Positions 1-40,207 of a stretch of DNA of 40,207 bases are shown one piece after another. The position numbers and the translations under genes were made by a program. Numbering within the stretch: position 1 is the stretch's first letter; every line of letters begins with the position of its first letter. The stretch lies in IMG/VR virus record IMGVR_UViG_3300008267_000318, positions 1 to 40,207 of that record, one strand, 5' to 3'. The stretch is from a virus. The notes beneath the pieces are model-generated. The model was not told the DNA's origin, searched no databases, and saw only the letters and a program-made list of their open reading frames with translations.

Positions 1-166
1 TACTATTGAGGTTAAGGAGAAAAAAACTAAGATTCAAAAAGCTCGAGAAAAGCAAGAAACCTTAGCAGCTATCCAAAAGCTCAAAGTAGAGTTGAAGAAA
101 CAAACAAGAAAGACGGAGATCAAAAAGATTGAGTCTAAAATTAAAAAGTTACAAAAACAACTATGA
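1..166 (+). CDS. C-terminal end of a lysine-rich coiled-coil protein (5' truncated)
   Basis: An open frame enters from the left edge (first full codon at base 2) and closes with TGA at 164-166, giving 54 visible residues. They are almost entirely K, E, Q, I and L in a heptad-like spacing, ending in KKLQKQL, so this is the charged coiled-coil tail of a longer protein. The stop overlaps the next start as ATGA, indicating translational coupling with the HD-domain gene. The rest of the gene is outside the window, so no function can be assigned. Phage scaffold or prohead proteins can end like this, but that is a guess. Confidence 0.7.
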   Translation, partial: TIEVKEKKTKIQKAREKQETLAAIQKLKVELKKQTRKTEIKKIESKIKKLQKQL

Positions 167-924
167 AGAATTTAACAGCTGAGCAACTACAAGAGAACTT
201 TCTCAAACTAGTTGGCTACATCGACCTCTACATTCCCGGTGAGCGTGGAGTTGATTTAAAACTACTTTACAATGATCATGCCGAACGTATTATGCTCATG
301 CCTGCTAGTGGTAATGAGAATTACCATAACTGTTTTGTTGGTGGCTATGTTGATCACGTTATTCGTGTTATTGACACTGCCTTGGACATTGCTAAGCTAT
401 GGAAGACTTATGGTGCACAAGAAAGTTTTACGACGGAAGAGTTGGTGTTTGCTGCTCTGAATCACGACTTAGGTAAGATTGGAACGGAAGAGGCGGAGAT
501 GTATATTCTCAACGACTCTGAATGGCACAGAAAGAATCAAGGTAAGATTTACAAGATGAATCCTGCTAATGCGTTTATGACTGTACCTGATCGTAGCCTA
601 CGACTATTAGCTGAACGAGGCATCCCAGTATCTGAGAATGAATGGTTTGGTATTAAGTTGCACGACGGAATGTATGACGAAAGCAATAAACACTATTACA
701 TCAGCTACGATGTCAATTCTAGATTGCGTACAAACCTACCTTACATTTTACACCAAGCAGATCAGATGGCTGCTCGCATCGAATATGAAATGTGGGTTGC
801 AAGTCAATCGCCATTAACGGCAACTACTATTAAGTCTAAGAAGTCTAATATAGAAACAACAACAGCACTTACAGACGATCAAAAGAACGATCTTATGAGT
901 GCCTTTAACGATTTATTCAAATGA
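163..924 (+). CDS. HD-domain metal-dependent phosphohydrolase
   Basis: This 253-aa protein has the ordered ligands of an HD-family hydrolase: H65 in GGYVDHV, the H101-D102 pair in NHDLGKIG, H167-D168 in KLHDG, and D200 in LHQADQMAARIE. The GGxxxHV and HDLGKI context resembles HD domains of the YhaM/nucleotide-hydrolase type. The family acts on phosphoester bonds of nucleotides or RNA using bound metal; the substrate here is unknown. The C-terminal ~45 residues are Ser/Thr/Lys-rich and probably flexible. The start overlaps the preceding stop (ATGA) and the stop overlaps the next gene (ATGA), so it sits in a coupled block leading to the late sigma factor. A nucleotide-pool or RNA-decay role is inference. 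Confidence 0.85.
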   Translation: MKNLTAEQLQENFLKLVGYIDLYIPGERGVDLKLLYNDHAERIMLMPASGNENYHNCFVGGYVDHVIRVIDTALDIAKLWKTYGAQESFTTEELVFAALNHDLGKIGTEEAEMYILNDSEWHRKNQGKIYKMNPANAFMTVPDRSLRLLAERGIPVSENEWFGIKLHDGMYDESNKHYYISYDVNSRLRTNLPYILHQADQMAARIEYEMWVASQSPLTATTIKSKKSNIETTTALTDDQKNDLMSAFNDLFK

Positions 925-1226
925 TATTAACCATAGTCTTATTATCAATACTCCTAGTAGTTGCTAGTTACTTAGCATACGCTAACTATAAAAAATACCA
1001 AAAGGCAGTTGAATATGCTGAAAATGGTTTTTTTGTATACAATCGATTCATTGCAGACCTTTATGATAAATTCAAGCAAGCTGAGAATAACATGAAGGTG
1101 ATAGACCACAGAGGTTCTTTCAGAGCTGATGATGAGGTTGGAATGACTTTCGAAGCGTTAAAGAGTTGTATTGATGAACTAGACGAATACCTATCACGCT
1201 ATGTCGAAGGGGAGAAAGAAAACTAA
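921..1226 (+). CDS. Small membrane-anchored helical protein
   Basis: This 101-aa protein begins with about 20 hydrophobic residues (roughly 2-21, ILTIVLLSILLVVASYLAYA), a single transmembrane segment or signal anchor, followed by a charged helical region. There is no cysteine lipobox. Its start overlaps the HD gene stop as ATGA, and its last 26 bases overlap the next gene in another frame. I do not recognise the family. Position between the HD hydrolase and the gp55-like sigma factor suggests co-expression; whether it acts in the host inner membrane is inferred only from the hydrophobic segment. Confidence 0.75.
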   Translation: MILTIVLLSILLVVASYLAYANYKKYQKAVEYAENGFFVYNRFIADLYDKFKQAENNMKVIDHRGSFRADDEVGMTFEALKSCIDELDEYLSRYVEGEKEN

Positions 1227-1899
1227 AAATTACTATTTTACGTCAGCAGTTGATGACGCTATTAAACTCTACAACGCAACTGAAGATCGAGTTGAGAGAG
1301 ACATGCTATATCGCAAAGAGATACAACCAGCCTTTGAAAAGTTAGCAGAGAATATTATCCATACATTCAAGTTCTACTACACAGATGGTTTAAGCCTGAA
1401 AGACTTGCAGCATGAAGTTGTCAGTTTCTTGATCGAGAAACTACCTAAGTTCACAGCAGATAAGGGAAAAGCTTTTAGTTATTTTAGCATTGTTGCAAAA
1501 AACTACTTAATACTAAACAACAATAAGAACTATAAAAAGTTAACTGATAGCGAAAAGCTTGATGGACCAAATGGAATGACACATGCTCTTGTAGAAGAAG
1601 AGCCTACTCCTATAGAGTTCTTTATTGAGGATATGATTAAGTACTTTGACACCAATCTGGAAAAGTGTTTTCCGAAAAAGAATGATCAAGTAGTAGTGGA
1701 TGCTATTGTTGATTTATTCCGTAAAAAGGAGTCTTTGGAGTTGTTTAATAAAAAAGCACTCTACATCTACATTAGAGAGATGACTGATGCAAATACTCAA
1801 CAAGTGACAAAGGTTGTAAAGTTGCTAAAAGACAAGTATGTCAAAATGTTCAATGATTACGATCGATTAGGTTTTGTGCCACATAACGTAATTTACTGA
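1201..1899 (+). CDS. gp55: Late-transcription sigma factor, T4 gp55-like
   Basis: This 232-aa protein has a sigma-70 region 2-like segment at about residues 60-105: a helix with LKDLQHEVVSFLIEKL, then KFTADKGKAFSYFSIVAKNYL. This matches the 'KFdpekG.aFsYf' pattern of regions 2.2-2.4, which bind core polymerase and the -10 element. Like T4 gp55 (185 aa) it has no clear region 4, so it should recognise a simple -10-like late promoter without a -35 box. The ATG at 1201 lies within the 3' end of the preceding gene (26-base overlap); the N-terminus MSKGRKKTKNYYF reads as a natural start. TGATG links it to the following gene. Candidate target sites are the TATTTAT elements listed separately. Confidence 0.8.
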   Translation: MSKGRKKTKNYYFTSAVDDAIKLYNATEDRVERDMLYRKEIQPAFEKLAENIIHTFKFYYTDGLSLKDLQHEVVSFLIEKLPKFTADKGKAFSYFSIVAKNYLILNNNKNYKKLTDSEKLDGPNGMTHALVEEEPTPIEFFIEDMIKYFDTNLEKCFPKKNDQVVVDAIVDLFRKKESLELFNKKALYIYIREMTDANTQQVTKVVKLLKDKYVKMFNDYDRLGFVPHNVIY

Positions 1900-2144
1900 T
1901 GATCGTATACGCAAGTAAGGAAAAGTTAATTAAGTTTTTAAGAGACGAAATGGGGGCTTGGGAGGTTTTGAATCCCAACCCCAATGCGTTTGAATTTGAT
2001 CCAAAGACAATTGATCCTAAGAAACTACACGAAGCAGGTTACTATGAAAACATTGAAGGATGGATTGCTGGTGTTAGATTGAATCGATTACAGGAGTTTA
2101 TCAATGAGATAGAATCGCTACCGCAAGCAACAAATATCAAATAA
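1899..2144 (+). CDS. Small conserved-looking phage protein of unknown function
   Basis: An 81-aa reading frame starts one base inside the sigma-factor stop (TGATG). The composition is that of a folded small protein: mixed helix, WEVLNPNPNAFEFDP, and a C-terminal helix around IAGVRLNRLQEFINEIESL. No motif, membrane segment or metal ligand was recognised. The tight coupling to the gp55-like gene supports it being real and suggests it could be a transcription-associated accessory factor, but nothing in the sequence proves that. It is the last gene before a 26-base gap carrying a TATTTAT element. Confidence 0.7.
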   Translation: MIVYASKEKLIKFLRDEMGAWEVLNPNPNAFEFDPKTIDPKKLHEAGYYENIEGWIAGVRLNRLQEFINEIESLPQATNIK

Positions 2145-2147
2145 CGG

Positions 2148-2156
2148 TGTATTTAT
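2148..2156 (+). promoter_or_regulatory. Candidate late promoter element (TGTATTTAT)
   Basis: TGTATTTAT lies in the short gap between the 81-aa and 114-aa genes, with 14 bases between its end and the ATG at 2171. It shares the TATTTAT core with elements ahead of six other gene starts in this window. It would open the unit that carries the spike paralogues. Confidence 0.45.
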
Positions 2157-2170
2157 CATAAACCAAGGCT

Positions 2171-2515
2171 ATGGATAAAGATAGTATATTGTTCGATGAC
2201 AAGTCCTTTAGCGATCTGTTACGGGACGTTTACCAAAATACAAAAAAGAAAGAAAGTCAGATCAATGGCTTGATTGACCAATTAAAGATGCTGGTTAAGA
2301 ATGTAACCGATGCATCAATGATGGTACCTCTAATCAAGGAATATCTTGAAATCTCAGTAAAGAATGACGATAATCTAGTAAGATTGACGGCTATCATCCA
2401 ACGCTTACTAGTAACTGGCAGCAAAGAAACCAAAGAAGGTGAGTTAGGTCTCACCGATCAAGAGAGAGCGCAGCTACTATCAGAAGCACAAGAAATTTTA
2501 GATAAGTCTAAATGA
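2171..2515 (+). CDS. Small helical protein preceding the spike genes
   Basis: This 114-aa, almost wholly helical protein has no cysteine, membrane segment or recognisable motif. The middle (DQLKMLVKNV ... VPLIKEYLEISVKNDDNLVRL) looks like a two-helix coiled bundle. Its TGA overlaps the start of the first spike paralogue (ATGAG), so it is co-translated with baseplate genes. A chaperone or minor tail-assembly role would fit the position but is only inference. The ATG at 2171 is preceded by a TATTTAT element. Confidence 0.75.
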   Translation: MDKDSILFDDKSFSDLLRDVYQNTKKKESQINGLIDQLKMLVKNVTDASMMVPLIKEYLEISVKNDDNLVRLTAIIQRLLVTGSKETKEGELGLTDQERAQLLSEAQEILDKSK

Positions 2516-3504
2516 GTAGCTTATCAACAGGACTAAGTGAATTTATACAAGGTGGCTCACCACAACAACAGCCTCCTGGATTTTCTACACGATTATTTAC
2601 AGCGCACGTGCTAGAAGTCGTAAAAGACGAAACCTCACCTTACTATGACTCTGCAATAGGACCAGCCTGCATAGGATCCTTAAAGATTAAAATTGTAGAG
2701 ACGCAATATAATAAATTTGAGGACAAGAGTTTTTATAGAGCTTATCCGTTGGATAGAGGCGACTACTCACTGCCATTACCTGGTGAGTCTGTAGTCTGTA
2801 CCATAGCTCAAGGAAACTATGTAGGAGGAGCTGGTGGATCTTATACAGACCTTATATACTACATATGTACGGTATCCATGGATCAACAGCTTACCATTAA
2901 CACAGCTCCATTTCTTAGCTCAGACGCCTTCCACATTGATAGCAATTTAGGTTCTATTTTCAAACAATTAGCAATAGACACAGCTGTTTTCGCAAAAAGA
3001 TTTGATGGACGTATTGACTTTGAAGGAAGTGTGTTTAAGCGAAATATAGGAACAACAAAGACAACATTAGGAGATACTGTATTAGAAGGACGTTTTGGTA
3101 GTCTAATAAAGATGACTAGCAACTCTAAAGATAGATGGAGCGATAATCAAATTTCCAACATAAAAGCAGGCTTACCTACAGACCCATTGATCATTATGAA
3201 GGCTACTCGCAGATACGCTGTAGAGCGAGAGCTTGATCAGTTCTCATCGACTGCAATTGACGACGATCCCAACAACGACGACTCAAGCGTATACGTCACA
3301 ACAACGCAAAACATACCAGCAATGTTAAGCTGCTCAGAAAAGCTGTCTTCTTGGAACTACGATCAAGACTTGGAGACTACTAAGGGAGAATCGGATGAAG
3401 CGTCTGTTAATTTACAAACTATATTTGGCGGAGGATTTGATTCTAACGCAAAGATTCAATTGAACCTAGTAGGTACCGTCGCAATCAAAAAACAAGGTAC
3501 CTAA
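2512..3504 (+). CDS. Baseplate hub/spike paralogue 1 (gp5-like core only)
   Basis: A 330-aa protein beginning MSSLSTGLSEF. Residues about 28-120 look like the OB-fold of gp5/VgrG-type spike proteins: a strand with VLEVV, then AYPLDRGDYSLPLPGESVVC, equivalent to the 'P..GE.V.V' pattern. A conserved middle motif LEGRFGSLIKMT and a late motif YVTTTQNIPAMLSCS follow. The protein ends soon after LQTIFGGGFD, where its two paralogues carry extra C-terminal domains. This is therefore the bare-core version of a three-gene family. It should sit in the central baseplate hub. It starts by ATGA overlap and is followed by the next paralogue after 11 bases. Confidence 0.8.
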   Translation: MSSLSTGLSEFIQGGSPQQQPPGFSTRLFTAHVLEVVKDETSPYYDSAIGPACIGSLKIKIVETQYNKFEDKSFYRAYPLDRGDYSLPLPGESVVCTIAQGNYVGGAGGSYTDLIYYICTVSMDQQLTINTAPFLSSDAFHIDSNLGSIFKQLAIDTAVFAKRFDGRIDFEGSVFKRNIGTTKTTLGDTVLEGRFGSLIKMTSNSKDRWSDNQISNIKAGLPTDPLIIMKATRRYAVERELDQFSSTAIDDDPNNDDSSVYVTTTQNIPAMLSCSEKLSSWNYDQDLETTKGESDEASVNLQTIFGGGFDSNAKIQLNLVGTVAIKKQGT

Positions 3505-3515
3505 TAATTATAGCC

Positions 3516-5027
3516 ATGAGTTCATTAAGTAAGGGCCTATCAGAGTTCATAACACCATCGATACAATCGCCAGAGCAGCAACTGCGAAGAAATACAATAT
3601 TTCCAGCGTACGTTGTGGAAGTGGTATTAGATGATACCTCTAACTATTACAATGGACCAGAAAGTATTGGCTCTGTGAGATTCAAGCAATTGCCAAACGA
3701 CTTCACAAAAAGCGAAGATGTAACAAATAAGATAGCGTATCCTATCGATCGTGCAAACTTTGTACAACCATTAGCAGGAGAGCAAGTATTATGCGTATTG
3801 TTGTTCAGTGAACAAGGTGAAGCTCGTTACTACTATTTATCGACCGTTAGTACAGAACAAACAGCAGCTGCAGTAATATCGCCATTTCTTGGCACGAGCT
3901 TCACTACATTAAAAGAGGCTGGATATCCAACACCACAAATAGCTGAAAAACGATTTGATGACATAAACGGTTATACAATCGATGCATTAAAGGCTAGAGT
4001 GTCTCAAGAAAAGTTAAGAGAGGGAGATAAGGTATTGGAGGGTAAATTTGGTGGAGTGATAAAATTTACACATACCATAAACAAAACCGGAGTCTGGGAT
4101 TCTGAAGACCAAATTACAAATCTAACAAAAACAACAACTGATGGTGATCCAATGTTGATTGTTAAAAGCGCATTAAGATCAAAGAAGTTTGAGTTTGAGG
4201 ATGATGATATAAATGTGGATGAGTCTAGCATGTATGTTACTACGACGCAAACAGTGCCGTTGGTAGTGAGTTGTGCACGACTAAAGAGCTTTGAGGTAGA
4301 ACCAGAAGCAGCCATATTAAGCGCTCTAAACGACGAAGACTATGCAAGTTTGCAAAGTCTGTTTGGTGGAGGATTTGATCCAAACGGTGTCAAAATAAAA
4401 CCAGATAAGATAAATCTAACAGGAACACCGCAAATTAAAGTAGTACCAGGTGCTCTAAATCCAACTGGAGATGAAGGTGCTAGTGTTGGAGAACTTGGAG
4501 ACATAACACGAGGTACATTGATAGAATCAAATCCAACTGGACCTTGGACAATCTCAAATGGAGTAAATAATAACGTAACATCTGCTTATCAATTAAGATG
4601 GCACCACAACGACGAAACAAACCCAGATCCAGATCCAAACCAAGTGTACAAAAGCTGGTCAAGAACTGGTGGAGGAGGTTATGTGTACGATATGGTACTA
4701 TATCGAAATGAAAACGGACAAGTGACAAAAAGACCATGGATACCATCACCAATAACTGGCACTGTGAGTTTTGCAGGCTTATATTCTAATAAACTAGATA
4801 GCGCAATACATATAAAAGCTAGTAATGGGGCTGAGTATGTGATGCTTCATATGGATAATTTTTTAGTAAAGGTAGGAAGTACTGTAACACGAGGACAGCT
4901 TATAGCTAGACAGAGCGATCGAATGTCGTCAAACTACACAAGCCGAAACGTTCACTTACACATACAATTTCCAGATAAGAATGTGTTAATAAACTACATT
5001 GCGAGTCTGGCAAGCAATACTTGGTAA
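3516..5027 (+). CDS. Baseplate hub/spike paralogue 2 with C-terminal M23-like peptidase domain
   Basis: A 503-aa protein. Residues 1-~300 repeat the paralogue core (MSSLSKGLSEF; AYPIDRANFVQPLAGEQVLCV; LEGKFGGVIKFTH; YVTTTQTVPLVVSCA; SLFGGGFDPN). Residues ~380-495 resemble an M23/LytM endopeptidase fold: PSPITGTVSFAG, a YVMLHMDN strand (H445, equivalent to the 'YaHL' His), VKVGSTVTRGQLIA, and a C-terminal HLH motif (H480, H482). In M23 enzymes the zinc is held by HxxxD plus the second His of HxH. Here D392 is present but the position four before it is Gly388, so one metal ligand may be missing. The domain may be a modified or inactive wall-binding version. A linker of ~80 residues separates the two halves. 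Confidence 0.8.
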   Translation: MSSLSKGLSEFITPSIQSPEQQLRRNTIFPAYVVEVVLDDTSNYYNGPESIGSVRFKQLPNDFTKSEDVTNKIAYPIDRANFVQPLAGEQVLCVLLFSEQGEARYYYLSTVSTEQTAAAVISPFLGTSFTTLKEAGYPTPQIAEKRFDDINGYTIDALKARVSQEKLREGDKVLEGKFGGVIKFTHTINKTGVWDSEDQITNLTKTTTDGDPMLIVKSALRSKKFEFEDDDINVDESSMYVTTTQTVPLVVSCARLKSFEVEPEAAILSALNDEDYASLQSLFGGGFDPNGVKIKPDKINLTGTPQIKVVPGALNPTGDEGASVGELGDITRGTLIESNPTGPWTISNGVNNNVTSAYQLRWHHNDETNPDPDPNQVYKSWSRTGGGGYVYDMVLYRNENGQVTKRPWIPSPITGTVSFAGLYSNKLDSAIHIKASNGAEYVMLHMDNFLVKVGSTVTRGQLIARQSDRMSSNYTSRNVHLHIQFPDKNVLINYIASLASNTW

Positions 5028-5029
5028 AA

Positions 5030-6718
5030 ATGAGTAGCTTAAACAAAGGATTAGGAGAGTTTTTTACGGGTCTTTATGACTTTAATAGTGCTAGAAACGA
5101 AGTATCGCATCGTTGGTTCTTTGCGCATGTGTTAGATGTAATTGAAGATGAGTTTAGTATTTGGTACGATGGACCTGATAGCATAGGAGCGGTTCGTGCA
5201 AGAATACTAATGATTGGATATAATAAGTATGAAGATGAGCAAGACACAATATGCTATCCATTAGATCGTTCTTACCTAAGAGTACCCTTCCCAGGTGAGC
5301 AGATTATGGGAGTAATAAGCTTTGGTCCTGCTGTAGAAGGTCGGTACTTAGCAAGATATTACTATTGGAAGGTGGTTACACCGGATCAAAATATAACATA
5401 TAGTGAACAGCCGTTTACTGGAACGGATCCGTATCATATCAAACCAGGACTCAGACTTACAGTTGATGTTAACGCAGAAGCTAAGCGCTTTGAGAATAAG
5501 CTACCATACGATAAGCAACTGTTAGTGGATAAATCAGTTAATCAAAAAACGAGACAAGGAGAGAGAACTATTGAAAGTCGTTTTGGTGCAATGATAAAGT
5601 TTACAAGCACGCCAGATACGGATACAATATGGGATGCATCGCAAATAAACAACCAAGTAGCATCTAGTATTGGGGATCCTTTGGTTGTGATAGGTGCAAA
5701 TCCTAAGACATCCACAACCAAAGAGCTGATAACTCGAGACTTGCAAGTTGATGTTGGTAGTAATTTATTCTTTGCAACAACGCAAAACTTACCAATAAAA
5801 ATTGGATGCTCAAAAAAACTATATAGCTTCAATCCCGATTTAAGGTTAGGAGAACTATCAGAAGCTACTAGCAATGAGGTGAGTTTGCAGACTATCTTTG
5901 GAGGAGGATTCGATCCAAATCAGCAACTAGCAATCAAACTGCAAGGTACAATAACCTTACCTGGAGGAGGAGGTTCCACAACACCAGTAGATGGCATAAA
6001 CCAAGAGCAGAGCAATAACATTAAATTAGCAAACGACACTCTTAAAAAGGCAGGGTACAACACTTGGCAAACGCGAGTTGCAATGTTATGCGTATGTGGA
6101 AAGGAGAGTGGATTGGTACCAAAGAGCGAGTACAGCTATGAGGATACGGGAGTAAAAGGACTTAGGCATTTGTTTGGTAAGTATTTGAAAAAATACGATA
6201 ACGACGATCAAGGGCTGTTAGAGATACGCAAAAACGATATAGAGTTCTACGACATCATCTACGGATATAAAACAACCCCAGCACGTTCTGGTAACCCACC
6301 AAATGGAGGAAACGATCAACCCGGTGACGGATTTAAGTATCGTGGTCGTGGCTTTAATCAAATCACTTTTAAGAGAGCGTACAAGGGTTTGCAAGACTAC
6401 GCAAAGACTATAGGTATAGACGTTGACTTAATCAACGACCCAGACAGACTCAATGAACCTGAAATAGCTGCAGTAGGATTGGCAAACACTATGAATAATT
6501 GGATGTACAAGGCTGATAGGTATAAGCAGTACTCTGGCGAAAATGTCTCGCCTAAAGATGGTACAAACTTAGATGTACTAATACATTGGTACGCTAACGC
6601 CAATGCTGGAATGGGAAATGATTGGACATCTGGAGTTGTAACAGAGGCGTATAATAACGCAAAAGCTTGGGAGAACGTACTTACAAACTTCTTCAATGCC
6701 AATCCAGGACTTATGTAG
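5030..6718 (+). CDS. Baseplate hub/spike paralogue 3 with C-terminal GH19-like lysozyme/chitinase domain
   Basis: The ATG at 5030 is chosen over an in-frame TTG at 5021 because it gives MSSLNKGLGEF, matching both paralogues. The 562-aa product has the shared core to about residue 305 (YPLDRSYLRVPFPGEQIMGV; ESRFGAMIKFTS; TIFGGGFDPN), a Gly-rich linker (PGGGGSTT), then a GH19-like glycoside hydrolase domain (~325-560). Supporting motifs are CGKESGLVPKSEY, whose Glu (about 359) is the expected general acid, and GDGFKYRGRGFNQITF, the family's 'GDG.rYRGRG..QlT' signature. GH19 enzymes cleave chitin or peptidoglycan glycan strands. As in T4 gp5, fusion to the spike would open the cell wall at injection, but with a different lysozyme family from T4's GH24. 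Confidence 0.88.
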   Translation: MSSLNKGLGEFFTGLYDFNSARNEVSHRWFFAHVLDVIEDEFSIWYDGPDSIGAVRARILMIGYNKYEDEQDTICYPLDRSYLRVPFPGEQIMGVISFGPAVEGRYLARYYYWKVVTPDQNITYSEQPFTGTDPYHIKPGLRLTVDVNAEAKRFENKLPYDKQLLVDKSVNQKTRQGERTIESRFGAMIKFTSTPDTDTIWDASQINNQVASSIGDPLVVIGANPKTSTTKELITRDLQVDVGSNLFFATTQNLPIKIGCSKKLYSFNPDLRLGELSEATSNEVSLQTIFGGGFDPNQQLAIKLQGTITLPGGGGSTTPVDGINQEQSNNIKLANDTLKKAGYNTWQTRVAMLCVCGKESGLVPKSEYSYEDTGVKGLRHLFGKYLKKYDNDDQGLLEIRKNDIEFYDIIYGYKTTPARSGNPPNGGNDQPGDGFKYRGRGFNQITFKRAYKGLQDYAKTIGIDVDLINDPDRLNEPEIAAVGLANTMNNWMYKADRYKQYSGENVSPKDGTNLDVLIHWYANANAGMGNDWTSGVVTEAYNNAKAWENVLTNFFNANPGLM

Positions 6719-6755
6719 CAAATAGTTTACAAGCATAGTTATATAAAAACATACA

Positions 6756-7697
6756 ATGTCGGATAAGGAAAAGTTAAATAGCGAAGGCCAAGTGCAAGGC
6801 ACGCAAACGCAAACTATCAACACCAACGGACCAGGAGGTGCAGCAGCAAATCTGACTGCTGATATAGCTACTAGTGAAGGACTAGCACCAGGACAAGCCT
6901 TTGGTAGTGAGATTGTGTTAGAAGAAAAGGTTTACTCAATAGCACTAAAAAACGCAGACCCAGTACCCGATAAAGGCTTTGACGAGTTGCAGATAGAAAA
7001 GGGAACCTACAAGAATAATGTAAAGGATGGTAAGTCTTCTATCCTATTAAATTCAAGTAGAGTAATAATAAATAGCAAAGACGATTATACGATCATAGCA
7101 GGACAAAAGGGAGTATCGATCTCATCACCAAATAAAGTAAACCTAGACGCTGATCAAACAATATGCTTGTTTGGCGATCAAGGATTGTTTTTAGGTATTC
7201 CAAATAAGGGAACAGCTAAAGGAGAGCAGCCATCGACTGACAAAAAGTACACAACAGCCAATTACGTAAAGCAAGGTAAAAAGCTCAGATCAGTACCAGC
7301 TGATAACAACGACTACGAGCCTTTGGTATTAGGATTGCGATTAGCTAACTGGCTCAGTGACTTGGTTACAACACTAAAGACGGCTGTAATATTAGCTCCA
7401 ATGGGCCCAGCAAGCTTTAGAGAAGATGCCCAATGGGATTTTGTAGCTTTAGAGTCGCGAATCAAAGACATGCTTTCCACATATGCTTATATTGATGGGT
7501 GGTCGCATGAACAAGCTGGAGATGTGCCATCACCACCAACAAAGGTATCAAAACCAAACCCAGAATTAACCGTAGATGTATCAGGCTTAGTAATCGAAAT
7601 ACCACAAGGATTATTTGACAATCCACAACCAACAGATCCAATGGTTGGAGCAGCCGATTATTACACAACCAATGATAAACAAGTAAACTTACAATAA
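6756..7697 (+). CDS. Beta-helix spike-like baseplate protein
   Basis: A 313-aa protein. Residues ~90-155 consist of short regular strands (SSILLNSSRVIINSK, YTIIAGQKGVSISS, KVNLDADQTICLFG) of the type that forms the intertwined beta-helix needle of gp5 C-termini and gpV/VgrG spikes. The N-terminal 50 residues are low-complexity (Gln, Thr, Gly, Ala). Residues ~185-260 are helical, and the C-terminus is Pro-rich. Directly downstream of the three OB-fold spike paralogues, it could supply the piercing needle those proteins lack. No enzyme motif is visible. The 37-base gap before the ATG contains TTATATAAAA but no TATTTAT element. Confidence 0.7.
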   Translation: MSDKEKLNSEGQVQGTQTQTINTNGPGGAAANLTADIATSEGLAPGQAFGSEIVLEEKVYSIALKNADPVPDKGFDELQIEKGTYKNNVKDGKSSILLNSSRVIINSKDDYTIIAGQKGVSISSPNKVNLDADQTICLFGDQGLFLGIPNKGTAKGEQPSTDKKYTTANYVKQGKKLRSVPADNNDYEPLVLGLRLANWLSDLVTTLKTAVILAPMGPASFREDAQWDFVALESRIKDMLSTYAYIDGWSHEQAGDVPSPPTKVSKPNPELTVDVSGLVIEIPQGLFDNPQPTDPMVGAADYYTTNDKQVNLQ

Positions 7698-7702
7698 GAT
7701 AG

Positions 7703-8530
7703 ATGGCTACAACATTAACAGGATATTCAGTAGGAACATCAGGCGTAAATTGGTTCGTATCAGCTGATATGAAAACTAAGCTTGGTGAGATGAGTACAGC
7801 ATTATTAGATGCAAACGTAAACGGTGCCTCGGCACTAACCTTTGGTGGAGGCTACATATCAAGATACGAATTGATCAGACAGCTAGTTACTAAGATTGGC
7901 TACGATGACCAAACCCTCAAAGATAAAATAACAAATACCTTACAAAACAAGGACGTAACTACAGAGGAGTGGAGTCAGGTAGAAAACTGGCTTAGTACGC
8001 AGGATGTGCAACAGCCTGTATACAAGTACGTGAATCACCCCTATATCCAAAATAACCAAGACGGAAGTTATGTGGTAGATAGTCCTGCAAGACCTCAAGA
8101 GGACTTATTTCGTAGTGGTAATGTTGTTAGAATTAAAACAGGAGCAAATGGTGCGATGAGCTTAGGAGCTTGGTTTGTAGCCGAGTGGATGTTGAGAAAT
8201 AGCCACAAGTACGGCTTCTTCTTTATCGGACCAGCTGATGATATGTTCATATTCAACCCTACTAAGAAATTAAGTGAGCAAGTAGCAAAGGAGTTAGAAA
8301 CTGCCGATCCTTTGAGATACTGGCTTAAGATTGGGGCCGTTAACGGTGCTTTCGATGGAATAGCAGGTTATACGCGAAATGAGATGATAGCAGACGCATC
8401 AGCTCCCAAAACACAAAAGTACGATAATCTTCTTGGAAACCTTGCAAATGCAAAAAATGAAACAGGGAGGAGAGGAGCAATAGCAAACTCAGCCGGACGT
8501 CCATGGTTAGTCTTAGCAGAAAAATATTAA
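7703..8530 (+). CDS. Uncharacterised baseplate-region protein (275 aa)
   Basis: I do not recognise this family. The 275-aa product starts 5 bases after the beta-helix gene, so it is surely co-expressed with baseplate genes. It has helical N-terminal parts, a central segment SLGAWFVAEWMLRNSHKYG followed by a hydrophobic FFFIGP strand, and a basic C-terminus (ETGRRGAIANSAGRPW). There is no signal peptide or confident transmembrane helix. I looked for VanY-type peptidase ligands because of the 'GAWFVAEW...YGFFFIGP' pattern but found no matching His/Asp set. Structural component or assembly factor is the safest reading. Confidence 0.65.
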   Translation: MATTLTGYSVGTSGVNWFVSADMKTKLGEMSTALLDANVNGASALTFGGGYISRYELIRQLVTKIGYDDQTLKDKITNTLQNKDVTTEEWSQVENWLSTQDVQQPVYKYVNHPYIQNNQDGSYVVDSPARPQEDLFRSGNVVRIKTGANGAMSLGAWFVAEWMLRNSHKYGFFFIGPADDMFIFNPTKKLSEQVAKELETADPLRYWLKIGAVNGAFDGIAGYTRNEMIADASAPKTQKYDNLLGNLANAKNETGRRGAIANSAGRPWLVLAEKY

Positions 8531-8533
8531 AGC

Positions 8534-11473
8534 GTGTTAAATTTTAAAACTGACTTCGAAGGTAAACTGTCAAAAGCTTTGGTTGAAGGCGGATTTGCAA
8601 ATCCAACCGAAATGGCACAAGCTGTGACAAGGTATTATATGACTACGGTAGTAAAAGGATCCCCTGCAGGCATTCCACCAACATTACCAGTAGGATATGT
8701 GCCATTCAATCCAGCACCGATTGGACCACCATCACCAATACCATATCGTAGCCGTGAGAAGATATTCTTCAATACGATCAAAACGTATTATACGATAAGG
8801 GATCTGAACAATGCAAGGAGCTTTGTTGCATTTGCAACACGTGACATCCAAAATGCCGTAAACACGGCAACAAAGCTTAAGCAAAGCATTGAAGACACTA
8901 CAAAGCGGATTGCTCAAATTGACGATGAGATCAAACAACTTAAAACAGATTTACAATCAATAGGTCCAGAAATACGCGAATATATCAATAGCAAAAAAGA
9001 GGTATTTGTAGAACTTAAGCAAAGCATTACTGCACTAACGGATCGTTTACAGACAGCAAATGTGCGAGAGTTGGGAGAGGCAGGAGCAGCTGGTTTTTTT
9101 AAGGACGAGCTTACAATCATTAACATGGTCAAGAACTTCAAAGTAGACCTATCCTCAGTAAGACAAGCTGCGACCACAACGCAAAGTACTCTAAGCCAAG
9201 CAAACGCAACACTAACCAAGTACGAAAGAAACTTCTCAACACTAGCAAGTGTAAAGGTTTATTTTTGGAAAAAAGTAAAGTTGTTTTTTGAAGAGGTAGT
9301 CAAGATTCTTAACGTCGTAATAGATCCAAGCCAAGCAATAAGTTACCTAAAGGAACTACTTTATGTGCCAAAAGCTAAGAGATTCGCAAAGATAATGTTA
9401 CAAATCGTGAATCGTAATACTCAGCTTAAGTACGAAAAAGATAAATTACTAAAAGCAATAGAGAGTAAAAAGGTAGAGATAAAGGATCAGGTACAAAAGC
9501 GAATAGATGCGATGTCTGAAGCAGTACAGGAGAAGGTCCAAGCAATAGCCGGTGCCTTACCAAAAGGAGGTAAAAAACTTGCAGACAAAGAAGGAATCAA
9601 ACTACTCAAGAGCGAAATAAAAGTCATTAAGGAGGAGGTTTCTTTTGCAATAAAGGTAGTGAGATACCTTAGTAACCTGGCTAAACAGCTTTTGCGAATA
9701 ACTACAAAAGTGTTCACACTAGCAGATGAATTCAAATCCTATTGGGAAGATGTCATTAAGCAAGATATAGTGCAAAAAGCTAAAGATGGAATACAAGCAA
9801 TTCGAGATGAGCTTTCGCAAAAAAGCGAAGAAGAGATAGACATCAACCTTATCTTCAAACAATTTACAATCACCAATGGAACAATTCAGACAATAATAAA
9901 AACGATAGCACAGAGTACAAAGCTTACGAATCCTTTGTTATTGTCTAAGTTTAAACAACCTGTAGATAAGTTTGAACAGCTCTTAGCAGCAATAGAGGGA
10001 GTCTTACTTAACGATATTCCATTGCTGGTGCATAGCATAAACAACCCACCAAAAAAAGATGGGTCTAAATCAACCCCAGCAAATCAAGACCAAACAAAGC
10101 CAAAGAAACCAAAAAAGAAGAGAAAGATAACAGCAGCCATGATATTGGATAAGATTAAGTATGGGTTGGCGTGGTTAGGTGAGTTGATTAGGAAGATTAG
10201 AGTTGAGTATGTTGAAAAGTATAAAAAGAAAGCAATTGATAAGTTAAAAAAGTACCAACAACAAGCTACGGATTACATTGCAGAAATCACAAACTTTAAC
10301 GCATTACAAAAACGAGTTGAAACTAAGAAGGGAAAGATCGATGGTAAGAGGAGTGATTTAGAAGACGAAAAAAACAAAGCACAACTAATTGCAAAATCAG
10401 CAATAATATTCTCCAAGCTAATTCAAATAGGATTAAGGTTGACAAATAGGATAGCACCAACAGATGGTTCGATGAGACAGCTAAATATTGGAGCAAATGA
10501 GCGTGATATCTTAGACTTCTATAAGTTTTACGGGCAATGGCAGATTTTAGTAGGACGTAAGAGCTTAACAGAAGTTGCAAGCTCAACGGAATTACTTAAG
10601 CGTAAGATAGCCGACTTTAAGGTGTACGAGCGTATCTTTGAGTTTTTCAAAGAAATGGTGGTTGAGATGAAGGAAAAGAGAGCAGATCAACAAGGCTATG
10701 CTTTTAAAGATTTCATAGTTGAGAAGTTGAAAGCGTTAGAGGATAGAGTGGAGTCTTATGCAATTAACGATGCAAAGGATAGGATAGAGCAGTTAAAGGG
10801 TTTCTTTACAGCACCTCCACAATCACTAGCAGACTTCGCTAATTTACCGTTAGGACTTGTTGATATACTAGACTTTAATACCGATCTATTCTTAGGAGAG
10901 AGTCGTTTCCTTAGACGCACAAGATCAAAAATAAAAAATCTACAAGACGAGATTCCAGCAGACACAGAAGATGACGTATTATTGTTTTTTAAAGAGCAGC
11001 TTGGAAAAGGAGTGAGTTTAGTAAACCTTATGATTAAGGTATTTAAGAAGGGTATGGATAAGCTTATAGCATTCATTAAGGATAAGCTAGTTGACCCAGT
11101 AATAAAGGTGGTGAATAAATTCATAGAAAACCAAAAAACAAAGCAACAAGAGCGAACAGAAGAGCGTATTAGACGTAAATTGGACAAAGAGGCTTTGCAA
11201 AAAATAGATGCAGCAGCTGCTTCTTTTGTGTTCGGATTAGCAGCACGACTATTCTGGACCGGCTTTACATGGAAAAACCCAGTAGACACGACCTTTACGG
11301 TATTAAACATTGCACCATTCAAACCAATTGATCCAGAAGAATTCGAAACAGCAGCTGGCATGGCACAGCAAATGTCGCAAGGATTTGAAATACAAGTGCA
11401 AGGAATGACTGGACTATGCATACCAAGTCCATCTTTAGCAATTCCACCCTTCCCATTTCAGGGCTATATTTAA
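8534..11473 (+). CDS. Large alpha-helical coiled-coil protein, tape-measure candidate
   Basis: A 979-aa protein with a GTG start at 8534, three bases after the previous stop. The sequence is coherent from the first residue (MLNFKTDFEGKL) and the next ATG would remove 27 residues. After a Pro-rich segment (residues ~50-75) most of the length is helical: long Lys/Glu/Gln/Ile heptad-like stretches at ~100-240, 270-450 and 550-900, with a highly basic KPKKPKKKRK at about 525. The C-terminal 60 residues are compact, ending in IPPFPFQGYI. Size, helicity and position just upstream of gp25/gp6 fit a tail-length (gp29-type) or hub protein. There is no sequence signature that proves it. Confidence 0.6.
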   Translation: MLNFKTDFEGKLSKALVEGGFANPTEMAQAVTRYYMTTVVKGSPAGIPPTLPVGYVPFNPAPIGPPSPIPYRSREKIFFNTIKTYYTIRDLNNARSFVAFATRDIQNAVNTATKLKQSIEDTTKRIAQIDDEIKQLKTDLQSIGPEIREYINSKKEVFVELKQSITALTDRLQTANVRELGEAGAAGFFKDELTIINMVKNFKVDLSSVRQAATTTQSTLSQANATLTKYERNFSTLASVKVYFWKKVKLFFEEVVKILNVVIDPSQAISYLKELLYVPKAKRFAKIMLQIVNRNTQLKYEKDKLLKAIESKKVEIKDQVQKRIDAMSEAVQEKVQAIAGALPKGGKKLADKEGIKLLKSEIKVIKEEVSFAIKVVRYLSNLAKQLLRITTKVFTLADEFKSYWEDVIKQDIVQKAKDGIQAIRDELSQKSEEEIDINLIFKQFTITNGTIQTIIKTIAQSTKLTNPLLLSKFKQPVDKFEQLLAAIEGVLLNDIPLLVHSINNPPKKDGSKSTPANQDQTKPKKPKKKRKITAAMILDKIKYGLAWLGELIRKIRVEYVEKYKKKAIDKLKKYQQQATDYIAEITNFNALQKRVETKKGKIDGKRSDLEDEKNKAQLIAKSAIIFSKLIQIGLRLTNRIAPTDGSMRQLNIGANERDILDFYKFYGQWQILVGRKSLTEVASSTELLKRKIADFKVYERIFEFFKEMVVEMKEKRADQQGYAFKDFIVEKLKALEDRVESYAINDAKDRIEQLKGFFTAPPQSLADFANLPLGLVDILDFNTDLFLGESRFLRRTRSKIKNLQDEIPADTEDDVLLFFKEQLGKGVSLVNLMIKVFKKGMDKLIAFIKDKLVDPVIKVVNKFIENQKTKQQERTEERIRRKLDKEALQKIDAAAASFVFGLAARLFWTGFTWKNPVDTTFTVLNIAPFKPIDPEEFETAAGMAQQMSQGFEIQVQGMTGLCIPSPSLAIPPFPFQGYI

Positions 11474-11481
11474 TAGCATAT

Positions 11482-11490
11482 ACTATTTAT
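11482..11490 (+). promoter_or_regulatory. Candidate late promoter element (ACTATTTAT)
   Basis: The TATTTAT core sits in the 31-base gap after the 979-aa gene, with 14 bases between its end and the ATG at 11505. This is the same spacing as the 2148 element. It would serve the small gene plus gp25 and gp6. Confidence 0.45.
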
Positions 11491-11504
11491 TAAAAACACT
11501 TATT

Positions 11505-11888
11505 ATGAAATTGAGTCAATTTAAGACAATGTTGCGTGAGCTTATTAGAGAAGAAGTGCAAACAGCTGTACGCACTGAAGTAAAAAAGCTAACAGAAGGA
11601 AAGCAGTATGCGTCTCCAAGTAGAGCGACAACGAGACCTACTTTCCCACAACAAAGAACGACTCCATTAGTTACGTTAGATGAGCCGTTTACGACTGTTG
11701 GCGGACCATTGGGAGATTTGCTAAACGAAACTGCTATGAATATGACTGGGTTTGGAGAAGAAGCTACGGAACAAGCCAACCCAGACTTTATAGGATTAAA
11801 TGGAGCGTCAACAAATATGTTTGTAAAAGACTACTCAGCGGTATTAAAAAAATCAGAAGAACTAAGCACTGGAAACTTTAGACCTTAA
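11505..11888 (+). CDS. Small protein with N-terminal amphipathic helix, upstream of gp25
   Basis: This 127-aa protein has a strongly charged amphipathic N-terminal helix (MKLSQFKTMLRELIREEVQ, continuing to ~32), a Pro/Thr-rich linker (PSRATTRPTFPQQRTTP) and a polar C-terminal half. The helix resembles an oligomerisation or docking segment. I do not recognise a named family. Its TAA overlaps the gp25 start (TAATG), placing it in the wedge operon, where a small baseplate or assembly component is plausible. Confidence 0.7.
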   Translation: MKLSQFKTMLRELIREEVQTAVRTEVKKLTEGKQYASPSRATTRPTFPQQRTTPLVTLDEPFTTVGGPLGDLLNETAMNMTGFGEEATEQANPDFIGLNGASTNMFVKDYSAVLKKSEELSTGNFRP

Positions 11889-12307
11889 TGGCATATATAA
11901 TCCAAGTCAATCCTGTAGATTTAGAAACCAACGTAGCACTTGGACTTGATTTACCTATGTCAGCTGCTCATGGTGCGCAATTTAAACAAAACTACCTATC
12001 AATTGACCAGGCTGTAGCCAACGCTAAGAATCTACTAAAGACAGAACCAGGTGAACGGTTGATGATACCGCAGTATGGATGTGGATTGAGAAGGACTTTG
12101 TTTGAGCAATTAACCGATGAAGCTGTCACAGCTTTACACAATCGGATAGAACAAAACTTTGCAACTTTTCTACCTTACATATTTATTAGTGAACTAAACA
12201 TCACACCAAAACCAGACGAAAATAAACTACTTGTGCAATTGGTAATAGGCTTAAGTGAAACTGGATTGGATCGTAGAGCAATTTTAATCGAAACAACAAA
12301 TGGCTAA
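11888..12307 (+). CDS. gp25: Baseplate wedge protein, gp25/GPW family
   Basis: A 139-aa member of the GPW/gp25 family. The core signature is at residues ~47-72: NLLKTEPGERLMIPQYGCGLRRTLFE in two parts, matching the family's 'LL.t.pGER.m.P.fG.gL...LFe'. T4 gp25 (132 aa) is the most conserved wedge component and, with gp6, nucleates sheath assembly on the baseplate. Length and domain are complete. It overlaps the preceding gene by TAATG and the gp6 gene by 8 bases, the usual gp25-gp6 pairing of contractile tail systems. Confidence 0.95.
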   Translation: MAYIIQVNPVDLETNVALGLDLPMSAAHGAQFKQNYLSIDQAVANAKNLLKTEPGERLMIPQYGCGLRRTLFEQLTDEAVTALHNRIEQNFATFLPYIFISELNITPKPDENKLLVQLVIGLSETGLDRRAILIETTNG

Positions 12308-14198
12308 GCTAATCAACAAACAAACCGATATCAAGTATATAGGTAGGGATTTTGAATCCCTTAAGCAAGGACTAATCGAGTTTGCAAAAGCATACTACCC
12401 GGAAACGTACACAGACTTCAATGAATCGTCCCCAGGATCATTATTCATTGACCTTGCAGCATATGTTGGTGATGTATTATCGTATTACACAGACTATAAC
12501 TTTAAGGAGAATTTCTTACAATACGCACAAGAAAAGCGTAATCTGCTAACAATGGCAGCTGCATTTGGCTATGTGCCTAAGTTATCTGTACCATCTATTG
12601 TAAACTTAGACATATTTCAATTATTACCACCGACAGGAACAGGAGAAAATACGGCACCCGACTTCTCTTATGGTTTAAAAATTAAGGAAGGGATGGAGTT
12701 GCGTGCGGAACAGCAAGGAGTTAACTTCATTACGACAACTAACCTAGACTTCACAATAGATACGCAAGAGTCTCCGATAGACATATCAGTATATAGCTAT
12801 AATGCATCAACCGGAGCTGTTAATTACTATCTAGCAAAAAAGACAGTAAAGGCAATTAGCGCAACTACTAAAACGCAAACATTTACAGTCACTGGAGCTA
12901 CTAGATACCTTAAGCTGTTGTTGCAGGATGAGGTAGATCCTATTGTGGGAATACAAAGCATACAGGATGCTGATGGAAATATGTGGACACAAGTGCCATA
13001 TCTAGCACAAGATACAATATTCGAACGAGTCGAAAACACAATATTCAATGACCCAGAATCGGCGACATATAGCTCTGAGACACCATGGTTATTGAAGTTA
13101 AAAAAGGTACCGCGTAGATACATTGTTCGAGTAACGGAAAGTGGATTAGAGATTCAATTTGGAGCAGGTACGTCATCCAACCCTGACGAAGAACTATTAG
13201 CTACACCAGAACAAATTGGTTTAATATTGCCAAATGGTAAAGAGGATCTGGACTATAGTTTGGATCCATCAAACCCACTAATGACAGGAACCTATGGACT
13301 GGTACCATCAAACACAACGTTGACAGTAAACTACATAGTAGGAGGAGGAACTCAATCTAACGTACCAGCTAATAGTGTAACAACAGTAGTAGCAACAGAT
13401 ACTTCCGAAACAGCTTTACCTATAGCGACACCATCATTAAACAATGCAATTATACAAAGCTTAGCGGTAAACAACCCAGAGCCAGCAGCTGGTGGGCGTA
13501 ATGAAGAAACTGTAGAAGAGATACGTCAGAACACACTTGCGCAATTTGCATCGCAAAATCGTGCTGTAACTCGTGAGGATTATATAATGCGCGTTTATAG
13601 TATGCCATCAACCTATGGATCCGCAGCAAAGGCTTACATCACACCAGATGAACAGCAAAATATAGGAACCAGTGAGTTATTAGATACTGTCGCAAATCCA
13701 TTAGCATTAAATTTATACCTACTTGGATACGACGCTAATAAAAACTGCACAACTCTCAACACAGCAGTAAAAGAAAATATTAAGACGTATTTAGGTCAGT
13801 ACAGGATGTTAACAGATAGCGTCAACATTCGTAATGCGTATGTAATCAATATTGGAGTGAAGTTTGACATAATACCACTTCCAAGCTTTAATGCAAATCA
13901 AGTATTGTTAAATGCAATAGCTGTGGTTAAAGAGTATTTCGACATCGATAGATGGCAAATTAGCCAACCGATAGTCGTTAGCGATTTATACAACGTTTTA
14001 TTTAATGTAGACGGCGTACAAAGCGTATCAAAATTAAACATAGTTAATCTGAACGATAGCTCATTAGGATATAGTGACGTTGTTTACGATATAAACGCAG
14101 CAACTCGTAGCGGAATAATATATCCAAGCTTGGATCCATCCATTTTCGAAGTAAAGTATCCAAATACAGACATACAAGGCCGCATAACAAACTACTAA
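12300..14198 (+). CDS. gp6: Baseplate wedge protein, gp6/gpJ-like
   Basis: This 632-aa protein is close to T4 gp6 (660 aa). The N-terminus carries the typical motif: IKYIGRDFESLKQGLIEFAK, PETYTDFNESSPGSLFIDL, AAYVGDVLSYYTDYNFKE. The central part contains AAGGRNEETVEEIRQN and FASQNRAVTREDYIMRVYSMP (~395-430), the baseplate J-like signature region, followed by repeated alpha/beta modules to the C-terminus. gp6 dimers form the continuous inner ring of the baseplate and switch during contraction. The ATG overlaps the gp25 end by 8 bases, and one base separates it from the next gene. Confidence 0.95.
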   Translation: MAKLINKQTDIKYIGRDFESLKQGLIEFAKAYYPETYTDFNESSPGSLFIDLAAYVGDVLSYYTDYNFKENFLQYAQEKRNLLTMAAAFGYVPKLSVPSIVNLDIFQLLPPTGTGENTAPDFSYGLKIKEGMELRAEQQGVNFITTTNLDFTIDTQESPIDISVYSYNASTGAVNYYLAKKTVKAISATTKTQTFTVTGATRYLKLLLQDEVDPIVGIQSIQDADGNMWTQVPYLAQDTIFERVENTIFNDPESATYSSETPWLLKLKKVPRRYIVRVTESGLEIQFGAGTSSNPDEELLATPEQIGLILPNGKEDLDYSLDPSNPLMTGTYGLVPSNTTLTVNYIVGGGTQSNVPANSVTTVVATDTSETALPIATPSLNNAIIQSLAVNNPEPAAGGRNEETVEEIRQNTLAQFASQNRAVTREDYIMRVYSMPSTYGSAAKAYITPDEQQNIGTSELLDTVANPLALNLYLLGYDANKNCTTLNTAVKENIKTYLGQYRMLTDSVNIRNAYVINIGVKFDIIPLPSFNANQVLLNAIAVVKEYFDIDRWQISQPIVVSDLYNVLFNVDGVQSVSKLNIVNLNDSSLGYSDVVYDINAATRSGIIYPSLDPSIFEVKYPNTDIQGRITNY

Positions 14199-14199
14199 G

Positions 14200-15309
14200 A
14201 TGATTAAGACAGTATATAATACAAAAGACGCCACAATATACGAAAGGTTCAGTAAACTTAATACTGGATTAGACGCAATTCTTAACGTACAAAAAGTAGA
14301 AGTTGATGGTAATCAATACAACTCTCGCGTCTTAATACAGTTTGACACAACAGAGCTGTCTTCGTCAATGGCTGGAAAGAATAATCCACGAGCTGTTCTG
14401 AGACTAAAAGCAACGGAGGCATATGAGGTACCAACAAATTACACAATATACGCTTATCCGATATCAGGCAGCTGGAACATGGGAACTGGTAGATATGGAA
14501 ATCTGCCAACAGGAAGTGATGGAGCAACTTGGGTATATAGACTGAACAGCAGTGATACTACCTCACAATGGCAAACTGGAAGCTATGCGGTAGCTGGAGT
14601 AACCGGAAGCTGGGCAACAAACCCAGGAGGAGGTAATTGGAGAGAGCACGTCAATTTCACCCAGTCTCTTGCATCTCAAAGCTTCAGTAATCAAACTGCT
14701 GATATTGAGATGGATGTCACTAGCATTGTCGCTCGTTGGATAGTAGCAGAAGGTAGTCCAACTTACCTACCAAACAATGGCTTTATTATTAAGAAGAGTG
14801 ATGTAGACGAACAAAGCTCAACAACATTCGGAAATCTACAATTCTTTAGCAAAGATACGCACACTATATACCAACCGTGTATATACGTAAAGTACGATGA
14901 TGCCATCTATCACACATCCTATTCATTAGTTGATTACACTGATGAAGTGGTAGTGGGGATAACAAATTTGCAACAACAGTACTCCAACAACAGTGTTGTC
15001 AGATTTAATATATCAGCAAGACCCAAATACCCACCAAGAACATTCGCAACAAGCAGTAACTATCTAAGGAATTACCAACTAACATCCGCTAGCTATTATA
15101 GCATAGTAGATGCGCATACGAATGAAGACGTTATTGCGTTTGATACTAATTACACAAAAATAAGCGCTGACTCCAATGGTAACTTTTTCAAAGCAGATAT
15201 GAGCAACTTATTTGCAGACAGGTACTACAAGATACTAATAAAGACACAAACGCAAAACTCAGAGACCTATATTTATGATAAGAATTGGATCTTCAAGATC
15301 CTTAAATAA
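14200..15309 (+). CDS. DNRLRE-like domain structural protein
   Basis: A 369-aa protein starting one base after gp6. Residues ~1-235 resemble a DNRLRE/CBM96-type beta-sandwich: KDATIYERFSKLNTGLDAIL, then NSRVLIQFDTTEL, ARWI and NNGFIIK match the family's 'DATI.e...n.G....L.v' and 'R.li.FD' pattern. These domains occur in secreted and phage adhesion proteins and often bind carbohydrate. The remaining ~130 residues are beta-rich and end in YIYDKNWIFKILK. Position next to gp6 suggests a peripheral baseplate protein, perhaps fibre-attaching, occupying the slot where T4 has gp7/gp8. Receptor or sugar binding is inference. Confidence 0.7.
   Translation: MIKTVYNTKDATIYERFSKLNTGLDAILNVQKVEVDGNQYNSRVLIQFDTTELSSSMAGKNNPRAVLRLKATEAYEVPTNYTIYAYPISGSWNMGTGRYGNLPTGSDGATWVYRLNSSDTTSQWQTGSYAVAGVTGSWATNPGGGNWREHVNFTQSLASQSFSNQTADIEMDVTSIVARWIVAEGSPTYLPNNGFIIKKSDVDEQSSTTFGNLQFFSKDTHTIYQPCIYVKYDDAIYHTSYSLVDYTDEVVVGITNLQQQYSNNSVVRFNISARPKYPPRTFATSSNYLRNYQLTSASYYSIVDAHTNEDVIAFDTNYTKISADSNGNFFKADMSNLFADRYYKILIKTQTQNSETYIYDKNWIFKILK
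15268..15276 (+). promoter_or_regulatory. Possible late promoter element inside the preceding gene (TATATTTAT)
   Basis: TATATTTAT occurs 38 bases before the ATG at 15315, within the Tyr-Ile-Tyr codons of the DNRLRE-like gene. The sequence is identical to the elements at 20682, 26024 and 27901, but coding constraint could explain it, so confidence is low. Confidence 0.25.
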
Positions 15310-15314
15310 CATAT

Positions 15315-18300
15315 ATGGTCGATCCAAACGTCTACAGGTACTTAAAAGATGCAACAGGTCAGCTACCAAAAACTAAGCTGATTATTGATCACAACGATAG
15401 TGTATCCACAAAAATGTCGGGTAGTGTAGTAGGTACGTCCACTGAAAGATTGGCCTTTGATGAGAATCTAACAGAATATGCGCTTTTTCCGTATACGTTA
15501 AACGAACCGCCAATTATAGTAGAATCTATAAACGACGCTAGTGAGCCTAAAATATACAACGCAGTTAATTGGTTGGATAATCAAAAGGCCATGTATATTA
15601 ACGAAGAGGGAGCTGTGATTGTTGCAAGCGGAGCTAGTTTTAAATTAAAAATTAAAGCACAACAACCTGAGTCTTTGAATTCCGAAAATGGAGTACCGAT
15701 AGTAGCAGCTAATGAAGGCAATTTAACATATACATGGACATTCAACGGTACGGAAATACCTCAATTCACAGATGACACTATTGATAACTTTGCTATACTA
15801 GGAGACACGCTGTCAATAAAGCAAATAAACAAATCACAAGCTGGTGCATACAGTTGTGCTGTGTCAAACGACGCAGGAACAATAGTCACTACGCCGTTAC
15901 TGATCCAGGTATTTGATCCATACGCAACAGAAACGGCAATCTTTCGTAAAAATTTAATAACCAATCCAATTTTAACAGATGGTACTAGTGGATGGACGGT
16001 ATCAACTGGCGAATTACAAGCGCCAAAGTTAGAGCAATCTAATAGGCAACAAGGACTTAGTCGAGTGGCTGAACTTAAGCAAGTGAACAATAGCGAAGGA
16101 ATCGAGTACATCCCTCAAATGTTTGATCCACAAATAAACACAGTAAGCTACCCAGCACTTAAAAATATTGAAGACGATACTTATTTTTCATTAAGTCCAT
16201 TGCTTAGTGGAGAAGGTGGTTACTTAACACGAGGACCTTTGACATATAATGCTGCTGATGGTAAGCATATTACGATAGCGTATCAAGACATAGACCTAAC
16301 AACCGTGCAAGATTATATTGCAGGAAAGGTGTTTGGCATAGACGGAGTTAAGGCTTACTTCTCGTGCTATCTTGGTAATAGCATCTCGCGTGTAGTTCCA
16401 ACAGAAGGGATGGAAACGAGAGAAGAGCGAAGTGATAAGTCAAATTATTGGGAAGGAGGACCGAGATTATCGTTGGAAAACATACTACTAACAGGAAGGC
16501 CTTATATCGAAGAGTCTCTACAAGTATACATACAGGAGTTTTCAGGCAACGAATTGCTAAAGAGTTCCTTATATAATCCAAAGAAGAATACATCCTACAC
16601 ATCATTCGAACCAAAGCTAATAGACCCAATTAACAGCATTTGTTGGACATTGTCAAATAACGAAACTGTCTCAACTGAAGATGGGCTTATTACGCTACAA
16701 ACAAATAGTCACGATGCTAAAGTTGCTAAAACGTTTGAGTTAGCATACAATGATAGACGTAACTACTACACTAATGGACAGGTGGTAAAGCAAGATGAGC
16801 TTATTTTTGATAAGTTGAATCCAAAAACTGATCGTGTACGAGTGACCTTAAAATACCAACTTGGTGGAGGAAGGTTTTTTGACTTAAATTCAGATGCTGT
16901 GCAAAGCACTAAGTTGTTAGAGTTTGTGTCTTACGAAAATGCATACAAGAAAGGCTTGTTAGAGCTCACTGGAAAATCGCTACTGCAAGCCATTCGTGAA
17001 AAGGGAGGAAACTACACAGACGCGTCAATGCAAAAAGCTTACCCAGATGGCAGCGTACCAAGAGCAATGGCAACTGGATTTGTTTTCACAATGAGTCCTA
17101 TTATAGCAGATAATCCGACAACAACAAGTAACGTTCAATACAAGTCAAGAGTGGTTCGTGTAGAAGAGCAATTAGACATTAAATCCAGGATCCCAAATCT
17201 CTTTTCCTCTAACACAGTACCGTTTGCCGAGAAGTACCTACAAGACTATAGCAGATTTAAGTTCTTAAAATACGAACTAAGATCCCAACAGCAACCATCC
17301 ACTCAACCATCACCATCTTGGGTCTCACCTTTAGACTGGAGAGACTCAACCCAAGTATGGAAAGCAATTATTGACTTAAAGCAAGTTGATAAAAAAACAA
17401 AACAAGCAAATACCATACCAGTAGACACCTACGAGCCATTTGATATAGTTGTAGCGGATAAGCAAAATCCAAACTACAATACGTATAATTTCAACACAAT
17501 TTTAGACCTAACTAAGCCTAGAAAACAAAAAGCTAAGTTTGCAGACTTGCAAGGAATTAACCTAAGGCCTATTGTAGATGGAGCGGTGCAGATTCAACCA
17601 AGCGAACTCTCAACTTATTTAACTTCTGAGTATAGTGCGAATGTGTCCCCAACAACACTAGCGCTAAGGAACTGGATACAGCAGAGTTACAAAGATAGCA
17701 TCACCAACGTAGTTAACGATAACAGAGACTTAGCTCAGCATAAAACATTTAAAGTAGTGTTTAATATGCTTCATGCGGATCAGAGTGGAGTGCTTACAAA
17801 CATAGGCACAGCAACAAAATACTTGATAGCTGGAAAGTCTATTGATTTGAGATTTAAAGACTTTATTGCGGAAAATGCGTTACCAACAAGGTATGATTAT
17901 GCTAGAAAAACTTTTATAGGCGAAAGAAGTGTATACGTAGTACCAGTAAGTATGACACAGGTATTTAAGTTAGAAACTTGGTTACCAGAAGACCACTTGC
18001 AAGCTATACCAAATCTACAATCAAAAATACAAAACTTAATTGACAATATAACATGGGGAATCTATTACTATTATGATAGTGATGGATCCTACTTACAACA
18101 ATCTTGGAAAGATAGAATAGAAAGCTTAACGGTGGATTCCACATACGATTTCACAGCAAGCAGCACGATCCAAAGTATTCTAGACGTAGTATTAAATGAA
18201 GCAGAATTGTATTCATGGGAAGAGGGGTTAGATACATTAGCAACGAGATTGACGCAACTTAGGAATAATGAAGGAAGGCAATCAATACCACAAGGTACGG

Positions 18301-18449
18301 TGTATATTGAATCTAATGTAGCAGATTACACAAACAAGACAGCAAATACTCCGACTCAAGGCTTCATAGATATAGCCTTCAGTAAAACAAACGACGATAT
18401 TTATATTTACGATTACGCAATTCGTAGCATAAGTGAAAGAGAGCTATAA
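15315..18449 (+). CDS. Large baseplate/tail protein with Ig-like domain, paralogue A
   Basis: A 1044-aa protein. Residues ~95-200 form an immunoglobulin-like domain: core Trp141 in YTWTFNG, then LSIKQINKSQAGAYSCAVSN with the typical 'GxYxC' (Y179, C181). The first-strand cysteine is absent, so there is no intradomain disulfide. It is followed by RKNLITNPILTDGTSGW and later DIDLTTVQDYIAG...AYFSCYLGN, both with counterparts in the next gene. The remainder is mixed beta structure without recognised motifs. Its size and position after gp6 match T4 gp7 (1032 aa), but I see no sequence similarity I could vouch for. Ig domains on phage virions commonly bind cell-surface polysaccharide weakly. Confidence 0.75.
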   Translation: MVDPNVYRYLKDATGQLPKTKLIIDHNDSVSTKMSGSVVGTSTERLAFDENLTEYALFPYTLNEPPIIVESINDASEPKIYNAVNWLDNQKAMYINEEGAVIVASGASFKLKIKAQQPESLNSENGVPIVAANEGNLTYTWTFNGTEIPQFTDDTIDNFAILGDTLSIKQINKSQAGAYSCAVSNDAGTIVTTPLLIQVFDPYATETAIFRKNLITNPILTDGTSGWTVSTGELQAPKLEQSNRQQGLSRVAELKQVNNSEGIEYIPQMFDPQINTVSYPALKNIEDDTYFSLSPLLSGEGGYLTRGPLTYNAADGKHITIAYQDIDLTTVQDYIAGKVFGIDGVKAYFSCYLGNSISRVVPTEGMETREERSDKSNYWEGGPRLSLENILLTGRPYIEESLQVYIQEFSGNELLKSSLYNPKKNTSYTSFEPKLIDPINSICWTLSNNETVSTEDGLITLQTNSHDAKVAKTFELAYNDRRNYYTNGQVVKQDELIFDKLNPKTDRVRVTLKYQLGGGRFFDLNSDAVQSTKLLEFVSYENAYKKGLLELTGKSLLQAIREKGGNYTDASMQKAYPDGSVPRAMATGFVFTMSPIIADNPTTTSNVQYKSRVVRVEEQLDIKSRIPNLFSSNTVPFAEKYLQDYSRFKFLKYELRSQQQPSTQPSPSWVSPLDWRDSTQVWKAIIDLKQVDKKTKQANTIPVDTYEPFDIVVADKQNPNYNTYNFNTILDLTKPRKQKAKFADLQGINLRPIVDGAVQIQPSELSTYLTSEYSANVSPTTLALRNWIQQSYKDSITNVVNDNRDLAQHKTFKVVFNMLHADQSGVLTNIGTATKYLIAGKSIDLRFKDFIAENALPTRYDYARKTFIGERSVYVVPVSMTQVFKLETWLPEDHLQAIPNLQSKIQNLIDNITWGIYYYYDSDGSYLQQSWKDRIESLTVDSTYDFTASSTIQSILDVVLNEAELYSWEEGLDTLATRLTQLRNNEGRQSIPQGTVYIESNVADYTNKTANTPTQGFIDIAFSKTNDDIYIYDYAIRSISEREL
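18398..18404 (+). promoter_or_regulatory. Possible late promoter element (TATTTAT)
   Basis: TATTTAT (followed by A) lies 28 bases before the GTG at 18433, inside the 3' end of the 1044-aa gene. It encodes Ile-Tyr there, so it may be coincidental. Confidence 0.22.
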
Positions 18450-20658
18450 AATAACACAACGTCCTACCTTAAAGCGAGGTACTGATGATGAAAACTTCGT
18501 ATTAAAAAGAAGACGTCAGCAACCTCCTATCATAATAGGTCAACCTATTGACAATGTGTACCAGTTTAGGTATACAAAGGATGGTAAACCGATGAAAGTA
18601 CCGCAATTGGACAACGCTGTTAGTCTTGTTGTCGGTATTGGCTTTACTATAACTGTGCTTTCAATGGATCCATCTAACACCGATGATCCAACAGACACTA
18701 CCAATATCACTTACATTTGGAAATATAATGGCAATGAGGTGTATGTTGCAAATAATCAAAACAAAGGTAAGGGAACTAACACACTAAGATTTACAGACAG
18801 CCAATCTCGCATAGGTCTGACTGGAGTATATACTTGCGAAGTTACTAATAGATACGGTACTACCACCACAGCACCATTTCAATTGAACATACTAGACACT
18901 GCACGAGTACCGTTGTTTTATAGAAATCTAATAGCAAACGGATCTGGCCATGATGGTACAGAGGGATGGGAGGCTGATGATCAAATCACAGTGAGTGAGT
19001 TTGCACCACCAAATATGTGGATAAATCACTTTGGTTCTATTGATAGAATGGTAGGCAACAAAGATGGCGATGGAAACTTATTAGAAACACAACCGCTCAA
19101 CCCGTTCAGGTTTTCCATGCAGAGCAACTTTTCAAGCCTTGAGAGGTACCTAACAGATGCAGCCTTTGCAAGAAGCATAGACAGCGCAGGTTTGTGGAGA
19201 CACTGCAAGCCAAACATAATCCAAAACGAAAATCCTGATCAAAACTTTGCAACCTTTTTTCCGTCAATGAGGTACCTAGATGAGTACAACAAAAACACAC
19301 AAAAAGGAGATCGATTAGAGTTGGGATTGAGTAGTGTATCGACTTATTTTACACGCAAAGAGTTGGGATTTAAGAAAGACGGTGAACCACAAACGGTTCG
19401 TTTGTCCCAAACAATCGATATTGCCAACTACAAAAACCATATAGATGGCTATGTTGCCGGAGTAGATAGCATATTAGCAAGGTTTTTTTGCTACATAGGA
19501 ATAGGACTGGACAAATATGAGTACGAGTTGGTAACGGGAGACTTAGCAAATGAAGGAAGTCAGGTACCAAGTGACGTAGCGCTATTCCAACAAGCTATAC
19601 AGAAAGCTGGATTTGCTCTTTTTTCAATAACAAACATACCAACAAACGAAGAGATATACGCAAAGGCAGTGGAAATATATACACAGGAAGGTGGTTTATT
19701 TACCAACGCCTCTCCCACCATATTAAATGGGGAGTTCGAAAAGCGTAATACTTTCATTTTAAGCGCAGATCAATTGAGATTGGTAGCAAGAGACACATCT
19801 ATATCAAAACTAAATTTAAACACGGTAACACGAATAAATCTAATACCAAAAGTCCACAACACAGCAAATGTAAAAATAACAGCCCTCAGAGAAGGACTAC
19901 CTCCAGTAGAATTAGCTTCTATTGCAGGACCTAACGAAGATGATCTGTTTGCTGTAAAAGAGCTTGCATTTCTTTCATTCCACCTACAACGAGTGTTTAG
20001 TAATGCTACAACAGCACAGAGCATACCAATATACCTAAAGGATAAAAAGATATGCACAATAGGCTCTAGTGCAACCCAAGCAAATACGGCCTACATAAAC
20101 ACAAGGATCCAAGAACAGGCTCCAGACCTGTTTGCAGAATACTACGATGTGCAAAAAACTAACAAAGGAGTTCTTTCTGACCCAGGAGCCCAAGCCTTTT
20201 TTGCCGTAGGTAGTAGTTTTTCCATACCACCAAAGACGAGATCGATCCAGATAGCAATTACTATGGATCACAATTCGATAGCATACAACAACGTAAGCCC
20301 ACAGAGCGGTGAGATTGTTTGGAGCGAATCAACGCTTTATGCAGAGCATTTAGATACGACATCCGTCAACGGACAATACTACAAAGCAGGTTTACCAAAG
20401 ATAGGAGTAACGCAAATGAAGCTATCTCTATACGATAATGAGTACAGCCGTATACCAGAATACTCAACCTTCTTTATTCCACAAAACAGTATTTACTCAC
20501 TAAGACGTCGAGAGCTGCAAATTAGATCGGTAGACGATAGTTTGCAACCTTCATACTTTATAGTTGCAAAACCCGATACGTTCTACACACCAACTCCGGC
20601 AGAGCAACAAGAGATCAATTTAGATCCAACATCAGGAACCATACCTACACGTAGGTAA
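18433..20658 (+). CDS. Baseplate/tail protein with Ig-like domain, paralogue B
   Basis: A 741-aa protein with a GTG start at 18433 inside the last 17 bases of paralogue A. The next in-frame ATG (residue 54) would cut into coherent sequence. After a basic N-terminus (VLKRRRQQPP), residues ~60-155 are an Ig-like domain with W96 (YIWKYNG) and the G-Y-T-C motif (Y133, C135) in GVYTCEVTNRYG. The following LFYRNLIANGSGHDGTEGW and IDIANYKNHIDGYVAG...ARFFCYIG align with the same blocks of paralogue A, so the two arose by tandem duplication. Paralogue B lacks ~300 residues relative to A. A 37-base gap follows. Confidence 0.78.
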   Translation: MKESYKITQRPTLKRGTDDENFVLKRRRQQPPIIIGQPIDNVYQFRYTKDGKPMKVPQLDNAVSLVVGIGFTITVLSMDPSNTDDPTDTTNITYIWKYNGNEVYVANNQNKGKGTNTLRFTDSQSRIGLTGVYTCEVTNRYGTTTTAPFQLNILDTARVPLFYRNLIANGSGHDGTEGWEADDQITVSEFAPPNMWINHFGSIDRMVGNKDGDGNLLETQPLNPFRFSMQSNFSSLERYLTDAAFARSIDSAGLWRHCKPNIIQNENPDQNFATFFPSMRYLDEYNKNTQKGDRLELGLSSVSTYFTRKELGFKKDGEPQTVRLSQTIDIANYKNHIDGYVAGVDSILARFFCYIGIGLDKYEYELVTGDLANEGSQVPSDVALFQQAIQKAGFALFSITNIPTNEEIYAKAVEIYTQEGGLFTNASPTILNGEFEKRNTFILSADQLRLVARDTSISKLNLNTVTRINLIPKVHNTANVKITALREGLPPVELASIAGPNEDDLFAVKELAFLSFHLQRVFSNATTAQSIPIYLKDKKICTIGSSATQANTAYINTRIQEQAPDLFAEYYDVQKTNKGVLSDPGAQAFFAVGSSFSIPPKTRSIQIAITMDHNSIAYNNVSPQSGEIVWSESTLYAEHLDTTSVNGQYYKAGLPKIGVTQMKLSLYDNEYSRIPEYSTFFIPQNSIYSLRRRELQIRSVDDSLQPSYFIVAKPDTFYTPTPAEQQEINLDPTSGTIPTRR

Positions 20659-20681
20659 TATACACAAGAAGCTAACTTAGG

Positions 20682-20690
20682 TATATTTAT
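20682..20690 (+). promoter_or_regulatory. Candidate late promoter element (TATATTTAT)
   Basis: TATATTTAT lies in the 37-base gap before the 1731-aa gene, with only 5 bases between its end and the ATG at 20696. If it is a -10-type element, transcription would begin at about the start codon itself, giving a leaderless mRNA. The spacing is identical to the elements before 27915 and 37638. Confidence 0.5.
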
Positions 20691-20695
20691 ATTCA

Positions 20696-23600
20696 ATGGC
20701 AAAGAAATTAACTAGCTCACAAGTATCGTACATCAAGGACAAGCCAGCTAAAGTTAGCACAACAATGGCCAAACCTCTAACACCGGTTAACTTGATTACG
20801 GTGCCGCAAAGCTTTGGTACGTACAAACTAAAACAACCGTTTGACTATCCGCTTGATGATATTGTAATTGACGTTTACAACAGAAACGGCCAACTACTAG
20901 AGACATTGCCAACACCTACAGGACCGGTGTTGGATTTTACGATAGAGAGCGACTCTATTTCAATAGACCTTGAACAGCAGTTAAAGAATTACAATTATCT
21001 AGCTGGAGAGTTTACTGTTGAGATAAGAGCGATAAGAAATTATCTAGGAGCTGCACAAGGTGCTAAACTGCAAATACAAGAGGTATCAAACGACAGACTT
21101 GAAATCAGAGTAGTACCAGCCTTGATCAATCCAAACGCACAAGGCAAAACTGAAAATAGCGATACAATCTTCCAAGATTTCTTTTCTACTGGATTTTTTC
21201 AACTAGATAAGCTTAGTGTGCTGCCAAACTTAAAAGTTTACTGGACACAGCAAGACTCGGTAAAGGTATTTGACTATCTACAAGACAAATTTACTGTACA
21301 GCTTAGTCCGTACAGCATCATCTTCAAGTTAATTGAACCTCTACCAAGCACATTATCGGTAGACGACTTTGTTTGGATAACTCAAGAGGTTAGTGAGCCA
21401 GTAGTAGAGAATGTCATAATAATTCCACCAATCCAAACTAATCAAAAAACACGGATTGCAGGACCAAATTTTGACATCAATGCTAAAAAGTCATTACAAC
21501 AATCAACTAGCTATAAGAACTGGGACAGCGTATTAACTTATGCAAGTTCAAGCATACTTAACGTAGCTTACTCACAATCATTGGTAGAAGGCATACCACT
21601 GAATATCGATTATACGAGATATGAAAACTTTGTCCACTTTGGCAGCGCTCATAGTAGAGTTTTCAACTTCACAGAAAAGGTTAAAAAATTAGAATACTAC
21701 CAAAATATAATCGATTCTATTTCTACAGACTTAATTGGACTGTCAGAAGGAAGCGTCAGTTCAAGTGCATATCACATAGCACAAAGGCAGACGTATCAGA
21801 ATAAAATAGACACAATAAAGGGGGCATTTGATGGATTTGAGCGCTATATGTACTACGAATCATCAAGCTACGTCACTAATAGTTTTGGTGAATTTCTAGA
21901 CGCAGCTTGGCCAAAGTCCAATAGCGAAAAACCTTATACACTATACGGATCAAATACGACCCAAGTGCAAAACTGGTTAACAGGCATATACGAATCAGCA
22001 AGCGTCTACGATCAAAACAATCCACATAGACTGCAATCGTTTGTACCAAGTCATATCTTAGAAGACGAAGCAAATGAAACAGCTTTGGTGTTAGTGGATA
22101 TGATTGGACATTACTTTGATGCGCAATATAGCTACGTTGATCATTTTACAAAAATACACAATCGAGATCAAAGCCTAACTGAAGGGTTTGCAAAAGATTT
22201 AGTTTATCACATTGCACAAAGCTTAGGAGCAGACTTCGACAATGGACAGTCATTTGATGACTTATGGTCCTATACTTTAGGATTCAATTCATCTGGAAGC
22301 TTTGATAATGCGCTAAACTTATCATCCGAAGATCGTACCCGTGAAATATGGAAACGTATTATTACAAACTTACCATATCTTACAAGAACAAGAGGAACGG
22401 AGAGAGGATTAAGAGCGTTAATTAACTGCTTTGGTTTGCCGTCTACCATTATTCGTATTAGAGAGTTTGGAGGCCCAGAACCTGATTTTGACACACAATC
22501 AACATACAACCACGATAGATTCTATTACGGATTAAACGTAGGAGCTGGTAGCACAACGATATCAGGATCATACTTAGTAGCACCATGGTCAGCAAGTAGA
22601 GCAAATCAAACTCCAATAGGAGTGCAAATTCGTTTCAAAGCTGCACCGTTTTCTGGTAGCGTCACTCGATACAACTTAATGTCGTGGTACACGGCGTCAA
22701 TAGGACCGGAGTGGGACCCAGCTGGAACATTTACCAATGCATACGGATCTACGCTATCAAACCCATACGGAGCTTTAGATATAGGAAGGGATAGTGGTGG
22801 TGATTTCATAGAATACATACCTAACGGCGGTAACTCCGATATGGTACTAACAGGCAGTAATGCGTTAAAATTATACATACCATCATCCTCTAACACATCA
22901 ACTCTATTTGATGGAGATTGGATAACACTATATCTCAGAGAAACTGGTAGCTGGTCAACACCAATATTATCAGCATCCTTTGAGCTATTTGCTGGTAAAA
23001 AGTCTGCATATAGCGAAACGCCGTTAATTTACAGCGCAAGCATATTATATACAGGTAGTATTAGCGATACGCTTGGGAGCGTAGGGTACAGAGCCTCAAG
23101 AGCTGGTATCTATTGGTCGGGATATGCTGATTCTCCAAATGGTTTTAAGTGGTTAGTGATAGGTAGCTCTAGTAAAGCGAACTCTTTTGCACAAACAACA
23201 GCAAGCTTCAGTGCAAGTATCCAAGAGCTAAGATTTTGGGGACAACAAAACTCTCTCAATGTACCAAAAGTATCAAGTGGTTCAATACTAGCCCAATCAG
23301 AAGGTTTAAATTTAGATCAAAGTCCATTCTACGCACACGTAATTAGCCCAACTACAATCGTAGGACAAAACTACGAAAACCAAAACTGGACTGGTGCAAC
23401 TAGTAGCTACAACGACTTAAATTTTAGATTGAATCTTGGAACAAATAACGTAAGGAGTAATCTCAACACTGTATGGACTGGTTCAAGTTACACCACCTTT
23501 ATCGTAACCTCATCCACAGTCACCTCAAATCAATTTAATATACAATACAACAGACCTTTGCTGGCTAGTGGTGGTTTTGCAACAGCATCCTACACCACAT

Positions 23601-25891
23601 CATCAATGTCTTCGTCAGTAAACATAGCTGACTATCCTACAGGATATAATTTATATATAATTGACAGAAATAACTTTGGTATAAACGGAACGCCAAACTA
23701 TGCTAGGTTGATTCTCGATATGCTAGACGCTGGATATAGTATATTTACAGTTGGAAACGATTCAACCCAAACCAACGCAACTGGATCAGGTGGTACAACT
23801 TGGCCTATTATATCGTCATCAATAGCACCAAGCTTTGCAAACAGCTTCTCAGGATCAAAAGCGTCGGGGTCTTTTGGAATACCTAGCAATCACGCTATAG
23901 GATTTGGTTGGACAAATTGGGGAGATAACGACACTGATAGTGGACAGTGGATCGACAAGCTAAAATCAAACCCAGGCCCAAACACAGTTGCGTATCCGTT
24001 AGCGGTGTCAGGAGGATTACAACTAACGACAACTCCAGACACAAATACAACTGCACACATGCTAGGCTTCTATGCGGTTAATACAATGTCTGGTGGAAGA
24101 TGGGTTCATACGCAAAATCGTAACCACAACCAACTCTTCGTAAGCTCATCAGGAGTAATATCGCATCAGATTATTAACTTTCTAATGAAAACGCCAAAAA
24201 TGGCGTACGCATCAGGATCGGAACCAAATCAAGCATCTTCCTGGACAGCACCGGCAGCATTAGTGTCGTTTGATAGTAGTACAGGATCCTACTGGACACC
24301 AGTAGTAGAGACAAACTATATGCCATGGCCAGATATATCAGGCAATCGTCAAGTAAGTAATAAGATAAGAGTTGATCAAACCTACCAACCAAGTGAACAA
24401 CTTTACTGGAATGTTAAAACAGAAAAAGGACTGCAAGACTCGCAGCCAACAGATAGTCCAAGACTAGGGGTTTACTTATCAACGGCTGATCAAGTTAATG
24501 AAGATATTGCTGAGCAGTTTGGAGGCATTCACTTAGATGATTACATAGGAAGCTATGCCGATGTATACGAGAGTTCATACGATTCATTAGAAGACGTTCA
24601 ACGTGAGTACTTTAAAAAGTACGGATGGAGACAAGATGCTCGATTCAAATCACAAAACTACATTAGGCTTTTAAGTAATTTTGATGGTGCTTTATTTAAC
24701 CTAGTTAAGCAATTTGTTCCTTATCGTGCAAATTTGCAAACAGGACTAGTAGTAGAACCACACATCCTACATAGGCCAAAGATTGCAAGCAGAAAGCCAA
24801 CAATTGAAGACCTATCCTACGAAGCACTAATTGAGATCCCAGATCAAACACAAACACCAGGTGGCGCAATACAAGATGCTGCTGGAGGTGGCCAAGCCAA
24901 TTACGTTTGGGAAGCTGAGATAGACCAGCAATACGTAACCCCAGTAGGAGATTATCCAACACAAGTAGATGGAGCAGTTTCAACAGAAACAACTCTAACC
25001 GTCAGAGGGTTGCAAAATGAGTTCAATAACGGACAGGTTGAGGAGCAAGGAGTATACGATGGATCGCTTTATAGCACAGTGCATGTAGATGAGACTTCAT
25101 ATGGCCGTAATAAGTCGGAAGGATCTCAATACGATTTTTACACATGGTTTAAAACTGGATCAGGGGATCGAGACTACTATTATAGTAGAGCAAATTCAAG
25201 AGACTATTGGGATCCGATTCAAACCGTTGTATTAGATAGTAGAAAATCCGAAACAATGCTGATAGCAGATGCTGGAGTATCGTATAACGGATCTGATATA
25301 TACAAAGGCACTGGGTCCTTTTTGACAGGAGGCTCTAGCCTTACGCTAACAATGGGTGCAGTGGCAGATGCAAACTTAGACGTTTCGGGATCGTTGAGGA
25401 CACTAGGTGTACGTGTAGCAACTACATCACAATCCATTGAAAGTTACTATGATGTAAATAGAGCTTGGATACTCAATAGGTCATTTGGATATATGGTATA
25501 CTCTGTATCTGGTAGTGTTGCAAATGCTACTGGCTCCATAAAATTCAATGCATTTTCACCACAAGCCGATTACTTTGACGTAAGTCTTGAGGCATATAGG
25601 AACTCCAGTGCGGTTGCAACAACCATGTCTATCTGGTATGGTGACAGTGGTTCAACATCTACGCCAGACAGAACAGAAAATCTCTCAACAACCTCTACGA
25701 CAATCTACAACCAGAGAGTTTTACAATCACAAATACAAAACCGTGACTTGTATATTGAGTTTTATGTAAACGCAAACACAGGCGTTAACACATCTTACTC
25801 TAATATAATAGACGATCTTGCAGTAAAGGCATATAAGTACGCACAAGTTCAAGACTATCATTGTATCAGAAGTATAACGGATCAAAATTAA
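20696..25891 (+). CDS. Very large multidomain tail/baseplate protein (frame disrupted near C-terminus)
   Basis: A 1731-aa structural protein. The N-terminal ~250 residues are beta-rich. Residues ~540-595 contain NLPYLTRTRGTERGLRALIN followed by CFGLPSTIIRIREFGG, a motif recurrent in tail proteins of contractile systems near fibre attachment. About 600-890 looks like LamG/concanavalin-type beta-sandwiches (Ser/Gly/Thr-rich). About 984-1165 reads like an inserted Rossmann-type domain (YNLYIIDRNNFG, YARLILDMLDAGYSIFTVGN, GGRWVHTQ, SHQIINFLM), reminiscent of class-I glutamine-amidotransferase-like/ThuA folds. About 1290-1365 is helical. The last ten codons (CIRSITDQN, stop) look unnatural, and a good continuation exists in the -1 frame (see separate entry). 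Likely a peripheral baseplate or fibre-linking protein; the exact role is inferred. Confidence 0.78.
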   Translation: MAKKLTSSQVSYIKDKPAKVSTTMAKPLTPVNLITVPQSFGTYKLKQPFDYPLDDIVIDVYNRNGQLLETLPTPTGPVLDFTIESDSISIDLEQQLKNYNYLAGEFTVEIRAIRNYLGAAQGAKLQIQEVSNDRLEIRVVPALINPNAQGKTENSDTIFQDFFSTGFFQLDKLSVLPNLKVYWTQQDSVKVFDYLQDKFTVQLSPYSIIFKLIEPLPSTLSVDDFVWITQEVSEPVVENVIIIPPIQTNQKTRIAGPNFDINAKKSLQQSTSYKNWDSVLTYASSSILNVAYSQSLVEGIPLNIDYTRYENFVHFGSAHSRVFNFTEKVKKLEYYQNIIDSISTDLIGLSEGSVSSSAYHIAQRQTYQNKIDTIKGAFDGFERYMYYESSSYVTNSFGEFLDAAWPKSNSEKPYTLYGSNTTQVQNWLTGIYESASVYDQNNPHRLQSFVPSHILEDEANETALVLVDMIGHYFDAQYSYVDHFTKIHNRDQSLTEGFAKDLVYHIAQSLGADFDNGQSFDDLWSYTLGFNSSGSFDNALNLSSEDRTREIWKRIITNLPYLTRTRGTERGLRALINCFGLPSTIIRIREFGGPEPDFDTQSTYNHDRFYYGLNVGAGSTTISGSYLVAPWSASRANQTPIGVQIRFKAAPFSGSVTRYNLMSWYTASIGPEWDPAGTFTNAYGSTLSNPYGALDIGRDSGGDFIEYIPNGGNSDMVLTGSNALKLYIPSSSNTSTLFDGDWITLYLRETGSWSTPILSASFELFAGKKSAYSETPLIYSASILYTGSISDTLGSVGYRASRAGIYWSGYADSPNGFKWLVIGSSSKANSFAQTTASFSASIQELRFWGQQNSLNVPKVSSGSILAQSEGLNLDQSPFYAHVISPTTIVGQNYENQNWTGATSSYNDLNFRLNLGTNNVRSNLNTVWTGSSYTTFIVTSSTVTSNQFNIQYNRPLLASGGFATASYTTSSMSSSVNIADYPTGYNLYIIDRNNFGINGTPNYARLILDMLDAGYSIFTVGNDSTQTNATGSGGTTWPIISSSIAPSFANSFSGSKASGSFGIPSNHAIGFGWTNWGDNDTDSGQWIDKLKSNPGPNTVAYPLAVSGGLQLTTTPDTNTTAHMLGFYAVNTMSGGRWVHTQNRNHNQLFVSSSGVISHQIINFLMKTPKMAYASGSEPNQASSWTAPAALVSFDSSTGSYWTPVVETNYMPWPDISGNRQVSNKIRVDQTYQPSEQLYWNVKTEKGLQDSQPTDSPRLGVYLSTADQVNEDIAEQFGGIHLDDYIGSYADVYESSYDSLEDVQREYFKKYGWRQDARFKSQNYIRLLSNFDGALFNLVKQFVPYRANLQTGLVVEPHILHRPKIASRKPTIEDLSYEALIEIPDQTQTPGGAIQDAAGGGQANYVWEAEIDQQYVTPVGDYPTQVDGAVSTETTLTVRGLQNEFNNGQVEEQGVYDGSLYSTVHVDETSYGRNKSEGSQYDFYTWFKTGSGDRDYYYSRANSRDYWDPIQTVVLDSRKSETMLIADAGVSYNGSDIYKGTGSFLTGGSSLTLTMGAVADANLDVSGSLRTLGVRVATTSQSIESYYDVNRAWILNRSFGYMVYSVSGSVANATGSIKFNAFSPQADYFDVSLEAYRNSSAVATTMSIWYGDSGSTSTPDRTENLSTTSTTIYNQRVLQSQIQNRDLYIEFYVNANTGVNTSYSNIIDDLAVKAYKYAQVQDYHCIRSITDQN

Positions 25892-26019
25892 CATCAAATG
25901 ACTATAACGAAGATAGTCCTGATACAATTGACGGAGGACCGGTGATATCTATTATAGAAGGACCTGGAGTAACAGTAGCCGTTAATCCAAATTCAAATGG
26001 AACGTATACTTTCAGATAA
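25861..26019 (+). other. Out-of-frame C-terminal continuation of the 1731-aa protein
   Basis: In the -1 frame relative to the upstream gene, bases 25861-26016 read LYQKYNGSKLTSNDYNEDSP, then DTIDGGPVISIIEGPG and VAVNPNSNGTYTFR before TAA at 26017-26019. The 'YNGSKLTS..YN.DSPDTIDGGPV' wording is typical of the C-termini of phage tail proteins, and it fills most of the 159-base gap otherwise left empty. Either a single-base indel (real or a sequencing/assembly error) around 25850-25870 split the gene, or the ribosome changes frame there. No classic X-XXY-YYZ slippery heptamer is visible. A separate 52-aa gene starting at TTG 25861 is possible but less likely. Confidence 0.6.
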
Positions 26020-26023
26020 TCGA

Positions 26024-26041
26024 TATATTTATATATAAATA
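26024..26041 (+). promoter_or_regulatory. Candidate late promoter with perfect 16-bp palindrome
   Basis: TATATTTAT (26024-26032) overlaps TATTTATA joined to TATAAATA (26026-26041), a perfect 16-bp palindrome. The right half is the exact T4 late-promoter consensus TATAAATA on the + strand, nine bases before the ATG at 26051. The left half is the element seen elsewhere in this window. An A-rich leader (AAAACAAAA) precedes the start. Confidence 0.55.
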
Positions 26042-26050
26042 AAAACAAAA

Positions 26051-26764
26051 ATGGGATATTTAGATAACTCAACAGTCACGGTAGACGCCATCCTAACAAA
26101 CAAAGGACGTCAAATCCTAGCAGCAGGAGGCCAGCTTAACATTACAAAATTTGCTGTAGCAGATGATGAGATCGATTACACATTGTGGAATCCGTCACAT
26201 ACACTAGGTTCTAACTACTACGGAGCGGTGATTGAAGCTATGCCTGTCGTAGAAGCACTGCCAGACGAAACTCAATTGATGAGATATAAGTTAGTAACCC
26301 TCCCAAAAGACGTAACTGGTATTCCAGCCGTAACAATTGGAAGAAATACTGTATCAATCACGTCAGCGAACCAAAAAGAAACCATCACCCCAACAGTAAC
26401 AAACTTTGCTGGTGGTAACTCAACTCTAGGATACACAGCAATCATATCAGACGACACTGTTGCGACTATAGAGGTTGTTGGAGGAACACCAGCTAGAACA
26501 ATGGCAGTAGGAGCTGGTGCACAAGCATTAAATGCAGGTGCATCTGTAACTAACTTCTTGGATGACGAAGCAACCGGAATTACCACAGCAGGTAAGTCTA
26601 TTACAAGAACTGGTATGTCGTTCGAGATTAAGGCTGCAAGCGGAACAACTGGTCAAGGAGCTAAATCATGTTTATTGACATTGATTGGAAATGAAACTGG
26701 TGGATTTAAGACAGTGACAATCACTGTTAACGTACCATTGTTGGCTGATGTAGGACAAAGATAA
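26051..26764 (+). CDS. Phage virion structural protein with conserved N-terminal module and Ig/BIG-like C-terminus
   Basis: A 237-aa protein. The N-terminus, MGYLDNSTVTVDAILTNKGR followed by ITKFAVADDEIDYTLWN, matches a module common in marine T4-like and other myophages ('DavLT..Gr..la.g...I.kFaLaDDEidY'), known as a virion structural protein. Residues ~100-230 are beta-strand-rich with Thr, Val and Ala (TVATIEVVGG, KTVTITVNVPL), consistent with an Ig/BIG-type sandwich. The gene has its own upstream promoter-like palindrome and an A-rich leader, suggesting high expression. The next gene starts after 19 bases. Confidence 0.78.
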   Translation: MGYLDNSTVTVDAILTNKGRQILAAGGQLNITKFAVADDEIDYTLWNPSHTLGSNYYGAVIEAMPVVEALPDETQLMRYKLVTLPKDVTGIPAVTIGRNTVSITSANQKETITPTVTNFAGGNSTLGYTAIISDDTVATIEVVGGTPARTMAVGAGAQALNAGASVTNFLDDEATGITTAGKSITRTGMSFEIKAASGTTGQGAKSCLLTLIGNETGGFKTVTITVNVPLLADVGQR

Positions 26765-26783
26765 TAAAGCATAAAAAAGTAAA

Positions 26784-27839
26784 ATGGCAAATATATACAA
26801 AAATTTTGGAGTAGACGATATCGTAGTCGGAGACATTCAAACAGTGAGTCAACCTCTTTGGTCGGAGAACATTAACGCACTATCAGGCGGATACTCCGCT
26901 GGTGTAGGTTTCTTCACATCATCAACTCAAATATCCCAAAGCGGTAACTACTACACAAACGTATACCACAGAAATCCAAATACAGACACAAACGCAGCCA
27001 TACAATTTTCCGTAGCATACGGTAATAGGGTTGGAAGCGGTTCGGTAGGAGACACAAACACAGTTGGTCAAAACGTAAACGACACACCAACAAGAGCTAT
27101 ATACGGTCAGTACAGAAACCTACTACTACCACCATCAGATACAGCATTTACTTTTAGTGGATCGACACCAAACGATATATTCGTAATCAATGTCGCACGT
27201 TCACGTTTCAAACAAAAATTAGATCCAGGAAACTGGACATTGAGAATTGGTAGCGGTAGTGGTGGTACTGGATCAGCAGGCTTAACAACTTTCCTATCTC
27301 TTACAGACAATAGCGGAGCAAACACTAATCCGGAAATCAACCAAGCAGGTCGTATTTTCTATGTAATGTCAGGATCTGATGGAACAACAGTCGGTACGTC
27401 TGTATACGGACTATTCTACCCAGATGCAGGTGTATACGTTCTCAATGCTACATTATTGAGTTCGTCACTAGGAATGACTCCAGGAACACAATTCAATACA
27501 GGAAGCAATTCTAACACCGTAAAGAACGCAGTATCGTTATATACTCGTATTAGTGCATCAAACTACTACGCAGCACGCAGTGAAGAAAAGATTACCTCGA
27601 CGCACTTCTTTGTTCGCATAACAAATAAGGAATTCAACTTTAGTAACAATCCTACGTTTGTAACAGGAAGTAATGGAGACTTTGTACACTCATCTATGTT
27701 GAGAAATCCAAGCGTCTATGTCACAACAATTGGTATGTACGACGATGCGAATCGATTGTTGGCAGTAGCTAAGTTAAGTCAACCGCTGCTAAAGACCTTT
27801 AATCGTGAAGCTTTGGTAAAAGTAAAACTAGACTACTAA
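26784..27839 (+). CDS. Virion structural protein, paralogue A of a tandem pair
   Basis: A 351-aa protein of a type common in T4-like marine phages. Recognisable blocks are NVYHRNPNTDTNAAIQFSVA, RAIYGQYRNLLLPP, and NVARSRFKQKLDPGNWTLRI (~130-155). The C-terminal ~75 residues (KEFNFSNNPTF ... VTTIGMYDDANRLLAVAKLS ... LVKVKLDY) are paralogous to the end of the 535-aa protein downstream. This suggests a shared attachment or tip domain. The start is preceded by an A-rich stretch (AAAAAAGTAAA) and no Shine-Dalgarno sequence. An intrinsic terminator follows 28 bases after the stop, so this is the last gene of its transcription unit. Confidence 0.78.
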   Translation: MANIYKNFGVDDIVVGDIQTVSQPLWSENINALSGGYSAGVGFFTSSTQISQSGNYYTNVYHRNPNTDTNAAIQFSVAYGNRVGSGSVGDTNTVGQNVNDTPTRAIYGQYRNLLLPPSDTAFTFSGSTPNDIFVINVARSRFKQKLDPGNWTLRIGSGSGGTGSAGLTTFLSLTDNSGANTNPEINQAGRIFYVMSGSDGTTVGTSVYGLFYPDAGVYVLNATLLSSSLGMTPGTQFNTGSNSNTVKNAVSLYTRISASNYYAARSEEKITSTHFFVRITNKEFNFSNNPTFVTGSNGDFVHSSMLRNPSVYVTTIGMYDDANRLLAVAKLSQPLLKTFNREALVKVKLDY

Positions 27840-27843
27840 CCCC

Positions 27844-27864
27844 TCTCAGAATAGTATTCCGAGA
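27844..27864 (+). other. Imperfect hairpin between stop codon and terminator
   Basis: TCTC-A-GAAT-AGT-ATTC-C-GAGA forms two 4-bp stems around a single A/C mismatch with a 3-base loop. It begins four bases after the 351-aa stop codon and ends three bases before the terminator stem, giving two hairpins in tandem. It could protect the mRNA 3' end or be a processing site. Confidence 0.5.
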
Positions 27865-27867
27865 CAG

Positions 27868-27895
27868 ACCCTCCAAACTTGGAGGGTTTCTTTTT
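27868..27895 (+). terminator. Rho-independent terminator
   Basis: An 8-bp perfect stem ACCCTCCA / TGGAGGGT (27868-27875 with 27880-27887) with a 4-base loop AACT is followed by TTCTTTTT. This is a canonical intrinsic terminator on the + strand and the only strong one I found. It ends the 351-aa gene's transcript and is followed five bases later by the next promoter-like element. Confidence 0.92.
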
Positions 27896-27900
27896 ACCGT

Positions 27901-27909
27901 TATATTTAT
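27901..27909 (+). promoter_or_regulatory. Candidate late promoter element (TATATTTAT)
   Basis: TATATTTAT lies 5 bases after the terminator T-run and 5 bases before the ATG at 27915. Because the upstream transcript is terminated, a promoter is required here, which makes this the best-supported copy of the motif. The geometry implies a leaderless transcript. Confidence 0.6.
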
Positions 27910-27914
27910 ACACA

Positions 27915-29522
27915 ATGGCAGGAGTATTTAAAAACCTAGATAGATCGGATATAAGGATAACCCCATTTAGAGCATATAAAGCTTTTAGTGGAGCATCATC
28001 GTACACTACGTACTTAGCGGAAGTATCGTCAACACCCGCAGAATTGGGTAATGATGCACTTGATTCTAACGCAACGTTGTACACGACAGACTCTGTACTA
28101 AAGGACTCTGTTTGGAGATCAATAAACCATCTCTTCTACCAAAACTATTACGACAACACAAAAGCTAGTTTTGGATCATATAATCACAAGAACCAACCAA
28201 GACAATTACTAGGAGCAGCTGGAGTGGTATCGTTACCACAACGATATGTTGGAGAGGGAATTGCTCCAAATACATTAGAGTTGGTAATAGCAGGAGTTAC
28301 TTATACGAACGATATTTACAATAACTTAGTACCAACAACAAATCGTTGGGGAACTAATAATGCTGGATTTATTAGCGCAAGTAACGTAGTCTTTTCTCTC
28401 AAGCCAACGAGACATACAAAAGATTATTTGCAAACAGTCAACTACACATTCGCATCGGCAAGCGAAGTAGCTTACGGAACAGACCAGTATCCATCAGATG
28501 TGCAGGTACAAAATTGTAAAGTAGGTTGGAGCGAAAACGTGCAGTATACGACTACACTACAGCTACAACAAATATCTAGTATAGTAGTAAGGCCAATTGC
28601 ACCAGAGTACGACAGAGCCTTTAATTTCACAAACCGAAACTTTGCAGTATCATTAACCTTTGATGCAAGCTCCGTAACGGCAACGACGTGCTCACTTATT
28701 GAAAAGTTTGAGACGGTATACACATCCAGTATCGATTTAAACGGCAATATTCAAACGCAGCAAGTTAAGAGGTATCCGTATATATTATCACGACTAAGTA
28801 GTGGAAAAATTCAATTTAGAAAGTCAGATGGTGTTAATACGCTTACTTACACAAGTAGCTTTACTTACGGAGGAGGGACACTTACGCTATCTCGAAGCGG
28901 TTCGACGTTTTTTCTATACAACGGTAGTGTAGATGTAGATTCTTTTACCGACACATTTGCGTCAACAAGCATTGACTACTTGTGTGCCAATGACTCACCA
29001 ATCTACATAGGATCAAATGAACGACTAACGCAAACAAACGGGTTAATAGTAGGAAATGTACACTTTTATGATACTCACATCAGTAGCCAGGTACAAAACA
29101 ACGCTTTAAATCGTACCGACGCTTACTTTAGAAACAACCCATACGCCACAGCGGGTAACGTATTTCCACAACATGGAATGATTGTCGTTACAGACGACAA
29201 GGTACGACAAAATCTTAGGGACAGTGGTGTGAGCTCGATGCAATATAGAGGAACTACAACAATATACGAAAACGAATACAGCTGCACAATCTCCCCAGGC
29301 GAGTTTAATTTTAGCAACAATCCCACCTTACAAAAGTATAGCGCACTGACCAATCAGTACGAGCTAACCGACTTTGCAACAGGATCGGCATTTAAACCAT
29401 ACATAACCCAAATAGGACTATACAACGACTACGGTCAGCTCCTAGTTGCTGGAAAGTTGTCTCAACCAATCCAACTACCATCAAAGGTGGATACTACGAT
29501 CATAGTTAAATTTGACAGATAA
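27915..29522 (+). CDS. Virion structural protein, paralogue B of a tandem pair
   Basis: A 535-aa protein. The ATG at 27915 is chosen; an upstream in-frame TTG at 27879 lies inside the terminator hairpin and cannot be the start. The N-terminus MAGVFKNLDRSDIRITPFRA is coherent. Blocks such as RNFAVSLTFDASSV, and PIYIGSNERLTQTNGLIVG with GNVHFYDTHIS, suggest a LamG-like beta-sandwich at ~240-400. The C-terminus (GEFNFSNNPTLQKYS ... ITQIGLYNDYGQLLVAGKLS ... TIIVKFDR) repeats that of the 351-aa protein. Probably a tail-fibre or baseplate-peripheral component. The TAA overlaps the next ATG (TAATG), so the structural gene is translationally coupled to the DNA-metabolism genes. Confidence 0.78.
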   Translation: MAGVFKNLDRSDIRITPFRAYKAFSGASSYTTYLAEVSSTPAELGNDALDSNATLYTTDSVLKDSVWRSINHLFYQNYYDNTKASFGSYNHKNQPRQLLGAAGVVSLPQRYVGEGIAPNTLELVIAGVTYTNDIYNNLVPTTNRWGTNNAGFISASNVVFSLKPTRHTKDYLQTVNYTFASASEVAYGTDQYPSDVQVQNCKVGWSENVQYTTTLQLQQISSIVVRPIAPEYDRAFNFTNRNFAVSLTFDASSVTATTCSLIEKFETVYTSSIDLNGNIQTQQVKRYPYILSRLSSGKIQFRKSDGVNTLTYTSSFTYGGGTLTLSRSGSTFFLYNGSVDVDSFTDTFASTSIDYLCANDSPIYIGSNERLTQTNGLIVGNVHFYDTHISSQVQNNALNRTDAYFRNNPYATAGNVFPQHGMIVVTDDKVRQNLRDSGVSSMQYRGTTTIYENEYSCTISPGEFNFSNNPTLQKYSALTNQYELTDFATGSAFKPYITQIGLYNDYGQLLVAGKLSQPIQLPSKVDTTIIVKFDR

Positions 29523-29926
29523 TGAGAACAAAGGTTACAAAAAAACAAGCTGCAAAGGCAAAAGGCTATCGCAGCGGTCTTGAGGTTGATTTAGATGAAT
29601 CGCTCAAGCAAAAGGGAATAGACGGTGAGTATGAGAAGCACAAGATCAAATACACCAAACCAGCAACCGATCACACCTATACACCAGACTTTAGACTTCC
29701 AAACGGAATCTTTATAGAGACTAAGGGAAGGTTTGTTACTGAGGACAGAAAGAAGCATGTGTTAATAAAAAGGCAGTATCCAGAGCTCGATATCCGATTT
29801 ATATTTCAAAACTCCAAGAACAAGATTCGCAAAGGATCGCCAACAACTTACGGCGATTGGTGCAATAAACACGGCTTTCTGTACGCAGACAAAACAATTC
29901 CACAAGAATGGTTGGATTGTAAATAG
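29522..29926 (+). CDS. T7-type endonuclease I (Holliday-junction resolvase)
   Basis: A 134-aa protein very close to phage T7 gp3 (149 aa) by motif. It has YRSGLEVDLDESLKQKGI (E21), HTYTPDFRLPNGIF (D56), IETKGRF (E66 and K68), KKHVLIKRQYPELDIRFIF, GSPTTYGDWCNKHG and a final IPQEWL. The E/D/ExK residues correspond to the T7 metal-binding catalytic set E20, D55, E65 and K67. The enzyme cuts branched DNA such as four-way junctions, needed to debranch concatemers before packaging. T4 uses the unrelated endonuclease VII (gp49), so this is a T7-family replacement in a T4-like genome. It lacks the basic C-terminal tail of T7 gp3. Confidence 0.93.
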   Translation: MRTKVTKKQAAKAKGYRSGLEVDLDESLKQKGIDGEYEKHKIKYTKPATDHTYTPDFRLPNGIFIETKGRFVTEDRKKHVLIKRQYPELDIRFIFQNSKNKIRKGSPTTYGDWCNKHGFLYADKTIPQEWLDCK

Positions 29927-29945
29927 TTTGGCGTATATTGGTTAT

Positions 29946-30869
29946 ATGGACATAAACCAAGCTCAACTTAAACAATTAGTAGATAGTCATTTAGGCGTAG
30001 GTACTCCTGGTAATAAAGGAGAGACTGCATACTATTGTCCATTTTGCAACCATCACAAGAAGAAGTTGCAAGTAAACTTTGTATTGGAGAAATTTCACTG
30101 CTGGGTTTGCAACACAAAGGGAAATAGCATAGCTTCGTTAATGAAGAAGAGCAATGCTGCAAAGCACTACATTCAGAAAGCTATTGAGTTAGGAACTCGT
30201 AAATTTAAATCAAACCAAGCAGAGGCGCAGACAGCGCAACTAACACTACCGGAAGAATATATCCCACTTTGGAAAGCAAGTCCTAACAGTCCTCACTTTA
30301 AGAATGCACTTCACTACCTTATGAATGAAAGAGGTCTTACCAAGTACGACATTCTCAAGTATCAGATAGGCTATTGTGAGAGTGGTGAGTATAGTGGAAT
30401 GATTATTATTCCAAGCTATGACGAGCATGGAGTGCTAAACTTCTTTACTGGAAGAAGCTACTATGTGGACGCAGGACGCAGACACAACAACCCAGACGTA
30501 TCCAAAGATGTTATTGGATTTGAAAACCTAATAGACTGGTCACAACCAATTACAATAGTAGAAGGTGCATTTGACGCAATCTCAACCAAACGAAACGCAA
30601 TTCCGTTGTTTGGTAAGATGATTTTGACTAAGTTGCAAATAAAAATTATAGAACAAAAGGTAAAGCGAATTAACATAGCACTCGATCCAGATGCCCTACC
30701 AAAGGCAGTTGAAGCGATTGAGTCGTTCATCAACAACGGAGTGGATGTTCGCTTAGTAAAATTAGAAAAGGATCCTAATGATACAGGATTCGTCAACATG
30801 AGACCAAAGGTAGATGAGGCAAGTGCAATTGACTTGTTTGACTTAATCTCACTAAAAATGGCAATATGA
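29946..30869 (+). CDS. gp61: DnaG-type primase with zinc finger and Toprim domain (gp61-like)
   Basis: The ATG at 29946 gives 307 aa; an upstream TTG at 29928 would add six residues and is less likely. Residues ~31-55 hold a zinc ribbon: CPFC (C31, C34) and CWVC (C52, C55). The Toprim part contains the catalytic-type Glu206 in IVEGAFDA and the acidic DPDA motif (D247). A middle segment (GMIIIPSYDEHGVLNFFTGR) matches the RNA-polymerase fold of DnaG primases. T4 gp61 is 342 aa and works with the gp41 helicase, which is not in this window. It makes RNA primers for lagging-strand DNA. The stop overlaps the following gene start (ATATGA). Confidence 0.9.
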   Translation: MDINQAQLKQLVDSHLGVGTPGNKGETAYYCPFCNHHKKKLQVNFVLEKFHCWVCNTKGNSIASLMKKSNAAKHYIQKAIELGTRKFKSNQAEAQTAQLTLPEEYIPLWKASPNSPHFKNALHYLMNERGLTKYDILKYQIGYCESGEYSGMIIIPSYDEHGVLNFFTGRSYYVDAGRRHNNPDVSKDVIGFENLIDWSQPITIVEGAFDAISTKRNAIPLFGKMILTKLQIKIIEQKVKRINIALDPDALPKAVEAIESFINNGVDVRLVKLEKDPNDTGFVNMRPKVDEASAIDLFDLISLKMAI

Positions 30870-33800
30870 TCAATAAAGTTAAGACAAATCTAAAGAGAGT
30901 TGATAAGATTCTCCACATTGCTGATGTTCACATTAGAAACTGGAAGAGGCATAAGGAATACAAGCTTGTGTTTGATAAACTGTTTGAGGCAGCAAAGCAA
31001 CTTCCTGAGGATGCTATCATTACGATAGGTGGTGATATTGTGCATGCTAAGACGGATATGAGTCCTGAGTTGATTCACATGGTTTCCTACCTATTTAACA
31101 GCTTAGCAGACATTAGACCTACAATAGTCATTTGTGGTAATCACGATACGAACCTAAACAATAACAATCGATTGGATGCTCTAACACCTATTATTGAAGC
31201 ACATAACCATCCAAATTTGTTCTATTTAAGAGATAGTGGTGCCCATAAGATTGGTAACGTAATTGTAAACGTAATGTCGTTGTTGGACGATCCAAAGGAG
31301 TATAAAACAGCTGATACGTTAATAGGAAAGGCTGATACTCTGATTGCTATGTACCACGGAACTATCGCAAATAGTAAGGTGGATAGTGGATTAAACATTG
31401 CACACGGATTAGATTGGGACACCTTTGCAGGACACGACATAGTATTGCTTGGAGATATTCACAAGAGACAAATCCTTAGCCAAGCAGACCCGCTAATGTT
31501 TTACCCTGGAAGTACCGTTCAGCAGAATTTTGGCGAGTCTTATGAAGGTCATGGATACGCAATAGTAGACGTTCCAACAAGAACAGTTGAGCACTTCGAT
31601 ATACCAAACGATTACGGATACTTCACTTTAGAAATAAGAAACGGAGTAGTACCTGACAACCTATCGATAACATCCAAGACTAGTGTAAGAGCCAAAGTTT
31701 ACGAGACATCACCAGCTCAACTTAAAAAGGCATTAGCTGAGATAAGAAAGCGATATAAGAATGGTGAGGTGCTTGTAACTAATATGGATAAGACACAAGC
31801 TCAGAGTAGCTTGAATATTGACGACACGTTACATGGCTTGGATGTAAGGAACGTAGACTACCAAACAACGCTACTAAAAGAGTACTTGGATCAGTTTCAT
31901 TTAGAGGAGGAGCTAACGGATAAAATTATCAACATCAACAAAGGGTTCAACTCAGCAGTAGTGTCTGGTGAGTTAGTACGCAACGTTGTATGGACTCCTA
32001 AAAAGTTTGAGTTTGACAATATGTTCTCGTATGGAGAGGGCAATGTTATGGAGTTTGGTAACTTGAATGGTATATGCGGATTGTTTGCACCTAACCATGC
32101 TGGAAAGTCTGCAACTCTCGACGCCTTGTGCTTCTGCTTGTTCGATCACTCATTCAGAGCAAGCAAAGCTGAGCAGGTACTAAATAGAAAAAAGGATAGC
32201 TTTTGGTGTCGTTTTAACTTCGAATTAAACGGATTAGACTACGTTATCGAGAAAAGAGCGGCAAGGTACCAAAAGGGTCCATTGGCTGGAAAATTACGCG
32301 TTGATATCGATTTCTGGTACACTGATCATGAAGGTCAGAAACACTCACTAAACGGAGAACAGAGAAAGGATACGAATAGAATTATTCAATCTTATGTTGG
32401 ATCGTTTGATGACTTTATCTTAACAGCTTTATCGCTGCAAGGAAACAATAGCAGCTTCATTGAGAAGACTCAAGGTGAGCGTAAGGATTTGCTTGCAAAC
32501 TTCCTTGACCTTAAAATCTTTGATAATTTATACGAGCTAGCTAACAAAGAGACGCGTACAACATCAGTCTTATTAGAAGAGTATGAGAAGCAAGACTTTG
32601 AGCAATCTTTAGGAGATGCACAGAGGTCATTGGAAACTAACCAAGAATTGTACGATGATAAATTTGCTGAGTATGAGAGAGTTCAAGAGATGGTTCAAGA
32701 CCTAAATGAAGAGATCATCAGACTATCAGAGCAAATCAAACCAACTGAGGCAGATGGACTAGATTTAGCAAACCTACAAAGCCAACATGAGCTTTTGAAG
32801 AAAGAGGTAGAATCAAAGCTAACTGACTTGCAGACAGTTGAAACTAAAATTAGCGAAGTAAAAATAGAGATTGCAAAACTTGAAGCTGAGTTTGAGTTAG
32901 ATAAATTAAAGAATTTGGAAGAACATGAGTACGATCCAAATTGTAAGTACTGTGTAGAGAACGTCTTTGTAAAAGATGCGATCAAGACAAAGCAAGAGTT
33001 AGAAGAGGATAAGAAGCAAGTTGCTGAGTTTCTGAATGTAAGAAAGAAGACAGAGGAGTGGATTGAGAAATACAAAGACATCGTAGAGCAGTATAAGTAC
33101 TATGATGGAATCGCAGCTGAGAAGCAAAGATTGACGAATGGGTTAAGTGTTCTAGACTCTAAACGAGAGTCAGTAGAGAGCCAGATTCAAACCTATAAAA
33201 CTAAGTTAGAGCGGGTAGAATCGAGTATCAAGACCTACAACGACAACTTAGCTACAATTAAGGCAAACGAAGCTTTAAACGAGTCTATAAAGGTTTTACG
33301 TCAAGAGGCTTTGAGCACTAAGACTCAAGCAGAAACTCTCAATAAAGAAGCGCAAAACTTCCATGGAAAGATCAAAGTTAGTGAAAAGGTCATTAGCGAG
33401 TGTGAGAAGAGCATCAAGCACATGCAAGAGCTATCAGACAAGCAGATTGCCTACGATTACTACTTGAAGGCAATGGGACGTGATGGCATTCCATACTCGT
33501 TAATTAGCAAGGCTATTCCATATATTCAAGCGTACGTGAACAACATACTATCACAAGTTACAGACTTCACAGTTGAGATTGAAACTGACGGTAAGAACAT
33601 TAACGTACACATTTGCTACGATGACAACAAGTGGCCATTAGAACTAGCTTCTGGCATGGAAAGATTTGTAAGTTCGCTTGCTATCCGTGTTGCGTTGATT
33701 AAGATTACAAACCTACCTAAGCCAAACTTTATTGCGATTGATGAGGGGTTGGGAGTGTTAGACAGCACCAATCTCAACTCAATGCATATGTTCTTCAATT

Positions 33801-33919
33801 ACTTGAAAGACACGTTTAAATTCGGTCTAATTATTAGCCACATTGACGTAGTACGTGATATGGTAGATACAATCATAACAATCGATAGAAAGGATGATTT
33901 GAGCTATATTAAATGCTAA
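30866..33919 (+). CDS. gp47-gp46: Mre11-Rad50-type (gp47-gp46) fusion recombination nuclease/ATPase
   Basis: One 1017-aa frame carries both subunits that T4 encodes separately. Residues ~10-235 are the Mre11/gp47 phosphoesterase: D20-V-H22, GGD (D57), GNHD (N92-H93-D94) and GDIHKRQ. Residues ~380-1015 are the Rad50/gp46 ABC ATPase: Walker A APNHAGKS (~406-413), long coiled-coil arms (~530-870) with a zinc hook CKYC (C693, C696), an ABC signature ASGMER (~928-933) and Walker B FIAIDEG (D959, E960). The complex resects DNA ends for recombination-dependent replication. In the Walker A loop the usual first Gly is Ala. The ATG overlaps the primase stop. The N-terminal order is 47 then 46. Confidence 0.94.
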   Translation: MINKVKTNLKRVDKILHIADVHIRNWKRHKEYKLVFDKLFEAAKQLPEDAIITIGGDIVHAKTDMSPELIHMVSYLFNSLADIRPTIVICGNHDTNLNNNNRLDALTPIIEAHNHPNLFYLRDSGAHKIGNVIVNVMSLLDDPKEYKTADTLIGKADTLIAMYHGTIANSKVDSGLNIAHGLDWDTFAGHDIVLLGDIHKRQILSQADPLMFYPGSTVQQNFGESYEGHGYAIVDVPTRTVEHFDIPNDYGYFTLEIRNGVVPDNLSITSKTSVRAKVYETSPAQLKKALAEIRKRYKNGEVLVTNMDKTQAQSSLNIDDTLHGLDVRNVDYQTTLLKEYLDQFHLEEELTDKIININKGFNSAVVSGELVRNVVWTPKKFEFDNMFSYGEGNVMEFGNLNGICGLFAPNHAGKSATLDALCFCLFDHSFRASKAEQVLNRKKDSFWCRFNFELNGLDYVIEKRAARYQKGPLAGKLRVDIDFWYTDHEGQKHSLNGEQRKDTNRIIQSYVGSFDDFILTALSLQGNNSSFIEKTQGERKDLLANFLDLKIFDNLYELANKETRTTSVLLEEYEKQDFEQSLGDAQRSLETNQELYDDKFAEYERVQEMVQDLNEEIIRLSEQIKPTEADGLDLANLQSQHELLKKEVESKLTDLQTVETKISEVKIEIAKLEAEFELDKLKNLEEHEYDPNCKYCVENVFVKDAIKTKQELEEDKKQVAEFLNVRKKTEEWIEKYKDIVEQYKYYDGIAAEKQRLTNGLSVLDSKRESVESQIQTYKTKLERVESSIKTYNDNLATIKANEALNESIKVLRQEALSTKTQAETLNKEAQNFHGKIKVSEKVISECEKSIKHMQELSDKQIAYDYYLKAMGRDGIPYSLISKAIPYIQAYVNNILSQVTDFTVEIETDGKNINVHICYDDNKWPLELASGMERFVSSLAIRVALIKITNLPKPNFIAIDEGLGVLDSTNLNSMHMFFNYLKDTFKFGLIISHIDVVRDMVDTIITIDRKDDLSYIKC

Positions 33920-33921
33920 CA

Positions 33922-33930
33922 ACTATTTAT
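33922..33930 (+). promoter_or_regulatory. Candidate late promoter element (ACTATTTAT)
   Basis: The TATTTAT core lies in the 27-base gap after the gp47-gp46 gene, 16 bases before the ATG at 33947. It would restart late transcription for the structural genes after the DNA-metabolism island. A weak 5-bp inverted repeat (ACAAC/GTTGT) flanks it. Confidence 0.48.
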
Positions 33931-33946
33931 TAGAAAATTGTTGTAA

Positions 33947-36900
33947 ATGATAATCAAGCACCAACCTTTCCTAAAAAGAAATTTTATTAGTTACGATTAT
34001 GCTGTTGTTGACACGACTGCAACCTCTGACAACTACTTCAAGGTGACCTACCTTCCGTCTACAATAGGAGGAGGTAAGAGTTTGATTAAGTTCCAAGGAA
34101 ACGGCCAGAATCTAGAACTAAACTCCCAAACGGAGATTGAAATCCTAGATGCAGCTGGCAATCCTGTGAAAACTGATATTACAACCTACATAGATAGATT
34201 TAACAACTACTATGTGACAATAAGCGTCTACGATAACACAGCACCTGGAGTAGGTACGGTATGCTTTGTGGGCAAGGCTACTAGAGACTTAAAGAATCGT
34301 CCAATACAATCCAACAACACAAATGAATTAGGTTACAATGTAGTATGGACAGCTTCGATAAACATACAACCAACTGAAAGAAACAACTCTCCTTTAGTAT
34401 TCAATGAGCCACCGTCAGTTGACTTAGCGCAGGTAATCACACCGCTACGAATCAACAATAGCCAAATAACGTCACAACAGTTTGCAATAGTCACTTGCTC
34501 GATAGCAACAATTACTACTAGTAACTTTAAAGGATTCGATCAGAAGGCAGCGAATAGTAAAAACATACTAAGCAGCAGACTACAAAGCATTCAGATTAAC
34601 CCAAATCAGCAATCCACAACAACAAATACAGTCAACACAGATACCAAATCATCGCATCCGGATATAATAGGAGGTTATGCGGTTAACGAGGTTAATGAGT
34701 ATAATACAGTCATAACAACAACAACACCGTTTTTTAGCAGTAGTTACGTGGGAGGTTACTTGGAGTTCTTCAATCAAAGATATACACTAAGCCCTCAGAC
34801 TCAATCAAACACCACAATAGCTAACACCAATCCGTATAACACACTAACTAACACCGCACCCACAGTACAAGATCAGCTAAATTATTGGAAATCTACAATA
34901 GTAAAAGTGGACGATAGTCGAACAGCTTATCTAGACACGCCTGTAGCAATCAACACAACAACAACAAACGGTACGAGAACGTCCACAAATACTCACACGT
35001 ACAAAAGTGTGTCTAGATTTACTGCAAGTTTATACTACACACCATCGTCCGAAGTCTACGTTACAAGCAGCGCAATATCTCAGAGCTATCTACAGTTTAC
35101 ATTTAATGAGCTCGATCCTATAGCTGGTGACGTATATAAGGTACGTCTATTTTACAAAAGGAGTTCTGTCAATCAAGACTGGACCATTATCAACGACCAG
35201 ATCATTACAGCGCCAGAATACCTAACCGACGCAAGGTACCCTAACCAAACATCGTATGCACGACGAGTTAGCGACTACTTACTCCAAGGACACTTTACGT
35301 CGCAACAGATTGTAAACAACAACTGGTCACTATATAATGAAACTCTCACAGGATTTGATACAGCAACTGCAAGCTACGATAGCACGACTCTAATAGACTC
35401 TATAAAACTTGAAACCAAAAATGACCCGTCTGGTTATTATAGACTACTGACTACCAAGTATTATCAGAACTATGCAGAGGAGCAGGCTTTCACTATAGAC
35501 TTTAACTGCACACTAGGACCTTATACAGAATTAGAATTATATGCTTCTAGTGATGCGCTAAGTACAACGCTAATATCAACAGACTACCAATCTCGCGCTT
35601 ACAATAAGTCAAAGAATAACGACAAAACGCGATTTAGTGAAAACTACACGCGATTCGGTAAGTATATTGGTAAAGTGGTAAATAATTCACAAAACACAGT
35701 GCACTATGGAAGAGTGGCTTTCGACTTTGAGTCGGATCGTGAAGGATTAGGAAGACCCTTGTTTAGATGCAAGCCTGTATCAACAGTAACAGGCTCTGCG
35801 TGGATTGCGCAAGTGGGTGTGAAACCAATAAAGTATAACGGCTTTACACCACAGATAGTGCAATTTGCAATACCTACACCATCGGATTATTCAAGCTTAC
35901 TCTCAGAAAGTGTCGACTACAAAATAGAATACTTTAACTACACAGGAGAGCAGTCTGAGTTTGTAACCTATCTAAACAACATACCACTTAATTTAGTGGG
36001 CACAGTGCCCACAAACGGATGTCAAGCAGAGTCGAGGGTATTCACTTTCACACCAACATATTACGCATCAGCAAGTGCTACAATACCTAACGCCTTAATT
36101 GCAATCAAAGCAACTAGCCAAATTACTCAGAGCGTCTCAACTAGCACAAGGTTCTACGCAGCATTCACCAATGGAGCTGTGGGAACGTTAGGAAGCTACG
36201 CAGGTCAGTTTGCTGAAGAGACTCCTGTAGATGGTTGGAATTGCGCGATTCCGTACATCTATATGTCTAGTAGTACTGTCGGTGCACCCGGCAACTACGT
36301 TTATATATCAGCATCGATATCAAATACAGATCAAATTGTGTATCGAAACGCAGCAGGACGAGTAACTAGCTCATGGAGATGGTTTGACACCTTCACAAAA
36401 GATTTTACCACAGGCCCAGGATTGAGCACAGCGTTGAGTACGTGGGGATACCTTACCTCATCAACATCGGTGGTAGATAATGCGTACTTCACAACTCATA
36501 GCAGCGTTGGTATAAGACGATCAGAAGCGTCTCAGTCGTACGCAGACTATGTAAACGCAACAACCAATACACAAAGAACTGTAGCTTTAAAAAGACGAAG
36601 ATTGGTGTACCCAACAGGAGGATCGTTAACTTCTAGCCTATTCACAGAAAATGGAGGCATCTATAACGTAAAGTTTAAACTCAAAAGAGATCCGTCTTCA
36701 ACGACAACGTACACACCGCAATCTGGATCCTACCTAATGGTTTATATCTTTGATGCATACAAAGACTTTACCGAAGCAACAAGAGGAAAGTCTGGTTGGT
36801 ATCCACCAGATCGTAACATAGTAAAGATAGGACACGCATACACATCAGGAAGCGTTACAACACCAGCATTAACATGGCTTGATTCAGCAACCGGACAGTA

Positions 36901-37120
36901 TTACGATGAGTACGATATCAACGTTATCCAATATGGAACACCAGCCCAATTGGTTTTTGAGCCTAGTGGAGATGGAGGAGCTTATTTTGGTACTTTAATT
37001 GACGACGTCCAGTTTTGTAAAATTGGATCAACTACCGATCCTAATTTCATTAAACCAACCAGTCTAGCAAATATATATGCAGTGAGCTCTAATAGTTCGA
37101 ATAACGTACCGCAGAGATAA
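33947..37120 (+). CDS. Large beta-rich virion protein, tail-fibre/baseplate candidate
   Basis: A 1057-aa protein rich in Thr, Ser, Asn and Tyr with alternating strand patterns throughout, as in fibre or baseplate-periphery proteins. The N-terminus (MIIKHQPFLKRNFISYDYAV) looks like an attachment segment. About 20-140 is a beta-sandwich (YFKVTYLPSTIGGG, TEIEILDAAGNPV), and several carbohydrate-binding-like beta modules follow, e.g. around VKFKLKRDPSS ... YLMVYIFDAYKDF (~900-960) and a C-terminal GGAYFGTLIDDVQFCKIGS. No catalytic motif was recognised. The stop overlaps the next start (TAATG). Assignment as a structural protein is from composition and context; the position in the virion is unknown. 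Confidence 0.7.
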   Translation: MIIKHQPFLKRNFISYDYAVVDTTATSDNYFKVTYLPSTIGGGKSLIKFQGNGQNLELNSQTEIEILDAAGNPVKTDITTYIDRFNNYYVTISVYDNTAPGVGTVCFVGKATRDLKNRPIQSNNTNELGYNVVWTASINIQPTERNNSPLVFNEPPSVDLAQVITPLRINNSQITSQQFAIVTCSIATITTSNFKGFDQKAANSKNILSSRLQSIQINPNQQSTTTNTVNTDTKSSHPDIIGGYAVNEVNEYNTVITTTTPFFSSSYVGGYLEFFNQRYTLSPQTQSNTTIANTNPYNTLTNTAPTVQDQLNYWKSTIVKVDDSRTAYLDTPVAINTTTTNGTRTSTNTHTYKSVSRFTASLYYTPSSEVYVTSSAISQSYLQFTFNELDPIAGDVYKVRLFYKRSSVNQDWTIINDQIITAPEYLTDARYPNQTSYARRVSDYLLQGHFTSQQIVNNNWSLYNETLTGFDTATASYDSTTLIDSIKLETKNDPSGYYRLLTTKYYQNYAEEQAFTIDFNCTLGPYTELELYASSDALSTTLISTDYQSRAYNKSKNNDKTRFSENYTRFGKYIGKVVNNSQNTVHYGRVAFDFESDREGLGRPLFRCKPVSTVTGSAWIAQVGVKPIKYNGFTPQIVQFAIPTPSDYSSLLSESVDYKIEYFNYTGEQSEFVTYLNNIPLNLVGTVPTNGCQAESRVFTFTPTYYASASATIPNALIAIKATSQITQSVSTSTRFYAAFTNGAVGTLGSYAGQFAEETPVDGWNCAIPYIYMSSSTVGAPGNYVYISASISNTDQIVYRNAAGRVTSSWRWFDTFTKDFTTGPGLSTALSTWGYLTSSTSVVDNAYFTTHSSVGIRRSEASQSYADYVNATTNTQRTVALKRRRLVYPTGGSLTSSLFTENGGIYNVKFKLKRDPSSTTTYTPQSGSYLMVYIFDAYKDFTEATRGKSGWYPPDRNIVKIGHAYTSGSVTTPALTWLDSATGQYYDEYDINVIQYGTPAQLVFEPSGDGGAYFGTLIDDVQFCKIGSTTDPNFIKPTSLANIYAVSSNSSNNVPQR

Positions 37121-37638
37121 TGATACCAAGCAGACATACCAAAAATGTTGTTTTTAGTGCACCAATACTGAACCTACTAGTAGACAATCCTCATATGGAG
37201 AAAGTGAGGATCAAGTCAATATACCAACAATGGCAAGGTGAAAACATGCAAGAGGTTAGGAGTAAGGACGTAGAGAATCCGTATACGCTACACATAGGAA
37301 CGCCAAACACCGATGAGCAAATGCAACAAGATCGAGTGTTTTTTATCCAAAGCTACTTATCATATAACCCTATTACAAAGACCGTAGAAAAGAGGCAACT
37401 AATTCCATATAGAAACGTTGAAAAGGTGTTTATAGGCAAGCAACGTATTGATGAGCATACATATGGCGATTACGCTTCGTTTATCAATGGTAACATTGTA
37501 GCTAACGATTTAATTTTACTAGACACAAAGCAATCCATAAGGCAGTTGGTTGAAGAGTTGAGTAAAAAAGTGCAATTATTAGAAGGAGAGGTACGCCAAC
37601 TACGCTCTCAAACACAAACACAGCCTATTTATAGGTAA
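37120..37638 (+). CDS. Small protein with C-terminal coiled coil, fibre-associated candidate
   Basis: A 172-aa protein whose last third is ANDLILLDTKQSIRQLVEEL, then SKKVQLLEGEVRQLRSQ, a heptad coiled coil. The 'GNIVANDLILLDTKQSI..LV.EL..KV..LE' pattern resembles the ends of trimeric fibre proteins that terminate in a chaperone-like coil. The N-terminal ~100 residues are mixed and contain SIYQQWQGENM and IPYRNVEKVFIGKQRID. TAATG overlaps at both ends couple it to the large upstream structural gene and to the nucleotidyltransferase gene. A fibre or fibre-assembly role is inferred; no family is recognised with certainty. Confidence 0.7.
   Translation: MIPSRHTKNVVFSAPILNLLVDNPHMEKVRIKSIYQQWQGENMQEVRSKDVENPYTLHIGTPNTDEQMQQDRVFFIQSYLSYNPITKTVEKRQLIPYRNVEKVFIGKQRIDEHTYGDYASFINGNIVANDLILLDTKQSIRQLVEELSKKVQLLEGEVRQLRSQTQTQPIYR
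37625..37632 (+). promoter_or_regulatory. Candidate late promoter element (CTATTTAT)
   Basis: CTATTTAT (then A) lies in the final codons of the 172-aa gene, 5 bases before the ATG at 37638. It has the same 5-base spacing as the 20682 and 27901 elements. It overlaps coding sequence (Pro-Ile-Tyr-Arg), so coincidence is possible. Confidence 0.4.
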
Positions 37639-39848
37639 TGAGCTCTTTATCTAATTTAATAGTAGAATCCTTATTAAAGGAGTTGGAGGAACAGGCAATT
37701 GTTTTGTTCCCTGGTGGATTTAAGCCACCACATGGTGGACATTACGAATTAGCCCTTCGTTACAGCGAACAACCTAATGTAAATCAAGTTATCGTTCTAA
37801 TAGGACCAGAGCCTAGAGAAGGTATAACAAGAGATCAGAGTATTGCCATTTGGAGAGAGTTGACGAAAGGCAACAATAAAATCTTAATCCAGAAAACAGA
37901 AGTTAATAGCCCACTAGCAGCTGCATACAAATATATCGAAACAGCTAAACCTGGAAGCTACGCTCTTGCAGCAAGCTCAAAAGGCGACGACTACAAAAGA
38001 GTACAGCAATTTGTAGCTGGACATCAACCAGGATCAAAGTATGCAAGAGAGGGAGTCAGTGTTGTGGAGTTACCACTTGACACTAAGCCGTTAAATTATC
38101 AAAACAGATCACAGAAGGCAGAAAAATACACTCCAGGGAAAAGCGAAAACGGAAAAGGAATTAGTGCAAGTGTACTTAGAGTTGATTTGAAAAACAACGA
38201 TAAAGAAGCTTTTGCTACAAACTACCCAAACGTATCAGACAAAAACACAATTGATAAGATTTTTGGCATTTTAAAAAAAACAACCGTTTCTGAGGAGATA
38301 GCGCCAAGTGATTTGCTTTCTAGAATAAAAGCGAGATTCAAAGATTTTATCCAAAAAGTAAACCAAGAGAAGGAAGAAACTAAAGAAGCTTTTGGCTTAA
38401 TAGTTCAGGCAGCACAAGACAAGAGAAAGCTTACACCAGAGGAGCAAAAGCAAGTTGGTGAGCAAATGAGAGATGTCCTCAAGACAATGGGATTGGGAGT
38501 TGCAGCTGCACTACCAGGAGGAACAATCTACTTTTTGATTATCAAGTTATTAAAACTAGAAAAATACACAATGCCATCATCGTTTATTACAGAAAAAGTA
38601 AATCTCAACGAAGGAGGAGGAGCAGGACACTTGGCTCATCCATATGAGGACTTAGACCTCACATTTAGAGATATTAAAGATATGATAAAGGCTGCTCTGT
38701 CGGGCAAGTTAGAATATGCACAAGAGAAGTTAGACGGTCAAAACCTATTAGTTACCTACAAGGATGGCAAGGTTAGAGCTGCAAGAAACAAAACAGAGCT
38801 CAAAGATTACGGCCAGCAAAGTAAGACATTAGACCAAGTAGCTGAGAAGTTTGCAGGTAGAGGTCCAATACAGACAGCCTTTGTTGAAACTATGCGCGAC
38901 TTAGAGACCGCAATTAACAAACTAACTCCTGAGCAGAAGGAACAGTTCTTTGAAAACGGAAAAAAGTTTATCAACTTAGAGGTACTTTTCCCAGAAACAC
39001 AAAACGTAATTCCTTACGGAGCAGCATTATTGAGAATGCATCATTTTATCGAGTACGATGAGAAGGGAGCTGCTCAAAACACAGACATTGTTGGTGTTGA
39101 GCAGTTGCAAAGGGCATTTGAAATAATCCAAGCAACAAACCAAAAAACATTTAGAGTAGGAGTAACAAACCCAGCAACAATAAAGCAGGATGCAGACTAC
39201 GCTAATCAAGAAAAGGAGTTTCTTGCAATGGCAGATGCCGTTAAGCAAAAGTATAACTTAGGAGATGAGACGCCTGTAAAAGATTACGTTAAGAAGTGGT
39301 GGACAGATTTTGTAAAAGGCAAAGCAAACGACTACAAATACGAAATACCTGAAGAGGTGCTAGACCTGATCGTGAGAAGATGGGCCTTCACTGACAAATC
39401 AACAGCACTACCAGCAATCAAAGGAATGATCGACAACGACCAGTTTAAATCTTGGTTTGAGCAGTATGACAGATCGAGTGAAGTTGAAAGCAACAAGAAA
39501 GCTGTATTAGAGCCAATAGAGAGGTTGTTTCTTAAGTTAGGAGTTCGTATATTAAAGAATATCGAAAACCTAACAACAGTAAACCCAGACGAAGCAACTA
39601 AAAAAATTAGAAAAGATGTTGAGGATGCGATAATGAACATTAAGCAGGCATCAGCAAACGATACTATAGCAGATAGTGATGCTGCTATGAAGTTTTTAAA
39701 ACGCCAATTGCTTAGATTGAAAGACATTGGCGGCTTTAAAGCAATTGTTCCGACAGAGGGTGTAGTATTTAAGTATAAGGGCAAGCTGTACAAGCTTACA
39801 GGAGCCTTTGCACCTATTAACCAAATTTTAGGCTATTTAAGATTCTAA
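37638..39848 (+). CDS. Multidomain HxGH nucleotidylyltransferase / LETM1-like / ligase-like nucleotidyltransferase
   Basis: A 736-aa protein with three readable parts. (1) Residues ~18-215: a HIGH-superfamily nucleotidylyltransferase (NMNAT/cytidylyltransferase type) with FPGGFKPPHGGH (H32, H35) and ISASVLR (~175-181), equivalent to the ISSTxxR motif. (2) About 225-318: ETKEAFGLI ... KLTPEEQKQVGEQ, then MRDVLKTMGLGVAAALPGG and a hydrophobic helix before MPSSF, resembling bacterial LETM1-like proteins and possibly membrane-associated. (3) About 324-736: a covalent nucleotidyltransferase-like domain with EKLDGQN (motif I Lys364), AARNK, NLEVLFP (E448, motif III-like), TEGVVFK (E707, motif IV) and KLYKLTG (motif V-like). 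The third part resembles ATP-dependent DNA/RNA ligases. The substrate is unknown; NAD metabolism, RNA repair or end modification are possibilities. Confidence 0.78.
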   Translation: MSSLSNLIVESLLKELEEQAIVLFPGGFKPPHGGHYELALRYSEQPNVNQVIVLIGPEPREGITRDQSIAIWRELTKGNNKILIQKTEVNSPLAAAYKYIETAKPGSYALAASSKGDDYKRVQQFVAGHQPGSKYAREGVSVVELPLDTKPLNYQNRSQKAEKYTPGKSENGKGISASVLRVDLKNNDKEAFATNYPNVSDKNTIDKIFGILKKTTVSEEIAPSDLLSRIKARFKDFIQKVNQEKEETKEAFGLIVQAAQDKRKLTPEEQKQVGEQMRDVLKTMGLGVAAALPGGTIYFLIIKLLKLEKYTMPSSFITEKVNLNEGGGAGHLAHPYEDLDLTFRDIKDMIKAALSGKLEYAQEKLDGQNLLVTYKDGKVRAARNKTELKDYGQQSKTLDQVAEKFAGRGPIQTAFVETMRDLETAINKLTPEQKEQFFENGKKFINLEVLFPETQNVIPYGAALLRMHHFIEYDEKGAAQNTDIVGVEQLQRAFEIIQATNQKTFRVGVTNPATIKQDADYANQEKEFLAMADAVKQKYNLGDETPVKDYVKKWWTDFVKGKANDYKYEIPEEVLDLIVRRWAFTDKSTALPAIKGMIDNDQFKSWFEQYDRSSEVESNKKAVLEPIERLFLKLGVRILKNIENLTTVNPDEATKKIRKDVEDAIMNIKQASANDTIADSDAAMKFLKRQLLRLKDIGGFKAIVPTEGVVFKYKGKLYKLTGAFAPINQILGYLRF

Positions 39849-39850
39849 AC

Positions 39851-40156
39851 ATGAAATTAAAAACATTAGTCCCTTTAAGGGAAAAGAAGGAAGCAATCGC
39901 TTCATCACCTGCAACTAATATGACGTTGCATTTCGATAAGGGATTCGAAAACGTAGGTGAAGAAGGCACACCAGAAGCTCACTTTTCAATCAGCATTAGT
40001 AGCGTTGGTGGAAAAGAATTCTTTCGTGGAGTGGGCGATAGTGCTGAAGCTGATAAAATTAACGAAGGTGTCAAGTTGGAGTTGCGCAGAGCTTTGCGTA
40101 AGTTTGATAAGCATGTTCAATACATTCTAGATAAATACAAGTTTCAATCAAGATGA
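39851..40156 (+). CDS. Small uncharacterised protein
   Basis: A 101-aa protein two bases downstream of the 736-aa enzyme. Residues ~23-60 form beta strands (NMTLHFDKGFENVG, AHFSISISSVGG) and the C-terminal ~35 residues a basic helix (VKLELRRALRKFDKHVQYIL). It has no membrane segment, cysteine or recognised motif. Its TGA overlaps the next start (ATGAG). Tight coupling suggests it is expressed with the nucleotidyltransferase, but no functional link is shown. Confidence 0.72.
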   Translation: MKLKTLVPLREKKEAIASSPATNMTLHFDKGFENVGEEGTPEAHFSISISSVGGKEFFRGVGDSAEADKINEGVKLELRRALRKFDKHVQYILDKYKFQSR

Positions 40157-40207
40157 GTTACTACGTTACGACTGCTAAAAAATCCTACCAGGAGCACACT
40201 GAGGGTG
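40153..40207 (+). CDS. Start of a gene running off the right edge
   Basis: An ATG at 40153 overlaps the preceding stop (ATGA) and opens a frame that stays open to the end of the window, giving MSYYVTTAKKSYQEHTEG. Eighteen residues are too few to identify the product. The stop/start overlap, the normal junction type in this genome, is the main support. Confidence 0.55.
   Translation, partial: MSYYVTTAKKSYQEHTEG

Follow-up and report, generated by a model that had tools for sequence, protein, structure and literature searches.

This locus raises the question of whether a protein that joins two nucleotidyltransferase folds works as one enzyme or is a set of parts made together. The ORF has an ATG start, encodes 736 aa, is intact and is the sole copy in the record; full-length relatives share 53-78% identity with it. 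It lies towards the end of a 40,207-nucleotide window (the whole stretch of DNA that was analyzed) from a lake phage. The initial annotation read it as a three-part enzyme, consisting of an HxGH nucleotidylyltransferase, a LETM1-like middle and a ligase-like covalent nucleotidyltransferase, and guessed at an RNA-end or repair system. In our analysis the gene product is, somewhat more probably than not, a polyprotein carried as cargo in the head of a T4-like phage and delivering RNA/tRNA-repair enzymes. The features are listed in Table 1.

Table 1. Features of the 736-aa gene and its neighbours (positions in the window; an arrow marks a predicted cut).
Feature	Residues	Position	Strand	Basis
172-aa upstream neighbour, one-base overlap with the 736-aa gene		37120-37638	+	adjacency conserved
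736-aa modular protein: tag, HxGH adenylyltransferase, helical segment, ligase-like domain		37638-39848	+	ORF, homologues, architecture
N-terminal tag MSSLSNLIVE↓SLLKE, capsid-targeting-like; gp21-type site IVE↓S after residue 10	1-15	37638-37682	+	family consensus, site statistics
HxGH adenylyltransferase domain, PPAT/NMNAT fold	18-215	37689-38282	+	profile and fold match
HGGH motif	32-35	37731-37742	+	H35 invariant in alignment of relatives
ISASVLR, at the ISxTxxR place of NMNAT-type enzymes	175-181	38160-38180	+	conservation
Hydrophobic helical segment	219-322	38292-38603	+	predicted helices 223-311, disorder 312-324
Predicted prohead-protease site LNE↓GG, module junction	323-325	38604-38612	+	cut expected after base 38612
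Ligase-like covalent nucleotidyltransferase domain	326-736	38613-39845	+	AlphaFold and fold searches
Motif I EKLDGQN; predicted nucleotidyl-lysine K364 (codon 38727-38729)	363-369	38724-38744	+	K, D, G invariant (64 sequences)
ARNK, motif-Ia-like	382-385	38781-38792	+	A, R, K invariant (64 sequences)
Motif III NLEVLFP, E448	446-452	38973-38993	+	E invariant (64 sequences)
Motif IV TEGVVFK, E707	706-712	39753-39773	+	E707, G708 invariant (64 sequences)
Motif V region KLYKLTG	716-722	39783-39803	+	K719 invariant; second KxK lysine is invariant T721
101-aa neighbour MKLKTLVPLRE↓KKEA..		39851-40156	+	adjacency conserved in L016 and L019

Domains of the 736-aa protein

The N-terminal HxGH nucleotidylyltransferase was borne out by its fold. 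Residues 18-215 matched PPAT 3nd5 in a profile search (E=4.6e-5) and were superimposed on PPAT 5h16 with a VIA-align Z of 14.4 (rmsd 2.9, 156 aa). The domain has the Rossmann-like fold, the HGGH and the ISASVLR expected of the HxGH superfamily, with Ser instead of Thr at the ISxT position; S176, A177, S178, L180 and R181 are invariant in the alignment of relatives. By both profile and fold, it is nearer to PPAT than to NMNAT.

A sequence search of the PDB with the whole 736-aa protein gave no match. A profile search of the PDB with the C-terminal domain gave chance matches only, so a fold search was needed. The AlphaFold model of residues 326-736 (pLDDT 93.2, pTM 0.87) had RNA ligases as its top matches (Z up to 9.1, rmsd 4.0 over 183 aa), and Foldseek likewise placed RNA/DNA ligases at the top. 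The 50 best structural matches listed were all RNA or DNA ligases, which supports the ligase-like lysine nucleotidyltransferase proposed for the C-terminal half. In 64 aligned relatives the residues E39, K40, D42, G43, R59, E124, E383, G384, K395 and T397 are invariant (domain numbering, to which 324 is added to obtain the residue number in the full protein). The domain shows the ligase adenylation-domain fold, the KxDG of motif I, the Glu of motif III and the EG of motif IV expected of the covalent lysine nucleotidyltransferase (ligase/capping) superfamily. It does not show the two lysines of the motif V KxK, as the second Lys is Thr in all 64 sequences, and no OB or RNA-binding domain was found C-terminal to the ligase-like domain. 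The profile search against ligase families did not reach the threshold: Pfam PF09414 (RNA_ligase) scored 16.2 bits against a cut-off of 27, in the motif I part only.

EKLDGQN, NLEVLFP, TEGVVFK, KLYKLTG, HGGH and ISASVLR were all located where the initial annotation had placed them, and the motifs in the protein exceed chance. That annotation had named an unrelated C-terminal fold, or the loss of K364, E448 or E707, as what would count against it. A ligase fold was found and the three residues are invariant in the 64 relatives, so on these two counts its interpretation is not refuted.

The LETM1 label given to the middle segment was rejected. KLTPEEQ, LPGG and MPSSF are present as described, but none of 12 records searched with Pfam PF07766 (LETM1_RBD) matched at E<=1. 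Residues 223-311 still form a distinct hydrophobic helical module. This segment is a variable module, which in relatives is replaced or joined by a HAD domain.

A modular family with a constant ligase-like domain

The ligase-fold family is large and almost unannotated. Among the matches listed, more than 580 viral stretches encode the ligase-like domain, and the only annotated isolate found to carry the family is Microcystis phage Mel-JY01. Its protein, WWT39297.1, has the sequence IIAE↓GG where the ligase-like domain begins to follow the preceding module, and its prohead protease is WWT39309.1. Six loci from genome collections were considered for a cellular origin; all are metagenome-assembled contigs and are probably phage contamination. 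In every protein read, the ligase-like domain is C-terminal; a short tag (MNKLTEWLVE..) and a set of interchangeable modules precede it, and chain length ranges from 421 to 2463 aa. The tag and the C-terminal domain are constant across the family. The modules include a PNK-like kinase, a CCA-adding enzyme, HD, HAD and NMNAT/PPAT-like domains. For example, L162 contains kinase, CCA-adding, HD, HxGH and ligase-like modules, and L003 consists of the tag and ligase-like domain only. The window protein contains HxGH and ligase-like modules only; kinase, CCA and phosphatase modules are absent from it. In relatives the CCA-adding module was recognized by a match at E=1e-32, and the kinase module matched seryl-tRNA(Sec) kinase at E=0.0013; a second match of the kinase module (E=0.04) was to a chain that we take to be a bacterial Pnkp kinase. 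These kinase, CCA-adding, HD and HAD modules lend weight to the initial idea of a system that acts on RNA ends or in repair.

HxGH modules are present in 52 of 54 proteins, which favors a packaged cofactor restorer whose main effector is the NMNAT/PPAT-like domain, refilling NAD or CoA early against NAD-depleting defences, with the ligase-like domain serving that pathway or being accessory. The HxGH domain of marine relatives matches archaeal NMNAT 1f9a (E=5e-6), NMNAT-like proteins have been detected in cyanophage virions (PMC9602691) and counter-defence by NAD synthesis has been described in phages (PMC7824862). However, what stays constant in the family is the ligase-like domain rather than the HxGH one (L003 and L074 have no HxGH module), the CCA-adding, kinase and HD modules fit NAD synthesis poorly, and the window HxGH domain is on the PPAT side. 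We therefore consider NAD restoration unlikely as the main function.

The constancy of the ligase-like domain while other modules vary would also be expected if a degenerate C-terminal ligase fold anchored variable cargo in the capsid core, with the cargo as the effectors. The loss of the second motif V lysine and the absence of a C-terminal substrate domain are consistent with such a scaffold. Unlike in a degenerate enzyme, however, the motif I Lys, Ia Arg, III Glu, IV Glu and first V Lys are invariant in 64 sequences, and a predicted protease site divides the ligase-like domain from the cargo. A scaffold role is very improbable on these grounds.

Predicted protease sites and proposed role

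In T4, head proteins are cleaved at L/I-x-E and the capsid-targeting sequence (CTS) is 10-19 aa long (PMC9026906). The window protein begins with a candidate propeptide of this kind, ending in IVE↓S at residue 10. The tag consensus in the family is M-N-K-L-[TS]-x-[WY]-L-V-[EK]-x-[LI]-[LI]-x-E, and residues 3-17 are predicted to be helical. A site was present in 89% of family N-termini; for control ORFs the figure was 37%, and for shuffles 36%. With the T4 gp21-type pattern ([LI]xE↓AGSN), the window protein contains exactly two strict [LI]xE[AGSN] sites, one after the tag and one between the two enzymes, where residues 323-325 are predicted to be disordered from either side.

The distribution of the pattern in the family was uneven. 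There were 41 sites in the first 30 aa compared with 6.3 in shuffled sequences, 134 in linkers (41.7 expected) and eight inside domains (60.9 expected). In 15 representatives the observed and expected numbers were 14 and 1.9 in the first 30 aa, 44 and 11.2 in linkers and five and 20.4 in domains. Reversed, LxD and LxK control patterns gave ratios near 1, and the other ORFs of the window contained 24 sites (22.4 expected). Part of the depletion of xE[AGSN] in domains is generic, as [AKTS]xE was also depleted there (17 versus 37). A site precedes the kinase module in 10 of 13 cases, and stand-alone kinases start with one in HTVC008M (MIPFILKE↓GLYDPG) and Melnitz (MKTFAELQE↓GVYDPN). The C-terminus of HTVC008M gp130 was rejected as a ligase domain, having no visible ligase motifs. 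In a marine subclade (17 of 54 proteins) the junction E is replaced by Met or Cys (LLLM↓GG, LLLC↓GG). Some of these proteins have another site close by.

In relatives, the prohead protease gene could be placed in 16 contigs, and in every one of them it is on the same strand and 5.7-11.0 kb downstream; genes for terminase, portal, scaffold and capsid lie between the two or next to them. The window stops short of the head genes, so this linkage is seen in relatives only. The 101-aa neighbour has an N-terminus resembling other head-cluster proteins and is a probable further head protein.

An ordinary intracellular multi-enzyme protein for nucleic-acid repair or capping, made in infection and unpackaged, would have [LI]xE sites merely as surface linkers. 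Cyanophage counterparts do lie near replication genes (uvsX, gp41), away from the head cluster. Against this, sites are both enriched and depleted by location while controls are flat, they are kept where modules stand alone, the tag is constant, and so is the position of the gene, which the prohead protease gene follows at a distance of 5.7-11 kb. This alternative is decidedly unlikely. The tag and the sites at module borders suggest instead that the three parts of the window protein are probably separately released cargo rather than a single working enzyme.

We strongly infer, from these sequence patterns, that the polyprotein is packaged and cut by the prohead protease. It would be expressed late, and its N-terminus and gene position suggest that the 10-15-residue tag would direct it to the prohead core as in T4 internal proteins. 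On the site statistics, a gp21-type protease would cut after E10 and E325, removing the tag and leaving two fragments: residues 11-325, with the HxGH adenylyltransferase and its helical tail, and residues 326-736, a free ligase-fold domain. Both fragments would remain inside the capsid alongside the DNA and pass into the host during infection. The C-terminal domain has the fold and residues to form a Lys364-nucleotide intermediate and may act on RNA ends; the HxGH domain may make or restore an adenylylated cofactor of NAD or CoA type. With the PNK/PSTK-like kinase, CCA-adding enzyme and HD and HAD phosphohydrolase-type domains that share the same chain in relatives, the module set could be a tRNA/RNA repair kit made in advance, countering anticodon nucleases of the host and defences of that kind; the parts carried by relatives could reverse bacterial suicide defences. 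RNA repair by the family is plausible, with the chances about even. More tentatively, widespread environmental T4-like phages may load their heads with a polyprotein diced by the protease into a 5'-kinase, CCA-adding enzyme, HD/HAD phosphohydrolases, a new RNA-ligase-fold family and an NMNAT/PPAT-like enzyme, a tRNA-repair kit that precedes phage gene expression and defeats anticodon-nuclease defences.

tRNA repair by phages is an early-expressed function, as in T4 Pnkp/Rnl1. Once a nuclease cuts tRNA, translation stops and repair enzymes not made by then can no longer be produced; delivery in the virion would solve this problem. In addition, the site rule (tag and module borders, depletion within modules) would be a general means of recognizing the head cargo of uncultured T4-like phages and dividing it into its parts, and it predicts exact fragment ends that can be checked by mass spectrometry. 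The analysis also defines the ligase-fold family described above.

Comparison with known systems

The closest parallel is with the T4 internal head proteins (Alt, IPI-IPIII), which share the short propeptide ending in L/I-x-E, the head gene neighbourhood and the gp21-type protease. T4 Alt, an enzyme delivered with the DNA, is cut at ITE-6 and also, near its C-terminus, at LTE-619 (PMC5694885), and the same scheme is proposed for this family. However, T4 internal proteins carry one effector each, whereas here a chain has up to five different enzyme modules with predicted sites between them, and packaging is predicted.

The family also resembles polyvalent proteins (Iyer et al. 2017, PMC5512222), which are multidomain with interchangeable modules, lie in the phage late region and are proposed to be injected; here too, enzyme modules unrelated to one another are combined in single, probably virion-linked chains. 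The emphasis in that work is on embedded peptidases that serve release and on ART, MPTase and ParB modules, whereas this family has predicted sites for the capsid's own prohead protease; a match to a peptidase family was found in only one of 53 scanned proteins (Zn_protease, L136). The text of PMC5512222 makes no mention of CCA-adding, polynucleotide kinase or adenylyltransferase modules.

The cyanophage "cytidyltransferase" PHROG 395 and KxDG protein PHROG 455 likewise have an HxGH protein adjoining or fused to a KWDG protein, and also have CTS-like N-termini (MKKFSAFLNE↓A). They are mostly separate genes near replication genes, and the domain order when fused is opposite to that of this family. 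The profile link from the window ligase-like domain to the PHROG 455 protein was too weak (hhalign prob 1.6), so the BFVD fold matches, which link this domain with S-PM2 and metaG-MbCM1 proteins, are the only connection. Distant HxGH proteins have been found in cyanophage virions by mass spectrometry (PMC9602691, PMC10665884), in S-CREM2 (ORF154) from only 3 peptides.

Lastly, the ligase-like domain shares with the covalent RNA ligases Rnl5 (NgrRnl), Rnl1, Trl1 and Rnl2 the fold, motifs I, Ia, III and IV and the first motif V Lys. Unlike these, it has a helical insert of ~220 residues that separates motif IV from the motif III strands, an invariant Thr for the second motif V Lys, no C-terminal domain and similarity under family thresholds. 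As in the bacterial Pnkp, T4 Pnkp-Rnl1 and fungal Trl1 chains, kinase, phosphohydrolase-type and ligase modules are joined; unlike them, this family also has HxGH and CCA-adding modules, predicted protease sites where modules meet and a capsid-targeting-like tag.

Domains of the window protein and its genomic setting

The ORF proposed in the initial annotation is intact, encodes 736 aa and contains every motif string named there; its gene is present in a single copy in the 40 kb virus record. Matches to PPAT by fold (Z 14.4) and by profile (E 4.6e-5) place the N-terminal part, whose model has a pLDDT of 79, among the HxGH enzymes of PPAT/NMNAT type. The HxGH domains of marine relatives matched archaeal NMNAT (profile, 5e-6). 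The middle is predicted to form a helical segment (223-311), followed by disorder (312-324) directly at the module junction, and the earlier LETM1 label for this segment was not supported.

The C-terminal domain was modelled with 64 relatives (pLDDT 93.2, pTM 0.87). RNA and DNA ligases led its Foldseek PDB matches at weak E-values, none at or below 0.001. VIA-align listed 50 entries, every one a ligase, with the RNA ligase of Naegleria in first place (Z 9.1; rmsd 4.0 across 183 residues). K364 (motif I), R383 (motif Ia-like), E448 (motif III), E707 (motif IV) and K719 (first motif V lysine) are invariant in the 64 sequences, as is a threonine at the position of the second motif V lysine. Alternatively, the domain would be degenerate and serve as an anchor, which beside these residues we regard as very unlikely.

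Baseplate wedge proteins, an endonuclease, a primase and an SbcC-like protein were detected in the window by PHROG search, and the window is taken from its sequence as a piece of a T4-like myovirus genome. Head genes are absent from it because it ends right behind the gene next to the 736-aa ORF. Elsewhere in the window, three ORFs in a row begin with MSSL(S/N)xGL(S/G)EF, and two of them match peptidase/endolysin families. This common N-terminus may be a tag that targets or anchors tail enzymes.

Coordinates of the window protein and of features in the window and related loci
Locus	Coordinates	Feature
Window	37638-39848 (+)	736-aa protein
Window	2512-3504, 3516-5027, 5030-6718	ORFs with common N-terminus
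Window	30866-33919	1017-aa ORF, metallophosphoesterase/exonuclease (residues about 6-203) and SbcC-like subunit (279-1015) matches; apparently an Mre11-Rad50 (gp47-gp46) fusion
L162, phage	1896-9284	2463-aa protein
L162, phage	5682-6086	DDGPxxYYxGFxDY.. module
L014	3006-4538	HxGH module, then Pol-beta-like nucleotidyltransferase motif (GSAGKKSISGDIDLA) where the ligase-like domain would stand; no match for this part in a Pfam search
L165, Agrobacterium phage Atu_ph07	5236-7572	gp053, same kinase inside another multidomain protein, VTE/GVN before the kinase
L166	4800-5774	PHROG 455, near or fused to PHROG 395
L163	4224-5456	PHROG 455, near or fused to PHROG 395
L167	1346-3532	PHROG 455, near or fused to PHROG 395
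L001, Microcystis phage Mel-JY01	22183-22410	Ribosomal protein S21 gene in head cluster, between prohead protease and capsid gene

Module exchange and spread of the family

The family was surveyed in 54 dereplicated proteins with lengths from 421 to 2463 aa. They have in common the C-terminal domain and, in residues 1-15, a recognisable tag; all that lies between the two is exchangeable. An HxGH enzyme occurs in nearly all, a P-loop kinase (AAA_33/zeta-like) in 13, a CCA-adding enzyme in 3 (Pfam E 2e-31; phmmer against 6ibp 1e-32), an HD module in 2, a HAD module (DFDDTL..LTAR..DD) in two relatives from the window clade (L009 and L029), and a ParB-like module and a metal-protease family match in one protein each. 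The best solved relatives of the kinase profile were seryl-tRNA(Sec) kinase (0.0013) and then chains labelled metallophosphoesterase (0.04), which we take to be the Clostridium Pnkp kinase domain. A repeated module of about 135 aa, present in L162 and 25 relatives (about half of the proteins), matched the RNA-binding RAP domain weakly (E 7e-4). The L162 protein joins kinase, CCA-adding, HD, HxGH and ligase-like modules with four uncharacterised segments, and protease-type sites separate its modules.

Full-length close relatives in IMG/VR are 53-78% identical to the window protein. Three phage records, those of Mel-JY01 and of two uncultured huge phages, encode the C-terminal half. A profile search with the C-terminal domain found at least 580 encoding stretches; in the genome collection the profile matched six contigs only, all metagenome-assembled.

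Predicted capsid-protease sites and head genes

T4 gp21 cleaves after L/I-x-E, and N-terminal targeting sequences of 10-19 residues bring T4 internal proteins into the head (PMC9026906); T4 Alt is cleaved at ITE-6 and LTE-619 (PMC5694885). In the family, the gp21-type site [LI]xE[AGSN] is enriched over shuffled sequences in the first 30 residues (41 observed, 6.3 in shuffles) and in linkers (134, 41.7) and depleted inside enzyme domains (8, 60.9). Among 15 representatives below 60% identity, the corresponding counts were 14/1.9, 44/11.2 and 5/20.4. In the full family set, control motifs (reversed, LxD, LxK) gave ratios near 1. The remaining window ORFs held 24 sites against 22.4 expected. The window protein has exactly two sites, at residue 10 behind the tag and at residue 325 on the border of the two enzymes. 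A site directly precedes the kinase module in 10 of 13 cases. The stand-alone kinases of HTVC008M and Melnitz begin MIPFILKE/GLYDPG and MKTFAELQE/GVYDPN (slash, predicted cut), N-termini that are read by sequence as the former linker site.

Of 18 contigs tested, 15 encode a gp21-type prohead protease (PF03420), as do Mel-JY01 and both huge phages. In the 16 contigs with a computed distance, the protease gene is on the same strand as the family gene and follows it at 5.7-11.0 kb downstream. Terminase, portal, scaffold and capsid genes stand in one run with these two genes. In addition, neighbouring head-cluster proteins begin MKLxxLIPLRE/, MKLQPILE/G and similar, and such sites also occur within the N-terminal region of the capsid protein. 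That the family protein is an enzyme without packaging appears improbable.

Distant HxGH proteins were detected by mass spectrometry in virions of cyanophages (PMC9602691, PMC10665884), from only 3 peptides in S-CREM2. Cyanophage HxGH proteins (PHROG 395, 'cytidyltransferase') begin like T4 targeting sequences (e.g. MKKFSAFLNE/A, MKLFNQFFKE/A) and often adjoin, or are fused to, the KWDG protein PHROG 455. A total of 471 phage records had a match to this protein, which is annotated as of unknown function in cyanophages and pelagiphages. Its stretches VKWDGAPA and EGFVTV..VKLVDR resemble motifs of covalent nucleotidyltransferases; its carriers S-PM2 and metaG-MbCM1 are among the fold matches of the window ligase-like domain. 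These are distant relatives and thus support packaging of the window family by analogy.

Predicted function and known systems

The family protein would plausibly be an injected tRNA-repair kit, because the modules found across the family are those with which cut RNA, and tRNA above all, could be healed, completed and sealed. The window's own protein has the adenylyltransferase and the ligase-like step only. A packaged restorer of NAD/CoA is an alternative reading, which we consider rather unlikely.

In known phage systems, cut RNA is mended by enzymes expressed as individual proteins (T4 Pnkp and Rnl1; PMC7824862). Compared with known ligases, the ligase-like domain deviates at motif V, and no C-terminal domain follows it. 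The family would work like T4 internal proteins. Conceptually it groups with the 'polyvalent proteins' (PMC5512222), in the text of which no RNA-repair-type repertoire like that of the family is mentioned; those proteins use an embedded peptidase, whereas the window family has predicted capsid-protease sites instead.
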